The notes beneath the pieces are model-generated. The model was not told where the DNA came from. It did no database searches and was given only the letters and a program-made list of their open reading frames with translations. From an uncultured SAR116 cluster alpha proteobacterium (lineage in GTDB: Bacteria; Pseudomonadota; Alphaproteobacteria; Puniceispirillales; Marisalimonadaceae): a DNA stretch of 64,000 nt. Below are positions 1 to 64,000 of the stretch, one piece after another. Within the stretch, counting starts at the first letter, position 1; every line of letters begins with the position of its first letter. A program made the translations under genes and the position numbers. The stretch spans positions 1 to 64,000 of the forward strand of contig CACBDG010000006.1 in NCBI GenBank assembly GCA_902537945.1, read 5' to 3'.

Positions 1-659
1 TCTACCGTGGTATTTCTATTAAGGTTTAGAATATAATTCACGGTAGCTGAAATATCTTCCAAACTGATAGAGTTTTGAATATCATTACCAGGTTCAAAGT
101 TTAAATTTTCAAAAAAATTAGTCCTTACCATGCCAGGATTTATTATACTTACCTTTATATTTTTTTTTGCAACATCCTTACTTAAAGCCTGAGAAAACCC
201 TCTTAATCCAAATTTTGCAGCACAATATAAACTTCCATTTTTTTCGCCCAATAACGCTGCTTCAGATCCTATAAAAATTATGTCTCCCATTTTAATTCTT
301 TTAAAATGAGGTAATAAGAGTTTTGTTATGACCAAATGTGAGGTTAAATTTGTAGCCATAAAATGATCAATCTGTAACGTAGAAAAATTTTCTAGAGCAC
401 CAAACTCACCAAAACCTGCGTTGCTTATAAGACAATTAATTTCAGGATGACTTTTTAAAATCTGTTTAAAAAGTATTTCTAATTCTTTGTGATTACTTAG
501 ATCACAATTATATATTATATAGTTTTTATTTTTTAATTTATATCTATCATGATTTCTAGCTATTCCAATAACCTTTGCTCCTAAATCAAGAAGTTTTGAA
601 GTTATTTCATAACCTATTCCACTTGAACTTCCAGTAATTAAAACACATTTATCTTTCAT
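1..659 (-). CDS. Short-chain dehydrogenase/reductase (SDR), C-terminus outside window
   Basis: A leftward frame opens with ATG at 659 and runs off the window edge, giving 219 codons. It carries the classical SDR signatures: TGSSSGIG (residues 9-16) for NAD(P) binding, NAG (80-82), a catalytic Ser in GSEA (about 132), and YCAAK (Tyr145, Lys149). It should be an NAD(P)-dependent oxidoreductase of the cytoplasm; the substrate cannot be told. It follows the radical SAM gene by 18 bp on the same strand, so it is probably the last gene seen of a leftward operon. Only the last few tens of residues should be missing. Confidence 0.9.
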   Translation of the reverse strand, partial: MKDKCVLITGSSSGIGYEITSKLLDLGAKVIGIARNHDRYKLKNKNYIIYNCDLSNHKELEILFKQILKSHPEINCLISNAGFGEFGALENFSTLQIDHFMATNLTSHLVITKLLLPHFKRIKMGDIIFIGSEAALLGEKNGSLYCAAKFGLRGFSQALSKDVAKKNIKVSIINPGMVRTNFFENLNFEPGNDIQNSISLEDISATVNYILNLNRNTTV

Positions 660-677
660 ATATCATTACCAATAAAT

Positions 678-1670
678 CTATATAGAACATTTAAATATTT
701 GATCTTCATTTACATATTTTAATGATAAGTTTTTACAAAATGAAGTCATTTCTTCTTCTATCTCAATATCATATGATATCATCTTGTTTTTGTGAGATAA
801 TGGACCAGTAAATAATGGTTCATTTGGATATAGTTTAAAAATATCTTTGAACATTCTTTTTGGAAATCTTAATGAGCCAAAGCTAACAGAATGTAAACTA
901 TCAAGAGAGATATTGTTGTATATATTATCTAAAAGTTCTTGATACAATTTTTTCCAATTTTTACCATGTATCAATGGATCAAATCTTAAACCTATCTTCC
1001 AACCTCTTGAAGCTAGTTCAGAAATGACTCTAATACGTTTTGAAATCGACGGTGCTTTGTTATCTAATGAACTTGACATTAATTCTGGCATCAGACTATA
1101 AGCCAAAATAACATTTCGCATTGGTTTTGTAGACAAAAACGGTTCTTTTTGAATGCTTTTTGTCCTAAATTCTATTTCAAATTGAGGGTGTTTTTTAAAA
1201 AATGATAAAATATGTTTTGCAAATCCTGTAACATTCTCAAATGCAAGTGAGTCACAATCATAACCCGAAAAAAAAGTTAATTTTGAACTTAAATTATTTT
1301 CTATTGTCTTCTTAAGTGCAATTTCAAAATCTTCAAAATTTACAAAAATTACATAATATGCTGAAGAATACATTCCTTGCAAAAAGCAATATCTACAATC
1401 ATATATACAATTATACATGTGAGAAAAATAAAAATTTTTTGATGAACCTATTCCGAATCCTTCAGGTGTTGGCAACACAAAACTATCTTTTTTATGCGCA
1501 AGAATTAAATTAGGATTAGCTTTTTGAATTCTAAAATTTTGATTTCTTTTGTTAAATATTTCTACATATTTATTTATTGCTATAATTCGAGATTTTTTAA
1601 ATTTCTTTAAAATAAATTTTGTTCTTGGGTGATTTTTAATTGCATCTTCAACGTAGATTGTTTCAATCAA
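678..1670 (-). CDS. Radical SAM protein of the spore photoproduct lyase-like family
   Basis: This 330-residue protein has a CxxxCxxC cluster (Cys88, Cys92, Cys95) for a [4Fe-4S] centre that would cleave S-adenosylmethionine. The cluster is followed by FLQG and a Tyr-rich stretch ending in VIFVN, an arrangement typical of the SplB/spore photoproduct lyase family. In spore formers that enzyme repairs the thymine dimer formed by UV in spores. Homologues in non-spore-forming Gram-negatives have no settled substrate, so a DNA-lesion role is only an inference. Its ATG overlaps the stop of the upstream phosphorylase-like gene by four bases (1667-1670), so the two are translationally coupled. Confidence 0.75.
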   Translation of the reverse strand: MIETIYVEDAIKNHPRTKFILKKFKKSRIIAINKYVEIFNKRNQNFRIQKANPNLILAHKKDSFVLPTPEGFGIGSSKNFYFSHMYNCIYDCRYCFLQGMYSSAYYVIFVNFEDFEIALKKTIENNLSSKLTFFSGYDCDSLAFENVTGFAKHILSFFKKHPQFEIEFRTKSIQKEPFLSTKPMRNVILAYSLMPELMSSSLDNKAPSISKRIRVISELASRGWKIGLRFDPLIHGKNWKKLYQELLDNIYNNISLDSLHSVSFGSLRFPKRMFKDIFKLYPNEPLFTGPLSHKNKMISYDIEIEEEMTSFCKNLSLKYVNEDQIFKCSI

Positions 1671-2518
1671 AATTTACTCCAATTGACTAAATTATTTTTG
1701 ATCTTTGAATTTAAAACATTAATAACAGAATTAGAAGTTTCACAACCTTTAATTTTTTCTTCAATGTCATTTTTATTGCAAAAAGATTCAACACGTCTTA
1801 ACAAAGTTTCAAGTCTATGAGATTGTGTTACTGAAAAATGCCATGTCGATTTAATTTTATAAAATAATTTCGGCTTTTCTGCTATTTGGCTTTCTTCCTC
1901 AGAAAGTCTTTCATAGTATGAAATTACATCAATAATTTTGGAGAGATTTTCTTTTATTAATTTACTTATTTTTTTCTTAGTAATATTTTTAATGTCATTA
2001 TATGGATCATCAGATATTACCTTCATTAAACAAATAAGTTCTTTTGATGTCAACTTGCTAGCAATATCAAAAAAAGCACTTCCTTCCATATCAATCAATT
2101 CATGAGTTGAATAATTTGATATGGGAATATCTGAGGTAAACAAATGCATCTTTGGTAAATATGTCTTTGGCATTGTTGAAGGAAATGTACTTTTTTTTCT
2201 ATTATAAGTTGAAATTTTATCTACTAAATACAAATCTCCATAATTACCTTTATCAGATCCAGCAATGCCTACATTTATCCAAGATGTATATGTTGATGCT
2301 TCACTATATAAATAAAGATAAGCAGTAGATGCGGCCGCATTGCTTTGACCAATTCCAGATATAATTAACCAATGTGTTTCTTGTTTATTTTTATAAATTG
2401 GGTAAATAGTCTTTTCATTAACTACCTTAAGTTCGAAATGATCTAAAATTACTTGAGCCTCTTCTTTTAGAGCCACAACCCATCTAACAGAAGATTTTTT
2501 AATTTTAAAATTTTTCAT
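1667..2518 (-). CDS. Nucleoside phosphorylase/nucleosidase-like protein (PNP_UDP superfamily)
   Basis: The first ~180 residues fit the purine nucleoside phosphorylase/MTA-SAH nucleosidase fold: a Gly-rich SGIGQSNAAA segment (54-63), NVGIAGS (82-88), the IDMEGSAFF signature (142-150, with the Met-Glu pair that contacts ribose) and a later Asp at about 170. The last 100 residues are Lys/Glu-rich and not part of the core fold. It probably cleaves or phosphorolyses a nucleoside, perhaps 5'-deoxyadenosine or methylthioadenosine made by its radical SAM neighbour; this is inference from the overlap with that gene. It also overlaps the glycosyltransferase upstream by 14 bp. HpnG of hopanoid synthesis is a distant alternative, but no other hpn gene is present. 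Confidence 0.7.
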   Translation of the reverse strand: MKNFKIKKSSVRWVVALKEEAQVILDHFELKVVNEKTIYPIYKNKQETHWLIISGIGQSNAAASTAYLYLYSEASTYTSWINVGIAGSDKGNYGDLYLVDKISTYNRKKSTFPSTMPKTYLPKMHLFTSDIPISNYSTHELIDMEGSAFFDIASKLTSKELICLMKVISDDPYNDIKNITKKKISKLIKENLSKIIDVISYYERLSEEESQIAEKPKLFYKIKSTWHFSVTQSHRLETLLRRVESFCNKNDIEEKIKGCETSNSVINVLNSKIKNNLVNWSKF

Positions 2519-3380
2519 TTTTAAATTTATCTAATTCCAACAACCAGTAATTCAGTTTTTTCTTATATTTTCTGTAGATTTCTTCATTATCTCTTTTTTT
2601 TGCTCCATTTGATACAATAAACAATTTTTTAATTAATATATTAAACACACTTTTTTTTTGATTTCTTGAAAACCAATTATTTTTCAAATTTTTTTCTAAA
2701 GATTTAATTCTGAACCTATCCATTCCCCAATATTTTTTTGAAAGTTGATCATTATGTCCTCCATATTTAATTAACAATGGCTTATCTAAAAAACCAACCT
2801 CCTCTTTTGCTGTTATTCTTATCCACATATCATAATCTTCACAAACTTTTAAACTTTCATCAAAAAAACCATAATCATCAAAAATATCTTTTTTAATAAA
2901 AGCACTACTCGGAGAAATACAGCAAAGTTCAAGAGATTGTTGAAAAATATTTCCACCGGATTTTTTATGTTTTTTTAATTGATTTTGAAATTTATTATTA
3001 TTATACCAAATTTCATTTGTATGAATTAGTCTATATTTTTGACTAATATTTTTTGCAAAAAAAAGTTGTTTTTCTAATTTTTGTGGCTCCCAAACATCAT
3101 CAGAATCTAAAAAAGCAATCCATGTTGAATGAGAATTTTTAATTCCCAAATTTCTTGCTATACTTACACCTCTTTTTTTTTCGTAAATATATGTAACGTT
3201 TGGAAATAAAGAAGATATCATTTCATATGTATTATCTGATGAACCATTATCAACTATAATAATCTCTTTGGTACAAATAGTTTGGTTAAGAACAGAATTA
3301 ATAGCTCTTTTTAGTAATTCACATCTGTTATATGTAGGTATTACAATAGATATATCTTCAAAATTTATAATATTTGACAT
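2505..3380 (-). CDS. Family 2 glycosyltransferase
   Basis: The N-terminus has the GT-A/GT2 pattern: VIPTYNRCELLKRAINSVL (about 13-32), a VDNGSSDNT segment that binds the nucleotide-sugar, and the metal-binding DSDD in FLDSDDVW (about 92-95). An ED motif (CEDYDMW, about 180) fits the catalytic base position. The protein has 291 residues with no clear transmembrane segment. It should transfer a sugar from a nucleotide-activated donor to a surface polysaccharide or a lipid; donor and acceptor are unknown. It lies 14 bp after the GFA gene and overlaps the phosphorylase-like gene, so it belongs to the same leftward operon. Confidence 0.85.
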   Translation of the reverse strand: MSNIINFEDISIVIPTYNRCELLKRAINSVLNQTICTKEIIIVDNGSSDNTYEMISSLFPNVTYIYEKKRGVSIARNLGIKNSHSTWIAFLDSDDVWEPQKLEKQLFFAKNISQKYRLIHTNEIWYNNNKFQNQLKKHKKSGGNIFQQSLELCCISPSSAFIKKDIFDDYGFFDESLKVCEDYDMWIRITAKEEVGFLDKPLLIKYGGHNDQLSKKYWGMDRFRIKSLEKNLKNNWFSRNQKKSVFNILIKKLFIVSNGAKKRDNEEIYRKYKKKLNYWLLELDKFKNEKF

Positions 3381-3394
3381 TAATGTTTTATGTT

Positions 3395-3796
3395 TTAAGG
3401 CCTTCGTTCAAAACATTTCAAATTATCATCTATTTGATGGAATTTTTGTTTGTCAATTGTGAAAATTGCTATTTTAGGGTCAAAAATTGATGGGTCATCA
3501 AAAGTACCAACCTTCAAAATAATTGATTCTGGCCTCATTGGACTTCTTGTCCCAATTGCTGTTCCACATTTTTTACAAAAAAGCCTAGTGACAGCATTTT
3601 CTATATCACCTCTTTTAAATTCTTGAGTTTTTCCGCTTACGAATCTAAACTGATTAAGTGGCATAATCATTATAAGATTTGGACTTCCACCAGTTATATA
3701 TTGGCATTCTCTGCAATGACATTGTATTGAAGCCTGGACCTCTCCTTCAGACTCATATCGTATTTCACCACAATAACATCCCCCTTTAATTTTCAT
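3395..3796 (-). CDS. GFA-family zinc protein (glutathione-dependent formaldehyde-activating enzyme-like)
   Basis: This is a 133-residue single-domain protein with the Cys layout of the GFA/CENP-V family: GGCYCG near residue 6, CHCREC (27-32), and FCKKCGTA (about 72-79). These ligate two zinc ions. Family members are annotated as formaldehyde-glutathione condensing enzymes, but most are of unknown function, so no reaction is assigned. It is the first gene of the leftward cluster; nothing upstream on this strand is intact for 340 bp. Confidence 0.8.
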   Translation of the reverse strand: MKIKGGCYCGEIRYESEGEVQASIQCHCRECQYITGGSPNLIMIMPLNQFRFVSGKTQEFKRGDIENAVTRLFCKKCGTAIGTRSPMRPESIILKVGTFDDPSIFDPKIAIFTIDKQKFHQIDDNLKCFERRP

Positions 3797-3827
3797 AACA
3801 ATTAAGCTCCTATTATTTTTCTCAGAA

Positions 3828-4123
3828 TTATATTTTTTTTACTTCTACAACTTCAATAGTTTCTTGGCCCTACATAATGTTAGGATCTTCATAATCATGA
3901 GGTAGTTTTGTCAACTTTTCAATATCTAATGTATCTACCCAAAGTAGAAAATTAATCTCGACATTTGCAGAAGTATCAAAAGGTAATTATTTTTTATATT
4001 AAATTTATCATTAAAAATTATACTATCCTCTTTCATTTCTCTGAATGATCCCTTGCTTGGATGGTTACTGTAAAATGTAACCTCAAATCTTACACTCCAA
4101 TTGTTTTTAGTTAAACTTTGCAC
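3828..4123 (-). pseudogene. Frameshifted small gene of unknown function
   Basis: A leftward frame starts at 4123 and reads about 45 residues (start MQSLTKNNWSVRFEVTFYSN). Near position 3988 sense moves to another frame, which continues PFDTSANVEINFLLWVDTLD and so on, reaches an in-frame TAG at about 3872-3874, and then reads VEVKKI and a stop at 3828. Joined together this makes a plausible ~95-residue soluble protein. One frameshift plus the in-frame TAG suggest a decaying gene; a sequencing error could explain the shift. I do not recognise the family. It is flanked by other debris (truncated kdsB) left of the island border. Confidence 0.4.
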
Positions 4124-4136
4124 TTTAGATCAAGCG

Positions 4137-4361
4137 TCAACTCTCTAATTTCAATTTTTGTTTTTTTTCAGTTGACCTTGCAAGAGCAGGAGCTGGTATT
4201 TCTTCTGTGATTTCAGCTTTATGGCAAGTTAAAAGGTTCATAACTTCTTCTGCTTTTTCCCTTCTACTCCATGTATGAACTACATGATCTTCTAAGTCTT
4301 TGTATAAAAACCAGTCTTTTTCACTTTTAGACAACCACACTCTTATTGCATAAACTGACAT
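4137..4361 (-). CDS. Small hypothetical protein, 74 residues
   Basis: I chose the ATG at 4361 because GGAG lies six bases upstream of it; a TTG four codons further out would overlap that ribosome binding site. The product begins MSVYAIRVWLSKSEKDWFLY and ends in a Lys-rich tail (EKKQKLKLES). There is no signal peptide or membrane segment. The motif WSRREKAEEVMNLL suggests a short helix after a beta-rich N-terminus. I do not recognise the family. It stands alone between a decayed gene and the kdsB remnant. Confidence 0.6.
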   Translation of the reverse strand: MSVYAIRVWLSKSEKDWFLYKDLEDHVVHTWSRREKAEEVMNLLTCHKAEITEEIPAPALARSTEKKQKLKLES

Positions 4362-4509
4362 AATAAACTCCAAATTTTATAAATAATGCTCTTTAATAAT
4401 ACGTCACTAAAAATCATTTTTGTAGAATTATAAATTAAAATTATAATAAAAAGAAATAAAAACAGAATATTTAATGTTAATAGATATGAAGAAAAAAATT
4501 ACTTATAAT

Positions 4510-4764
4510 CTAACATTTATTTTTATTTCTTAAATATTCACGCACTCTTTCAAGGTCTTCCAAATTATCAACAGCGAATGAATTTCCACTTAATTTTATC
4601 ATTCGAACATCATATCCCATTTCTAAAAACCTTAAAATTTCTATATCTTCAATTTGTTCTAAAGGGGTCTTGCTTTTTTGTTTAGTAATTATTTTTAAAC
4701 ACATCAACACATTATCAATAAAATTTGTATATATTTTAATGTAATATGGTTTTATTGGCATCAA
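4510..4764 (-). pseudogene. kdsB: 3'-terminal remnant of kdsB (CMP-KDO synthetase)
   Basis: The 84 codons match only the C-terminal third of 3-deoxy-manno-octulosonate cytidylyltransferase: a KPYYIKIYTNF stretch resembling the PYYKHIGIYAF region, then TPLEQIEDIEILRFLEMGYD and the closing VDNLEDLERVREYL. The whole enzyme is about 245 residues; the N-terminal nucleotide-binding part is absent, and the open frame ends in a stop at about 4792. The break lies close to the tRNA-Met fragment at 4814, so the gene was probably cut by insertion or deletion at the island border. If KDO is still made, an intact copy must exist elsewhere. Confidence 0.7.
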
Positions 4765-4813
4765 ATCAAAAATATAATTACCTGAAGAAATTTACGGATA
4801 ATAGAACAAAATG

Positions 4814-4871
4814 TTGGTAGCGGAGGAGGGACTTGAACCCCCGACACCCGGATTATGATTCCGGTGCTCTA
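4814..4871 (-). repeat. Left att copy: 3' fragment of tRNA-Met
   Basis: This is a 58-bp exact copy of 32222-32279. It contains the CCA end, T arm, variable loop and anticodon arm (CAT anticodon) of tRNA-Met on the minus strand, then diverges after GCTCTA where the D arm should follow. It cannot make a tRNA and is best read as the distal attachment site left by integration into the tRNA 3' end. Confidence 0.85.
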
Positions 4872-4924
4872 TACTTATAACTCTTTGTTTAATAACAATA
4901 TTTTTACTAATGTAAATTAGCTGC

Positions 4925-4940
4925 CACATCTCCGTCACAA
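4925..4940. repeat. 16-bp end-proximal direct repeat, left copy
   Basis: CACATCTCCGTCACAA occurs here and, in the same orientation, at 32129-32144, 54 bp and 77 bp inside the two att copies. At this copy the sequence also forms a hairpin (CTCCGT/ACGGAG, 4930-4945). Position suggests an integrase arm-type or excisionase site; that role is inferred. Confidence 0.55.
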
Positions 4941-4953
4941 CGGAGGGAAAATA

Positions 4954-5911
4954 GTGGCTAGTTTTCGTAAAAGAAATAACTTATGGCAAGTACAAGTAAG
5001 AAGCAAATACATAGGTTCTATATCTAAATCATTTCATAGTAAATCAGATGCTCAGAAATGGGCGAAAGAACAAGAAGTCTTGATGCAGTGTGGTCAATGG
5101 TCAAGGAGCAAAGAACAATCATTCACTCTTCATTCTCTCATAACAAGATATAAAAATGAAATTACACCAAAGAAAAGAGGGCTCATTTCAGAAGATCAAA
5201 GGTTAAGAAGGTTACTTAAAGAAAAAGACCTTATGAAAATACCTTTAGAAAGACTCCACCCCCCCTATTCTGGCTACTTTTAGAGACAGAAGACTAAAGG
5301 ATGGAGTTCGAGCTTGTCAGTATGATCTAGTTTTGATTAGACATGCTTGGAATATTGCATCTATAGAATGGGGCTGGGACTTAGGTGATAATCCAGTTGA
5401 AAAAATTAGACTGCCTAAAAATAATCCTCCAAGAGAAAGACGATTAAAACCCGGTGAATATGAAAGATTGAAGAGAGCATCCTCTGAAACAAAGGTTTGG
5501 TATCTATGGCCCATTATTGAATTTGCCATTGAAACAGGAATGAGACGAAGTGAGATCTTAAGTATGAAGTGGGAACATATTGGAATTGATAATCAAAGGG
5601 TCTTATTACCACTAACAAAGAATGGTAGTTCAAGATGGGTGCCTCTTACTAAGAAAGCTCTGGATATATTGAGCCAAGTTCCGCGGAACATTGACCGTGT
5701 GTTTCCTGTTACTGATGTGGCTTTGAGACAATCTTGGGAAAGACTTCGTAATAGAGCTAACCTAATTGACTTTACCTTTCATGATCTAAGACATGAGGCA
5801 ATATCTAGAATGTTTGAAAAAGGATTGAATGTACCAGAGGTTGCATCTATCAGTGGTCACAAGACAGCTAGTCAATTATTTAGGTATGTTCAAGTTAATG
5901 CTAGGTTATGA
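4954..5911 (+). pseudogene. Tyrosine recombinase/integrase, frameshifted in a C7 run
   Basis: The gene starts with GTG at 4954 behind a strong GGAGGG. The first frame encodes 109 residues (SAM-like N-terminal DNA-binding part) and ends at 5283. Removing one C from the C7 run at 5259-5265 joins it in frame to the catalytic domain, giving about 318 residues. The catalytic set is visible in the second frame: Arg in ETGMRRSE, Lys in LTKNGSS, HDLRH, SGHKTA and the Tyr of LFRYVQ. The protein ends abruptly just after this Tyr at NARL; its stop lies inside a 17-bp copy of initiator-tRNA sequence. It is either an inactivated integrase, a slippage-controlled one or an artefact of homopolymer miscalling. 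Confidence 0.8.
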
Positions 5912-5919
5912 GCCTGACG
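5903..5919. repeat. 17-bp initiator-tRNA anticodon-arm copy at integrase 3' end
   Basis: AGGTTATGAGCCTGACG here is identical to 14622-14638 inside the initiator tRNA fragment. It overlaps the last codons and the stop of the integrase. The anticodon loop is a usual crossover point for tyrosine integrases, so this may be the core of a second attachment site. The role is inferred. Confidence 0.5.
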
Positions 5920-6416
5920 TTTTTTAGGGATTTTTAGGGTTTTTTGTAATGTTTAGCTATAAGTTTAGCTATGAAATCTACTTTGCTTAAAATTTATAGC
6001 TAAACATTTTTAACCTGACGAACTTTAGTAAGGTTTATGTTGCCTGACGACCTTACTAATATTTAAATTAATATTATAAGGTGAATTTAATATTATTAGT
6101 TAAAAGGAAATTAATTTGAAGAATTGATTTTAATAAAGAGACTATTAAAAAATATGAGTATAAATATTAAAATTATTAAAACTCAAAATTTTAACTAATC
6201 TTTACAAATTTTTTTGCTTAAAAAAAATGAAGTACCAAACTAGGGGGGAATGATACTTCACTGAATAGGAGGGATATATATTTACTGTATTGTTTTTTTT
6301 CTGTTAAGCTAGGTATCAAAGTGATATCGAATAAAAAAACTAAATATGATTAAAATATCGACAATAATATAAGAATTTTATTATTTTTTTATAAAGAGTT
6401 AATAATAATTCATATT
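5912..6416. other. 505-bp region without intact gene: inverted repeats and gene scar
   Basis: The stretch holds GTTTAGCTATAA (5951-5962) inverted as TTATAGCTAAAC (5994-6005), with GTTTAGCTAT also repeated directly at 5963-5972. A 9-bp perfect inverted repeat, TTAGTAAGG/CCTTACTAA (6025-6033/6051-6059), follows. CCTGACG(A) occurs three times (5913, 6014, 6043). A deletion scar of an enolase-type gene lies at 6084-6178. TGAAGTA/TACTTCA (6227-6233/6254-6260) flanks a G-rich tract with two Shine-Dalgarno-like stretches and a four-codon frame. The repeats next to the integrase look like an att region; the rest is unexplained. Confidence 0.5.
6084..6170 (+). pseudogene. Deletion scar of a second enolase-superfamily gene
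   Basis: Bases 6084-6121 resemble the leader, ribosome binding site and TTG start of the intact gene at 11915 (compare 11881-11919). They are followed immediately by bases that match that gene's last 16 codons (IDFNKETIKKYEYKY and stop at 6168-6170) and its trailer to about 6178. Everything in between, about 1 kb, is missing, and the tail is out of frame with the start. This is what a large internal deletion of a paralogous copy would leave. Confidence 0.65.
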
Positions 6417-7967
6417 TTAATTATTTTTTTGCATCTCGTTAATTATATTTGTAACACCTATACCAACGGCTTCGTAGGCATCATATATTTCATCTGCTCC
6501 TGAATTTTCTAATATTTTTGTATTTTCATTTGATCTTGTTGGGACTATGATTTTTCCTATAAAGCCGTATCTTCTAGCTTGTAAAGTAGACCAATTTTGT
6601 GCATGAAATTCTGGTAATGCGAGTACAATAACTTTTAATTTTCCAAATCTTAATTTAGACCAAAATCCTGGATCTTCAGCATCAGCGAATGCCACCCTGT
6701 TTCCTTCTGATAATTTATTTAAAGCTATTTCTGTATCAGCGTCAACGCCTACAACTTTTAAACCTTTCTCAGTTAATTTATTAAAAATTGAACTCCCAAT
6801 TCTACCCATACCGACAATCATGATCTCAGCTTCTCCAAAAGTATGTGGTTGCTCATCAGGATGATGTTTTTCTCTTTCAAATTTTATTAAAAAATTTTCA
6901 AGATATACAAAAATTTCATGAACATATTTATTCAACACGGAACCAATAATAAAGCTAATACATACTGACAATACTAGAATAGCTAAAATCTTTTGGTCTA
7001 TTATATTTAAATCATACCAATATGTAGCAACTATGAGACTAAATTCTGAATAAGTTATTAATGAGATTGAAATTAAGAACGAAGAATATGCTCTCAAATT
7101 AAAGAAGATTAGTAGAAAAAATAAAGATAAAAACTTAACTACTAGCAATAAAATTAAGAAGAATGAATTTAAAATAATTTCCTGATTAAGATTTAATTTC
7201 ATTCCAAGAGATACAAAAAATGCTACTAGTAAAATCTCTCTTAAACTCCATATCTTTTCACCTAATCTATCAGCAAATTTAATGTTTGATAACATCATTC
7301 CCATTATTAGGGCACCTAATTCTCCCGACAAACCAAGTTTTTCAAACAAATATCCTCCTAAAAAAAGACCAATTAATACAGAAGTAAGCAGTTGTAATTC
7401 TTCATTTGATTGTAATTTTTCTAAAACGATTTTTACTATTGGAATGCATAAAGGAGTAAATAAAAGAAGAAGTGTATAAAATGATAAATTAGTTTCATTT
7501 GTATAAAGTAATAAAAAAAGAGCTAAAATATCTTGAAAAATTAAAATTAAGATTGAGTTTCTCCCATGAAAAGAATTAATTTCTTTTCGATCCTCGAGAG
7601 ATTTTGAGGCTATTACTGTGCTTGAAAAAGTTAAAATAATACAAAGCAAAATTTTTGCTTCGAAATCTATGTTTATATTTAATAAAATAAAATAAATTAG
7701 TGTTATTAATAAAGAATGGAGAAAAAAAACATTTAAAAAGCTTAAACTTAGAAATGAAGAAGGTTTTACCTTTAAGCCTATAGAAAAAAGTAATAATTCA
7801 ACACCAATTTTTGAGGGTATTGACAAAATTTCATCATTATCTGAAAAACTTATGTATGAGAAGAAATATCCAGAGGTTATAAAACCAATTAAAATTGGCA
7901 GTGATAAAACCTTGAAAATAAAACCAAAAAATAAAGCTCCACTCAACCAAATTAAGATCAAATCCAT
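6417..7967 (-). CDS. CPA2-family monovalent cation/proton antiporter with TrkA-N domain
   Basis: The 516-residue protein has about ten to twelve hydrophobic segments over residues 1-355, of the Na+/H+ exchanger (KefB/KefC/YbaL) type. A cytoplasmic Rossmann TrkA-N domain begins near residue 380, with GMGRIGSS and the acidic VGVDAD that bind a nucleotide. There is no TrkA-C domain. It should sit in the inner membrane and exchange K+ or Na+ for protons. The N-terminus starts inside a membrane helix, as usual for the family. It is transcribed alone, away from the carboxyltransferase gene behind it. Base composition is very AT-rich. Confidence 0.85.
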   Translation of the reverse strand: MDLILIWLSGALFFGFIFKVLSLPILIGFITSGYFFSYISFSDNDEILSIPSKIGVELLLFSIGLKVKPSSFLSLSFLNVFFLHSLLITLIYFILLNINIDFEAKILLCIILTFSSTVIASKSLEDRKEINSFHGRNSILILIFQDILALFLLLYTNETNLSFYTLLLLFTPLCIPIVKIVLEKLQSNEELQLLTSVLIGLFLGGYLFEKLGLSGELGALIMGMMLSNIKFADRLGEKIWSLREILLVAFFVSLGMKLNLNQEIILNSFFLILLLVVKFLSLFFLLIFFNLRAYSSFLISISLITYSEFSLIVATYWYDLNIIDQKILAILVLSVCISFIIGSVLNKYVHEIFVYLENFLIKFEREKHHPDEQPHTFGEAEIMIVGMGRIGSSIFNKLTEKGLKVVGVDADTEIALNKLSEGNRVAFADAEDPGFWSKLRFGKLKVIVLALPEFHAQNWSTLQARRYGFIGKIIVPTRSNENTKILENSGADEIYDAYEAVGIGVTNIINEMQKNN

Positions 7968-8213
7968 ACAGTAATATAGAATTAAATGATAAAAAAGTGT
8001 AAAAATAATAACTCGTGTGACCTTTTTTTATATTTTGAAGTTTTGTTTGATGAAAACTTCATCAATTCACAATGAAATTTATGATATATTTATTTCTAAA
8101 TTAGATTTCATTAAACTAATTAATTGCAACGACAGAATTAACTTAAAGCTTTATGATTAATATCTGGACCTTATTTAGTTGCCTGATAAATTATTCATTT
8201 TTTTAAGATAAGA

Positions 8214-10118
8214 CTAACTTTCAACTTCGAGTATTTTAATCATAAAATCATATAAACCAGGACCCTTTTGATCCACAGCATCCCTAATCGTGAGATGGAT
8301 GTTATTTGGATTATTTCCATTCAACATTATCATTTTCTGTCCATCTGTAAAATTAGCTTTAGACAGTTTTAAGGGGATATTTTGAATAATTAACCTCAAG
8401 CGCTCGATATTGGCTTTTAGCCATTTCTTTTCAAGATCTTCTTCCCCTGCTGGGAATATATATCGTCGGTCAACCAATTGTTTTATGTGAAGAACACGCT
8501 CAGCAATTTCTTGAAGTTTTGAGTAGCCCCCAATTGCACTAACTGCGTCTCTAATGTCACGATTAAATCCACTGCCGTCAGCACGTATCTTTGGGTTTGG
8601 GGGCATCGCATAAAATGGTAATTGAGGGGGGGTGTCTGGCGAGTTACACTCATTAGCGACGCTAAGTATATGCTCAATTGCCTTAAATGATCCTGAATCC
8701 TTAAGCAGTGAGGCAGAAATATTCTGGCGTAACGTAGGCTTTAACAAACCAACTTCAACTAATTTTTCTTCAGCATTTGGGATGCCATTAGGGCGATCGA
8801 CCGCCTTCGTATACTTTTCTGAAGTCTTCAGATTAAGTTGCTTTAAAGCCTTTTTTATTAGCTTTTTGCTAGTGCTAGATGGAACTTTTCCGTGACGTCC
8901 CACAAGATAATCAGCAATGCCAGGATAAAGAGAATGGTATTTGTCACGGCCTTCTAACTGATTCCAGAGTGATAGTGCAGCTTGACCAGTAGTATTTGCT
9001 GCATAAGGGGTAACTTGGGTTGGTTGACCAAGATCTTCTAAAATTTCTGCTTGCATTTTATATATTGCAATCTGGATTTGGTCCCAATCAGCATGATTAC
9101 CATTCACTCCTAAAAGCCGTCCAAGATTCTCAACCAGTCCAGGTATTGATTTAAGTGTTGCAGACGCTCCACCGGGTGTACGTGCGTCATACATTGCTTC
9201 TACAAGTTCAGAATTATAACGTGACTCTAAATCACGATATTGAAAACGCAACCTATAAAGGGAAGACATACTAGCCTTTATAGCATCGTTATTTAATTGT
9301 GGGGATTTTTTTGCAACTCTCTCATCAGGATAATTCCTTATAAGGTTTAACATCTTGTTCATGCTTGGTTGCGCTGTTGACCCTGAAAGAGCTGGATGTT
9401 GTACATCCATTGTTATGTCCTTATTTAACTCCACAGCTGCCAAAACCGCAGCCATGTAACAGACAGGGGCCTCACCATAAGTGGAGTGCGCATGAATGTT
9501 TACTTCATGGTCAGGAAAACGCTTATATAATGCTGATACAAGTTCATATACGAAATAGGCGCTTAATCTACCACTGGCAGATTTCAAATAAAATCCTTTA
9601 TGTCCAAGTTCTACAAGTTCATCAGCAAAAGCAATACATCTGGCAACAGTTATGTTTGGATTATCTTCAATACAAATTGTTCCCTGTGCTATAATATCAT
9701 AACCTGCACCTTGGGCTTCTGCGACTGCTTGAGCAACACCGGAAAGACATGCTGCATCATTAAGGCCGTGAAAATTCTGCAGGATATTCATTCCCATACT
9801 AGCATACTCAAAAACTACCGCTCTTATTACATCATATGGTTGAGGCTCATAACCAAGTAGAAAATCTCCACGTATAAGGGCAGATTGCCTCACCCCAAGG
9901 CTTTTAAAATGAAAAAGCAATTTTTCAACTTCTGCCCATTCATTTCGGCCTTTCTTGGCAAAAATATCAAAAAATGTACCCCCACCTGTTTGTATCGCGT
10001 CAGTACCAATCAGATGTGCGGTTGGATAAGAATCTATGATTTCCTGTGCAGACGGGTTAGTTCCAAATAAAGACTGAATAGAATCGCGTAAAACGTCTTG
10101 GAATTTTATTTTTGACAT
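8214..10118 (-). CDS. Carboxyltransferase-domain protein related to OadA/PycB, no biotin domain
   Basis: The N-terminal ~300 residues follow the HMGL-like TIM-barrel of oxaloacetate decarboxylase alpha and pyruvate carboxylase B: RDSIQSL with the metal-binding Asp12, Lys179 in YLKSASG at the place of the carbamylated lysine, and HAH (209-211). A TPGG stretch (near 325) marks the conserved carboxylase domain. The C-terminal part has no biotinyl (AMKM-type) domain. It may transfer carboxyl groups between biotin and a keto acid with a separate carrier, but no carrier or biotin carboxylase lies nearby. Sampled lines show about 37-42% G+C against roughly 18-30% in neighbours, which points to a different origin. 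Confidence 0.65.
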   Translation of the reverse strand: MSKIKFQDVLRDSIQSLFGTNPSAQEIIDSYPTAHLIGTDAIQTGGGTFFDIFAKKGRNEWAEVEKLLFHFKSLGVRQSALIRGDFLLGYEPQPYDVIRAVVFEYASMGMNILQNFHGLNDAACLSGVAQAVAEAQGAGYDIIAQGTICIEDNPNITVARCIAFADELVELGHKGFYLKSASGRLSAYFVYELVSALYKRFPDHEVNIHAHSTYGEAPVCYMAAVLAAVELNKDITMDVQHPALSGSTAQPSMNKMLNLIRNYPDERVAKKSPQLNNDAIKASMSSLYRLRFQYRDLESRYNSELVEAMYDARTPGGASATLKSIPGLVENLGRLLGVNGNHADWDQIQIAIYKMQAEILEDLGQPTQVTPYAANTTGQAALSLWNQLEGRDKYHSLYPGIADYLVGRHGKVPSSTSKKLIKKALKQLNLKTSEKYTKAVDRPNGIPNAEEKLVEVGLLKPTLRQNISASLLKDSGSFKAIEHILSVANECNSPDTPPQLPFYAMPPNPKIRADGSGFNRDIRDAVSAIGGYSKLQEIAERVLHIKQLVDRRYIFPAGEEDLEKKWLKANIERLRLIIQNIPLKLSKANFTDGQKMIMLNGNNPNNIHLTIRDAVDQKGPGLYDFMIKILEVES

Positions 10119-10455
10119 AGCAAATTTCTCAATATCAGTAGCAGTGTCAGTTTACTAAAGTACAAAATAGAAGTATGAATACGACCATTTTTAAGTTCTG
10201 TTTTTAACTTTTGAAAATTGAAACTTTAAACTAAAGTCTAGTCTTCATAAATATTATAGTTAGGTAAAGGTGTACTTAAAACAACAACAAGCCTAATTAT
10301 CTGACAAATTCATAAATCTGTTAATAAAGTGAGCAATATTTTAGTAAATTGTCTAAAATCAGCGATTAAATCTAGAAAGCTTTTCCAGGTTTATTTTATG
10401 ATAATTTGAAGGAGTTGGTTTTTATATAAATTTAATTTTAATAATGGAGCCCAAT
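10119..10455. other. Intergenic stretch between divergent genes, nothing recognised
   Basis: The 337 bp are AT-rich and must hold the promoters of the carboxyltransferase gene (leftward) and the SnoaL-like gene (rightward). I see no strong hairpin, operator or small gene. Confidence 0.4.
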
Positions 10456-10893
10456 ATGAATAAAAAAAATGATGATGATAAGTTAGCTGTTCAAAGTTTA
10501 TACAATTATGTAACTTTATTTAATGAAAAAAATAAGGATAAAATTTTAGACTGTCTTCATTTTCCACATATGGCTCAATCTGAAAATAACGACCCTGTAA
10601 TTTATAATAATAAAGAAGAAATATGGAGTTATCTAAGTTTTCTCTATAAGAAATTAGAGACCGAGGAAAATTGGGATCATTCAACATTAGACAAAGCTGA
10701 AATCATTCATAGTTCTAAAAATGCTGTTCAATGCAGTGTTGAGTTTAATAGAAGAGATAAGAATAAGAAAAGTTATGCAAAAGCAGTAGGTATATTTACT
10801 TCAACAAAAAAAAATGGAAAGTGGGGATTACAGTTAAGAATAATGATACCAGCTTCAGGCAATGTAACTTTGGCTGGAGCAAACATTAAATAA
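10456..10893 (+). CDS. SnoaL/NTF2-like hypothetical protein
   Basis: I start at the ATG at 10456 because GGAG ends six bases before it; an in-frame ATG at 10444 would place that site inside the gene. The 145-residue product has the helix-then-sheet character of the NTF2-like superfamily: an N-terminal helix (KLAVQSLYNYVTLFNEKNKD), a HFPHM segment, and a beta-rich second half ending in WGLQLRIMIPAS. Proteins of this kind are small isomerases, hydratases or ligand binders; no reaction can be assigned. The gene stands alone, ahead of an integrase relic. Confidence 0.6.
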   Translation: MNKKNDDDKLAVQSLYNYVTLFNEKNKDKILDCLHFPHMAQSENNDPVIYNNKEEIWSYLSFLYKKLETEENWDHSTLDKAEIIHSSKNAVQCSVEFNRRDKNKKSYAKAVGIFTSTKKNGKWGLQLRIMIPASGNVTLAGANIK

Positions 10894-10918
10894 GTCAGCT
10901 ATTGATTATTTTTGTTCA

Positions 10919-11056
10919 CTGTCGTCAACCACGTGCATTAGAAGCATGGAAAGGATTCGTAATGGGGCTAATTTACTTGACTGCATGTTCTGGGGTATAA
11001 GGCATAAAGCAATATCAATATTGGATTTATTTATATATTTTAGTACCATAAGATAA
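10919..11056 (+). pseudogene. Relic of a second tyrosine integrase
   Basis: In one frame the segment ERIRNGANLLDCMFWGIRHK aligns with ERLRNRANLIDFTFHDLRHE of the integrase at 4954-5911 and continues with AIS; about 14 of 24 positions agree around the HxxR box. The catalytic His of the box is replaced (FWGIRH), the preceding ~200 residues and the following His and Tyr boxes are gone, and the frame stops at 11054. It is a degenerate fragment of a related integrase, showing at least one earlier insertion in this region. Confidence 0.6.
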
Positions 11057-11095
11057 TTATCAAAAAATTAATAAATAAATTAAACTATAATTCCA

Positions 11096-11872
11096 ATGAA
11101 GTTAGAAAATAAATTAAAAGAGAAACTATTAAATAAAAAAAAGGTTCTCGGTTGCTGGACAAGCCTAGATAATGAGATAACTTCAGAATTACTTGCTCTA
11201 GTTGGATTTGATTTTTTGTTGATTGATCATGAACATGGTTATGGTGATGTAAAAGGCATAACTAGACAAATACAATCGCTCAAAGAAACTGAATGTTCCC
11301 CTTTGGTAAGAATGCCAAAAAGTGACGAGGTGTATGTAAAGAAAACTTTAGATACTGGGGTAAATAGTCTGATGTTTCCATTAGTAAATAATAAAAAAGA
11401 GGCTGAAAATATTGTAGAAATGTGTAGATATGCACCTAAAGGTTATAGAGGAATGTATATCAGCAGAGCTTCAAATTATGGGATGAACATAAAGAAATAT
11501 TATGAAACTATTGAAAAAAATTTGCTGATAGTTTGTCAAATTGAAACTTCTGAAGGTGTTTCTAATATTGAAGAAATATCAGAAGTTGATGGTATTGATA
11601 TGTTGTTTATTGGTCCGATGGATCTCTCTACTAGTATTGGTAAGTTTGGACAATTTAGCGATCCAGTATTTATAGAAACAGTTAATTTAGCAAAAGAAAA
11701 AATAATGAATTCTAAAAAGTTTTCTGGAATGATGCCCTATGGAAATTATGATTGGAAAGATGTGTTTTCACAAGGTTTTGATTTAACTACAGCAGGTACA
11801 GAACTTTCAATATTAAGAGATTCAGCAATTTCAATCTTAAAGGAGTTTAATAATTTAAGGATAAACAAATGA
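11096..11872 (+). CDS. HpcH/HpaI-family class II aldolase
   Basis: The 258 residues cover a complete HpcH/HpaI TIM barrel: LIDHEHGYGD (about 42-51), the metal-ligand Glu in CQIETSEG (about 152), and IGPMDLSTSIG (about 176-186), the conserved loop with an Asp that completes the Mg2+ site. Family members split 2-keto-3-deoxy acids or malyl-type compounds into pyruvate plus an aldehyde. Together with the following enolase-superfamily gene (43 bp downstream), which could dehydrate a sugar acid to a keto-deoxy acid, it suggests a short sugar-acid catabolic pathway; that link is inferred. Confidence 0.85.
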   Translation: MKLENKLKEKLLNKKKVLGCWTSLDNEITSELLALVGFDFLLIDHEHGYGDVKGITRQIQSLKETECSPLVRMPKSDEVYVKKTLDTGVNSLMFPLVNNKKEAENIVEMCRYAPKGYRGMYISRASNYGMNIKKYYETIEKNLLIVCQIETSEGVSNIEEISEVDGIDMLFIGPMDLSTSIGKFGQFSDPVFIETVNLAKEKIMNSKKFSGMMPYGNYDWKDVFSQGFDLTTAGTELSILRDSAISILKEFNNLRINK

Positions 11873-11914
11873 ATAAAACTAAATTTAATATTAATTATTA
11901 AAAGGGAGATTAAT

Positions 11915-13009
11915 TTGAAAAAACCTTTAGTTAAGAGTTTGTCTGTTATTACTGTAAATGTACCTTTAAAAAGACCTATAGTTGCCTCATTAGGAACATT
12001 TGAATATTGGCCGTATATGCTAATTGAAATATCTTTAAGCGATGGAACAATTGGTAAAGGTTATATTGGTCCGTACTTAGTAGATTATACTCAAACTATT
12101 ACGTTAGCAATGAAAGAGCTTTTTAAAAATTTTCAAAATAGAGAAATTGCTCCTTATCAGTTTTATAATGAGGGTATGAATCATTTAAGTTTATTAGGAA
12201 GATCAGGAATTGCACTTTATGCTTTAGCCGGACTAGATATAGCTTTTTGGGATGCCTGTTCTAAAATATGTAATGAGCCATTATGTGTTCACTTAGGTGG
12301 ATCAGTAGATAAGGTTAAGGCATATAACTCCAGTGGATTATGGCTAGATGATCCCCAAACATTATATGATGAAGCATTGACTCTAATATCAGAAGGAAAT
12401 TTTGATGCTGTAAAGGTTAGATTAGGTAGAAAAAAATTAGATGAAGACCTCAAAGCAATTGAAAATGTTAAAAAAGGTATTGGGGTTAATTCAGAACTTC
12501 TTTGTGATTTTAATCAATGCTTATCACTACCACAAGCAATACATAGGTTAAATGATTTGGATGATCAGGGATTATATTGGTTTGAGGAACCAATAAAATA
12601 TTATGAGTTTGAAGGTTACAAAGAATTAAGAAAAAGAATGAAAACACCAATCATTTTAGGAGAAAACTTTCATGGTTATGATGATGCTTTTACTGCTTTA
12701 AAAAATCAAATTGCAGATTTTATAATGCCAGATTTATTAAGAATTGGTGGTGTAAGTGCTTGGCTCAAAACTGCATCTATTGCTGAAGCATTTCAAATAT
12801 CTGTTTCTTCTCATTTGTATCACGAAGTCTCATCTCATCTAATGCGCGTAACACCAACAGCAGGTTATTTAGAGTGGACTAGATGGTCAGACATTATTTT
12901 AGAAGAGCCATATGAATTAAGTGATGGACATGTAGTAATACCTAATAAAATAGGGACTGGCATTGATTTTAATAAAGAGACTATAAAAAAATATGAATAT
13001 AAATATTAA
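11915..13009 (+). CDS. Enolase-superfamily (mandelate racemase/muconate lactonizing-like) enzyme
   Basis: The start is TTG at 11915, supported by GGGAG eight bases upstream. The 364 residues include a capping domain and the barrel motifs of the mandelate racemase group: VKVRLG (KxR base motif), a metal-ligand Asp in LLCDFNQ, a Glu in WFEEPI, a GEN in ILGENFHG, and a catalytic-type His region SSHLYHEVSSH near residue 305. Likely reactions are dehydration or epimerisation of a sugar acid. It follows the HpcH/HpaI aldolase and precedes a methyltransferase gene. A deletion scar of a close paralogue lies at 6084-6178. Confidence 0.85.
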   Translation: MKKPLVKSLSVITVNVPLKRPIVASLGTFEYWPYMLIEISLSDGTIGKGYIGPYLVDYTQTITLAMKELFKNFQNREIAPYQFYNEGMNHLSLLGRSGIALYALAGLDIAFWDACSKICNEPLCVHLGGSVDKVKAYNSSGLWLDDPQTLYDEALTLISEGNFDAVKVRLGRKKLDEDLKAIENVKKGIGVNSELLCDFNQCLSLPQAIHRLNDLDDQGLYWFEEPIKYYEFEGYKELRKRMKTPIILGENFHGYDDAFTALKNQIADFIMPDLLRIGGVSAWLKTASIAEAFQISVSSHLYHEVSSHLMRVTPTAGYLEWTRWSDIILEEPYELSDGHVVIPNKIGTGIDFNKETIKKYEYKY

Positions 13010-13068
13010 AATTATTTTATATGTAAATTAAAGAATTAAATAAATTAAAATAAATAGCGGAAGCAATA

Positions 13069-14424
13069 ATGTTAAAAAAACATCAAATAAGTGGTCTGAT
13101 GGATCATCTCAAAATAAATAAAGCATTTATTGCTAGTCAATGTTCAAATGACATTGAAGATTTTTGTTCAGAATATCATAATAAGATCCTTGGTTTAAGC
13201 TTGGTGGTCCCAATTACTATTAACTCAAAAAAGTTTTCAGAGCTTGAACAAAAAATCATGGTCTTAAAGAGTGAGTTTGGCGTTACAGCTAACTCAGTTA
13301 ACACATTAAAGAATGAAATAAGTAATTTAGAAATTATTCAATTGAATAATTACGAAGCCCTTGCTTGGTCTGATATTTGTGAAGATAAATCAAGTGAAAC
13401 ATGTGAAGCATTAATCTCATTTTTTAAGGGCTTAAATATAGAAAACTACTCTGTAAAAATAAATAATCAAAAAGGACAATTTGAAAATATTTCTTATAAA
13501 GTGATTGGTGAAGGCCCCCCACTTTTACTATTTCCATTTTTTTTATCTGCTAAACAATGGAACCCTATAATTCAAAAATTATCTGATTTTTTCACGCTAG
13601 TTATAATTGGTGGAAAAGATTTTGGAGCAATTCCTTCATTAGAAGATAGAGCAGAGTTACCTACTTATAAAGCAATGCTAGAAACATTAGTATCGAATAT
13701 GAATATCTCCAAAAACGGTAAAGTTTTAGAATTAGGTTGTGGCCCTGCTTCATTATGTAGACAAGTATTAAAACTTAGAAAAGATCTGTCGCTGGTTGGT
13801 GTTGATATAAATGAATATTTGTTAACAGAGGGTAGTAAAATTGCTCAAGATCAAAATTTCAAAGTTAATCCTTTTTTTAAGAATAATTCTCAACCTTCAA
13901 GATCAAATTTAAAACCTAATGAACTTAATTTGTCTTATAGTGATGCTACTGACATTTCATTTCCAGATAATTTTTTTGACGCAGTTTACTCAGTTACCGT
14001 ACTTGAGGAATGTGATGCACAGAAATCAATTGCAGAAATCAAAAGAGTTCTTAAACCTGGTGGTGTTGCTGGCATTGTAGTTAGAGCATTAGATGCACCT
14101 CAATGGTGGAATATAAAAGTTTCAGATTCAGTTAACAAAATTATCAGTGTACCACCTCAGATGGTATCTCCAAAAGGTGTTGCTGACATGTCTTTATATG
14201 AAAAAATAAAACTGGCAAATTTTAAAGATATTCTTTCATATCCCTTTTGGTTTACAGCTTCTTCAGGTAATAACAGTTATATATATAACATGTATTACGG
14301 GAGAGCACGACAACTCTTAAATAACAAGCAACAAGAAGAATTCGACAAAGAAATAAAAAATGTAAATGAAAAAAGTCAATCTATTTTATCAGTACCACTT
14401 CATTGTTGTATCGGATATAAGTAG
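13069..14424 (+). CDS. SAM-dependent methyltransferase with unusual N-terminal region
   Basis: Residues 219 onward form a class I methyltransferase: VLELGCGPASLC (motif I), the acidic VGVDIN (motif II), DATDISFPDNFFDAVYSV and the LKPGG signature, fitting the Methyltransf_11 family. Residues 1-200 are separate: a helical part, then a stretch with the rhythm of an alpha/beta-hydrolase N-terminus (YKVIGEGPPLLLFPFFLSAK) but without a nucleophile elbow. The substrate is unknown. The gene ends the aldolase/enolase cluster, 59 bp after the enolase-type gene, and has no helical membrane segment. The methyltransferase call is firm; the N-terminal reading is tentative. Confidence 0.75.
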   Translation: MLKKHQISGLMDHLKINKAFIASQCSNDIEDFCSEYHNKILGLSLVVPITINSKKFSELEQKIMVLKSEFGVTANSVNTLKNEISNLEIIQLNNYEALAWSDICEDKSSETCEALISFFKGLNIENYSVKINNQKGQFENISYKVIGEGPPLLLFPFFLSAKQWNPIIQKLSDFFTLVIIGGKDFGAIPSLEDRAELPTYKAMLETLVSNMNISKNGKVLELGCGPASLCRQVLKLRKDLSLVGVDINEYLLTEGSKIAQDQNFKVNPFFKNNSQPSRSNLKPNELNLSYSDATDISFPDNFFDAVYSVTVLEECDAQKSIAEIKRVLKPGGVAGIVVRALDAPQWWNIKVSDSVNKIISVPPQMVSPKGVADMSLYEKIKLANFKDILSYPFWFTASSGNNSYIYNMYYGRARQLLNNKQQEEFDKEIKNVNEKSQSILSVPLHCCIGYK

Positions 14425-14586
14425 AAATGATATATATTTAAAAATAAAATAAAACTCTATTTAAAAACAGAAAACCTGACGACCGGTTGGTATAATGGTT
14501 GGTACAAACACTTAAAGTTACAACAAAAAACCCCAAAAACCGAAGTCTTTGAGGGTGATCTAAGTCATTGATTTTATTGAATAAGT

Positions 14587-14643
14587 TGGTTGAGGGGGTA
14601 GGATTTGAACCTACGACCTTCAGGTTATGAGCCTGACGAGCTA
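14587..14643 (-). pseudogene. 3' fragment of an initiator tRNA-fMet gene
   Basis: Read on the minus strand, 57 bases correspond to initiator tRNA from TAGCTCGTC through an anticodon loop CTCATAA (anticodon CAT), the T arm and an encoded CCA. The 5' third (acceptor strand and most of the D arm) is missing, so it is not functional. A truncated 3' tRNA end is the usual mark of an integration site. The 17-bp core is shared with 5903-5919. Confidence 0.75.
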
Positions 14644-14660
14644 GGAATATATTAAACGAA

Positions 14661-14763
14661 AGGTTACTGCACCCTTTTCCTAATCAACAATGATCAATGG
14701 TCAGGGGTGGTCTGCCTATTGACCGTAGTCCATGGAACACGGACCAGGGTTCAATGATGGGTT
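14661..14763. repeat. Repeat R1, ~103 bp, copy 1 of 3
   Basis: This copy begins AGGTTACTGCACCCTTTT and ends TGATGGGTT. It is about 90% identical to R2 (22160-22263), and its first part matches R3 (28801-28852). Inside are short inverted words (ATCAAT/ATTGACC, GGTCAG) that could fold. It codes for no protein. It lies 17 bp from the initiator tRNA fragment, at the border before the urea operon. Confidence 0.8.
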
Positions 14764-15048
14764 TGAAATAAGATTGATTTAGTAAACTATAAGTTAATTT
14801 TAAATTACAAATTTTCTGTACAATCAAAATCCAATTATAAATAATTAGCAATTTATTTTAAATTAAATTTGACCAAAAAATAATCAATTTCAAATTGGAC
14901 TAATTTTAATTGAATTTCAAATAATTGATATAATTGAATAAAATTTAAATTTCAAATCTCAACAGACGTGGGTTCTAATATTTGCAATTCATAAAAATAA
15001 CTCATCAATATTTACTGTTCTTATTTAATTCGAGAAAGGTGAAATATT

Positions 15049-16320
15049 ATGAGATTATTAATTACTATATTGTTTTTATGTTTTAGCAGTCTAGGTTTTG
15101 CAGATGGACATAAGAAGCCAATAAAAATTGGAATTTTACATTCATTATCTGGAACAATGGCTATTTCAGAAACTACATTAAAAGATACAATGTTGATGTT
15201 AATTGAACAACAAAACAAAAAAGGTGGCATCTTAGGTAGAAAAATAGAGCCCGTAGTTGTTGATCCCGCCTCAAATTGGCCCTTATTTGCTGAAAAAGCG
15301 AGAGAACTTTTAACAGTTCAAAAAGTTGATGTTTTATTTGGGTGTTGGACTTCTGTCTCAAGAAAATCTGCACTACCAGTTCTTGAAGAGTTAAACGGTT
15401 TACTTTTTTATCCAGTACAATATGAAGGAGAAGAGAGCTCTAAAAATGTTTTCTATACAGGCGCATCTCCAAATCAGCAGGCTATCCCAGCAACAGATTA
15501 TTATTTAGAAGAGCTTGATGTTAAAAAGTTTGCTTTATTAGGAACTGACTACGTATATCCTAGAACAACTAATAAAATCTTGAAACAATATCTTATAGAT
15601 AAAGGAATACCAGAAAGTGATATTTTTGTAAATTATACTCCATTTGGACATTCTGATTGGTCTAAAATTGTTTCAGATGTAGTTTCTTTAGGAGCTGATG
15701 GTAAAAAAGTTGGAGTTATTTCTACCATTAATGGAGATGCTAATATTGGATTTTATAAAGAGTTAGCTGCTGCAGGTGTTAAAGCAGATGATATCCCGGT
15801 AGTTGCCTTTTCAGTTGGTGAAGAAGAATTATCTGGATTAGATACAACAAATTTAGTTGGTCACTTAGCAGCATGGAATTATTTTCAGTCAGCTGAATCT
15901 GATCTTAATTCAAGTTTTATAAAAGATTGGAAAGCTACAATGGGAAATAAAAGAGTTACAAACGATCCTATGGAAGCTCACGTTATTGGATTTAACATGT
16001 ATGTTAAGGCCGTTGAAAAGGCCGGAACTACAGATGTTGATGCTGTTAGAAAAGCTATGTATGGTATTAAAGTTCCAAACTTGACTGGTGGTACGGCTGA
16101 AATGTTGCCAAATCATCATTTATCTAAGCCTGTCTTAATTGGTGAAATATTGGAAAATGGCCAGTTTGACATTATAAGTCAAACTAAGGAAGTGCCAGGA
16201 GATGCATGGACAGATCATTTACCTGAATCTGCTGTTTTAAAATCTGATTGGAAGTCCCTTGGTTGTGGTATGTACAATACTAAGACAAATACTTGTATTC
16301 AACTCAAGTCAAATTATTAG
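15049..16320 (+). CDS. urtA: Urea ABC transporter, substrate-binding protein
   Basis: A signal peptide (about residues 1-18, ending FADG) precedes a 400-residue type I periplasmic binding protein. The sequence KIGILHSLSGTMAISE, the segment FGCWTSVSRKSALPV, FYPVQYEGEESSKN and the end (GDAWTDHLPES) are characteristic of UrtA rather than of leucine-binding proteins. It captures urea (or short amides) in the periplasm. GAGAAAGG lies upstream of the ATG. It heads the urtABCDE operon and is separated from urtB by a strong hairpin. No urease gene is visible in the window. Confidence 0.92.
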   Translation: MRLLITILFLCFSSLGFADGHKKPIKIGILHSLSGTMAISETTLKDTMLMLIEQQNKKGGILGRKIEPVVVDPASNWPLFAEKARELLTVQKVDVLFGCWTSVSRKSALPVLEELNGLLFYPVQYEGEESSKNVFYTGASPNQQAIPATDYYLEELDVKKFALLGTDYVYPRTTNKILKQYLIDKGIPESDIFVNYTPFGHSDWSKIVSDVVSLGADGKKVGVISTINGDANIGFYKELAAAGVKADDIPVVAFSVGEEELSGLDTTNLVGHLAAWNYFQSAESDLNSSFIKDWKATMGNKRVTNDPMEAHVIGFNMYVKAVEKAGTTDVDAVRKAMYGIKVPNLTGGTAEMLPNHHLSKPVLIGEILENGQFDIISQTKEVPGDAWTDHLPESAVLKSDWKSLGCGMYNTKTNTCIQLKSNY

Positions 16321-16335
16321 ATAAACTATATTGAG

Positions 16336-16364
16336 GATAATGCTATGGTTTCCATAGCATTATC
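16336..16364. terminator. Strong hairpin between urtA and urtB
   Basis: GATAATGCTATGG (16336-16348) pairs perfectly with CCATAGCATTATC (16352-16364) across a three-base loop. No T-tract follows, so it is more likely an mRNA-stabilising or partial-attenuation structure than a full terminator. It would let the binding protein be made in excess of the membrane parts, as is common for such operons; this effect is inferred. Confidence 0.7.
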
Positions 16365-16375
16365 AATATTAATTT

Positions 16376-18388
16376 ATGAAGTACTTATTAATTATTTTAT
16401 TTTCATTATTAAGTTTCAATTCTGCATTTTCAGAAGAGAACTTTGACAATTTTTTATTTAAAAACTCTAAACTGATTATAAATAGTTCTTCAAAAACAGT
16501 TGGAACATTTTTAGAAAAAATAAATGTTTATGATCAAAATACCGTATCAAGATTTTTAAATCTCTGGAAAAATAAGAAATTATTTTACATAAAAGAAACA
16601 AAAAAAATTGTACTAATTTCCAAGTTTGATAATAAAACATATTACGCAATTGATATTTTTTCCAACGCTAAAATTGGAAAAAAGAAAAAAAAAGATTTCA
16701 AAAAAATAAAACCGAATAGTGGTGTAAGGGCAAAGATTGCAACTGCACTTGTGAACTTTCAAATATTTAGTAATGATAAAAATAAAAGAATAAATAGCAT
16801 AAATGCTCTTGAAAAAAAAATATTACCTGAACATTTAAAACTCCTTAGAAAAGCATTTTTATTAGAGGAAGATGATAGGTTAAAAATTAAAATAAAAAAA
16901 TTATTACAATTTGCAATTTTACAACATGGAACTGACGATAAAGAGAAAATTAAAGTTCTGAATGAATTAATGACTAATACTTCAATAGAAGTAAGAGCAG
17001 TTTTGTCAAAACTCCTAAGGACATCTGAAATTAAAGTTACTAGAAATATTGAAGATTTAAATAATTTAAATATTGCTCAAATAATTAAACCAGAAGTAAT
17101 TAGTAAAAAACAATTCGATGAAGTTATAAAAAGTTTTTTCTATAAAGAAAAATTAAAACTTAGTGTTATTGATGCTTACAAAATAGCACAAAAAAATGGA
17201 TTTTTAGATAAGAGAGTCAGTTTAAATGAATTAAAAATAATTTTAGAAAATAACATTGTCGACAATAAAATTTTAGGAATTGATATAAAGGAATTTAATG
17301 AAAATTCTAAAAGAATCGAAGTTTATAATAAATTAGCCAAGATAAAAAATCTTAATATTTATCGAGATGAAACAGAATTATTAAATGATTTAAAACAACT
17401 ACATTTTTACAAAATTTACATTGAGAAAAATAAATACATAACAAACAAGACTAAACAAGTTTTAGATTCAATTAATTTTAAAGTTAAATTCTATAAGTAT
17501 TTAGATTTATTTATTGATGGTCTTAGTCTTAGTTCTATATATTTTCTTGGTGCTATTGGCTTGGCAATAACATTTGGAGTCATGCGTGTGATTAATATGG
17601 CTCACGGTGAATTTATAATGATGGGAGCTTATACTGGCTATGTTGTTCAATCATATATTACTAATCATACATTATCTCTGATAATAGCTTTTCCTCTCGC
17701 TTTTATAATTACTTTTATTGCAGGGGTTATAATGGAAAGGTTGGTGATAAAACATTTATATAAAAATCCTCTTGATACTTTGCTAGCAACTTTTGGTATA
17801 AGTATAGCTCTTCAACAACTTGCTAAAAATATTTTTGGTACTCAGGCTAGACCTTTAACATCACCTTCTTGGTTAGATGGATCTTTAATAATAAATGATG
17901 ATCTTTCGATAAGTTACATTAGGATAGCTATATTTGTTTTGGGAGTTTTATTTTTTTTAATATTATTATTTGTAATGAAAAAAACTAGATTTGGATTAGA
18001 AACTAGATCCGTAACTCAAAACCCTGTAATGGCATCGAACATGGGTGTTAACACTGAAAAAATAAATATGTTAACTTTTGGTTTTGGGTCAGGCATTGCT
18101 GGTGTTGCTGGTGTTGCTATAGGTTTGTTTTCCAAGGTCACATCTGAACTTGGCTCAGAATACATTGTTCAAAGTTTTATGACAGTTGTAGTTGGTGGTG
18201 TAGGAAGTATTTGGGGTACACTTGCAGGCGCTTCATTAATTGGCTTTTTACAAAAGTTTATAGAATGGTTTAATCCTTCTAATACATTAGCTGCTCAAAC
18301 ATATATGATTATATTTATAATTTTATTTATTCAATTTAGACCAAGGGGATTAATTGCCTTAAAAGGGAGAGCAGCAAATGATAACTGA
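16376..18388 (+). CDS. urtB: Urea ABC transporter permease with long N-terminal extension
   Basis: The C-terminal ~290 residues are a LivH-type permease with NMAHGEFIMMGAYTGY and the EAA-like GVNTEKINMLTFGFGSG loop. The first ~370 residues comprise a signal peptide (ending near FSEE) and a mostly periplasmic, Lys-rich helical region with HEAT-like pairs (for example ILQHGTDDKEKIKVLNELMT). UrtB proteins normally carry such an extension, but this one, at 670 residues overall, is longer than the usual 500-550. It forms the inner-membrane channel with UrtC. Its end overlaps urtC by 11 bp. Confidence 0.9.
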   Translation: MKYLLIILFSLLSFNSAFSEENFDNFLFKNSKLIINSSSKTVGTFLEKINVYDQNTVSRFLNLWKNKKLFYIKETKKIVLISKFDNKTYYAIDIFSNAKIGKKKKKDFKKIKPNSGVRAKIATALVNFQIFSNDKNKRINSINALEKKILPEHLKLLRKAFLLEEDDRLKIKIKKLLQFAILQHGTDDKEKIKVLNELMTNTSIEVRAVLSKLLRTSEIKVTRNIEDLNNLNIAQIIKPEVISKKQFDEVIKSFFYKEKLKLSVIDAYKIAQKNGFLDKRVSLNELKIILENNIVDNKILGIDIKEFNENSKRIEVYNKLAKIKNLNIYRDETELLNDLKQLHFYKIYIEKNKYITNKTKQVLDSINFKVKFYKYLDLFIDGLSLSSIYFLGAIGLAITFGVMRVINMAHGEFIMMGAYTGYVVQSYITNHTLSLIIAFPLAFIITFIAGVIMERLVIKHLYKNPLDTLLATFGISIALQQLAKNIFGTQARPLTSPSWLDGSLIINDDLSISYIRIAIFVLGVLFFLILLFVMKKTRFGLETRSVTQNPVMASNMGVNTEKINMLTFGFGSGIAGVAGVAIGLFSKVTSELGSEYIVQSFMTVVVGGVGSIWGTLAGASLIGFLQKFIEWFNPSNTLAAQTYMIIFIILFIQFRPRGLIALKGRAANDN

Positions 18389-19547
18389 CATGAATAAATC
18401 TATAAAAAAACATTCGCTGATTTTTTTAATAACTATTTTTTTATTTACGTTGTTAGTCACCTTTTTAAGTGAACCTTTTGGTATAAACTTTATATCAACA
18501 AGCTTTGTAAAAGTCCTTGGAAAAACTCTTTGCTTATGTATTGCTGCAATTGCTATGGATGTTGTGTGGGGGTATTGTGGTATTTTATCCTTAGGTCATT
18601 TTGCTTTTTTTGGCTTAGGTGGATACATGATAGGCATGTGGTTAATGTATGAGAGAACGTCTATTATTGTATTGAATTCTTTAGATGACTCACAATTACC
18701 CTTTACTGAGATAGAATTACAAGAAGCGATAGGTAATCAAATTTTTGGTGTTGTTGGAGGAACAGAAATACCACTTATTTGGACATTTGCAGATAATTTA
18801 TATTTTCAAATAATTTTTGTTATTTTAATCCCTGGTTTAATAGCATTTATTTTTGGTTGGCTAGCTTTTCGTTCAAGAGTAACTGGAGTATATTTGTCAA
18901 TTTTGACTCAAGCAATGACCCTAGCTTTATCTTTATATCTATTTCAAAATGATAGCGGGTTAAGAGGAAATAACGGATTGTCTGGATTGCAAAATATTCC
19001 TCATCTTGAAAACTTAAGTCAATCTACAATTTCAATATTATTTTTATGGTTAAGTTCAATCGGACTTATATTTTCATTTGTAATTTTTAATTATATAATT
19101 CAAAGTAAATTTGGATCAGTAATTACCGCTATCAGAGACAATGAAACGCGTCTTCGTTTTTTTGGATACAATGTAGAAATATACAAACTTTTTATATTTG
19201 TTATCACAGCCATAATTACTGGATTAGCAGGAGCTATATATTATCCTCAAGCTGGTATAATAAACCCAGCTGAGATTGCTCCTATTGCCTCAATATATTT
19301 AGCTGTCTGGGTTGCTATTGGTGGACGAGGAAAATTGTATGGTGCAATTTTAGGTGCAGCTTCTGTTTCTTTGCTATCCTCTTGGTTTACTGGAGGAAAT
19401 GCTCCAAATATTCCCCTCGGTTTTTTTACAATTGAATGGGTGAATTGGTGGACTGTATTTTTAGGAATTGGTTTTGTGGCAATAACAATTTTTAGTAAGG
19501 GTGGTTTAATTGGTATGCTAAATACATTATTGGTTAAAATCAAATGA
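18378..19547 (+). CDS. urtC: Urea ABC transporter permease UrtC
   Basis: This LivM-type permease of 389 residues has about ten membrane segments, the SLGHFAFFGLGGYMIG motif and the cytoplasmic loop AIRDNETRLRFFGYNVE that contacts the ATPases. It starts inside urtB with GGAG upstream and ends with ATGA shared with urtD. It is the second channel subunit of the urea importer. Confidence 0.9.
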   Translation: MITDMNKSIKKHSLIFLITIFLFTLLVTFLSEPFGINFISTSFVKVLGKTLCLCIAAIAMDVVWGYCGILSLGHFAFFGLGGYMIGMWLMYERTSIIVLNSLDDSQLPFTEIELQEAIGNQIFGVVGGTEIPLIWTFADNLYFQIIFVILIPGLIAFIFGWLAFRSRVTGVYLSILTQAMTLALSLYLFQNDSGLRGNNGLSGLQNIPHLENLSQSTISILFLWLSSIGLIFSFVIFNYIIQSKFGSVITAIRDNETRLRFFGYNVEIYKLFIFVITAIITGLAGAIYYPQAGIINPAEIAPIASIYLAVWVAIGGRGKLYGAILGAASVSLLSSWFTGGNAPNIPLGFFTIEWVNWWTVFLGIGFVAITIFSKGGLIGMLNTLLVKIK

Positions 19548-20284
19548 AAACGTTGTTAGAAGTTGATAATGTTTCAATCTCTTTTGACGGTTTTAAAGCA
19601 ATAAAAAATTTAAGTTTTTCAATAGGGTATAATGAATTACAAGCCATTATTGGACCAAATGGCGCAGGGAAAACTACTTTTATGGATATAATTACAGGTC
19701 AAACAAAGCCAGATAATGGACATATTTTATGGGGAGAAAAAAGTATTGATCTAATCAGAAAAACAGAATCAGAAATAGCATTACTTGGTATTGGACGAAA
19801 ATTTCAAAAACCTACGGTATTTGAAAATAAAACAATTATTGATAATTTAATTTTATCTCAGAAAAAAAATAGAAATCCATTTAAGGTTTTATTTCAAAAA
19901 AATACAAAATCTGAGCTTACAAGCATTGAAAAAATTTTAAAAGATATAAATCTTTACATGATTAAAGATAGTATTGCTGGTGAGATTAGCCATGGTCAGA
20001 AGCAATGGTTAGAGATTGGGATGCTTTTAAGCCAAAATCCAAAATTAATGCTCATTGATGAACCTGCTGCAGGCATGACACAAACTGAGAGAAATCAAAC
20101 AGTTAGTATTTTAAAAAATATTGCAAAATCTAGTTCAATTATTGTGGTTGAACATGATATGGAGTTTGTACGTAATTTAAATTGTCGAGTAACAGTACTT
20201 AATGAAGGTAGCATTCTTTCTTCTGGTTCAATTGACTTTATAACTCAAAATGAAAAAGTCATAGAGGTTTATTTAGGAAGATAA
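19544..20284 (+). CDS. urtD: Urea ABC transporter ATP-binding protein UrtD
   Basis: The 246 residues hold a Walker A (GPNGAGKTT, about 38-46), a Q-loop, a signature segment ISHGQKQWLEIGMLL that is typical of UrtD (LivG type), Walker B (LMLIDEPAAGMT) and the switch His in VVEHDMEFV. It powers urea import at the cytoplasmic face together with UrtE. Its ATG overlaps the urtC stop by four bases, and urtE follows after two bases. Confidence 0.93.
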   Translation: MKTLLEVDNVSISFDGFKAIKNLSFSIGYNELQAIIGPNGAGKTTFMDIITGQTKPDNGHILWGEKSIDLIRKTESEIALLGIGRKFQKPTVFENKTIIDNLILSQKKNRNPFKVLFQKNTKSELTSIEKILKDINLYMIKDSIAGEISHGQKQWLEIGMLLSQNPKLMLIDEPAAGMTQTERNQTVSILKNIAKSSSIIVVEHDMEFVRNLNCRVTVLNEGSILSSGSIDFITQNEKVIEVYLGR

Positions 20285-20286
20285 TT

Positions 20287-20982
20287 ATGCTTGATGTTAA
20301 AAAAATAAATTTAAATTATGGCTCTTCTCAAATCTTGTTTGATGTTTCAATAAAAGCCAAAAAAGGCAATATAACATGCTTAATGGGATCAAATGGCGTA
20401 GGTAAAACTTCTTTACTTAAATTTTTGTCTGGAATACAAAATGCAAAAAATGGAACTTATTTCTATAATAACAATGATATATTTAATCTTCCATCTTACA
20501 AACTGGCAAAATTAGGAATTGGATACGTTCCTCAAGGAAGAGATATATTTCCCCTTTTAAGTGTTAAAGAAAATTTAGAAATTGGATTTGCATGTTTGAA
20601 TAAAAAAAATTGGTTTATCCCTGATGAAATATTTAACTTATTTCCAATATTAAAAAAAATGCTTCATAGGAGAGGTGGAGATTTGTCTGGAGGACAACAA
20701 CAACAGTTGGCTATTGCAAGAGCACTTGTTGCAAAACCAAGTTTATTATTGATGGATGAGCCTACTGAGGGTATTCAACCGAATATAATTAAACAAATAG
20801 GCGAGGTAATCTTATATTTAAAAAAAGAAAAAAAAATTACAATATTTTTAGTCGAACAATATTTTGATTTTGCATTTAATCTTTCTGATTATTTTTATGT
20901 AATGCAAAGGGGGAAAATAATTATAGAAGGAGATAAAGAAAAACTAGGTAAAAAATTACTTAAATCTCAATTAAGTTTTTAG
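20287..20982 (+). CDS. urtE: Urea ABC transporter ATP-binding protein UrtE
   Basis: This is a LivF-type ATPase of 231 residues with Walker A (GSNGVGKTS), a Q-loop in YVPQGRDIFP, the signature LSGGQQQQLAIARAL and Walker B with the UrtE-typical DEPTEGIQPNII. It pairs with UrtD. It is the last gene of the operon, and its 3' end overlaps the end of the convergent LysR gene by 12 bp. Confidence 0.93.
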   Translation: MLDVKKINLNYGSSQILFDVSIKAKKGNITCLMGSNGVGKTSLLKFLSGIQNAKNGTYFYNNNDIFNLPSYKLAKLGIGYVPQGRDIFPLLSVKENLEIGFACLNKKNWFIPDEIFNLFPILKKMLHRRGGDLSGGQQQQLAIARALVAKPSLLLMDEPTEGIQPNIIKQIGEVILYLKKEKKITIFLVEQYFDFAFNLSDYFYVMQRGKIIIEGDKEKLGKKLLKSQLSF

Positions 20983-21858
20983 TTGGCCAATTTCGTCAAT
21001 CAAAAATTTTTTGAAAGCCTTTAATCTTTGGTCATCTTTTAAATGATATTTATAACATAATGAAATATTTAATTTTGGACCCTTTAATTCAGATAATATT
21101 TCTTCTAAATTAATAAAACTTTCCATCCAACTAGGTAAAGAAGATATACCTACCGAGTTTTGAGTTGCTTCTACAATGCCGTGAATATTTGAAATTTCTA
21201 ATATTGGATTTCTAATATTATTTTTTTCTCTTCCAATATTTAGCAACCAATTTAATCTATTTCTGTTTAGAGGTGGTTGAGCAGTTTCTCCATAGGCAAT
21301 TATTTTGTGATAATCTAATTCATCTACTGTTTTAGGAACTCCAAATTTTTTTATATATTCTTTAGAAGCATATATTTTATATCGGAATTCTGAAATTTTG
21401 ATTTGAACGTCATCTTGTGAATTACTTTCTGTCATCCTAATTTCTAAGTCAGAGGCGTAGTGTAAAACTTTAGGCTCAGAATCTCTTAAGTTTAATGCAA
21501 TTTGTATTTTAGGATATTGTAATAAAAATTTATTTATCCTTGGTGTAATCCAAAGCGCGCCAAAAGCATTTGTTGCAGCAATCTTTAGCTTTCCAATTGG
21601 TTCGGATGAACAAGAAAAGTTTCTTAAATTTTCAATTTGTGAAGAAACTTTATTTACTTCTTTATATAATTCCTGACCTTCTGGTGATAATGACAAACCT
21701 TTTGAATTTCGAAAAAAAAGTTTTGTTTTAATTTCACTTTCTAAAATACTAATTTGTCGGCTTAGGGAAGAATGACTTATATTCATAATTTCAGAAGCTC
21801 TTTTCAAATTAAGAGTTTGAGAAACAATATGAAAATATTTTAAACGATCCCACTTCAT
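20971..21858 (-). CDS. LysR-family transcriptional regulator
   Basis: The 295 residues begin with the LysR winged helix: DRLKYFHIVSQTLNLKRASE, NISHSSLSRQISILE as recognition helix, then a periplasmic-binding-like effector domain (GKLKIAATNAFGALWITPRI). It ends with an unremarkable C-terminus. LysR proteins bind their targets as tetramers and respond to a small molecule. The gene is convergent with urtE, so control of the urea operon is possible but not shown; the operon promoter lies 6 kb away. Confidence 0.88.
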   Translation of the reverse strand: MKWDRLKYFHIVSQTLNLKRASEIMNISHSSLSRQISILESEIKTKLFFRNSKGLSLSPEGQELYKEVNKVSSQIENLRNFSCSSEPIGKLKIAATNAFGALWITPRINKFLLQYPKIQIALNLRDSEPKVLHYASDLEIRMTESNSQDDVQIKISEFRYKIYASKEYIKKFGVPKTVDELDYHKIIAYGETAQPPLNRNRLNWLLNIGREKNNIRNPILEISNIHGIVEATQNSVGISSLPSWMESFINLEEILSELKGPKLNISLCYKYHLKDDQRLKAFKKFLIDEIGQLKT

Positions 21859-21983
21859 AGTTAAGCATCTCTAATATTTGAAATTCTTCAATTCTAATTA
21901 ATGCAACTCTGAATGTATTAATCAGAGATTCAATATAGTTTGAAAATAGTTAATATATAAAGAATATCCTCCCTACCCGCTTG

Positions 21984-22014
21984 AGAGCATACTCTGTATT
22001 ACAGAGTATGCTCT
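21984..22014. repeat. Perfect 13-bp palindromic hairpin
   Basis: AGAGCATACTCTG pairs with CAGAGTATGCTCT over a five-base loop (TATTA). No T-tract follows on either strand, so a simple intrinsic terminator is unlikely. It stands 126 bp upstream of the LysR start and could be an operator or an mRNA structure. Confidence 0.6.
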
Positions 22015-22159
22015 AATAAAATTAAAATGAAATTATTTTAAAAAACTATTAAATTTATATTATAAGTGAACATCTTTTAATCATTTGATTTTTATAATAT
22101 AATGATCATTAGATAATTAATTAACAAAAATTTTATATTGAAAATTCTAATTTTAACTG

Positions 22160-22263
22160 AGGTTACTGCACCCTTTTACTAATTAACAATGGTCAATGGT
22201 CAGGTGGTGGTCTGCCGATTGACCGTAGTCCATGGAACACTGACCAGGGTTCATTGATGGGTT
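22160..22263. repeat. Repeat R2, ~104 bp, copy 2 of 3
   Basis: This is the most complete copy. It shares its beginning with R3 from AACTGAGG (22155) and its whole length with R1. GGTCAAT (22191-22197) is inverted as ATTGACC (22219-22225), and TGGTCAG (22198-22204) as CTGACCA (22240-22246), so the two pairs interlock. It separates the urea operon from the metal-uptake cluster. Confidence 0.8.
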
Positions 22264-22347
22264 ATTGGAGTTTGTAATTAGTAGTTTTGTTTAAAGTCTT
22301 TAATCATTTCAATAATTTTAAAAAAAAATTAATGTGTATTTACATTA

Positions 22348-22530
22348 TCACATTTGATCTTTAACTATCTTCATTCTTTTATTTAAAACTTTTTGTAAAT
22401 TTTTAATATCATAGGGTTTTAAACTTTTCCATTTTCTAGTTTCACCTTTAGTACGACCACATCCCAAACACCATCCATTAGGACCAATAAATTTACAAAC
22501 GTCTATGCAAGGACTTTTAGCTTTTTTCAT
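22348..22530 (-). CDS. DUF1289 small cysteine protein
   Basis: The 60-residue product has the DUF1289 pattern: SPCIDVC (Cys8, Cys12), then WCLGCGRTKGE (Cys21, Cys24), which suggests a small Fe-S or zinc site. Family members are found widely in proteobacteria without a known function. It follows the permease gene by 37 bp on the same strand and may be the last gene of the metal-uptake operon. Confidence 0.8.
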   Translation of the reverse strand: MKKAKSPCIDVCKFIGPNGWCLGCGRTKGETRKWKSLKPYDIKNLQKVLNKRMKIVKDQM

Positions 22531-22567
22531 TTTACTCTACTAGACAAAATTATAGTTTAATCATGTG

Positions 22568-23614
22568 TTATTTTCTTCTCAAAAGCCATACAAAAAAAAT
22601 TCCTCCTACTAATCCAGTAACGATTCCAATTGGCATATCCTCTGGAGGCATTATTGTTCGAGCAGCAATATCTGCCCAAAGTAAAAATATTGATCCCAGC
22701 AATGCTGAAAGAGGTAAAACTCGAAAATAATCACCTCCAACGAACATTCTTACTATATGAGGAACCATTAAACCAACAAATCCAATTATGCCAGAAAACG
22801 CTACCATAACTCCCGTTATAAGGGCGCATACCACAAAAACAACAAAACGAAATTTAGTTACATTTATTCCAAGAGTTGAAGCTGTCTCATCACCAACAGT
22901 CATGGCATTTAATACTCTTGCTTGACTAAAAAGCCAAATTCCACAAATTAACAAAACTATAAGGGGATAAATCAATTGATTCCATTGAGCTAAACCTAAG
23001 CCACCTAACATCCAAAAAACAACAGTATGAGTAGCTTTTGGATCACCAAGGAAAATCAAAATATTGGCACATGACATGATTATAAAAGATACTGCCACGC
23101 CAGCTAAAACTAAACGATCTGCACTTGTAGCACTTGTTAATCTTGAAACTATCAAAACTATAAATGTTGCAAAAAGAGCACCTAGAAATGCTAGCAGTGG
23201 GACAGTTAACAAACCAATAAATAATCCAGTATGCAATAGAGCTAGAATTGCTCCAAAAGCACCACCAGAAGAAATGCCTAACAAATGTGGGTCAGCAAGT
23301 AAATTACGAGTAACTGATTGCAAGCTAGCACCAACAACTGCAAGACCTGAACCAACCATTATTGCTAATATAGTGCGAGGAAATCTAATATCCCAGACAA
23401 TTGCCTCTTTTCCTTTTGACCAAGTCTGTTCAATAAGATCCGGCGAAAATTTATTTAATATAATTCCCCAAACAGTACTGGTATGGACAGAAACAGCGCC
23501 TACAGATATTCCAATTGATAATGATATAAACAATAATATTGATCCCAAACAGAAAAATGAAATTACTTTTCTGTTTGGTTTAATCATTTCATAATTTACT
23601 ACTTTTGAAGCCAA
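22568..23614 (-). CDS. FecCD/BtuC-family ABC transporter permease
   Basis: The 348 residues form about ten membrane segments of the FecCD type, with RFPRTILAIMVGSGLAVVGA near the start and GIIGFVGLMVPHIVRMFVG, which contacts the ATPase. Such permeases import iron-siderophores, haem or cobalamin. The start is a TTG at 23614, six bases after the binding-protein stop, with AGGA upstream; a Met nine codons later is possible. It lies in one operon with the binding protein, ATPase and DUF1636 behind Zur-like boxes, so a zinc-chelate substrate is possible. Confidence 0.88.
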   Translation of the reverse strand: MASKVVNYEMIKPNRKVISFFCLGSILLFISLSIGISVGAVSVHTSTVWGIILNKFSPDLIEQTWSKGKEAIVWDIRFPRTILAIMVGSGLAVVGASLQSVTRNLLADPHLLGISSGGAFGAILALLHTGLFIGLLTVPLLAFLGALFATFIVLIVSRLTSATSADRLVLAGVAVSFIIMSCANILIFLGDPKATHTVVFWMLGGLGLAQWNQLIYPLIVLLICGIWLFSQARVLNAMTVGDETASTLGINVTKFRFVVFVVCALITGVMVAFSGIIGFVGLMVPHIVRMFVGGDYFRVLPLSALLGSIFLLWADIAARTIMPPEDMPIGIVTGLVGGIFFVWLLRRK

Positions 23615-23619
23615 AACAT

Positions 23620-24570
23620 CTATTTCCTGAATGCCTTAGCTAATTTTTTGATTGCTTTAATGTTACGTGGACCAGGTGTGGCTTCCACATATTCCAATGT
23701 TACAAAGCGATCATTTTTGACTGCATCTATATTTGCGAAAGCTGGATTAGACATCATGAATTTTCTTTTTTGTTCTGCTGTAACTTTTCCATAATTAACA
23801 ATAACAACTATCTCAGGATTTCTATCAATAACTTCTTCCCAAGTTACTGTACCCCAACTTTTTTGAAAATCGTCCATTATGTTGATACCTCCTGCAGCTT
23901 CAATAAGAGCGGTTGGCATAGCATAGCGTCCAGCCGTAAAAGGAGTGTCTTCACCACTGTCATAAACAAAAACTTTCTTTGCAGCTATGGGTTCGAGCTT
24001 TTGAGTAAAGTTTTTAAGGTCTGTTCTATATGCATCAACTATTTTTTTAGCACGATTTTCAATTTGAAATATAAGACCCAAATTTAAAAGATCATTATAC
24101 ATATCATCCATACTAGCTTTTTTCTTAGACATTATGTGGATACAACTTTCAGTTAATTCGTAAACATTAATTCCAAATGGTTTTAATGTTTCTGGTGTAA
24201 CTTCTCCGCCAACCTTCATACCATAATTCCAGCCAGCAAAGAAAAAATCCGCATCTGCTCCAACTAAAACTTCTTTTGTTGGGTACTTTGGTGATAATTC
24301 TGGTAATTGCTTTACTCCTAAACGCATTTCTTCGTCTAATGTTTTCCAACCAGATATACCCGTATATCCAACCATCTTGTCAGAGAGACCAAGAACAAGC
24401 ATCATTTCTGTTAAATTAACATCATTAGATATTGCCCTTTGAGGAGAACTGTCAAAAGACACAGTTCGATTACAACTATTTACTGAAACTTTACTTGAAG
24501 CCAAACTATTAAAACTTATTATTAGAATAAAACTCAAAATAAATATTTTTAACTTAGAAACTAAATTCAT
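23620..24570 (-). CDS. Periplasmic metal-chelate binding protein (BtuF/FecB type)
   Basis: A signal peptide (MNLVSKLKIFILSFILIISF, cleaved near LASS) precedes a type III binding protein. RAISNDVNLTEMMLVLGLSD, GADADFFFAGWNYG and the C-terminal NPEIVVIVNYGK correspond to the two lobes and the conserved Glu positions that dock on a FecCD permease. The ligand cannot be read from sequence. It has no His-rich loop as found in ZnuA. It lies between the ATPase and permease genes on the same strand. Confidence 0.87.
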   Translation of the reverse strand: MNLVSKLKIFILSFILIISFNSLASSKVSVNSCNRTVSFDSSPQRAISNDVNLTEMMLVLGLSDKMVGYTGISGWKTLDEEMRLGVKQLPELSPKYPTKEVLVGADADFFFAGWNYGMKVGGEVTPETLKPFGINVYELTESCIHIMSKKKASMDDMYNDLLNLGLIFQIENRAKKIVDAYRTDLKNFTQKLEPIAAKKVFVYDSGEDTPFTAGRYAMPTALIEAAGGINIMDDFQKSWGTVTWEEVIDRNPEIVVIVNYGKVTAEQKRKFMMSNPAFANIDAVKNDRFVTLEYVEATPGPRNIKAIKKLAKAFRK

Positions 24571-24580
24571 AATTTTTTCC

Positions 24581-25365
24581 TTAATGTAAATGAAAAGTTA
24601 TTTGTTTGGAGTTACTTGGTGTCAATAATTCGTGACACGCTTTCACCCTGAAAGCTTCTGAAATGTTACTTTCAGAAAGAATAAGATTTGGTTTACCAAA
24701 CCCTAAAGTGAAACCATCCTTCAATAGAAGGATTTCGTCGCAATTACTTCTAGCCATATTCAGGTCATGAAGAGATGTAACAACTGTAATAGATAAATCT
24801 TTTAAAAGATTTAAGATTTCAAGTTGTTGACGAATATCTAAATGATTAGTTGGTTCGTCTAAAATTAGTATATCAGGTTCTTGAGCTAACGCTCTAGCAA
24901 CCATTACACGCTGACGTTCACCACCAGATAAAGTATTTAAGTGTCGATTTTCGAATTTATTTAAAGAAAGACGATCAATTGATGATTGCACAATTTTCTT
25001 ATCATTTTCACTGTTTGAATTACTCAACCATTTAGAATAAGGAGTACGCCCTAAAGTAACAATTTCCATTACAGTTAATGAAAAATCTGAGGAATTTTCT
25101 TGTAAAACTGTTGCAATAGAACAAGCTACCTGACGAGAAGTCAATTTCCATATATCAATGCCATTAATTTTAATTTTTCCTGTAGTTGGCTTATAATAAC
25201 GATACAACAACCTTAAAAGAGTTGATTTTCCAGCACCATTTGGCCCTACTACGCCAAGTATTTTTCCTGGGCTTAATTCAAAACTTAAAGGATAGAGAAT
25301 TTTCTGTTTTTTTTTTTAACAGACCAACTTACATCATCAACAGTAATACCCAAACCTTTTTGCAT
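24581..25365 (-). pseudogene. ABC transporter ATP-binding protein (FecE/BtuD type), frameshifted in A11 run
   Basis: Reading from ATG at 25365, the frame (MQKGLGITVDDVSWSVKKK) runs into an A11 tract (T11 at 25307-25317 on the plus strand) and then to a stop. One more A would continue it into QKILYPLSFELSPGKILGV, Walker A GPNGAGKST, then a Q-loop in VLQENSSDF, LSGGERQRVMVARAL and LILDEPTNHLD, ending at 24581. Without the shift only a truncated ATPase starting at a TTG after Walker A could be made. Poly-A runs allow RNA polymerase slippage, so the gene may still be expressed; real mutation or a base-calling error are alternatives. The rest of the operon is intact. Confidence 0.8.
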
Positions 25366-25369
25366 TTTC

Positions 25370-25783
25370 TTAACTTTTATATAGATATGTCACAAGATCG
25401 GAGTTACTTACGATAGAAGGAAGCCTTCCAAGTATGTTAGATCTGAAAAGTTGAGGTCTTTCTCCTCTTCTTAAAAACCCATTTGGTGAGTTTGAATATG
25501 TTCTTATTAAATTAAATAATTCACTTGTAAACTCCTGATTGTCAGGGATTATGTCACCAAAAACATAGGTAAAATTATTTTCTGATGTTAGAGAAATTAC
25601 ACATGATCTTTTACACTGACTCATACAAGCAACTGATCTAACTTTTAAATTTAGTATTTTGTTATTTTTTATTTTATTAAGAAAATTATCTAAAAATCTT
25701 TGTCCACCACGACTTTTTAGATCATCCTCTTTGCCATCTCGGCATCTGTTACAGATTGATAATATTGTTTTATTCGTATTCAT
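25370..25783 (-). CDS. DUF1636 metal-binding protein
   Basis: This 137-residue protein has CNRCRDG (Cys11, Cys14) and CMSQCKRSC (about 54-62), the DUF1636 cysteine pattern, probably an Fe-S or zinc site of the thioredoxin-like ferredoxin type. The family often sits near metal or cobalamin uptake genes. It is the first gene of the leftward operon; its start lies 13 bp from the first Zur-like box, and the ATPase start follows its stop by four bases. Confidence 0.8.
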   Translation of the reverse strand: MNTNKTILSICNRCRDGKEDDLKSRGGQRFLDNFLNKIKNNKILNLKVRSVACMSQCKRSCVISLTSENNFTYVFGDIIPDNQEFTSELFNLIRTYSNSPNGFLRRGERPQLFRSNILGRLPSIVSNSDLVTYLYKS

Positions 25784-25795
25784 GATTTAAATTAT

Positions 25796-25813
25796 GTTAT
25801 GTTATAACATTAC
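25796..25813. promoter_or_regulatory. Zur-box-like palindrome 1
   Basis: GTTATGTTATAACATTAC is a near-perfect palindrome centred on GTTATAAC, matching the alphaproteobacterial Zur box pattern around ATGTTATAACAT. It lies 13 bp upstream of the DUF1636 start, where bound repressor would block leftward transcription. Confidence 0.7.
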
Positions 25814-25847
25814 ATTTATTACTTAAAAATCCAGTTGTCAATAAAAT

Positions 25848-25865
25848 GTGATGTTATAACGTTGC
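25848..25865. promoter_or_regulatory. Zur-box-like palindrome 2
   Basis: GTGATGTTATAACGTTGC repeats the ATGTTATAAC core 52 bp from the first box, about five helical turns. It lies 55 bp upstream of the zur start, so the two boxes could control both divergent operons, with autoregulation of zur. Confidence 0.65.
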
Positions 25866-25920
25866 ATATTAAAAATTAATTGATATATTAAGTTAGACTT
25901 TTCAAAGTTAGGGTTTACAG

Positions 25921-26313
25921 ATGTCAGTTATAAAAAATCGTTTAACACATGCAGATCGTATTTTTAATTTTCTTAAAAAACAAAAAAAACCGTTAACAGC
26001 TTATGAAATACTTGAGTTGATGAGGGTAGAAGGAATTAATGCCGTTACTACAGTATACAGAGGGCTTGATACATTAAATAAAAAAGGATTAATTCATCGC
26101 ATCGAGTCGTTAAATTCTTGGACAGTATGTTGCGGATCACATAAAAATAAAATTCCAGTTTTTGAAATCTGCAATGACTGTGGTGATGTAAAAGAGCGTT
26201 TAGATCAAAAATTAACTGATAATATTAAAAAACTCTCTGATAAAACAGGATTTAGGGCTGACAATCCAGTTCTTGAAATACACGGGCTTTGTGGCAATTG
26301 CTTAACAAATTAA
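25921..26313 (+). CDS. zur: Fur-family regulator, probably Zur
   Basis: The 130 residues have the Fur winged helix (LTAYEILELMRVEGINAVTTVYRGLDTLNKKGLIHRI as helix-turn-helix and wing, in two parts) and a dimer domain with two CxxC pairs (CNDC near 89-92, CGNC near 124-127) for the structural zinc, plus HxC-type ligands (CCGSHKNK). Adjacent CobW and WD40 genes and the ATGTTATAAC palindromes upstream point to Zur, the zinc-sensing repressor, rather than Fur. No Shine-Dalgarno is obvious. Confidence 0.82.
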   Translation: MSVIKNRLTHADRIFNFLKKQKKPLTAYEILELMRVEGINAVTTVYRGLDTLNKKGLIHRIESLNSWTVCCGSHKNKIPVFEICNDCGDVKERLDQKLTDNIKKLSDKTGFRADNPVLEIHGLCGNCLTN

Positions 26314-26332
26314 TAATTAAAAGGATTAAGAC

Positions 26333-27307
26333 ATGAATAATACTTCTGAACAAGTTCCTGTAACAGTTTTGACTGGATTTCTTGGAGCTGGAAAAACAAC
26401 TCTTCTAAATAGAATACTTACAGAACAACATGGTAAACGGTATGCAGTTATTGTAAATGAATTTGGTGAACAAGGAATCGACAATGATCTTGTCGTAGAT
26501 GCTGATGAAGAAGTTTTTGAAATGAATAACGGATGTATTTGTTGCACAGTAAGAGGTGATTTAATTAGAATACTTGGTGGCCTTATGAAAAGAGCTGATA
26601 AACTAGATGCTATTATTGTAGAAACAACAGGACTTGCAGACCCCGCTCCAGTTGCTCAAACTTTTTTTGTTGACCAGGATGTATCTGATAAAACTAAATT
26701 GGATGCAATAGTCACCGTTGCAGACGCAGTGCATCTTAGTAATCAGCTTGGTGAACACCATGAAGCCGAAGAACAGATAGCATTCGCTGACATTGTTTTA
26801 CTTAATAAAATTGATCTTGTAGATGACAACTCAATTGATAAGGTTAAAGCAAGAATTAAAAAAATTAATCCATATGCAAAAATTGTCAAAACTAATCGTT
26901 GTGATATTCCACTTAATGAAGTTTTAGGACTTAATGCATTTAGTTTAGATCGTGTTTTAGAAGTTGAACCTGATTTCTTAGATTCTGATCATGACCACGA
27001 GCACGATGATGATGTAACAAGCATGTCATTTGTTTCTGAAACACCATTAGACATGGACAAATTTCAATCCTGGTTTGGTAATTTATTACAAACACACGGA
27101 CAAGATATTCTAAGGTCTAAGGGTATATTAAGTTTTGAGGGCAAAGATGATCGTTATGTCTTTCAAGGTGTACATATGCTTATGGATGCGTCCCCAATGG
27201 GTACTTGGCCTGAGGGAAAAGAGCGCAATTCAAGGATAGTTTTTATAGGTCGAAATCTTGAAAGCATGGGTCTTGATGAAGGTTTTGAGCAATGTAAATT
27301 GAATTAA
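26333..27307 (+). CDS. CobW/COG0523-family GTPase (zinc chaperone type)
   Basis: The 324 residues show Walker A ([12 protein letters not shown], about 15-26), the metal-binding [12 protein letters not shown] (CxCC, about 66-77), GTPase Walker [11 protein letters not shown] and the NKID specificity motif. A His/Asp-rich loop (HDHEHDDD, about 221-228) separates it from the CobW C-terminal domain. COG0523 proteins in Zur-controlled clusters deliver zinc to client enzymes under scarcity. It follows zur by 19 bp and precedes the WD40 gene by 33 bp, so it is likely co-transcribed. Confidence 0.87.
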
Positions 27308-27340
27308 ATAACTATAATTTACTTCAAGAATAAATTCAAA

Positions 27341-28393
27341 ATGTCAGATAGAGAAAAATTTTTAGAGCAAAAAATATCTTACTTAGAGCCTGAAGAAACA
27401 GAACTAGAAGGTAGAGGTAAGGAATTAGAAATAAATGCTCCAGTCACTGGTGCAGTTACAATTCCTGAGGCTGTTGTTGCAGGATTTGGTGACGGTACTG
27501 TAAGATTTTTTAGCTCAGAAGAAACACCAAAAATAATTGATGCGCATGATGGTGTGGTACTCTGTATAGCCACAAATGGTAGTGAGGTGTTCACTGGTGG
27601 TGATGATGGTCGATTTTTACAAATATCTCCTGATGGAACAATAACTGAAATTGCTAATTTTGGAACTCGATGGGTTGATACTGTAGCGGCAACAAAATAT
27701 AATATGGTTTGTTCATCAGGTAAAAATGCTTATTTGTGGTCTAGTGGTAATACAAAAGAAAAAATTTTGGAGCATACAAGCACTATAGGAGGTATGGCAT
27801 TTGATAGAAGTGGAAAACGTTTAGCAGTTGCCAGCTATGGAGGGGTTACTCTTTGGGAGCAAGGTAACAGACGATGGAAATCTTCACGGCTTGTATGGAA
27901 AGGGTCTCACAGTAAAGTAAGTTTTAGCCCTGATGGAAAATATATCGTGACTACCATGCAAGAAAGTGAACTTCATGGATGGCGTATACGAGATAAAGTA
28001 GATTTAGCTATGAGAGGGTATCCAGCAAAGATAAAAAGTTTTGCATGGGTAGGTGACATTCCTCACCTTGCTACTGCTGGTGACCATCAAGCAATTTGTT
28101 GGCCGTTTGATGGTAAAGACGGACCACTTGGTAGAGAACCAGTTTGTGTTGCTGATTGTGGTAAAAAAATCTCAACTTTTATAGAACCCTTAACAGGCGA
28201 AAAGGCTATTTTTGTGGGCTTTAATGATGGTACAGTTTTATTATCAGAGGTAGATGATAGAAAAAATCCATTTGTTGTTAGAAATCCTAAAGGTTATGAA
28301 ATATCTGCAATATCACTTTCATCAGATCGTTCTTATATTTTGATAGGCGACTTAGGTGGTAATATATTGTGGTCTCCATTATGGGCAAATTAA
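27341..28393 (+). CDS. WD40-repeat protein of the Zur/CobW cluster
   Basis: The 350 residues consist of WD40-type blades: GDGTVRFFSSEE, IDAHDGVVLCIA, GGDDGRFLQISPDG, SFSPDGKYIVTTMQE, AGDHQAICWPFDGKDG and others, enough for a seven-bladed propeller. There is no signal peptide, so it is cytoplasmic. Such proteins often accompany CobW GTPases and Zur in alphaproteobacteria; they are thought to be a scaffold or partner, but no activity is known. Expression probably follows the zur operon. Confidence 0.8.
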   Translation: MSDREKFLEQKISYLEPEETELEGRGKELEINAPVTGAVTIPEAVVAGFGDGTVRFFSSEETPKIIDAHDGVVLCIATNGSEVFTGGDDGRFLQISPDGTITEIANFGTRWVDTVAATKYNMVCSSGKNAYLWSSGNTKEKILEHTSTIGGMAFDRSGKRLAVASYGGVTLWEQGNRRWKSSRLVWKGSHSKVSFSPDGKYIVTTMQESELHGWRIRDKVDLAMRGYPAKIKSFAWVGDIPHLATAGDHQAICWPFDGKDGPLGREPVCVADCGKKISTFIEPLTGEKAIFVGFNDGTVLLSEVDDRKNPFVVRNPKGYEISAISLSSDRSYILIGDLGGNILWSPLWAN

Positions 28394-28397
28394 AAAA

Positions 28398-28655
28398 ATG
28401 AATGACATGTTTAATCAAAAAAAAGCAAAACCTGAAAATATTAGATATTTAAAAGATATAATCTCTAAAAAATTAAACTTACCTGAAACCACAATATTAA
28501 GTATTGCTGAACTTAGCTGTCACGAGCCTGGTTGTCCTCCAAAAGAGACAGTAATTACCACTAATGCAAATGATGGAACAAGTAAAACTTGGAAAATTGA
28601 AAAACCAATAGATCAGATTGATAATTTTGATGTTGAAAATTTATTGGAGAGTTGA
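28398..28655 (+). CDS. Small Cys protein downstream of WD40 gene
   Basis: I place the start at ATG 28398, four bases after the WD40 stop; an upstream in-frame start would overlap that gene by 38 bp. The 85 residues contain SCHEPGCPPKETVI (a CxxxxC pair with PP) and end in VENLLES. Similar small proteins follow WD40 and CobW genes in other alphaproteobacteria as far as I recall, with no known role; the Cys pair and its zinc-regulated neighbours suggest metal handling. It closes the operon. Confidence 0.65.
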   Translation: MNDMFNQKKAKPENIRYLKDIISKKLNLPETTILSIAELSCHEPGCPPKETVITTNANDGTSKTWKIEKPIDQIDNFDVENLLES

Positions 28656-28800
28656 TTTTAACATGAGAAGAGAAAATTATTTTTAATAAATTTAATTAAT
28701 GAAACTGCATTACATATACCCAATATTAATATTCGTTAAACTAAATATGTGAATAATATAGATAAAAACCCAGTAACTCTTTTCAGTATTTTAGATTTCA

Positions 28801-28852
28801 AACTGAGGTTGCTGCACCCTTTTACTAATTAACAATGGTCAATGGTCCATGG
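28801..28852. repeat. Repeat R3, truncated, copy 3 of 3
   Basis: From AACTGAGG to CCATGG this copy matches the first ~45 bp of R2 and then skips to the internal CCATGG of R1/R2, so about 30 bp are deleted, and the final part is absent. It stands between the zur operon and the phage-like genes. Confidence 0.7.
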
Positions 28853-28934
28853 TTTTATTTTAAGTAATGTAAATATATTAAACTAAGTTTACCATATCTT
28901 TTAAGCTTACATTAATTTTGTTATAATAAAACCC

Positions 28935-29309
28935 ATGTTAGGTGGTTTTAAAAAGACAACAAAAAGAAACCTTTTAAAAGGCATACCCTGGCGTTTTGGC
29001 CCTAACTGGCCTGGTAAAAGATGTGAAGCCAAAACTAGAAAAGGTACACCTTGTCAACGTCCAGCTAAACTGCCAGTAGGTCGATGCAGACTTCATGGAG
29101 GTGCTAGCACTGGTCCAAGGACTGAAGAAGGCCTAAAAAGATTAGCAGATTCTAAAACTAAATATGGACGCTTTACAAAGATTGAAAGAGCAAAAGCTAG
29201 AGCCAGAGCAGAGCAAGGGAGAATAATTAGAAGTCAACTAAAAGAACTCGAAGCTTGGTTCATTGACCACGGACATTTGAAAAAGAATTGGCGAAAAGAT
29301 TGGGCATAG
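28935..29309 (+). CDS. Phage-type HGG-motif protein
   Basis: The 124 residues are basic and carry CEAKTRKGTPCQRPAKLPVGRC followed by RLHGGASTGPRTEEGL, where Cys residues and the HGG-x-TGPRT-EG motif are shared by many small phage and island proteins. Some are placed near terminase small subunits; the function is not known. It may bind DNA or zinc. It faces the primase gene, with 97 bp between their ends. Confidence 0.65.
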   Translation: MLGGFKKTTKRNLLKGIPWRFGPNWPGKRCEAKTRKGTPCQRPAKLPVGRCRLHGGASTGPRTEEGLKRLADSKTKYGRFTKIERAKARARAEQGRIIRSQLKELEAWFIDHGHLKKNWRKDWA

Positions 29310-29406
29310 TAAAATGCAGCAGAGGTGTAGAGGTGTAGATTATTTTCCTTAAAAATTTGTTCAATGTTAGTTTTTAAAAAAAGTTTTTAAGATTATATCT
29401 GCACCC

Positions 29407-31674
29407 CTACACCAACTGCTTGTATCTGATATAGTTAGAATGTTTGTCCCTACCCATTTCAAGCTCTACATCATCCCTAACTAATTGCCTAATCCTTTGT
29501 GCAAATCGATTTCTAGTTGGGACATATTGACCATCTCCTATTTCTTCCATGTGTGTTTTAAATTTTGAATATGCATCAGTAATTCCTACTTTTTTATTTT
29601 TACGAGCATCTAACAATTCATGAAGATAATTTTCCTTAAACCAATATAATATTGAGTCTGAATCTTCAAACCATTGAGTTGTAGACTGTTCAACTACACT
29701 TGGGATGATGAAGCCATCATTTTCAATAACATCCAATGCCCCTTTTATAGCGAACTTAAACAATTCATCTTTTTCATATAAAACTATTTTTTCAGCAATT
29801 CTTGGCACTCTCTCTTTCATAGGAATAGATCGATCGAATAGTATAACTTTTACCCTTCTATTAATTCCTTCATCTACTCCTCCCTTGAAATTAGGGAGAA
29901 CATTGGTTGCAAATATGTGGATCGCATTTGGTTTAAATGAACATACTGGTTTATAAACTTTTTTACCTGACACGGTATCACCAGTTACAACTGCTTTAAG
30001 TTTGTCTGATCTTATTGCATTAGCCCCTGATAATTCGTCAGATAAATTTGCCATTTTACCAACTAATTCTATTAAATACTGTTCTTTGCCTAAATCAGCT
30101 GGGGGTATAGATGAACAAGCATTTTTGGGTAGAGGAGACCGTATTAATTCTAAGATCTGTGACTTACCATTGGATGCAGAAGGGCCATATAAAACAAAAC
30201 ATATTGGAGTTGACAATTTTGTTGCAATCCCAGTTATACTTACCCCTAATATTTGTTGAATGAGTCTTATCAGTTGGGTTTTGATGATTTCATCTAAACT
30301 CATAAAACAACCGTTGATTAGTTTCCTGAGATAACCAGAAAGTATAAAATCTTCATCATCCCATTTGGCATCATTTACAAATCTTTGTTTATGATTTGGA
30401 TCATGTTGCAACAGTTTAGTTTTTTTATCGTAAGACATCTCTAAAAAACCATTCTTACAGTTCACTCCCATTGGTTGATCTTCAAAGAATCCTGGCTCAG
30501 AACACATTGACATTAATTCGTGAAGGCAGCCATCTATGAACTGTTTACTTACTTGAATCAATTTGCCAGATTTGGTTTTCTTTTGATCTAATTCGTGGAC
30601 TAACTGTCTTAAGTCGCTATCAGGGATAATCTTCCAACACAAACCATTATATTTCCAAAGTTCCCCCTCATCGTAGAATGGTATTGGACCTTCTAATTCA
30701 AATTGCTTTTTTAGATATTTTGCTATTGAAGTGTGTGTATTACTCTCAATTTCAAAAATACCACCTCCTTGCCAACCATTTTGGGTTGCAAGTTTAAATA
30801 TATATCTTTTGTCAATTTTTTCTGGATTGAATGAATTCCATTTTTCTTTGTTAAACTCTTTATTTTGATAATTAGGGCATGGAGAACCATCTATTTTATA
30901 TTTTGACCAATCATCAAAGATTTCAAACCCATCTCCTTTAAAAGTTTTTTTAAGAGCATGGCCTAAATTTACCCATGTATTATAATCTTCAGGATCTATA
31001 TAGCTTAAGGCACTCCGTACTAAAGGAATATCCTTAATACCCTCTTCCCTTTTGTGTTCATTTATAGATGTCTTTATTGTTGATATTTTAACTTCTTTTT
31101 GTACAACATGATTTTGTATTAGCGTTTCAGATTGAGTAATAATATTTTTCACTTGTTTAAGGGTTACACATGGAAGATCCTCACTGTGCACCTCTAAGGG
31201 ACTTTCATCAATCCATTGATAAGATTGTTTTGTTTCTGGGTGAGTTCCAAAAATTATACATTGTGTGCCACTAGCTAATACTTCTAATTGAGCTTTTCCT
31301 TTTTCAAGATTAAAAATTTTAGTAGATTTTTTTCTAAATTCATCTCCACTTCTTCTATAAAACAATGCTCTCTTTGGAAATTTTCCAATTCTTTCTATCG
31401 TATCACCCAGTTCACGAATAATTATGTCTCTAATAAGAAGGCTTTGTTTGTCATCTAGAATATCTACATCAAATACAATTAAATCATTTAATAGAACACC
31501 CACACCTGCATGTGGGTATTCTAAGGATAGTTTCTCAGTTTGGGCATAATCATTCTTGATGCTTGACCAATTTTTAATGCTTGGCCTTTTTGTTGCTGGA
31601 ATGATTGGGATTGGAATATAGCCATTTTCATGTAACTTTAAAGCTGCATTGCCGTAAGACTGTAAAGATGGCAT
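29407..31674 (-). CDS. P4-type primase-helicase (Prim-Pol/D5-like)
   Basis: This 755-residue replication protein begins with a bifunctional primase/polymerase domain (residues 1-170, FDVD at 68-71), then a PriCT-like segment (W...LGHALK, about 228-265), a D5-type N-terminal region and a superfamily 3 helicase with Walker A GPSASNGKS (497-505) and an ATNVLP segment. Such proteins start replication of P4-like satellites and islands. Its ATG overlaps the stop of the AlpA-like gene by one base. Confidence 0.85.
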   Translation of the reverse strand: MPSLQSYGNAALKLHENGYIPIPIIPATKRPSIKNWSSIKNDYAQTEKLSLEYPHAGVGVLLNDLIVFDVDILDDKQSLLIRDIIIRELGDTIERIGKFPKRALFYRRSGDEFRKKSTKIFNLEKGKAQLEVLASGTQCIIFGTHPETKQSYQWIDESPLEVHSEDLPCVTLKQVKNIITQSETLIQNHVVQKEVKISTIKTSINEHKREEGIKDIPLVRSALSYIDPEDYNTWVNLGHALKKTFKGDGFEIFDDWSKYKIDGSPCPNYQNKEFNKEKWNSFNPEKIDKRYIFKLATQNGWQGGGIFEIESNTHTSIAKYLKKQFELEGPIPFYDEGELWKYNGLCWKIIPDSDLRQLVHELDQKKTKSGKLIQVSKQFIDGCLHELMSMCSEPGFFEDQPMGVNCKNGFLEMSYDKKTKLLQHDPNHKQRFVNDAKWDDEDFILSGYLRKLINGCFMSLDEIIKTQLIRLIQQILGVSITGIATKLSTPICFVLYGPSASNGKSQILELIRSPLPKNACSSIPPADLGKEQYLIELVGKMANLSDELSGANAIRSDKLKAVVTGDTVSGKKVYKPVCSFKPNAIHIFATNVLPNFKGGVDEGINRRVKVILFDRSIPMKERVPRIAEKIVLYEKDELFKFAIKGALDVIENDGFIIPSVVEQSTTQWFEDSDSILYWFKENYLHELLDARKNKKVGITDAYSKFKTHMEEIGDGQYVPTRNRFAQRIRQLVRDDVELEMGRDKHSNYIRYKQLV

Positions 31675-31883
31675 TATAAATCTCCATCATCACGTCTTAT
31701 TTCCATTTCCATAAGCCAATCATCTATTTCAGAACACCTCCATAATCTTGTTTTAGATGAGGGTTTAATAGGTTTTGGAAAATCTTTATTCTTCATCCAA
31801 TCTTTAATTGTTTCTGAAGTAACCCCAAAAAATTTAAGGATTTCTTTTCCATTTACATATGTTTTATTTTCAAATAGTGCCAT
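31674..31883 (-). CDS. AlpA-like helix-turn-helix regulator/excisionase
   Basis: The 69 residues hold one MerR-like winged helix: VNGKEILKFFGVTSETIKDW followed by KNKDFPKPIKPSSKTRLWRCSE, as in AlpA/Xis proteins, with the closing EIDDWL. They activate the integrase or direct excision in P4-like elements. A good Shine-Dalgarno (AAAGGAGG) precedes the ATG. It is the gene closest to the right border and reads into the primase gene. Confidence 0.82.
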   Translation of the reverse strand: MALFENKTYVNGKEILKFFGVTSETIKDWMKNKDFPKPIKPSSKTRLWRCSEIDDWLMEMEIRRDDGDL

Positions 31884-32222
31884 CGTGGCCTCCTTTTAAT
31901 TAGATTAAAAAAACAGGCATCGATTTTTTAAGATGAGATTCAACTTCTACGATGTTCACTGAAGTTGTTGCATACTGATTACGCTAGTATGGCAGCGAGG
32001 TGCCCTCACCGAGCATATACATTATATCAGGTCCAGAATCGCTAGAAAAGGCCCTATTTAGATTTTTTTTAATTTTTTTTAAGTTATTGGATTTACTAAA
32101 AAGGAGATAAAAATTAATTAAAACCGGTCACATCTCCGTCACAATTGCTTTGACTTTTATGAAAAATCCTGAGATTCTATAATTATAACAAGTGAGGTGT
32201 GGCTTATTATTCAAGGGGTTAT
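31884..32222. other. 339-bp right-end control region of the island
   Basis: The stretch contains a GC-rich block (31983-32018, GGCAGCGAGGTGCCCTCACC with GGTG/CACC arms) that stands out in the AT background, and the right copy of the 16-bp repeat (32129-32144). It should hold the promoter of the AlpA-primase operon and part of the recombination site. Confidence 0.5.
32129..32144. repeat. 16-bp end-proximal direct repeat, right copy
   Basis: CACATCTCCGTCACAA is identical and in the same direction as 4925-4940. It stands 77 bp inside the right att copy. The left-end hairpin partner (ACGGAG) is absent here. Confidence 0.55.
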
Positions 32223-32299
32223 TGGTAGCGGAGGAGGGACTTGAACCCCCGACACCCGGATTATGATTCCGGTGCTCTAACCAGCTGAGCTACTCCGCC
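32223..32299 (-). tRNA. tRNA-Met (CAT), elongator type
   Basis: The 77-base gene folds as a full cloverleaf on the minus strand: acceptor GGCGGAG with CTCCGCT, D arm AGCTCAGCTGGTTAGAGC, anticodon stem CCGGA/TCCGG around ATCATAA (anticodon CAT), T arm CGGGGGTTCAAGTCCC and encoded CCA. The sequence resembles alphaproteobacterial elongator tRNA-Met rather than the initiator. It carries the island's attachment site in its 3' part. Confidence 0.93.
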
Positions 32300-32364
32300 A
32301 ACAATTAAATATTTACTAAATATAAATTATTTTCTAGTCAAGCAATTACATTTTTAAAATTAGA

Positions 32365-33015
32365 TTATAGTGAAATAATAATATTTCTTAAATTATCTTT
32401 AAGATTTAATTTAAAGTTTGAAGAGTTTTGTTTAGTTGTTGATGAAACTAAAACATGCTCAATTTTCCCAAAAGAACTTAAAAAAGTATTTATATGTTGT
32501 TGTTTTTCAGAAAGTTGAATTTCAAAGCTAATTAGTTCAAATTGATTTTTTTTCATTTGATAAACGGGTTTCTCGCTTTTCCAAGAAATTAAACTAGGTA
32601 TGATACCTGTTTCTATTATTTCACTATCTAAAATATTTTTTTTGCAAGTTGGCATTGCAAACTTCCATTTATAGTTAGCACGAGACGCTTCAAAGAATGG
32701 ATCATAATATTTTGATAACTTCATATGGTTATTTTTAATAACATAACCAATGATTTGTGGAGATTTTTTTAATTTAGATTGTAAATTTAAGTTGTCTAAA
32801 TTAAACCATTTTCTATTTTTTAATTTCTTCATTTTGGGATCAATTGCGATTACTTCTAAGTAAACATCTTCACTAATTCTTATAACCCTATTGTGTGTTC
32901 CCATATCTTTATGATAGCCAATATCACTTAATTTAGCTTGAAGAATACTCTCAACAAACAGTGTTCCTTCTTCTAAATTAATAGCTCCAAATACAATATG
33001 ATCTAATTCATGCAT
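32365..33015 (-). CDS. Glyoxalase-like (VOC superfamily) protein
   Basis: The 216 residues match the Glyoxalase_3 type: MHELDHIVFGAINLEEGTLF, then GTHNRVIRI and DVYLEVIAIDP, giving a His-Glu metal site. A second, weaker module follows (ISFEIQLSEKQ). Members of this group have no defined substrate. It overlaps the start of mnmA by one base, so the two are probably co-transcribed leftward. It is the first chromosomal gene beyond the island's right border. Confidence 0.75.
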   Translation of the reverse strand: MHELDHIVFGAINLEEGTLFVESILQAKLSDIGYHKDMGTHNRVIRISEDVYLEVIAIDPKMKKLKNRKWFNLDNLNLQSKLKKSPQIIGYVIKNNHMKLSKYYDPFFEASRANYKWKFAMPTCKKNILDSEIIETGIIPSLISWKSEKPVYQMKKNQFELISFEIQLSEKQQHINTFLSSFGKIEHVLVSSTTKQNSSNFKLNLKDNLRNIIISL

Positions 33016-34199
33016 TATAAAATTTTAATATCAGTTAACTTATTGGGAGCTTTTGTTATCCACCCACCACCTAATACATGAGAACTTTGATTAATATTAT
33101 AAAAAACAGCAGCTTGACCAGTTGAAACACCAAATTGAGGTTTATCAAAAGATAAATAAGCAAAGCTACTGTCAAAATTAACTTTAATTGTTCCATTTAC
33201 TGGTTGTGACGAATTTCTTAACTTAACTAAAACTCTAAATTCTGTTTCTTTTGGTAAATCAATTATCCAGTTACAATCAGATATGTTAATTTTATTACAT
33301 GATAAAAACTCTCTTGGACCAACAATCACATTATTTTTTTCTATATCAAGACCAATTACATATAAAATACTATTATTATCATCTACCCCTTTTCTACCGC
33401 CAACTCCAATACCTTTTCTTTGACCAATAGTAAAGTCAATTATACCGTTGTGCATTCCTAAAATATTCCCATGAACATCAATTATATTACCTCTATCAAT
33501 GCTTCTTGGTCTTAATTTTCTTACTACATCTGCATATTTCCCTTCGGGAACAAAACAAATATCTTGACTATCAGGCTTGTCTGCCACATTAAGTTCATGA
33601 CGTTTCGCTACAGATCTAGTTTCATCTTTTGTTAACGAACCTAGAGGAAATCTAACGAAATCAAGTTGTTTTTTAGTTGTAGCAAACAAAAAATAAGATT
33701 GGTCTTTTAGGGGATCTATTCCTGTATACAAACTTGTCGTCCCAGATATTTTTTTTCTTCGAATGTAATGTCCAGTTGCCATTGCACTTGCACCCAATTT
33801 TTTTGCTCTATCAAACATATCTGTAAACTTAACTGTCTGATTACATCTTACACAAGGAATTGGAGTTTCACCTTTAAGATAAGAATCTGCAAAGTCATTC
33901 ATAACTTTATCTTGGAAAAGACTTTCGTAGTTCAAAACATAATGAGGTATTCCAAGCTTACTTGAAACTGATCTAGCATCATTAATATCTGAACCTGCGC
34001 AACATGCCCCTTTTTTTTGAAGAGCTTTTCCATAATCGTACAATTGCATGGTTAAACCAACAACATCATAGCCTGCTTCGACAAGCAAAGCAGCAGTAAC
34101 AGAAGAATCTACACCACCTGACATTGCTACTACTATACGATGATCTGATGGATTACCCTCTAAATCCATTTCTTTAATGACTCGGTCAATATTGATCAT
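33015..34199 (-). CDS. mnmA: tRNA-specific 2-thiouridylase MnmA
   Basis: The 394 residues carry the PP-loop SGGVDSSV (about 28-35), the catalytic Cys in PCVRCNQTVKF (about 110) and the second Cys in SQDICFVPEGK (about 210), the pair that forms the persulfide and thiolates U34 in Glu, Gln and Lys tRNAs. It uses sulfur supplied by the cysteine desulfurase encoded two genes upstream; order is desulfurase, ferredoxin, mnmA on one strand. The ferredoxin gene ends six bases before it. Confidence 0.93.
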   Translation of the reverse strand: MINIDRVIKEMDLEGNPSDHRIVVAMSGGVDSSVTAALLVEAGYDVVGLTMQLYDYGKALQKKGACCAGSDINDARSVSSKLGIPHYVLNYESLFQDKVMNDFADSYLKGETPIPCVRCNQTVKFTDMFDRAKKLGASAMATGHYIRRKKISGTTSLYTGIDPLKDQSYFLFATTKKQLDFVRFPLGSLTKDETRSVAKRHELNVADKPDSQDICFVPEGKYADVVRKLRPRSIDRGNIIDVHGNILGMHNGIIDFTIGQRKGIGVGGRKGVDDNNSILYVIGLDIEKNNVIVGPREFLSCNKINISDCNWIIDLPKETEFRVLVKLRNSSQPVNGTIKVNFDSSFAYLSFDKPQFGVSTGQAAVFYNINQSSHVLGGGWITKAPNKLTDIKIL

Positions 34200-34204
34200 T
34201 AACC

Positions 34205-34528
34205 TTACTCTTCAGGTATTGAAACTTTAAGACCATCAAGTTTTTCAGTAATTTCAATTTGACATCCTAATCGAGAAGTTGGTTGTAAACCGTCAGCTAA
34301 ATCAAGCATATCTTCTTCATCTGGGTTAGGGTTTCCAACAACTGAAAACCATTCTTTATCAATTATGACGTGACATGTACAACAAGAAATTGATCCTCCA
34401 CAAGTTCCCTCAATTCCCAAATTGTTATCTCTGGCTACTTCCATTAGAGATAATCCAATTTCTGCTTCTACAGATTTTTCATTGCCATCTGAATTAACAA
34501 ACACAAGTTTTGGCACATTGAACTCCAT
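34205..34528 (-). CDS. fdx: 2Fe-2S ferredoxin (adrenodoxin type)
   Basis: A 107-residue ferredoxin with the cluster ligands GTCGGSISCCTC (CxxxxxCxxC) and a distal Cys in RLGCQI, of the adrenodoxin/Isc type. It provides electrons for Fe-S assembly or hydroxylases. Its gene lies between the cysteine desulfurase and mnmA with spacings of 15 and 5 bp, which supports the assembly role. Confidence 0.88.
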   Translation of the reverse strand: MEFNVPKLVFVNSDGNEKSVEAEIGLSLMEVARDNNLGIEGTCGGSISCCTCHVIIDKEWFSVVGNPNPDEEDMLDLADGLQPTSRLGCQIEITEKLDGLKVSIPEE

Positions 34529-34543
34529 AATATTAATTTAATT

Positions 34544-35662
34544 TCACAAATTTGACCAACAACGAGCTAATCTATCTAATTCTTTTGTAGTTATCAAGCT
34601 TTCTGAATTCAAGATAGCATCATTTGGGGGAAAAGAAAATCTTATTGAGTTTGAAGCAAGTTTATTATACCCCATTGCACTAACAACATGACTTTTAGAA
34701 ATTTTACCAGAACTACAAGCAGAACCAGAACTAACTGAAAAGGATTCTAAATCTAATTTCATTAAAGCCAAATCTCCAGGTATTTTTGGTAGAGCAATTA
34801 ATAATGTATTTGAAACTCTATCTGCTTTTTCTCCAAAAACAAAAGTTTTAGGACTTAAATTTTTTATTTTTTCTTGAAAAGAATCTCTAAGAAATTTTAC
34901 TTTTGAAGAATTACTTTTTTTTGGGTTACTTATTAATTTTGCGGCTTCACCAAACCCCCTTATTCCAAGAATATTTTCTGTTCCTGCACGCAATCCTTTT
35001 TCTTGCCCCCCACCTAAAATTTGTGGTGTTAAATTTATATTGTCATTATAAACCAAAGTACCTATTCCAGTTGGAGCACCAATTTTGTGACCTGATAGTG
35101 TTAAAAAATCTAGTTCTATTTCTTCAAAATTTATTTTTACTTTACCAAGAGCTTGTGCAGCATCACAATGAACTAAACATTCATATTTCTTTGCGATTTT
35201 AATAACATCTTTAATTGGCTGTATTACACCTGTCTCATTATTTACCCACATTATGGAAACTAGAGTTTTTTTATTGTTTATAACTAATTTTTTTAGATAT
35301 AATTCAAGAAAATTCAAGTCGACAATACCATCTTGATTTACGGGGATTATGTGTTCACCTTTAGATGCAGATAATACAGCCAAATGTTCTATAGAACTTA
35401 CAACAATAGTCTCAAAATTACTAAATAATAGATTAATAGCCTCTGTTGCAGAACTAGTAAAAATTATATTATTCTTATTTGCATTAATTAATTTACCTAT
35501 GTTTGTTCTAGCAACATCAATTATATCTTTTCCTTTTCTTCCATAATAATGAATTGAAGATGCATTTAATGGGCCAAAATCCATACAATCTATTAAGGAG
35601 CTTTTTACTTCCTTTAATAAAGGTACTGTTGCGTTATAATCTAGATAAATTTGTTTATTCAC
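34544..35662 (-). CDS. Cysteine desulfurase (NifS/IscS family)
   Basis: The 372-residue PLP enzyme has a Lys in LSGHKIGAP (about 203) and an active Cys in SSGSACSSGK (about 325), with HCDAAQALGK holding the PLP-ring Asp. It takes sulfur from cysteine for Fe-S clusters and tRNA thiolation. Neither iscU nor other isc genes adjoin it; ferredoxin and mnmA follow. It may be IscS or an IscS-like paralogue. Confidence 0.88.
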   Translation of the reverse strand: MNKQIYLDYNATVPLLKEVKSSLIDCMDFGPLNASSIHYYGRKGKDIIDVARTNIGKLINANKNNIIFTSSATEAINLLFSNFETIVVSSIEHLAVLSASKGEHIIPVNQDGIVDLNFLELYLKKLVINNKKTLVSIMWVNNETGVIQPIKDVIKIAKKYECLVHCDAAQALGKVKINFEEIELDFLTLSGHKIGAPTGIGTLVYNDNINLTPQILGGGQEKGLRAGTENILGIRGFGEAAKLISNPKKSNSSKVKFLRDSFQEKIKNLSPKTFVFGEKADRVSNTLLIALPKIPGDLALMKLDLESFSVSSGSACSSGKISKSHVVSAMGYNKLASNSIRFSFPPNDAILNSESLITTKELDRLARCWSNL

Positions 35663-35694
35663 AACTAAAACTTTTAACCTTAAACATTAAAAAT

Positions 35695-36387
35695 TTAATT
35701 TTTATTTTTTGTATTTTTTTTTTCATTATCTAAAGTTTTTATTTTCTTTTCTAAATTCTCTACTTTTTTAAGTAAATTTACTAATATTTTTTCTCTTGGA
35801 TCAGAAACATTTGTTGATATTCCGTAGGCTTTAAAAGATTCCTTTTTCTTTGATCTTGCAAACTCTCTTGCAGGAACTCCTGCAACAGTAACATTTGCTG
35901 GCACATCTCTTGAAACAACAGAATTAGCTCCAATTCTGGCATTATCTCCAATTTTAATTGCTCCTAAAATTTGTGCACCTGAGCCAATAATTACATTATC
36001 GCCAATAGTAGGATGTCTTTTTTGATTTCTCTGAGATTTGCTTTCTATTGATGGCATAATACCACCCAGTGTCACTCCTTGATAAATTGTAACGTTTTCA
36101 CCAATTTCTGTTGTCTCGCCAATCACTATACCTATACCATGATCCATAAAAAAATTTTTTCCAATTTTTGCAGCTGGATGTATTTCAATACCAGTAAAAA
36201 ACCTAGCAAAATACATTATCATTCTAGCAAAAAATTTTAAGTTATATCTCCAAAAAACATTCCCAATTTTATAAAAAAACATCACATGAAATGTCGGATA
36301 TAAAAAAACTACCCCAATTCTACTTCCGGCAGCAGGATCTCTTTCTATGATAGAGTCAATTTCATTTAAAAAATTCTTAAAAATCAT
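35695..36387 (-). CDS. cysE: Serine O-acetyltransferase
   Basis: The 230 residues are a short (EpsC-type) SAT: an N-terminal helix bundle, then hexapeptide repeats with MDHGIGIVIGETTEIG carrying the catalytic Asp-His pair, and KIGDNARIGANSVV. The C-terminal ~45 residues are a Lys-rich coil. It makes O-acetylserine for cysteine synthesis, which feeds the desulfurase encoded 32 bp downstream on the same strand. Confidence 0.92.
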   Translation of the reverse strand: MIFKNFLNEIDSIIERDPAAGSRIGVVFLYPTFHVMFFYKIGNVFWRYNLKFFARMIMYFARFFTGIEIHPAAKIGKNFFMDHGIGIVIGETTEIGENVTIYQGVTLGGIMPSIESKSQRNQKRHPTIGDNVIIGSGAQILGAIKIGDNARIGANSVVSRDVPANVTVAGVPAREFARSKKKESFKAYGISTNVSDPREKILVNLLKKVENLEKKIKTLDNEKKNTKNKN

Positions 36388-36605
36388 CTTGTTTTTCCAA
36401 AATTCATTTTATTTTTACACTATATTTAACATAAAAGTAATTTAAATTATAAATCCAAAATTAATTAAAATTTTGAAATAATATTGACAGATCTAAATTT
36501 AGTAATTAATCGATGGATTATTAAACTGAGCGCAAGCATCTTTAGAGTTTTATACAAACATTATTTTATGATATAAATTAATAATTCATTTTCTGGAGAA
36601 AATAA

Positions 36606-37265
36606 ATGCCTGAGGTAATTCTTAATGGTCCCCACGGAAGAATAGAGTGTAGATATCACTCTGGGGCCTCACCTGACAGCCCTATAGCTTTAATATTACA
36701 TCCTGAACCTAACCAAGGTGGGAGTATGAACAATAAAGTTACCTATGGTTTATATCATGAATTTAGAAATAGAGGGTTTTCGGTTTTACGTTTTAACTTT
36801 AGGGGCGTAGGAAGAAGCGAAGGTGTTTATGAAGGTGGTGAAGGTGAACTAGCAGACGCAGCTGCAGTGTTAGACTGGATACAATCACAAAACATTCATT
36901 CAAGATATACTTTTATCGCAGGATTTTCTTTTGGTTCTTGGGTTGGAATGCAATTAATGATGAGAAGACCAGAAATTGTTGGTTTTATTGCAGTTTCACC
37001 TCCTGCAGATAAATTTGATTTTTCATTTCTTGCACCTTGTCCTGCGTCAGGTCTAATTATTCATGGAGAAAATAACAAAAGAGTACCTACTGAAGTTATA
37101 CAAAGACTTGTTGATAAAATATCTATCCAAAAAGGAATTAAAATTGAAGTAGAATATCTAAAAGATGCTAATCATATGTTTTCTAATCATGATGAAGAAT
37201 TAATGGATTCAATTAAAAAGTATCTTAATAACGTCCTGGAAGCCTCTGAATATAGTGAATTCTAA
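36606..37265 (+). CDS. Alpha/beta hydrolase
   Basis: The 219 residues show the alpha/beta-hydrolase fold: LILHPEPNQGGSMNNKV, an RFNFRGVGRSEG loop, the nucleophile elbow GFSFGSW (Ser about 117), an Asp in the later strand and a His in DANHMFSNHDEEL. This small group is common in alphaproteobacteria next to cysE or Isc genes, with no known substrate. It is transcribed away from cysE, with GGAG before its ATG. Confidence 0.85.
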   Translation: MPEVILNGPHGRIECRYHSGASPDSPIALILHPEPNQGGSMNNKVTYGLYHEFRNRGFSVLRFNFRGVGRSEGVYEGGEGELADAAAVLDWIQSQNIHSRYTFIAGFSFGSWVGMQLMMRRPEIVGFIAVSPPADKFDFSFLAPCPASGLIIHGENNKRVPTEVIQRLVDKISIQKGIKIEVEYLKDANHMFSNHDEELMDSIKKYLNNVLEASEYSEF

Positions 37266-37290
37266 AAATAAATAATTATGAGATTATAAA

Positions 37291-38532
37291 ATGAGTAAAT
37301 TGAATACCTTTGATTTTGTAAATATTATGTTTGAACGAGGCTTTATTCATCAAATTACTGACAAAAAAAATCTCGAAAAGGAAATATTTATCAATCCAAT
37401 TTCAGGGTATATTGGTTTTGATTGTACTGCTCCATCTCTGCATATTGGATCTCTAATTCAAATAATGATGTTAAGATGGTTACAAAAAACAGGTAACAAG
37501 CCTATAGTTTTAATGGGAGGAGGTACTACAAAAATTGGAGATCCGTCAGGAAAAGATAGCGCCAGACCCCTCCTATCAACTGAAAAAATTAAATTTAATA
37601 AAGAAAATATTAAAAAAATTTTTAAGAAATTCTTAAAATTTGGTAACCATGATAACGATGCAATTATGGTAGATAATGCAGACTGGTTGGAAAATTTGAA
37701 TTATATATCTTTTTTAAGAGATTATGGTTCATTTTTTTCTGTTAACAAATTGATTAACTTAGAAAGTGTCAAACTTAGACTAGAAAGGGAACAAAACTTA
37801 TCTTTTTTAGAGTTTAACTATTCACTATTGCAAGCTTTTGACTTTTTACAATTATATAAGAATTATAATTGTAAAATGCAAATGGGAGGCTCTGATCAAT
37901 GGGGCAATATTATTACTGGATTAGATTTAGTAAGAAAAGTTACTTCAGACCAAGCTTATGGACTAACTTCACCACTTTTGACAACTAGTAGTGGATCAAA
38001 AATGGGTAAAACCGCCAATGGAGCTATTTGGCTTAACGAAGATCAATTATCTGATTGGGATTTTTGGCAATATTGGAGAAATACCGAAGATTTAGATGTT
38101 ATTAAATTCCTAAAATTATTTACAGAACTTCCAATTTCAGAAATAAATAAATTAGAAAAATTAAAAGGTGCTGAAATTAATGATGCTAAAATAATTTTAG
38201 CAAATGAAGTTACAAAGTTATGTAGAAGCGCAGATTCTGCTCAAAAAATTTCATCCTCATCATCAAACTTATTTAACAAATCTAAAACAGATGAGAATTT
38301 ACCAAGTGTAAAAATTAGGAGCAGTGAAATAACCTTTATAAATGCTTTAAAAATTCTTAATTTTTTAAATACAAATGGGGAAGCTAGAAGGTTAATTAGA
38401 GGAAATGGAGCAAGAATCAATGACATTGTTGTTAATGACGAAAACTACACTTTATGCAGTGAAGATTATCAAAATGGAAAAGTAAAAATTTCATATGGTA
38501 AAAAGAAACATGGTCTTCTCATTTTGAGTTAA
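37291..38532 (+). CDS. tyrS: Tyrosyl-tRNA synthetase
   Basis: This class Ib synthetase has 413 residues with HIGS in APSLHIGSLIQ (HIGH motif), QMGGSDQWGN, the KMSKS variant SKMGKTANG and a C-terminal S4-like domain (NTNGEARRLIRGNGARIND). It charges tRNA-Tyr in the cytoplasm. It follows the hydrolase gene by 25 bp and ends one base before the convergent AsmA-like gene. Confidence 0.94.
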   Translation: MSKLNTFDFVNIMFERGFIHQITDKKNLEKEIFINPISGYIGFDCTAPSLHIGSLIQIMMLRWLQKTGNKPIVLMGGGTTKIGDPSGKDSARPLLSTEKIKFNKENIKKIFKKFLKFGNHDNDAIMVDNADWLENLNYISFLRDYGSFFSVNKLINLESVKLRLEREQNLSFLEFNYSLLQAFDFLQLYKNYNCKMQMGGSDQWGNIITGLDLVRKVTSDQAYGLTSPLLTTSSGSKMGKTANGAIWLNEDQLSDWDFWQYWRNTEDLDVIKFLKLFTELPISEINKLEKLKGAEINDAKIILANEVTKLCRSADSAQKISSSSSNLFNKSKTDENLPSVKIRSSEITFINALKILNFLNTNGEARRLIRGNGARINDIVVNDENYTLCSEDYQNGKVKISYGKKKHGLLILS

Positions 38533-41500
38533 TTAATTTAAACTTCTGTTTAAAAAAAAGTTATTATTGTCAAGCCAATCCTCTGAAAACAAATCTCTCA
38601 AAATTCCTGGCGCAAATGACATTGTGTTCAATTTTATCTCTGGGTTATCAATTGAACCTAACATTCTAAATTGACCTGCAAATAACCCTTCTTTTTTTAA
38701 TCCTGTTAATAATTCTCCAATAGCAGGTACAATACTTATTATTCTTGATATTAATTTGATTGGGGCTATGGAACCTCTTAAATCAATTAAATTTTTCTTT
38801 AAGTTTAACTTACCTTTAGCAGAGATACCAAGAGATTCACTAGATAAATACAACTTTTCAAAATTAAAAATTTTGTTTTTTACTTTAATATTTACTCTCC
38901 CTTTATCAAAAAATACACCCTCACCAGAAATTATAGACCCTATTCCAGAAAAACTTAAAACTGAGAGGGAATTAATTATTCCAGGTGCGTTTATTAAACT
39001 AAATTTTTTAGATGTTATTTGCCCTTCATAGTGATCATATTCATTATTTAAGAAGTTTATGTTAATAACCATCTCTCCACTTTTTATATTCTCTGTAAAG
39101 CCTAAAGAATTTAGTAATTTACCCCCATCTAAAGTATTAAATATTAATTTAGGAAAACCATCCTTCTTTTTTTGTAAATTAATTTTTGTCTCTGCTCCAC
39201 CCACTAAACCCAAACCTTTAAGTCTAGAAATTTTATCATCTACATATATCTCAAATTTACCATTATCAAGTATAGAAGCGTCTCCTAATAACATTTTACC
39301 GTATGCTGTTGACTTAAATAAAGAACCTGTAATTTTTCCATTTAAATTTCCAATTAAGGATATTTTAGGATTTAACTTTATTATATCTGCAGTTAAATCA
39401 AGAAATATTAGTTTATTTTTTTTCGTATTATATTTTAAATTTTTATTTAGATAAGATAAATCTATTTTATCTCCTGATGCCAAAATATATATGCCTTGAT
39501 CATCTTTAGTAAATAATAGTTCATTAATATCCAAGTATGGCGATTGTATATTTTTAATTAAAACTTGATCTGTTTTATTCTTACTGAACTCAACCAGATC
39601 TATTGTATAAATTTCATTTCCAACTAATAAACTTGTATCTTTTAAAGACACAATTTTACCTTCAATAAATAAAATTTCTGACTTGATTGAAGATTTAATA
39701 TTTTTTTTCTTAATAATATCTAAATAATCAATTTTCAGATATGAGTGTTTAAGATTAGAATTCAACTGTAAATTAAAAGATAAACGTTTAAGGTCACCTG
39801 ACAAAGATATATCTAAATCCGCATCTCCAACTAGATCAATGTCAAATTTCTTTTTTATAAATTCTGATATATCTGGATTATTTTTAATTTTTAATAAACT
39901 TTTAGTAAGATTCATATTACTTATGATTGTATCACTAAAGGTATATTGTATTTTTTTATCTTTAATGCGCTCGATTTTAGAAATAAATAAATTTTTGTTG
40001 TTAATATTAACATTATGAAAAGAGTATTCTAAATCTTTGTTTTTAAAAAAATCTGCCTTAGAAATTACATAACCATTATTATTAAACTGACCATTGATTT
40101 TAACTTCATTAAATTCATATCGTATATCAGGATTTTTAAATAAAATAATTGCATCTGATACAATCAAGTTTAAATTAACAAAATTTTCATCAACTTCATG
40201 AGGGTTTAATTTAAATTTAAAATCACCAGAGACTATACCTAATATTTTTTTAAAAATTTCATCTTTATGCTCAATTCTAATATTATTAAAATTTGAAATT
40301 CCAGTAATCTCTTCTATATTTAATTTTTCAAATAACGAAAATTTTATATTTAATCTAATATTCTCAAAATTTCCTCCTTTAAAATCGTTTAATTTTTTTT
40401 TCAAATTAATTTTAAAAAATGGATAGTAATTATGATTCAATTTAAGCAAATAATTTTTACTATCTTCAATTAAAAACTTTTTTATAGAAATATTCAAAGA
40501 TCCATTTTTGGAATTAAAGTCAAATTCACCAAATCCCAATAATTTATCTCCTAATAAAAAATTAGATAATTTTAATAAATTATTTTTCTTTTCCCATGAT
40601 AACTCAGCACTAACCTGAGTCTTAAACGCTTCATCATTTCCTTTATTATTTGAAACTAAAATTGAATTATCAAATATTATATTAAAATTTTGTAATTCAA
40701 AATTTTTGCTGGTTTTAATTTTATAATTTCCATTTAAATAGCTATTTACATCATTTTTTATAAAATTTAAATTTTGCTTAAGCCAATTATTTTTAAGTAT
40801 TTTAGTGTCTAAGTTTTTAAAATTTCCACTTAAAATATTAAATTTTTCATTAAAACTTGTTTTCAGTGAAAATAAGTTATCTTTCTCTAGTAAACAATCC
40901 ATATTAAGAGATCTAGATCTATTTAAATATTCAGATATTAATACATTTTGACACATTACTTCTAAAATTTGATTCTTAAATATATCCTGTCTAACATCTA
41001 TTAAAACTTTTACATTTCCAATTTCAATTTTATTATCTAATATTTTTTTTAAAGGAGGTTTTATTATTAAATTTTTTTGGTTTATTAATGATAAAATTTT
41101 GACTAACGGGCCTGGGGTAAATTTATGCTTATCAATTTTTATATTTAAAGTTAGGTCTTGAAAATTTATATAACTGAATTCAATATCATCTTGATTTAAA
41201 AAATTTTTAATAATGTTATTGTAGGATATACCTAATTCTATAAACTTGATATTAGATTTTCTGTCTTCATTTAAAGAATGAATGTCAATATTATATAATT
41301 CCAATTTAACTATATTTGGCCAATCAGGCTCTAAAAAATTAATTGTATCTATATTAACATTTATATTTTTATTATTAATTTTCGTGGCAATAAATTTTTT
41401 TAACTTTTTGTTTAAATAGGTCTTAAAATTTAAAGATTCCATTATGAAGTTTTGTGTTCGTTCTGGAAAATTAAAAATTATTGAGCCTAACCCAACTCCA

Positions 41501-41547
41501 AATAAAATAATGAAAATAAAAAATGATATTATAATTTTTTTTCTCAT
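38533..41547 (-). CDS. AsmA/YhdP-like envelope protein
   Basis: This 1004-residue protein begins with one membrane anchor (about residues 5-25) and is otherwise a repetitive beta-rich periplasmic protein. Near its C-terminus, LNLKKNLIDLRGSIAPIKLISRI and the following SIDNPEIK fit the AsmA-like C-terminal/DUF3971 region of YhdP- and TamB-related proteins, which bridge the two membranes and carry phospholipids. It is a single-gene unit, convergent with tyrS and divergent from bcp. Confidence 0.75.
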   Translation of the reverse strand: MRKKIIISFFIFIILFGVGLGSIIFNFPERTQNFIMESLNFKTYLNKKLKKFIATKINNKNINVNIDTINFLEPDWPNIVKLELYNIDIHSLNEDRKSNIKFIELGISYNNIIKNFLNQDDIEFSYINFQDLTLNIKIDKHKFTPGPLVKILSLINQKNLIIKPPLKKILDNKIEIGNVKVLIDVRQDIFKNQILEVMCQNVLISEYLNRSRSLNMDCLLEKDNLFSLKTSFNEKFNILSGNFKNLDTKILKNNWLKQNLNFIKNDVNSYLNGNYKIKTSKNFELQNFNIIFDNSILVSNNKGNDEAFKTQVSAELSWEKKNNLLKLSNFLLGDKLLGFGEFDFNSKNGSLNISIKKFLIEDSKNYLLKLNHNYYPFFKINLKKKLNDFKGGNFENIRLNIKFSLFEKLNIEEITGISNFNNIRIEHKDEIFKKILGIVSGDFKFKLNPHEVDENFVNLNLIVSDAIILFKNPDIRYEFNEVKINGQFNNNGYVISKADFFKNKDLEYSFHNVNINNKNLFISKIERIKDKKIQYTFSDTIISNMNLTKSLLKIKNNPDISEFIKKKFDIDLVGDADLDISLSGDLKRLSFNLQLNSNLKHSYLKIDYLDIIKKKNIKSSIKSEILFIEGKIVSLKDTSLLVGNEIYTIDLVEFSKNKTDQVLIKNIQSPYLDINELLFTKDDQGIYILASGDKIDLSYLNKNLKYNTKKNKLIFLDLTADIIKLNPKISLIGNLNGKITGSLFKSTAYGKMLLGDASILDNGKFEIYVDDKISRLKGLGLVGGAETKINLQKKKDGFPKLIFNTLDGGKLLNSLGFTENIKSGEMVININFLNNEYDHYEGQITSKKFSLINAPGIINSLSVLSFSGIGSIISGEGVFFDKGRVNIKVKNKIFNFEKLYLSSESLGISAKGKLNLKKNLIDLRGSIAPIKLISRIISIVPAIGELLTGLKKEGLFAGQFRMLGSIDNPEIKLNTMSFAPGILRDLFSEDWLDNNNFFLNRSLN

Positions 41548-41654
41548 TTTTACAATTTTCCTACAACTGTATTAGTTAAATGATAGTTGATAAATTATTT
41601 TGATATAATATAACTTAATAATAAAATTAATTCTAATTATATGAGAAATTATTC

Positions 41655-42119
41655 ATGTTAAAAATAAATGACAAAATACCTGATTTTGAGATAATAACCG
41701 ACCGAGATGTATTTAAAATTTCACAACACATTGGGAAGAACATAGTTATTTTCTTTTTTCCTAAAGCTGATACTTCTGGTTGTACAGCAGAGTCAATTGC
41801 GTTTACTAATCTTCAAAAAGATTTTGATGAATTAAATTGTATCGTCATTGGTATCTCAAAAGATAAACCAAAAAAACAAGAAAAATTTAGAGAAAAATAT
41901 AACTTGACTTGTGAGCTTGGTGCGGATTTTGAAAATAATGTTTGTGAACAATTTGGTGTTTGGGTTGAAAAATCTATGTATGGGAAAAGATATATGGGAA
42001 TTCAAAGAGCTACATTTTTATGTAACAGCCAGGGTGTTATTACAAATGTTTGGGAAAAAGTCAAAGTACCTGGTCATGCAGAAGAAGTTTTAGAGGCAGT
42101 TAAAAAAAATAGTAATTAG
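41655..42119 (+). CDS. bcp: Thioredoxin-dependent peroxiredoxin (Bcp type)
   Basis: The 154 residues include the peroxidatic Cys in PKADTSGCTAESIAF (about 46) and no nearby second Cys at +5; Cys in NNVCEQFGV may resolve. RMGIQRATFLCN follows the family, allowing for a Y. It reduces peroxides with thioredoxin. The gene is convergent with prfB, leaving four bases between. Confidence 0.9.
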   Translation: MLKINDKIPDFEIITDRDVFKISQHIGKNIVIFFFPKADTSGCTAESIAFTNLQKDFDELNCIVIGISKDKPKKQEKFREKYNLTCELGADFENNVCEQFGVWVEKSMYGKRYMGIQRATFLCNSQGVITNVWEKVKVPGHAEEVLEAVKKNSN

Positions 42120-42123
42120 TCTT

Positions 42124-43230
42124 TTATCTTTTCATACCAACTTTAAGTGCAAGTGCAGCCTCAATAAAAGTATCAATACCGCCATCCAATACAGACTGAG
42201 CATTTCCGATCTCAACATTTGTACGAAGATCTTTGACCATTTGGTATGGATGAAGAACATAAGATCGGATTTGACTTCCCCAACCTATTTCACCCTTCTC
42301 AACTTCATTTTGACTATTTACCTCTTCTCTTTTTTTTAATTCAATTTCATATAATTTAGCCTTAAGCATTGACATTGCTTGAGCTTTGTTTCTATGTTGG
42401 GATCTGTCATTTTGACATTGAACGACAGTATTAGTTGGCATGTGTGTTATCCTTATTGCTGAATCAGTTTTATTAACATGCTGACCACCTGCTCCAGATG
42501 CTCTATATGTATCGATTCTTAAATCTTTATCTTCTATTTCTATATCGATTTCATTATTAATTTCAGGGTATACCCATATAGAAGCAAAACTTGTATGCCT
42601 TCTAGAAGAAGAATCAAAAGGTGAAATACGTACTAGTCTATGAACGCCAGATTCTGTTTTTCCCCATCCATAGGCATTAAAACCTTCTATTAGAAGTGTG
42701 CAAGACTTTATACCAGCCTCATCCCCAGAACTTTCATCTATGTACGAAACGGCAAAACCTCTTTTTTCAGACCATCTTGAATACATTCTTTGTAACATCA
42801 ATGCCCAATCTTGAGCTTCAGTACCTCCTGCTCCCGCGTGTATTTCAATATAACAATTATTTTTGTCAGCTTCACCAGATAATAAACTTTCTAATTGAAG
42901 TTTATTACAAGTTTTTTCTAAATTTTCTATTTGTAGGGTTATTTCATCAATTAACACATAATCTTTTTCATCTTCTGCTAATTGAAACAACTCAAATAAA
43001 TTCATCTTTTCTAATTCTACAGATTTAATTTGGTCTATTATTTTTTCAAGTTGTTTTTTTTCTCTCATAATTAATTGTGCTTTGTTAGTATCATTCCAAA
43101 ATTCTTTTGTTTCAATTAGTTTGTTATATTCTTCTATTCGATCAAAAGAATTTTCCCAATTGAAGTGTTTTTTCAAAATGTTTACAGCATAATTTATGTT
43201 ATTAAATTTTATTTGAATATCAGCCTGCAT
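42124..43230 (-). CDS. prfB: Peptide chain release factor 2
   Basis: The 368 residues carry the stop-codon recognition SPF in RISPFDSSSRRH and the GGQ motif in GAGGQHVNK. The gene is a single uninterrupted frame from ATG at 43230, without the programmed +1 shift found near codon 25 in many bacteria. It recognises UGA and UAA. It follows mrcA by 17 bp on the same strand, the usual alphaproteobacterial order. Confidence 0.95.
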   Translation of the reverse strand: MQADIQIKFNNINYAVNILKKHFNWENSFDRIEEYNKLIETKEFWNDTNKAQLIMREKKQLEKIIDQIKSVELEKMNLFELFQLAEDEKDYVLIDEITLQIENLEKTCNKLQLESLLSGEADKNNCYIEIHAGAGGTEAQDWALMLQRMYSRWSEKRGFAVSYIDESSGDEAGIKSCTLLIEGFNAYGWGKTESGVHRLVRISPFDSSSRRHTSFASIWVYPEINNEIDIEIEDKDLRIDTYRASGAGGQHVNKTDSAIRITHMPTNTVVQCQNDRSQHRNKAQAMSMLKAKLYEIELKKREEVNSQNEVEKGEIGWGSQIRSYVLHPYQMVKDLRTNVEIGNAQSVLDGGIDTFIEAALALKVGMKR

Positions 43231-43247
43231 AATGAATAACTTATGTT

Positions 43248-45827
43248 TTAATATAAAGGAGATAAATTTTTTAAAGCATTTTTTGATTTTTTAAAATCAA
43301 TTATTTTTTTATCATAATTTAAATTTGGAAGTTGTCCTGGTTTGAAAGCTTCTAAAATGGATCCCTTTTCTTCTGCATTAACTTTAAAACCAGTTTTAGG
43401 ACTGACAGAGATAATTTTTATACCTGCTGGTCTTCTGAAAGGTAAATCAGGAGTGTTTTCAAGAGCTTCTTTCATAAAATCTCTAAAAATTGGGGCGGCT
43501 ACAGAGCTTCCCGTTTCTTTATAACCAAGTGGTCTGGGATCATCAAACCCTACAAAAACACCTGCAACTAAGTCACTAGAAAACCCTACAAACCATGCAT
43601 CGGTATTTGCGTTTGTTGTACCAGTTTTACCAGCTAAATTTCTTCCCAAAGATTTAACAACTTTGCCAGTCCCCCGAGTAACTGCACCTTTTAACATTGA
43701 TACCATCTGATATGCAGAAGCAGATGAGATAATTTCTGTTCTTGTATCTTTTACAGCTACTAAAGGTATGTTTGAGGCGTTAGATTCACTTCCACTACAA
43801 TTTTTACATTCTCTTTTGTCATGTTTAAAAATTGTAACGCCACGTCTATCTTGAACGCGATCAATTAATGTAGGTGTGATTTTTTTACCTCCATTTACTA
43901 TCATCCCATAAGCATTTGTTATACTAAGTAAATCTGTTTCACCTGCACCCAGAGACATTGACAAAAATGAGGGCAGACTATCACTTATACCAAATTTAGA
44001 TGCATAATCTTGAATAATATTTTTATTTTTAATTTTTTTATCACTATTTTTTTGGTTTATGTAATCAACAATAATGTTTACGTTACGAATACTTTTATTC
44101 AATTTTTCTGCAATAAGATTATTTGAAAAACCCATATCAATATAATTTTTTATGATTGCCTCCTCTTCTATTAATTTAATGGCAAGTCTTGCTGTCATTA
44201 AATTTCTAGATTTTTCAATTCCTAACCTCATCGGACTTGGCCCATAGAATTTTTTAGTATAGTTGGCAGGTTTCCATTTCTTGCAACCAACACATTGATC
44301 ATAGGCTAATGCAGCGTCTAGAATTAAATCAGTTGGCTTATAATTTCTTTCTAAACCAGCCAAATAAACAAATGGCTTAAAAGCTGATCCTGGTTGTCTT
44401 TTAGCTTGAGTAGCTCTGTTGAACTCGCTTTTTTGAAAATTGTATCCACCACTCATTGCTAAAACTCTACCAGTATGTGGATCTAAAGCGACTATTGCAC
44501 CATTTACATTTGGGATTTGGGAAAGAGAATAATAAATTGAATTATTATCTTTGTTTTTTTTAATTACAATTACATCTCCAATTGAAATAAATTGCTCAAA
44601 GCTTTTAAATTTTTCTCCCAAATAAATATTCAGTCGATTATTATTGTCTTCTTTAATTTTCTGAGGTCTAGCCCAAGACGCATTTTTAAATTTTATTTGA
44701 GTTTGCGTTCCTCCATATAATAAAACATCAATGATGTTTTTAGATACCTTTAAGACGATTCCAACCATTCTTTTTTTTGGAAGTTTTTTTTGAAAGTTTT
44801 GTAAATATTGCGATATTTCTTCATTTGTGAATTGTAATAAATCTATATTACTTATCGGTCCTCTCCATCCTTGCCTTTGATCCAAATTTTCTAATCCTTC
44901 AGAAAGAGCTTTTTCTGCTTTAAGTTGAATTGAAGGATCAATTGTGGTTCTAACTGAATATCCATTAGTATATAATTTTGATCCAATATTTTTATTTTTT
45001 ATCAAAATTTTTCTTACTTCTTCTGCAAAATACGGAGCATAACCTTTGTCAAATCCGCTTGATTTACGAATATTTATTAATTTTGTACTCTCTATGTCTT
45101 TTATTTCTTCATTGATATATCCATTTTTTTCCATTTGGGATAAAACCCAATTTCTTCTCTTTATAGCTTGTTTTTCTTTATGAATCGGATTGTAATTATT
45201 AGGAGCTTTTGGTAAAGCTGCTAAAAAGGCTGCCTCAGACAAATCTAGATTGTCTAAACTTTTATCAAAATAATTTAGAGATGCAGCAGCAACTCCATAG
45301 GATTTAAAGCCTAAGTAAATTTCATTTAAATATAATTCTAAAATTTCATTTTTTGAAAATGCCCGTTCTATACGTATTGATAAAATAGCTTCTTTTATTT
45401 TTCTTTCGTACGTTAATTCAGATGATAACAAAAAATTTTTGGCAACTTGTTGGGTTATTGTTGATGCGCCAATCAACCTTTTACCTGTTCGAAAATTCTT
45501 TATATTGGTAATAAGGGCTCTTAGGGTGGCTTTTAAGTCTATACCAAAATGATTATAGAAGTCTTTATCTTCAGCTGAAATAAATGCGTTAATTACTTTT
45601 TTAGGAATTACATTTATTGGCACAAAAACTCTTTTTTGCGCAGCATACTCTGCTAATAAAGCACCATTTCCAGCATGAATTCTTGTAACAACGTTTGGGT
45701 TATATTTTGATAACTCTTTATAGTCTGGAAGATCTCTTCCAAAATGCCACAAACCATAAAAGAAGACAACTATCCCAGATAAGATAAATAAAAAAACCAA
45801 TGTTAGTAAATAAGAAAAAAATTTCAT
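43248..45827 (-). CDS. mrcA: Penicillin-binding protein 1A
   Basis: This bifunctional enzyme (859 residues) has a membrane anchor near residues 5-27, the GT51 glycosyltransferase motifs EDKDFYNHFGID, GASTITQQVAKNF and EILELYLNEIYLG, an OB-like insertion, and a transpeptidase with SAFK, SRN and KTGT. It polymerises and cross-links peptidoglycan in the periplasm. It lies between amiC and prfB on the minus strand, 42 bp after amiC. Confidence 0.94.
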   Translation of the reverse strand: MKFFSYLLTLVFLFILSGIVVFFYGLWHFGRDLPDYKELSKYNPNVVTRIHAGNGALLAEYAAQKRVFVPINVIPKKVINAFISAEDKDFYNHFGIDLKATLRALITNIKNFRTGKRLIGASTITQQVAKNFLLSSELTYERKIKEAILSIRIERAFSKNEILELYLNEIYLGFKSYGVAAASLNYFDKSLDNLDLSEAAFLAALPKAPNNYNPIHKEKQAIKRRNWVLSQMEKNGYINEEIKDIESTKLINIRKSSGFDKGYAPYFAEEVRKILIKNKNIGSKLYTNGYSVRTTIDPSIQLKAEKALSEGLENLDQRQGWRGPISNIDLLQFTNEEISQYLQNFQKKLPKKRMVGIVLKVSKNIIDVLLYGGTQTQIKFKNASWARPQKIKEDNNNRLNIYLGEKFKSFEQFISIGDVIVIKKNKDNNSIYYSLSQIPNVNGAIVALDPHTGRVLAMSGGYNFQKSEFNRATQAKRQPGSAFKPFVYLAGLERNYKPTDLILDAALAYDQCVGCKKWKPANYTKKFYGPSPMRLGIEKSRNLMTARLAIKLIEEEAIIKNYIDMGFSNNLIAEKLNKSIRNVNIIVDYINQKNSDKKIKNKNIIQDYASKFGISDSLPSFLSMSLGAGETDLLSITNAYGMIVNGGKKITPTLIDRVQDRRGVTIFKHDKRECKNCSGSESNASNIPLVAVKDTRTEIISSASAYQMVSMLKGAVTRGTGKVVKSLGRNLAGKTGTTNANTDAWFVGFSSDLVAGVFVGFDDPRPLGYKETGSSVAAPIFRDFMKEALENTPDLPFRRPAGIKIISVSPKTGFKVNAEEKGSILEAFKPGQLPNLNYDKKIIDFKKSKNALKNLSPLY

Positions 45828-45869
45828 ATTACATAAATATATTATAATTTAGACATTTTTGGGACAGAT

Positions 45870-47129
45870 TTATTTTTCATAGTTTTCAAAATAACTTTGA
45901 ATAGCAATTGATAAACCATGGGTAAGGTTATTTAAATACTTAGAGTTTAGTAATTTTTTTTCTTCTTGTTTATTTGATAAAAATCCAATTTCAATCAAAA
46001 CAGAAGGAATATTATAAGATTTTAAAACTGAAAATCCAGCAAATCTGTGCCCTCTATTTACTGCTAAATTTGTTTTTTCTAAATGAAATAAAATATTTTT
46101 AGCTAAAAATGAACTATCATTCATTGCTTCTCTTTGAAACATTTTGATTATCGTTCCATAAATCATAGGATCAACAATTTTTTCTTTATTACCTAGAAAA
46201 TTATCTACTTCATTTTCTTTTTGAGCTAAAATTTCAGCCTCTTTATCTGATGCTTTGTCAGAAAGACTAAATACCGAAATTCCTCTAGCTTCTTTGTTTT
46301 GACTTGAATCGGCATGTATAGAAATAAAAATATCTGCTTTATTTTTTTTTGCTAACATAGTCCTCTTTTTTAGGGACAAATAAATATCTTTATTTCGTGA
46401 TAAAATTGGAATGAATTTTTTGTTCTTTCGCAAGGCATTTGATAATAAAATAGAAGCTTTCAAAGTTATATTTTTTTCTAGCGTGCCTAATTGTCCAATA
46501 GCACCAGGATCTCTACCTCCATGTCCTGGATCAATAAAAACAGTATACTTTCTTTTTGATTTAGATTTTTTAAAATTTTGTTTTTGAATATTGCGTAAAT
46601 TTACTTTTTCAGATTTTCTTTTGGATTTGTTAGGTAAAAATTTAATATCACTTTCTAATGAAAATATATTTCCTTTATTTTTATATAAAATATGTTTGGC
46701 AATAGCATAATCAACTTCAGAAGTTTTTGAAAAGTACATTGTAAGATTAATACTTTTACTATTAATTTTATTATACTTTATATCGGATATAATAGTAGGA
46801 TTTACAAATTCCAAAACTAATTTTGAGTTAGAATTTGGATTATTATAAAACCTTACTCCTCTTACAAAATCTCCCTCATAATTTTTTTTATTTTTAATGA
46901 TTAATTTATTTTTGAAAACAAATTGAATTTTATATGGGTTGTAAAATAGGTCAATTTTCAAATCTTCATTAGAATGAATATTTAGACAATTAATGTTTAC
47001 ATCATTGATATGACAAGTCGTTGTAAATTCTTTTTGCTTTGCACACGCAATTGAAACAACAATTAAATGTGAGATAAAAAAAATAGTTGCTAATAAAAAA
47101 ATTCTAAAATCTTTTTTAAAAATCATCAC
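45870..47129 (-). CDS. amiC: N-acetylmuramoyl-L-alanine amidase (AmiC type)
   Basis: The 419 residues have a signal peptide/anchor (about 10-30), an AMIN-like domain (about 40-150) and an Amidase_3 catalytic domain from YTVFIDPGHGGRDPGAIG, with Zn ligands His in PGHGG, Glu in GTLEKN, His in SIHADS, and the last Glu in VLIEIGFLSN. It splits cell-wall stem peptides during division. It heads the amiC-mrcA-prfB unit. Confidence 0.92.
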   Translation of the reverse strand: MMIFKKDFRIFLLATIFFISHLIVVSIACAKQKEFTTTCHINDVNINCLNIHSNEDLKIDLFYNPYKIQFVFKNKLIIKNKKNYEGDFVRGVRFYNNPNSNSKLVLEFVNPTIISDIKYNKINSKSINLTMYFSKTSEVDYAIAKHILYKNKGNIFSLESDIKFLPNKSKRKSEKVNLRNIQKQNFKKSKSKRKYTVFIDPGHGGRDPGAIGQLGTLEKNITLKASILLSNALRKNKKFIPILSRNKDIYLSLKKRTMLAKKNKADIFISIHADSSQNKEARGISVFSLSDKASDKEAEILAQKENEVDNFLGNKEKIVDPMIYGTIIKMFQREAMNDSSFLAKNILFHLEKTNLAVNRGHRFAGFSVLKSYNIPSVLIEIGFLSNKQEEKKLLNSKYLNNLTHGLSIAIQSYFENYEK

Positions 47130-47540
47130 AATTATTTTTGTAGTTTTATAAGTTTAAATAAATACCTATACAACAAAAAATAAAGTTTGTCTTGGTTACG
47201 TTTAAGTTATATAAGTAAATATGGAATTTTGATTATATTTTAAGTAGGAATTTTTAGCAAAAGAAAGAAGAAATATTTAATTAAATGATTTAAACGCTAT
47301 GCGTGTAAATAAATAGGATGAGTTAAGGATTAAGTCAGATTGTATCATTAATAATGAGGTTATAGTTGAATTTTTTTTATATTAAGTATCAATTTACGAT
47401 TTTCAAATCTTGTAAATGTAATTTTATAAATAAATAACTAATTAAATTTAAGTTTATATATCTTTTTATTCTCATAAATCTCATCCATAAGTTGATGTGC
47501 TATCAAATTTTTTTGATATCTCATTATTTGGAGACTGATT
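47130..47540. other. 411-bp divergent intergenic region between amiC and rne
   Basis: It is very AT-rich and must carry both promoters and a long rne leader. RNase E genes often regulate themselves through a structured leader, but I see no clear hairpin here. GGAG lies before the rne start. Nothing else is recognised. Confidence 0.4.
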
Positions 47541-49595
47541 ATGAATAAACGTTTATTAATTGATGCAAGACAATCTGAAGAAACAAGAGTTATAACTACG
47601 ACAAATGATCTTATAGATGATTTTGAATATGAAGTTCATTCTAGAAGACAACTGAAAGGTAATATTTATTTAGCCAGGGTAACAAGAGTTGAACCTAGTC
47701 TCCAAGCGGCATTTGTAGAATATGGTGGAAATCGTCAAGGATTTTTAGCTTTTAGTGAAATCCATCCTGATTATTATAGAATACCTGTAGAGGATAAAAA
47801 GAAACTTTTAGCTGAGGCCTCTGCTAAAACTGATGAAGAAATACAACCAAATGAAGAAGATGTTGATGATCATACAGATGATTATAATGAAGAAGAACTT
47901 AAAAAAATTAAAAAAAATTTATACAGAAATTATAAAATTCAAGAGGTAATAGCCCGCCGTCAAATTTTATTAGTTCAGGTTGTAAAAGAAGAACGTGGAA
48001 CAAAAGGGGCAGCATTAACCACTTACATTTCTATAGCAGGAAGATATTGCGTTCTTATGCCAAACACTCCAAGAGGTGGAGGGGTTAGTAGAAAAATTGG
48101 AAATATTACAGATAGAAAAAGACTTAAAAAAATTGTTGATGATTTAGATGTTTCCGATGGAATGGCTGTAATAATTAGAACAGCAGGAAGTAAAAGAACA
48201 AAAACAGAAATTAAAAGAGATTTTTCTAATTCATTAGCTATTTGGGAAAATGTAAAAAAACTGACTTTGGAGTCTAATGCCCCATTCCTTATACACGAAG
48301 AAGGTTCATTAGTGAAAAGAGCTATAAGAGACCTTTACAATAGTGAGATTGATGAAGTGTTAGTTGAAGGTAGTGAGGCTTACAAAGTTTGTAAAAACTA
48401 TATGAAAGCAGTAATGCCTAGTCATTCAAAAAAGGTGCAACAATATAATGATGATAGAAACCCATTATTTCAAAGATTCAAGCTAGACTCACAATTACAA
48501 GATATTTTCAATCCAAGAGTTACCCTTAGATCTGGAGGCTATTTAATTATTGACCAAACTGAAGCTTTAGTAGCAATAGATGTAAACTCTGGAAAAGCAA
48601 CACGTGAACGATCTATAGAAGATACAGCTCTTAAAACAAATTTAGAGGCCGCAGATGAATTTGCCAGACAGTCAAGACTAAGAGATTTATCTGGTTTAAT
48701 TGTAATTGATTTTATTGATATGGAAGAAAATAAAAATCGTAACTTAGTAGAAAGAAAATTAAAAGAAGCTATGAGAAAAGATAGAGCTAGGATTCAAATT
48801 GGTGAAATAAGTAATTTTGGTCTTCTTGAATTATCTCGTCAAAGACTAAGACCTTCAGTTGTTGAAAACTCTTCCGAGTTATGTCCTCAATGTGGTGGTT
48901 CAGGAAGAATTCAATCAATTGAAGTAAGCGCAATTCAAATCTTAAGATCTATTGAAGAAGAGGGTAGCTCTGATGAAAACATTGGTATTAAGGTGTCTGC
49001 ACATTCTGATCTTATACTTCATATATTAAATCAAAAACGTTCACAATTAAGTGAAATTGAGATGAGATACAACATTTCCATAGACTTTATTAATGATGAT
49101 TCAATTATCCCTCCTCAAAAAAAATTAGAAATAATTAAAAATAATCCTAGCACGAATCAAGAAGAATTAGAGATCAAATCAAATGCAATATCTATTGATG
49201 ATGAGGATAATCAAAGTAGAAAAAAAAGAACCAAAAGAACAAACAAAAGAAAGAAAAAGACACCTAGTAAGACTAATAAAGATAATGTTACTTTGTTTAA
49301 TGAAGAAGAGGCTAAACAATTAGAAAATACAAATCTGGAAAATGCAGAAGTTTCATTAAAAAAGAACCAGTCTAAGAATAAAAAATTAATAGAAAAAAAA
49401 TCGAAAAATTTAAAAAATGTAAAGTCTAAAGGCTCTCCAAAACAAATAATACTTGAGGAAAAAATAGAATTAGAAACTAAAACTAACAAATCTAAGATTA
49501 GAGAAATTAAATCATCACAACCAATCGAAGTTACACAAATTGATGAAAAATCTAATATAGAAAAACCCAAGAAAAAAGGTTGGTGGTCAAAATAA
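47541..49595 (+). CDS. rne: Ribonuclease E/G
   Basis: The 684 residues show the S1 domain (from about 35, GNIYLARVTRVEPSLQAAFV), the catalytic Asp residues in AIDVNSGKATRE and VIDFIDMEENKN, and the Zn-link CPQCGGSGR. After about residue 500 follows a Lys/Glu-rich unstructured tail ending GWWSK, shorter than the RNase E tails of larger alphaproteobacteria. It cuts single-stranded AU-rich RNA and processes rRNA and tRNA. It is read away from amiC and overlaps the protease gene by 16 bp. Confidence 0.93.
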   Translation: MNKRLLIDARQSEETRVITTTNDLIDDFEYEVHSRRQLKGNIYLARVTRVEPSLQAAFVEYGGNRQGFLAFSEIHPDYYRIPVEDKKKLLAEASAKTDEEIQPNEEDVDDHTDDYNEEELKKIKKNLYRNYKIQEVIARRQILLVQVVKEERGTKGAALTTYISIAGRYCVLMPNTPRGGGVSRKIGNITDRKRLKKIVDDLDVSDGMAVIIRTAGSKRTKTEIKRDFSNSLAIWENVKKLTLESNAPFLIHEEGSLVKRAIRDLYNSEIDEVLVEGSEAYKVCKNYMKAVMPSHSKKVQQYNDDRNPLFQRFKLDSQLQDIFNPRVTLRSGGYLIIDQTEALVAIDVNSGKATRERSIEDTALKTNLEAADEFARQSRLRDLSGLIVIDFIDMEENKNRNLVERKLKEAMRKDRARIQIGEISNFGLLELSRQRLRPSVVENSSELCPQCGGSGRIQSIEVSAIQILRSIEEEGSSDENIGIKVSAHSDLILHILNQKRSQLSEIEMRYNISIDFINDDSIIPPQKKLEIIKNNPSTNQEELEIKSNAISIDDEDNQSRKKRTKRTNKRKKKTPSKTNKDNVTLFNEEEAKQLENTNLENAEVSLKKNQSKNKKLIEKKSKNLKNVKSKGSPKQIILEEKIELETKTNKSKIREIKSSQPIEVTQIDEKSNIEKPKKKGWWSK

Positions 49596-50935
49596 AAATA
49601 ATACTTTTAATATTTTTTATATTTTTTTCGAACTATGGTTTTACCGCTCAAAAAATTCAAATAGTTAGAGATGCAGAAATCGAATTTTTTTTACATAAAT
49701 TGATAAAGTTAACCATAGAAAATAAAAAAAAATACAACTTTCATCCTCGATTAGTTTTAAACGATCAATACAATGCTTTCGTGACTGGTTCAAATAAAAT
49801 TTACATAAACACAGGGTTAATTTACAAAGCTAAAAATTTAAGCGAAATACAAGCTATATTAGCTCATGAAATTGGACATTTAATTTTAAACCACCATAGT
49901 ACAAGATTGATAAATGCAAAAAAACAATCTAATTTCTCAAAGTTTGCAACACTTGCAGGCTTAGCTCTTTCAGCAGAGGGTAAATTAGACACTAACTCAA
50001 CTCTTGGATTAATTGTTGGATCAAGTGATTTGGCAAAAAAATCTTTGCTTCAATTTTCTAGAATTCAAGAGCAACAAGCAGATAAATTTGCTTTAGACCA
50101 AATGATAAAGAATAAAATATCTCTAGAGGGATTAGAGATGTTATTATCTAATCTCAGTAGTGAAGAACTAAATAATACTAATTCTTTATCTTATTATTAC
50201 AGATCACACCCCTTTTCAAAAAATAGATTAAAACAATTAAAAAGATATAAAATTAAATATCAAAACGTACCTGTCGAAGAAAAAAAAGTATTAATAAATA
50301 ATAATATAGTTCCGCTTAAATATATAAAAAACAAGATAAAGTCTTATAATGAAAGTCCTTATAAGATATTAAAAAATGAATATAAAAAAAATGGGTTTTT
50401 ATCGAATTATTCACAATTAGTTGATTTTTATAAGACTGGTAAATATGATCTTGCAAATCAAAAACTTTCAATATTAAAAAATGAATATAAAGACTATCCA
50501 TTCTTTTATGAGTTAGAGGGTGATATTTACTACAAAAAGGGTAATTTTAACAAAGCAATAATAGAATACGAAAAGGCAATTGAGGCTATTCAAGAAGTTT
50601 TTGTTCCTTCTATAGATCTTATAAAATTTTCCCTTGTTAAAGCACTTCTTCAAACTAATATGAAAGAGAATTTGAATAAATCCATCTTAATTCTTGAAGA
50701 AATGCTTTTAAATAATCCTAACTGGAGTTTTTTATGGAGATTATTAGCTAAATGTTCTGGTAAATTGAACAAAAAGGGTGTGTCTTATATCGCTTTAGCC
50801 GAAGAAGCGCTTATCAAAAAAAACTTTATTAAAGCCAAAAAATATGTAGATTTAGCTAATAAGCAAGTTAATTTGCCTCATCCTTATAAAATTAGAGGCT
50901 CGGATATACTTGAAAGAATAAAACTTTATAAATAA
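49580..50935 (+). CDS. M48-family periplasmic metalloprotease with TPR repeats
   Basis: A signal peptide (ending near TAQK) leads into an M48 domain with HEIGH (in LAHEIGHLILNHH) and the third ligand Glu in QEQQADKFAL; TPR-like repeats fill residues 280-420. This BepA/YfgC-like layout fits outer-membrane quality control. The start is TTG at 49580 or GTG at 49583, both inside rne. It is co-transcribed with rne and the DsbA-like gene. Confidence 0.88.
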   Translation: MVVKIKIILLIFFIFFSNYGFTAQKIQIVRDAEIEFFLHKLIKLTIENKKKYNFHPRLVLNDQYNAFVTGSNKIYINTGLIYKAKNLSEIQAILAHEIGHLILNHHSTRLINAKKQSNFSKFATLAGLALSAEGKLDTNSTLGLIVGSSDLAKKSLLQFSRIQEQQADKFALDQMIKNKISLEGLEMLLSNLSSEELNNTNSLSYYYRSHPFSKNRLKQLKRYKIKYQNVPVEEKKVLINNNIVPLKYIKNKIKSYNESPYKILKNEYKKNGFLSNYSQLVDFYKTGKYDLANQKLSILKNEYKDYPFFYELEGDIYYKKGNFNKAIIEYEKAIEAIQEVFVPSIDLIKFSLVKALLQTNMKENLNKSILILEEMLLNNPNWSFLWRLLAKCSGKLNKKGVSYIALAEEALIKKNFIKAKKYVDLANKQVNLPHPYKIRGSDILERIKLYK

Positions 50936-50962
50936 ACAATTGTAAATTTTGGCGTAAGAAAA

Positions 50963-51670
50963 GTGAAAAAAAATGTTTTAAAATATATTGTCATTATAAT
51001 AAGCTTGCTTTTAATAAATTTTTCATCTCATTCTCATGAGATTAATCGTGATGATATTGAAGATATAGTAAAAGAATTTTTAATTAAAAATCCTGATTTT
51101 ATAAAATCTACATTAGATAATCATCAATTATTTCTCGAGAATAAAAAAAAACAGAATGCAATACGTATTTTAAAAAATATTGATAATCCAGGAATTTTTC
51201 AAAAAAATGCCAATATTACGATATATGAGTTTTTTGATTATAACTGTGGATATTGTAAGTTAGTAGTTAAAACAATTATGGAAGTTTTATCTGAAGATAA
51301 AAAGATTAATTTTGTTTTCGTTGAGTTTCCAATTTTATCTCAACAATCATATATTGTAGCAAAAGCTGCTCTTGCTTCAAAAAAACAAGACCTTTACAAT
51401 AGTTTTCATCTTTCATTAATGAAAATTAAAGGTAGAGTAGATCAAGACAAGATTTTTAATATTGCCAAAAAAGTAGGTTTAAATATAAATCAATTAAAAA
51501 TTGATATGAATAGTCCAGATATAGAAAAACAATTGACGCAGAATAGAGAAATTGCAAAATCACTCGGCTTAAACGGAACCCCAGCATTTATAATTGGAGA
51601 TATTATTTATTCTGGCGCATTAGACAAAAATAATTTAAAGAAAATAATAAAACAATATCGTGAAAGTTAA
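50963..51670 (+). CDS. DsbA-family thiol:disulfide protein (Com1 type)
   Basis: After a signal peptide (about 1-26) comes an N-terminal helix pair and a thioredoxin fold with CGYC in FFDYNCGYCKLV and the cis-Pro loop GTPAF. It probably oxidises or isomerises periplasmic thiols. The start is GTG at 50963. It follows the protease gene by 27 bp. Confidence 0.86.
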   Translation: MKKNVLKYIVIIISLLLINFSSHSHEINRDDIEDIVKEFLIKNPDFIKSTLDNHQLFLENKKKQNAIRILKNIDNPGIFQKNANITIYEFFDYNCGYCKLVVKTIMEVLSEDKKINFVFVEFPILSQQSYIVAKAALASKKQDLYNSFHLSLMKIKGRVDQDKIFNIAKKVGLNINQLKIDMNSPDIEKQLTQNREIAKSLGLNGTPAFIIGDIIYSGALDKNNLKKIIKQYRES

Positions 51671-51735
51671 TCTAGCTTTGTACTTTGTCTTAGAAATTAC
51701 AATATAAAAAAATATAATTTCATTGGAGAATTACT

Positions 51736-52176
51736 TTGAAAAGAAAATTATATATTATTAATGGACCCAACTTGAATCTTCTTGGAATAAGAGAACCCGA
51801 AAAATATGGAAATATTTCTCTTGATAAAATTAAAACATTGTGTGTTGAAAAATGTAAAAGTTATAACTTTGATCTAGTTTTTTTTCAATCAAATATAGAA
51901 GGTGAATTAATAAGTGAAATTCATAAAGCTATTAATAATGGACATGGAATTATAATAAATGCAGGAGCATTAACTCACACTTCTATTGGGCTCCTAGACG
52001 CTTTAAATATGTTTATAGGACCTAAAATAGAATTACACATAACTAATATTTACGCTCGTGAAAGTTTTCGACATAAATCTTATATTTCACCAGTAGTAAA
52101 TGGAATAATTGCTGGATTTGGGTTTAATTCTTACCTCCACGCCATAGATGCAATCAAAAGTCTCATAAAAGATTAA
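51736..52176 (+). CDS. aroQ: Type II 3-dehydroquinate dehydratase
   Basis: The 146 residues show the AroQ motifs NGPNLNLLGIREPEKYG (with catalytic Tyr), NAGALTHTS and ELHITNIYARESFRHKS (catalytic His). It converts 3-dehydroquinate to 3-dehydroshikimate. It starts with TTG at 51736 after GGAG and precedes accB by 18 bp, the usual alphaproteobacterial order. Confidence 0.93.
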   Translation: MKRKLYIINGPNLNLLGIREPEKYGNISLDKIKTLCVEKCKSYNFDLVFFQSNIEGELISEIHKAINNGHGIIINAGALTHTSIGLLDALNMFIGPKIELHITNIYARESFRHKSYISPVVNGIIAGFGFNSYLHAIDAIKSLIKD

Positions 52177-52194
52177 ATTAGAAAAGGTAAAATT

Positions 52195-52671
52195 ATGACC
52201 AAAAAAAATATCCATAAAGAAAATTTGAGTATAGTTCAAGAGTTTGTCGATATGGTTAACAAAGATAATTTGTTAGAATTGGAATATGAGGCAAGTGACT
52301 TTAAGATTAAAGTTGTAAAAAATATGAAGATTCCTTTTACTACTCCTCAAGAACCTATTGTTAATATTACTGATACTCAAGAAATGTATGATGTATCTAA
52401 AAATATTGAAAAGGTAGAACAATTTACAAACAAACATCATGGCGCAGTGAATTCTCCAATGGTTGGTACAGCATATTCTGCTCCCGAACCTGGTAAAGAT
52501 CCCTTTGTTAAATTAAATTCTCAAGTTTCAAAGGGCGATACGCTGCTAATTATTGAGGCTATGAAAGTAATGAACACAATAACTGCCCCCAAATCTGGTA
52601 AAGTGGTATTTATTGGTTTTGAAAATAGCCAACCTGTAGAATTTGATCAATTGCTAATTGTAATTGAGTAA
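52195..52671 (+). CDS. accB: Acetyl-CoA carboxylase biotin carboxyl carrier protein
   Basis: The 158 residues end in a biotinyl domain with the biotin Lys in IEAMKVMNTI and a thumb segment SAPEPGKDPFV typical of AccB. It carries the carboxyl group between AccC and the carboxyltransferase. It is followed after seven bases by accC. Confidence 0.94.
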   Translation: MTKKNIHKENLSIVQEFVDMVNKDNLLELEYEASDFKIKVVKNMKIPFTTPQEPIVNITDTQEMYDVSKNIEKVEQFTNKHHGAVNSPMVGTAYSAPEPGKDPFVKLNSQVSKGDTLLIIEAMKVMNTITAPKSGKVVFIGFENSQPVEFDQLLIVIE

Positions 52672-52678
52672 TTGAATC

Positions 52679-54025
52679 ATGTTTTTCAAAAAAATATTAA
52701 TTGCTAATCGTGGTGATGTTGCATTAAGAGTTTTAAGGGCTTGTAAAGAGCTAAATATCCAAACGGTTGCTGTTCATTCAACCGCTGATAGCGATGCAAT
52801 GCATGTTAGGCTAGCAGACGAAACTGTCTGTATTGGAGGACCAACATCATCAGAATCATATCTAAACATCCCCGCTATAATCACAGCAGCTCAATTGGTA
52901 GGAGCAGATGCTATCCATCCAGGAGTAGGTTTTTTATCAGAAAATGCTGATTTTGCAGAAATTGTAGATGCTCACAATATTGTTTTTATTGGCCCAAAAC
53001 CAGAGCACATAAAATGCATGGGTGATAAAATACAAGCAAAAATTACAGCAAAAGAATTGGGTATTCCTCTCGTTCCAGGCTCAAAAAGCGATGTTGTAGA
53101 TTTTAAAAATGCTTTGATTGAAGCTAAAGAAATTGGCTATCCAGTGTTAATCAAAGCTGCCTCAGGTGGAGGTGGTAGGGGTATGAAGGTCGCTATGAGT
53201 GAGACTGAACTAGAGTCAGCATTCACATCAGCAAAAAGTGAAGCGAAAGCAGCATTCGGTGATGATCGTGTCTATATGGAAAGATATCTGCGAAAACCAA
53301 GGCATATTGAAGTTCAAATTATTGGAGATAAATTTGGTAATGCTGTCCATCTTGGTGAAAGAGAATGTTCAATACAAAGACGCCATCAAAAAGTAATTGA
53401 AGAAGCACCATCACCTGTTTTAGACCAGATTACAAGAGATAAAATTGGCAAGATAGCATCTAAGGCTGTAACAAAAATGGGTTATCTGGGATTAGGTACA
53501 ATTGAATTCTTGTATGAAGATGGCCAATTCTTTTTCATTGAGATGAATACGAGGCTACAGGTTGAACATCCTATTACAGAAGCAATTACTGGAATAGATC
53601 TAGTAAAAGAACAAATTATGATTGCTGCTGGTCAACCCATATCTTTTAACCAAGATGAAGTGAAATTTAATGGTCACGCTATTGAATGCAGAATTAATGC
53701 AGAAGACCCAAAAACATTTATTCCTTCACCAGGAAAAATTACCCAATTCCATTCTCCATGTGGGCTAGGAATTAGAATTGAGTCATGTGTCTATTCTGGT
53801 TACGTGGTTCCTCCATACTATGATAGTTTAATTGCAAAATTAATAGTCCATGCTTCTGATAGAGAACAATGTATTTTAAGACTTAAGCAGGCTTTGAAAG
53901 AAATTGTTATTGAACCAATTTCTACGACTATTGATTTGCATATAGATATATTGGAAACTAGTGTGATGAAAGAAGGATCATATGATATAAGATGGTTAGA
54001 AAATGAATTGTTAAATAATGAATAA
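52679..54025 (+). CDS. accC: Acetyl-CoA carboxylase biotin carboxylase
   Basis: This 448-residue ATP-grasp enzyme starts with KKILIANRGDVALRVLRAC, has the glycine-rich KAASGGGGRGMKVA loop, HLGERECSIQRRHQK and EMNTRLQVEHPITE. It carboxylates the biotin of AccB to begin fatty-acid synthesis. It follows accB closely and precedes aat. Confidence 0.96.
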   Translation: MFFKKILIANRGDVALRVLRACKELNIQTVAVHSTADSDAMHVRLADETVCIGGPTSSESYLNIPAIITAAQLVGADAIHPGVGFLSENADFAEIVDAHNIVFIGPKPEHIKCMGDKIQAKITAKELGIPLVPGSKSDVVDFKNALIEAKEIGYPVLIKAASGGGGRGMKVAMSETELESAFTSAKSEAKAAFGDDRVYMERYLRKPRHIEVQIIGDKFGNAVHLGERECSIQRRHQKVIEEAPSPVLDQITRDKIGKIASKAVTKMGYLGLGTIEFLYEDGQFFFIEMNTRLQVEHPITEAITGIDLVKEQIMIAAGQPISFNQDEVKFNGHAIECRINAEDPKTFIPSPGKITQFHSPCGLGIRIESCVYSGYVVPPYYDSLIAKLIVHASDREQCILRLKQALKEIVIEPISTTIDLHIDILETSVMKEGSYDIRWLENELLNNE

Positions 54026-54054
54026 AATAATCATCATGAGATCTTAATTATATT

Positions 54055-54729
54055 TTGAGCACTAAAAATAATAAAATAATTACTTCAGACCAGCTTATAA
54101 AAGCTTATAAGCTTGGTATGTTTCCAATGTCTGAAAGCCGAACAAATAAAAAAATTTTTTTTGTTGATCCAGAATTAAGAGCAATCATTCCAATCTTTAA
54201 TTTTCATATTTCAAAAAGTCTTCTACGGATTATAAAAAAAAAACCTTTTAAAATTACTATGAATGAAGCTTTTCCTGATGTAATTAAATCATGTGCAACA
54301 ATAAATAGAACTGAAACATGGATAAATAAAGAAATAGAAGATTTATTTATTTCATTGCATAAAAATAAATATGCTCATTCCGTAGAATGTTGGCAAAAAA
54401 ATAAATTAATTGGCGGAATATATGGCTTAGCAATAGGCGGAGTTTTTTTTGCTGAATCTATGTTTAGCAGTGTTTCGAATGGAAGCAAAATAGCTTTGTT
54501 AAATCTTGTAGCAAGGTTATGGAAGACTGGATTTAAGATTTTAGATGTTCAATTTTTAAATGATCATTTATTACAATTTGGAGCTTATGAAATCAGTAAG
54601 AGCGAATTCCAAATTAATCTTCAAAAAGCAATTCAGTTAGAGGTAGATATTCTTTCTTGTGGCTTATCAGATGAAGATTTTTCTGATTGTTTGTCTACTT
54701 TCTTACAAGCCAAAATTGAAATGTCATAA
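54055..54729 (+). CDS. aat: Leucyl/phenylalanyl-tRNA-protein transferase
   Basis: The 224 residues match Aat: AYKLGMFPMSE, HSVECWQKNKLIGGIYGLAIG, FFAESMFS and DVQFLNDHLLQFGA. It adds Leu or Phe to N-terminal Arg/Lys, marking proteins for ClpS-ClpAP, both encoded at the right end of the window. The start is TTG at 54055; an ATG at 54036 reads only three codons. Its 3' end overlaps the convergent DUF2155 gene by 97 bp. Confidence 0.92.
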   Translation: MSTKNNKIITSDQLIKAYKLGMFPMSESRTNKKIFFVDPELRAIIPIFNFHISKSLLRIIKKKPFKITMNEAFPDVIKSCATINRTETWINKEIEDLFISLHKNKYAHSVECWQKNKLIGGIYGLAIGGVFFAESMFSSVSNGSKIALLNLVARLWKTGFKILDVQFLNDHLLQFGAYEISKSEFQINLQKAIQLEVDILSCGLSDEDFSDCLSTFLQAKIEMS

Positions 54730-55064
54730 ACTGAATTTTCTAAAGCATTGAGTGCAGGACTAGAGGCAAACATCCAACCTTTGAATTTAACCTCCGATAA
54801 CCTGTCAGAGTTATCTTTAATTCTAATATATGCCAGAGATTCAGGCTTAAAAATAGGTTTAGAAAAAATACATCTTTCTACAAAGATATCCAGCACACCA
54901 AATTTATAAGTTTGTGATACATCAACTTCAAAAGTTTCTATCCTGGCTGTAATTTTATCGAGACCTTGTATTACTAATCTATTACCTTCTATCCATTGAG
55001 ATGAAAATGTTAATTTTGAAACTAATAAGAGAGTTAGAAAAATAAATAATAATAAAATACGCAT
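54633..55064 (-). CDS. DUF2155 periplasmic protein
   Basis: The start is ATG at 55064 (a TTG further out is less likely). After a signal peptide (RILLLFIFLTLLLVSKLTFS) comes the DUF2155 core: LDKITARIETFEVDV, FGVLDIFVERC and GWMFASSPALNALENSVYDI. Function is unknown; it usually lies next to aat and mlaD in alphaproteobacteria. Its last 97 bp lie under the end of aat. Confidence 0.82.
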   Translation of the reverse strand: MRILLLFIFLTLLLVSKLTFSSQWIEGNRLVIQGLDKITARIETFEVDVSQTYKFGVLDIFVERCIFSKPIFKPESLAYIRIKDNSDRLSEVKFKGWMFASSPALNALENSVYDISILACKKVDKQSEKSSSDKPQERISTSN

Positions 55065-55088
55065 TATAAAAACCAAAATTATTTTGAA

Positions 55089-55535
55089 CTATTTATTAGT
55101 ACTGGAAAAAACAACTTTTCCTAATAAGTCAGTAAAGCTTACAGCATCAGTTGTATCATATATAATATCACCTGGTTTAAGAAACGTCTCAGATGAACCA
55201 GGTATAATGTCCAAAAAGTTACCACCTAAAAGAGATGAAGATGTAATTCTGGCTTGTGAGTCATCCGGTAATTTTATTTCATTATTAAGCTTAATATTAA
55301 TTTTGGCATTGTAATTTTCTAGATCAAGATCCAACTCTATAATCTTTCCTACATTAATTCCTGATATTTTTACATCATCACCATTTTTCAAACCTGCAGA
55401 AGATCCAAATATAAGTGATATATCGTATCCATCTTTTTGTTTGTTATCAATTGATTCCATACCTAATACCAAAAAGAAACCAGCTGCCACTAAAACAATT
55501 GCACCCATCAAAATTTCAACAAAACTATATCTCAT
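55089..55535 (-). CDS. mlaD: Outer-membrane lipid asymmetry protein MlaD-like
   Basis: The 148 residues have an N-terminal membrane helix (about 7-26) and one MCE domain: ISLIFGSSAGLKNGDDVKIS, GINVGKI, and the ring-closing LLGGNFLDIIPGSSETFLKPG. It belongs to the Mla system that returns phospholipids from the outer membrane. The other mla genes are not in the window. DUF2155 follows 24 bp later on the same strand. Confidence 0.88.
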   Translation of the reverse strand: MRYSFVEILMGAIVLVAAGFFLVLGMESIDNKQKDGYDISLIFGSSAGLKNGDDVKISGINVGKIIELDLDLENYNAKINIKLNNEIKLPDDSQARITSSSLLGGNFLDIIPGSSETFLKPGDIIYDTTDAVSFTDLLGKVVFSSTNK

Positions 55536-55716
55536 TTTTTAATATTCCTAGTTAGCTTATTCATACTATTATATCTCAATTAAAAAAATAATAAATCAGC
55601 ATTATTAACTTTATTTGCGTGTTATTTTTATTATGCCTTAAAATTATAAAAATTAAGTAAAATTAATGAGTTAAAAAAAAAAATAAAAAAAATTGAATTA
55701 TGTACTTTACGAAAGC

Positions 55717-55763
55717 ATACTAAATCATGTAGTTTATATTTCTGTTGTAACTATATCTTGTGT
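55717..55763. promoter_or_regulatory. Pair of NrdR-like boxes upstream of nrdJ
   Basis: TAACTATATCTTGTGT (55748-55763) agrees at about 13 of 16 positions with the NrdR box pattern acaCwAtATaTwGtgt. ATACTAAATCATGTAG, exactly 31 bp upstream (55717-55732), agrees at about 10. NrdR binds paired boxes roughly three helical turns apart, which this spacing fits. The second box is weak. Confidence 0.5.
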
Positions 55764-55772
55764 TTATCCACA
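55764..55772 (+). promoter_or_regulatory. DnaA box-like site 1
   Basis: TTATCCACA matches the DnaA box consensus TTATNCACA exactly and directly abuts the better NrdR-like box. In E. coli DnaA acts on the nrdAB promoter; the same here is inferred. Confidence 0.5.
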
Positions 55773-55871
55773 GACATTGTAATAACAGAAATTCAAAAAA
55801 AATTTAATTAATTAAGGAAAAACAACACGTTATTTAAATAAAATTGTACTCACTAACTACAATATAAAAAC

Positions 55872-55880
55872 TTATCCACA
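55872..55880 (+). promoter_or_regulatory. DnaA box-like site 2
   Basis: A second exact TTATCCACA in the same direction, 108 bp after the first and 68 bp before the nrdJ start. Confidence 0.5.
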
Positions 55881-55947
55881 GGTAGTTTCTAAAAATAGTA
55901 CAATAGTTTCTAAGTATTGTTTTCTTTATTGTAAAAAAGGGAAAAAG

Positions 55948-58900
55948 ATGAAATTTGAAAGACAATTTACAAAAAAAGAAAATGATGCATATTCAGGTAT
56001 AGAATTTAAAACAACTACTAGTGAAATTAAGAACCCTGATGGAACTGTAGTTTTTAGTGCACCTGATATTGAAGTACCCGCCAACTATTCTCAAGTTGCA
56101 GCAGATATTATCGCACAAAAATATTTTCGAAAAGCTGGTGTCCCTGTATATCTCAAAAAAGTAAAAGAAGAAAATGTACCAAATTGGTTGTGGCGATCAG
56201 AACCACATAAATCAAAATTAAATACAATACCAGAAGATCAAAGATACACAGGTGAAGTGTCAGCAAAGCAAGTATTTGATAGACTAGCTGGCACATGGAC
56301 ATACTGGGGCTGGAAAGGTGATTATTTTACAACTGAAGATGATGCAAAAACGTACTTTGATGAAATGAGGTTCATGCTGGCCGCTCAAATGTGTGCTCCA
56401 AATTCACCACAATGGTTTAACACAGGCTTGCACTGGGCCTATGGTATAGATGGTCCAAGTCAAGGTCATTACTATGTTGATTTCAAAACAAAGAAACTAG
56501 TTAAATCTAAATCTTCATATGAACATCCGCAACCTCATGCTTGTTTCATTCAATCTGTGGCAGATGATCTTGTCAATGAAGGTGGAATAATGGACCTCTG
56601 GGTTAGAGAAGCAAGGCTGTTCAAATATGGTTCTGGAACAGGATCAAATTTTTCTAAATTAAGAGGTAGTACCGAAGGTTTGTCAGGTGGTGGCAGGTCT
56701 TCAGGAATGATGAGTTTTTTAAGAATTGGTGATAGAGCTGCAGGTGCAATTAAATCAGGTGGTACCACAAGAAGAGCTGCAAAAATGGTTACAGTCGATA
56801 TAGACCATCCTGACATCGAAGAGTATATCAACTGGAAGGTTGTTGAAGAACAAAAAGTTGCTGCCCTAGTAGCAGGTTCTAAATTAACAGCAAAAAATTT
56901 AGAATCTGTTATGGATGCCTGTAATTTAGATAATTATAATGACCAAGACAGATTAAATCCAAAAGTTAATAATGAACTTAAAAAAGCAATCTTAAATTGC
57001 CGCGCAGTAATGATACCTGAGAATTATATACAAAGAGTAATTCAATTTGCTGGCCAAGGATTCAAAGAGATTGAATTTCAAACTTACGATACAGATTGGG
57101 ATAGCGAGGCATATTTGACTGTTTCTGGGCAGAATTCAAACAACTCAATCAGAGTAAGTAATAATTTTTTAGAAAAAGTATCTCAAAAAGCTGAATGGGA
57201 TCTATTAAGAAGAACTGATGGCGGTGTTCATAAAACAGTAGATGCAAAACAGTTATGGTCAAAGATTTCTGAAGCAGCTTGGGCTTGTGCAGACCCTGGC
57301 TTGCAGTATGACACTACTATTAATGAATGGCATACGTGTCCTAATGCTGGTAGAATTAATGCATCTAATCCTTGCTCTGAATATATGTTTATCGACGATA
57401 CTGCATGTAATTTAGCATCAATAAATTTATTACAGTTTAAGAAAGATGATGCCTCATTTGATATAAAAGCATATGAGTATACAACCAGATTATGGACACT
57501 TACTCTTGAAATCTCGGTGATGATGGCGCAATTTCCTTCAAAAGAAATTGCGCAAAAATCGTATGAATATAGAACACTTGGATTGGGTTACGCAAACATA
57601 GGTGGCTTATTGATGTCTTGGGGTATCCCTTATGATAGTGATGAAGGAAGATCAATCTGCTCTGCCCTAACATCTATAATGACAGGTATATCATACGCAA
57701 CATCTGCAGAAATTGCTGGTGAATTAGGTCCATTCCCCAAATATAAAGAAAATGCAAATAGTATGTTGAAAGTGATAAGAAATCACAAAAGAGCATCAGA
57801 AGGAAAAACAAGAGGTTATGAGGACTTATCTATAAATCCTGTTCCTCTAATGTCTGAGGATTGCCCTAATCAAAACTTAATTACAGCGGCTAAAGATGCA
57901 TGGGCAAAAGCACTTTCTTTAGGTGAAAAAAATGGATATAGAAACGCTCAAGCTACAGTTATAGCTCCAACTGGAACAATTGGACTAGTTATGGATTGTG
58001 ATACTACTGGTATTGAGCCTGATTTTGCTATGGTTAAGTTTAAGAAATTAGCAGGTGGCGGATATTTTAAGATCATCAATCGTGTGGTACCAGAAGCTCT
58101 TGCACGTTTAGGGTACGATTCAGACCAAATTATCGACATGCAAAAATATGCTGTTGGTGCTGGAAGCTTAAAAGATTGTCAAGCAATAAGCCACAACGCA
58201 TTAATTTCAAAAGGTTTCACTGATAAGGAAATAAAATTAGTTGAAGACTCTTTAGAGTCAGCATTTGACATTAAATTCGTATTCAATCAATTTACTTTAG
58301 GTGAAGAATTTTGTAAAAACACACTCGGTATTTCTTCTGAACAATTGAATGATTTTAGTTTTAATATGTTAGAATTTTTAGGTTTCACACAAGAAGAAAT
58401 AGATGTAGCAAATATTCATGTTTGTGGAGCTATGACTTTAGAAGGTGCTCCTCATTTGAATAAGGAACACCTTGCTGTATTCGATTGCGCAAATGTCTGT
58501 GGACGAATAGGAAAAAGATTTTTATCTGTTGAAAGTCATATTAAAATGATGGCAGCAGCACAATCTTTCATATCAGGAGCCATATCCAAAACTATTAATA
58601 TGCCTAACGATGCTTCTATCGAAGATTGTAGTGATGCCTATATGTTATCATGGAAATTGGGAATTAAAGCTAATGCACTCTACAGAGATGGCTCGAAATT
58701 AAGCCAGCCACTAAACTCTGCACTTCTAGACGATGATGATATTGATGAAGACAATACTACAAATGAACAAGATATCACAAAACGAACCAGAGAAGTTGTT
58801 GAAAAAATTGTCGAAAGAGTTGTTAGGGCTGAACGTGAAAAATTACCTCACAGAAGGAAGGGCTATACCCAAAAAGCAATGGTAGGTGGTCACAAAGTTT

Positions 58901-59556
58901 ATCTTAGAACTGGTGAATATGAAAATGGAAAATTAGGTGAAATTTTTATAGATATGCATAAAGAAGGCGCAGCTTTTAGATCCTTAATGAACAATTTTGC
59001 TATTGCTGTATCAATTGGTTTGCAATATGGAGTTCCTCTAGAAGAATTTGTTGAAGCTTATACTTTTACACGCTTTGAACCTCAAGGAATGGTAACTGGT
59101 AATGATACTATAAAAATGTCAACTTCGATCCTTGATTATATTTTTAGGGAGTTAGCTATATCATATTTAGATCGAAATGATCTTGGACATGTGGGACCAG
59201 AAGATCTAGATTCGAGTACTACAGGCTCAGGTGATAACAAAGCCCTATTATCAGAAAAAGTAGCTAGTCGAGGCTTTGTTAGAAGAGAATTAAAAGTCGT
59301 ATCTGGAGGTTCAAACAACATTTCAATGATGCCGCAAACTATTTCTCTCAAAAATGAAAATGTAGAATTATCAGATAACAATGATACTACAATTACTTTT
59401 GATGAAACAAAAGCTCCAAGTCTCGCTCAGGAAATAGAGGCTAAAATTAAAGGTTATGAAGGCGAAGCTTGTGGAGAGTGTGGAAACTTCACTCTCGTAA
59501 GAAATGGAACATGTATGAAATGCAATACATGTGGTGCTACTTCAGGTTGTTCTTAG
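55948..59556 (+). CDS. nrdJ: Adenosylcobalamin-dependent (class II) ribonucleotide reductase
   Basis: The 1202 residues include the class II catalytic region: a [11 protein letters not shown] stretch, [20 protein letters not shown] and the [15 protein letters not shown] loop, then a long linker and a C-terminal redox tail with [14 protein letters not shown] and CS. It makes deoxyribonucleotides and needs vitamin B12. GGGA lies before the ATG. No B12 synthesis genes are in the window; the FecCD-type importer of the island might be considered as a cobalamin supplier. A RidA gene follows after 14 bp. Confidence 0.95.
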
Positions 59557-59570
59557 ATTAAGGATTTTAA

Positions 59571-60041
59571 ATGGCTAAAGATATTAACAAACGATTAAAA
59601 GAATTAAATATAAAGATTGATGAACCCAGTGCTCCAGCTGGGAGTTATGTTCCATATGTATTATCAAATAATTTAGTTTTTATATCAGGACAATTACCCT
59701 TTATTAATGGTGAATTAACTGTTAAAGGAAAAATTGGGGATACTGTATCTGTTGAAGAAGGAATTGAAATGGCTAAGGCTTGCGCAATGGCTTTGCTAAG
59801 CCAATTAAAGGCAGCTTGTAATGGTGATCTAAACAAAGTTAAAAAAGTTGTTAAATTAGGAGGATTTGTAGCCTCTACACCAGACTTTACTGACCAGCCT
59901 AAAATAATAAACGGGGCATCTGATTTGATCGTTAAAATTTTTGAAGAAAAAGGAAAACACGCAAGATTTGCTGTTGGAGCGCCTGCTCTACCAAAAGATG
60001 TTCCAGTAGAAATTGAAGGTATTTTTGAGATTGATAATTAA
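59571..60041 (+). CDS. RidA/YjgF-family protein
   Basis: The 156-residue product fits the RidA superfamily (COG0251): SNNLVFISGQLPF, GDLNKVKKVVKLGGFVAS, and the closing HARFAVGAPALPKDVPVEIE. RidA proper deaminates reactive enamines; this longer variant lacks a clear catalytic assignment. It follows nrdJ by 14 bp and may be co-transcribed. Confidence 0.85.
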   Translation: MAKDINKRLKELNIKIDEPSAPAGSYVPYVLSNNLVFISGQLPFINGELTVKGKIGDTVSVEEGIEMAKACAMALLSQLKAACNGDLNKVKKVVKLGGFVASTPDFTDQPKIINGASDLIVKIFEEKGKHARFAVGAPALPKDVPVEIEGIFEIDN

Positions 60042-60067
60042 GATGTATTTTCTTAAAACCTTTGATA

Positions 60068-61210
60068 ATGAAAGTTGAATTACTATCCAAATTATCTGAT
60101 ATAAACAAAAATGATTGGGACAGTCTAAATACCTTTAATCATCCATTTATGTCATTTGATTTTTTGAATTCTTTAGAAGTTTCAAAATCAGTTCACCCGT
60201 CAACTGGCTGGAATCCAAAGCATATAATAATTAAAAATACAAATGACGAAATAATTGGTGTTTCCCCGAATTATTTGAAAATGCATTCATATGGCGAATA
60301 TATTTTTGACCATTCTTGGGCAAATGCTTATCAAAATGCTGGAGGTCAATATTATCCAAAATTACTTTGTGCAATCCCTTTTACACCCGCAGCTGGTCCA
60401 AGAATTATGATTAATGCTGAAAACTCAGAGCATAAGAAAATTTTTGAATTAATAATAAAAACATTTGAAATGATTGTTGGCAATAACAAGTTAAGCTCAG
60501 CACATATTAATTTTACTACAGATAACTTTAATAACAGATTGCAGAACGAAAATTGGATAAGAAGAACAGGATTACAATTCCACTGGCATAATAATAATTA
60601 TGAAACATTTGATGATTTTTTAAATCAACTAAAGAGTTCAAAAAGAAAAGCAATTAAGAATGAAAGAAAAAAAATTAAAAATACAAACTTAGTTATTGAA
60701 AAATTAACTGGTGAACAACTAACTGATAAAATTTGGGATTCTTTTTATAGTTTTTATTTAAACACAATTGACAAAAAATGGGGAGGTGCATATTTAACAA
60801 AAGAATTTTTTTATTTACTAAACGAAACAATGAAAAATGATATTTTATTAATTATTGCTAAACAAGACGAAAAAGTTATTGCTGGCGCCTTGAATTTTGT
60901 AAGTAAAAATACTCTTTATGGTAGAAATTGGGGTTCTATTGTTGATATACCTTTTTTACATTTTGAGCTTTGTTATTACCAAGCGATTGAATATGCAATT
61001 GAAAAAAAAATCAAAATAGTTGAAGCAGGAGCTCAAGGTCATCATAAAATACAAAGAGGATATATTGCAAAACCGACTTACAGCAATCATTTCTTGCCGA
61101 ACGATTCGTTTGCGAAGGCCATTAAAAACTTTACTAAATTAGAAGAAATAGAAGTTAGAAAACAAATAGAATTTATTAATACAAAAAATTCACCGTACTC
61201 ACATGTCTAA
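60068..61210 (+). CDS. GNAT-like acyltransferase of the COG3146 family
   Basis: Starting from ATG 60068 (a TTG two codons earlier is possible), 380 residues match the peptidogalycan-biosynthesis-type family: DWDSLNTFNHPFMSFDFLNS, FTPAAGPRIM, QFHWHNNNYETFDDFLNQLK and VEAGAQGHHKIQRGY. Such proteins resemble FemAB-type acyltransferases. Its stop overlaps that of clpA by four bases (convergent). Confidence 0.8.
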   Translation: MKVELLSKLSDINKNDWDSLNTFNHPFMSFDFLNSLEVSKSVHPSTGWNPKHIIIKNTNDEIIGVSPNYLKMHSYGEYIFDHSWANAYQNAGGQYYPKLLCAIPFTPAAGPRIMINAENSEHKKIFELIIKTFEMIVGNNKLSSAHINFTTDNFNNRLQNENWIRRTGLQFHWHNNNYETFDDFLNQLKSSKRKAIKNERKKIKNTNLVIEKLTGEQLTDKIWDSFYSFYLNTIDKKWGGAYLTKEFFYLLNETMKNDILLIIAKQDEKVIAGALNFVSKNTLYGRNWGSIVDIPFLHFELCYYQAIEYAIEKKIKIVEAGAQGHHKIQRGYIAKPTYSNHFLPNDSFAKAIKNFTKLEEIEVRKQIEFINTKNSPYSHV

Positions 61211-63528
61211 GTTAGTTCAGTAGCATCTTTATTTTTATTTTTTGGATCTATAATCTTCTTCTTGTCTTTGTCAGCAGAACTCTCTGTTTTTAATGTTAAT
61301 TTGTCTTTTAATAAATCAACATATACAACTCCGCCATCAACTAATCTTCCAAATAATAGCTCTTCAGCCAAAGGCTTTTTTATATGCTCTTGAATTACTC
61401 TTCCTAATGGTCTAGCACCAAAAATTTTGTCATAACCCTTTGTTGCTAGCCAATCTCTAGCTTTATCAGTTAAAACAACAGATACACCTTTTTCAGATAA
61501 TTGTGCTTCTAATTGCATAATAAATTTATCAACTACCATTCTTACAACTTCTAATGGTAAATATCCAAAAGGTATTATAGCATCTAATCTATTTCGAAAT
61601 TCTGGTGCAAATAACTTGTCAATTGCTTCACCATCAGCTCCTTCACGATTTTCTTTCTTGAAACCTATTGCTGCTTTTGATAGCTCTTGTGCTCCTGCAT
61701 TGGTAGTCATTATTAAAACCGTGTTTCTGAAATCTACAGATTTACCATTATTGTCTGTTAATTTTCCATGATCCATTACTTGAAGAAGTAAGTTAAATAA
61801 ATCTGGATGAGCTTTTTCTATTTCATCTAACAACAATACTGAATGAGGATTTTGGTCAACAGCATCAGTTAAAAGACCACCTTGATCAAAACCAACATAA
61901 CCTGGAGGAGCCCCAATTAATCTTGAGACAGTATGTCGTTCCATATATTCAGACATATCAAACCTTATGAGTTTTACCCCAGTTGCTTCGGCCAATTGCT
62001 TAGCAACTTCAGTTTTTCCAACACCCGTTGGTCCTGAGAATAAGTAACAGCCAACAGGTTTTTCACCCTCTCTTAGGCCAGCTCTTGATAATTTGATACT
62101 TGAAACTAATTCAGAGACTGCTTTATCCTGTCCATATACCATTCTTTTTAAATCATCTTCTAATTTTGAAAGGGCTTTTCTATCATCTGTTGACACATTT
62201 CTAGGAGGTATTCTTGCAATTAATGCAATAGTTTCTTCAATTTCAACTTTACCAATAATTTTCTTTCTCTTTGATTTATTTTTTAACATTTGAGCTGCAG
62301 CTGTTTCGTCTATAACGTCAATAGCTTTGTCTGGTAACTTTCTGTCGTTTATGTATCTAGCAGATAGTTCAACAGCTGTTTTAATAGCAATATTAGTGAA
62401 TTTTAAATTATGATGTTTTTCATAACGAGATTTCAGACCCATTAAGATTTTTACAGTATCTTCAACATTTGGCTCTGGAACATCAATTTTTTGAAATCTT
62501 CTTACTAATGCTCTATCTTTATCAAAATATCCTCTATATTCTTTATACGTTGTTGAGCCAATACATCTTAATGAACCATTTTGAAGTGCTGGTTTTAATA
62601 AATTAGATGCATCCATTGCTCCTCCACTGGTCGCTCCTGCACCAATTATAGTATGTATTTCATCAATAAATAATATAGCATTTTCATTTTGTTCAATCTC
62701 TTTCATTACGGCTTTCAAACGCTCTTCAAAGTCACCTCTGTATCTTGTACCTGCTAGCAATGCACCCATATCTAAAGCATAAATTTCTGAATTCAATAAA
62801 ACTTCCGGAACATTACCATTAACAACCTTATCAGCTAAACCTTCTGCAATTGCAGTTTTTCCTACACCAGGGTCACCCACCAATAAAGGATTATTCTTTG
62901 TTCTTCTACATAAAACCTGAATGGTTCTATCTAACTCAGATTGCCTGCCTATTAAAGGATCGACTTTACCATCAGCTGCTTTTTCATTTAAGTTAACCGC
63001 ATATTTTTCTAGAGCTTTTTCAGATTTTTTATTATCACCATCTTCAATTTCGGTATCAGCTCCTAATGGTATAGATGATTTTGAGTAATTTGGATCTTTC
63101 GCCAATCCATGACTTATAAAACTAACTGCATCAAGACGTTTCATATCCTGTTTTTGGAGTAAATAAACTGCATAGCAATCTCTTTCAGAAAACATAGCTA
63201 CTAAGATATTTGCTCCTGTTGCTTCACTTCTGCCTGAAGATTGAGTATGTATTACAGCTCTTTGGACAACTCTTTGAAAACCTGCTGTTGGCTGTGTATC
63301 TGCTTCTTTATCTGATGTAACAATTGCCTTCAATTCTTCTTTTAAATATCTATCTATGTCTTCTTCTAATATTTTCACATTCACTGAACATGCTTTTAAG
63401 ACTTCCACAGCATCTTGATCTTTTAACAAAGCAGAAAGTAAATGCTCTAATGTTGCAAACTCATGCTTTAATGAAGACGCATTTGTCATGGCTCGTCTAA
63501 GAGTTTCTTCTAAAGATTTAGATAACAT
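61207..63528 (-). CDS. clpA: ATP-dependent Clp protease ATP-binding subunit ClpA
   Basis: The 773 residues have the two-part N-domain, two AAA+ modules (Walker A GDPGVGKTAIAEG near 214 and GPTGVGKTEVAKQ near 495), and the ClpP-docking IGF loop in AAIGFKKEN. It unfolds proteins for ClpP, including those brought by ClpS. It follows clpS by two bases. Confidence 0.95.
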   Translation of the reverse strand: MLSKSLEETLRRAMTNASSLKHEFATLEHLLSALLKDQDAVEVLKACSVNVKILEEDIDRYLKEELKAIVTSDKEADTQPTAGFQRVVQRAVIHTQSSGRSEATGANILVAMFSERDCYAVYLLQKQDMKRLDAVSFISHGLAKDPNYSKSSIPLGADTEIEDGDNKKSEKALEKYAVNLNEKAADGKVDPLIGRQSELDRTIQVLCRRTKNNPLLVGDPGVGKTAIAEGLADKVVNGNVPEVLLNSEIYALDMGALLAGTRYRGDFEERLKAVMKEIEQNENAILFIDEIHTIIGAGATSGGAMDASNLLKPALQNGSLRCIGSTTYKEYRGYFDKDRALVRRFQKIDVPEPNVEDTVKILMGLKSRYEKHHNLKFTNIAIKTAVELSARYINDRKLPDKAIDVIDETAAAQMLKNKSKRKKIIGKVEIEETIALIARIPPRNVSTDDRKALSKLEDDLKRMVYGQDKAVSELVSSIKLSRAGLREGEKPVGCYLFSGPTGVGKTEVAKQLAEATGVKLIRFDMSEYMERHTVSRLIGAPPGYVGFDQGGLLTDAVDQNPHSVLLLDEIEKAHPDLFNLLLQVMDHGKLTDNNGKSVDFRNTVLIMTTNAGAQELSKAAIGFKKENREGADGEAIDKLFAPEFRNRLDAIIPFGYLPLEVVRMVVDKFIMQLEAQLSEKGVSVVLTDKARDWLATKGYDKIFGARPLGRVIQEHIKKPLAEELLFGRLVDGGVVYVDLLKDKLTLKTESSADKDKKKIIDPKNKNKDATELT

Positions 63529-63530
63529 TG

Positions 63531-63920
63531 TTATTCCTTTTCTAATTGAACTTGTAAAGGATGCTCATATTTACGGGCATAGTTCATAACTTGCATCGCT
63601 TTGGTTTCTGCTAAATCATATGCATAAATTCCACACACACCAACTCCACGTTGATGGACATGAAGCATTATTTGTGTAGCCTCTTCTCTATTTTTTTTAA
63701 AAAACTTTTCTAGCACTTCAATAACAAACTCCATTGGGGTATAGTCATCATTCATCATTAATACTCTATAGAGTGGTGGAGTTTTTGTTTTTGGCTTTAC
63801 AGCTAATTTTATATTTCCTTCAACTTCATCTTTACTATCTTTATTTTCACCCATAGAGATCGATGGTATAACTCTTAAATCAAAATCTTGAAGATTTCTA
63901 TATTTTCTGTTAATGGACAA
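63531..63920 (-). CDS. clpS: ClpS adaptor of ClpA
   Basis: The 129 residues show a disordered start and the ClpS fold: [21 protein letters not shown] with the Asn-Asp binding the N-terminal residue, and [11 protein letters not shown]. It hands N-end-rule substrates to ClpA; Aat at 54 kb makes such substrates. It precedes clpA in one operon. Confidence 0.93.
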
Positions 63921-64000
63921 TTTCTTGGATATTCCTTTTTTAGTATAAACTATTTAATAATATAAGAACGACTTACAGCTTCAACAAGTTTAAGTTAATT

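Follow-up and report, generated by a model that had tools for sequence, protein, structure and literature searches.

The locus and its features

The window, that is, the whole stretch of 64,000 nucleotides that was analysed, comes from an uncultured SAR116 cluster alphaproteobacterium and contains an orphan carboxyltransferase-like gene, here called CT, within an integrated island. The features referred to below, in window coordinates, are as follows.

4814..32279: integrated island of 27.5 kb, defined by 58-bp exact direct repeats and by empty sites in four relatives
4814..4871, minus strand: left end of the island, 58 bp that repeat the 3' part of tRNA-Met(CAT)
4954..5911, plus strand: tyrosine integrase, two ORFs in this assembly, with the Phage_integrase domain in 5333-5911
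5903..14638: 8.7-kb cargo unit with CT, with a 17-bp exact core at each end
6417..7967, minus strand: Na_H_Exchanger plus TrkA_N antiporter adjoining CT, on the same strand
8214..10118, minus strand: CT, an ORF of 634 residues with an ATG start
9219..10118, minus strand: TIM-barrel domain of CT, residues 1-300, from structural alignment with an approximate boundary, bearing D12, K179, H209 and H211 (metal), Q15, D51, R83, Y90 and T248
8829..9065, minus strand: PYC_OADA (funnel) domain match, CT residues 352-430, Pfam, below cut-off
8217..8633, minus strand: C-terminal helical domain of CT, residues 496-634, with neither a sequence match nor a clear fold match
10444..10893, plus strand: 149-residue ORF divergent from CT, with no Pfam match
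11096..11872, plus strand: HpcH/HpaI-type aldolase of the CT cargo unit
11915..13009, plus strand: mandelate racemase/enolase-superfamily enzyme of the CT cargo unit
13069..14424, plus strand: methyltransferase-domain protein of the CT cargo unit
14586..14643, minus strand: 3' fragment of tRNA-fMet at the edge of the CT unit
29407..31674, minus strand: primase-helicase (Prim-Pol/PriCT-2/D5_N), 755 residues
32222..32299, minus strand: intact tRNA-Met(CAT) gene, right end of the island
52195..54025, plus strand: AccB and AccC, a possible in-trans carboxyl donor, outside the island

CT is a distant relative of biotin-dependent carboxyltransferases

The matches of CT to the OadA/PycB families are significant, yet they fall far under every equivalog cut-off. 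The protein scores 135.3 bits (2.3e-39) against the NCBIfam oadA model TIGR01108, for which the curated cut-off is 756.5, and 120.5 bits against PRK14041, for which it is 734. In Pfam, PYC_OADA is matched at 24.9 bits against a cut-off of 27, and HMGL-like is likewise under its cut-off. The best match in the PDB by sequence is OadA 2nx9 (2.2e-22), and profile-profile comparison with ten OadA/PycB-type proteins aligns residues 2-428 with a probability of 99.9%. The structure predicted from an 11-row alignment is of medium confidence (pLDDT 66.5). Residues 1-488 of this model align with OadA 2nx9 with a Z of 23.6 over 374 residues (rmsd 5.3 Å), in keeping with the relationship to OadA/PycB that an earlier note on this DNA had proposed; for transcarboxylase 5S the fold Z is 23.4, and pyruvate carboxylase (PC) is similar. 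Among the structural neighbours of the barrel are also aldolases, for example 1nvm, and the homocitrate synthase 2zyf. By its sequence matches CT is a real but distant relative of OadA, PycB, PC and transcarboxylase 5S, and its description as a divergent, stand-alone carboxyltransferase-like enzyme of the OadA/PycB/5S lineage is secure.

The putative active site

The metal positions, including that of the carbamyl-Lys, are kept as the earlier note had said: all 11 rows of the CT family, all ten OadA/PycB-type rows and one PC agree at D12, K179, H209 and H211, and they also agree at Q15, D51 and R83. Y90 and T248 are common to most of the OadA/PC rows, T248 aligning with their Thr; from a reading of the motif, we take T248 to be the counterpart of Thr882 of R. 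etli PC. A study of that enzyme describes Thr882 as catalytically essential (PMC5895798). Metal-dependent chemistry on a 2-oxo acid is well supported for CT, as judged from these residues.

There are, on the other hand, 12 positions that are fixed in the CT family and fixed to another residue in all the OadA/PycB/PC rows: G19, T48, K55, E63, Y95, H117, E151, S180, A228, L335, I359 and L384. Among these T48 replaces Ala, H117 replaces Asp and S180 replaces the Asp that follows the carbamyl-Lys position. The pocket would thus not be that of a standard pyruvate enzyme, and these fixed departures make a new substrate, as the earlier note had considered, more plausible. T48 aligns with the residue altered in the A59T variant of 5S, the chain of which (1s3h) has Thr there, and CT scores the variant above the wild type (80.0 against 78.0 bits and, in a second comparison, 79.2 against 77.1). 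PDB titles also record a mutant of S. aureus PC, A610T, at what we presume from our mapping to be the same position as 5S A59T and CT T48. PC A610T and M743I are linked to human disease; a literature search gave no paper joining A610T, M743I and pyruvate carboxylase.

The most conserved stretch of the family, over ten of its 11 rows (the fragment in locus L015 being left out), is residues 345-413, with a mean pairwise identity of 0.83 and 38 of 69 columns invariant. This would fit a retained docking site. Conservation is lower in residues 414-495 (0.50) and 496-634 (0.59).

The C-terminus: predicted helices and no biotinyl domain

Pfam finds no biotinyl domain in CT, the last 208 residues being without any match. 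In OadA/PycB this domain sits where CT has helices, and most of the comparison proteins show a C-terminal motif of the EAMKMET type. Folded alone, residues 496-634 (about 139 residues) are predicted to form a helical domain (pLDDT 88.4, pTM 0.81). The absence of a biotin domain, noted earlier from the sequence, holds, with a different predicted domain in its place. A PDB profile search with this domain gave at best an E of 0.087, to a design construct; Foldseek gave zero matches at E <= 0.001, and VIA-align gave many helical bundles, with a best Z of 5.7, and no usable match. These missing matches do not establish a new fold.

Potential partners of CT

A search of the island and of 28 loci that contain homologues or stretches around islands (445,656 bp, overlaps included) found no gene for a biotin carboxylase, a biotin carrier or a PccB/MccB-type protein. 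The queries were AccB, AccC, PccA, MccA, PccB, MccB, PC and a small carrier, and AccBC was recovered in the window as the positive control. The description of CT as an orphan is therefore upheld, and close homologues do not always lie beside a biotin carboxylase or carrier, the arrangement that would have spoken against it. A literature search found no paper joining carboxyltransferase, SAR116 and biotin.

AccB (52195-52671) and AccC (52679-54025), the pair with which CT may act according to the earlier note, are encoded in the same genome as CT. In this genome, which is about 75% complete, the carriers encoded are AccB, PccA, MccA and a stand-alone protein of 71 residues, and Biotin_carb_C is found only in AccC, PccA and MccA, so that no dedicated pyruvate biotin carboxylase is seen. 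The gene for the 71-residue carrier is chromosomal and adjoins a second PccB-like carboxyltransferase (locus L069, 4491-6274), with no biotin carboxylase in the 9 kb covered there. As an obligate partner of CT this carrier was rejected: it is present in 17 of the 136 genomes of the SAR116 order, and only five of the 17 genomes with CT have it, the well-completed genomes G398, G431, G423, G438 and G432 being absent from its matches.

A conserved partner in the neighbourhood was rejected as well, since the genes beside CT vary among the deep branches. They are the antiporter, epoxide-hydrolase-like, MetF-like, GalU-like, the end of a urease cluster, sterol-desaturase-like, an ABC ATPase and cytochrome-c-like, the names outside the Pfam-annotated ORFs of the window having been read from the ORFs by eye. 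The antiporter lies beside CT only in close loci (the window, L003, L004, L005, L007 and L011). In one SAR116 MAG a partial homologue lies just downstream of a cluster that by eye is urt-urease-like (L015, 217-11097), possibly by coincidence.

Distribution, composition and selection

CT was found in 17 of the 136 genomes of the order. Fifteen of the copies cover 626 or more of the 634 query residues without a break; a contig end cuts the copy in G873, and in the assembly of G387 a frameshift divides the copy in two. In a sample of the class, CT was found in two of 385 genomes, its own genome counted. In a sample of 398 genomes of the phylum (E <= 1e-25), its own genome and 11 others gave matches, those in the 11 others being OadA-type and only 29-32% identical. 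Homologues 56-59% identical are found in two other Alphaproteobacteria, G346 (also L012) and L014, the latter a MAG, and in the order of G346 one of six genomes has one. CT homologues thus form a narrow, patchy family of the SAR116 order and two other Alphaproteobacteria. PYC_OADA was matched in 18 of the 136 order genomes, 16 of these matches being CT and the other two a PC-like frame of 1154 residues (G425) and an OadA-like frame (G842). The plasmid collection gave only distant PC/OadA-type matches, all below 60% identity and none covering 80% of the query. A viral origin was rejected, a scan of viral_contigs with the CT family alignment having found no relative.

CT is more GC-rich than its neighbours, as had been noted: its GC content of 0.398 (39.8%) is the highest of the 45 window ORFs compared, and its third-position GC of 0.285 gives a z of 4.4 against the other 44. 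Homologues from other branches of the order (loci L015, L042, L043, L044, L045 and L050) have a GC of 0.47-0.59, closer to that of their own surroundings. Because of this resemblance the simplest reading is that CT would be a partly ameliorated transfer from relatives of this kind. Purifying selection acts on CT, with dN/dS (NG86) of 0.06-0.15 in the six pairs that could be computed, two further pairs being saturated, and CT is thus a real, selected gene and not a chance ORF.

CT is cargo of a tRNA-targeted island

An exact 58-bp repeat bounds the island. One copy lies at 4814-4871; the other, at 32222-32279, is the 3' part of the intact tRNA-Met. The integrase gene adjoins the left repeat, and the primase/helicase gene is near the other end. 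At the same site in locus L011 the integrase is intact as one ORF of 318 residues, and in four relatives (L088-L091 in G396, G388, G401 and G386) the site is empty, the chromosomal flanks meeting at one tRNA-Met.

Within the island, an exact 17-bp sequence from the anticodon region of tRNA-fMet occurs at 5903-5919 and 14622-14638 (chance expectation 0.01) and delimits the unit that carries CT. From 5903 to 14637 the window shares 98.97% identity, across 8,737 bp, with a different locus in G407 (L052), and from 5965 to 12904 it is 99.05% identical to L003, which its length and match position place in G398; the chromosomal flanks of both genomes are 84-86% identical to those of the window. Elsewhere CT is found near tRNA-fMet (L005 and L009, the initiator type being our own reading of the tRNA sequence) and near tRNA-Ser and an integrase-like fragment (L010). 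CT has spread as cargo of tRNA-targeted islands among SAR116 bacteria. Its foreign composition, to which the earlier note had drawn attention, is explained by its being cargo of the 27.5-kb island, whose site is empty in relatives and whose CT unit is 99% identical between genomes with flanks at about 85%. Pieces like the tRNA-fMet fragment at 14586-14643 are also present in L005, L007, L009, L011 and L052.

The islands of G403 and G387 at the same site have the integrase and primase ends in common and differ in cargo. In G387, CT and the transporter module (14717-22201, 99.4%) are present and the metal module is absent; in G403, the metal module and primase (22352-32523, 96.1%) are present and CT is absent. 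The transporter module is an ABC transporter set of the urea/branched-chain type (15049-20982, 99.4% identical in G387), with a Peripla_BP_5 binding protein and, by eye, four more genes. The metal-uptake-like module (22568-28393, common to G403) encodes a FecCD permease, a binding protein, an ABC ATPase, a FUR-family regulator, a CobW GTPase and a WD40-repeat protein. A repeat of about 100 bp lies at the borders of the cargo modules (14656-14763, 22155-22263 and 28801-28847) and also occurs in L009, L010, L007, L092 and L093. The islands of the three genomes at this one tRNA site differ by whole modules, each with a start or a stop on or close to one of these repeats, which hints at an exchange of cargo there. 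The repeats at 14656-14763 and 22155-22263 were rejected as folded attC-like sites or RNAs, their folding being no better than that of shuffles, and Rfam found only tRNA pieces in them.

Possible functions of CT

As both the biotin-carrying part and the partner genes have been lost, CT probably acts on a small organic acid in a way that is related to, but distinct from, that of its relatives. Our best guess, offered tentatively, is a carboxyltransferase that acts on a 2-oxo acid with its biotin carrier supplied in trans by AccB/AccC. The metal site would enolise pyruvate or a relative, and the substrate might be a product of the aldolase and dehydratase enzymes of the cargo unit. A biotinylated carrier from another part of the genome, of which AccB charged by AccC is the simplest candidate, would dock in trans at the PYC_OADA-like segment and give or take the carboxyl group, and the helical C-terminal domain may have a role in assembly or docking. 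In this explanation the physical description is secure, and least certain is the step in which biotin acts in trans. Counted against it are the absence of partner genes near CT, the failure of the 71-residue carrier to track it, the 12 substitutions and the scores of PYC_OADA and HMGL-like under the Pfam cut-offs.

Several of these points would be accounted for if CT were a metal-dependent, biotin-independent decarboxylase or aldolase of 2-oxo acids, in which a helical domain for oligomerisation or regulation had taken the place of the carrier domain, and this has a real chance of being correct. The carrier domain is gone, no partner lies in the loci, the stand-alone carrier does not track CT, 12 residues invariant in the biotin-dependent relatives are replaced and the barrel has 1nvm and 2zyf among its neighbours. 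Also in its favour is work on the carboxyltransferase of PC, which reports a rate of oxaloacetate decarboxylation without oxamate that was subtracted from the total to give the biotin-dependent rate (PMC5895798). The strong conservation of the catalytic Thr, Y90, D51 and the PYC_OADA-like segment, on the other hand, would be unexpected if biotin never entered CT, and as a best guess we place AccB-dependent carboxyl transfer in trans above biotin-independent chemistry. The fuller account, in which CT is carrier-free, possibly biotin-independent and specific for a different 2-oxo acid, having arisen by a domain swap and the refixing of 12 residues and being traded on tRNA-targeted islands, is possible, though less likely than not.

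It is unlikely that CT is an ordinary PycB or OadA with its partners encoded elsewhere in the genome. Although oadA and pycB are the closest named families, and an anaplerotic role would be free since hardly any other PYC_OADA protein occurs in the order (a PC- or OadA-like match in just two of the 136 genomes, against 16 with CT), the equivalog scores are far too low, the biotinyl domain is missing, no dedicated pyruvate biotin carboxylase is seen in the approximately 75% complete genome, and T48 stands at the 5S A59T position, with the variant outscoring the wild type against CT. That CT is a decaying island gene without function is very improbable and strongly disfavoured, for all its foreign composition, mobile context, one frameshift-split copy in 17 (G387) and split integrase in the window, given the low dN/dS in six pairs, the 15 uninterrupted copies and a metal site that is invariant even in members just 59% identical to CT.

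If active, CT would show the stand-alone use of a subunit of a swinging-carrier carboxylase, either by borrowing the carrier of fatty-acid synthesis or by giving up biotin. The island accounts for its movement among abundant, mostly uncultured SAR116 bacteria.

Comparison with known systems

The island resembles the tycheposons, of which Hackl et al. 2023 is reportedly the defining paper, and other tRNA-targeted cargo islands of marine bacteria. Tycheposons are described as 4-200 kb in size, with tRNA-Met borders and a XerD-type recombinase (PMC10872708). The CT island, which sits in SAR116, has a tRNA-Met border, a tyrosine recombinase, transport cargo and a fitting size, the likeness being judged by these features.

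With OadA/PycB, CT shares the TIM barrel, the PYC_OADA-like segment, the Lys/Asp/His/His metal positions and the region of the catalytic Thr, but it is without the biotinyl domain, has a helical C-terminus, has no biotin carboxylase (PycA) adjoining it in the loci and differs at the twelve otherwise invariant positions. Transcarboxylase 5S of Propionibacterium, a carboxyltransferase that uses the 1.3S carrier in trans, is similar in fold and likewise has no built-in carrier domain. In contrast to 5S, CT has no 12S-like (PccB-type) or carrier relatives near it in the loci, and has a natural Thr at the position of A59. Because this is the position altered in 5S A59T and, by our mapping, in PC A610T, CT could reveal what such a change to the pocket does in a working enzyme.
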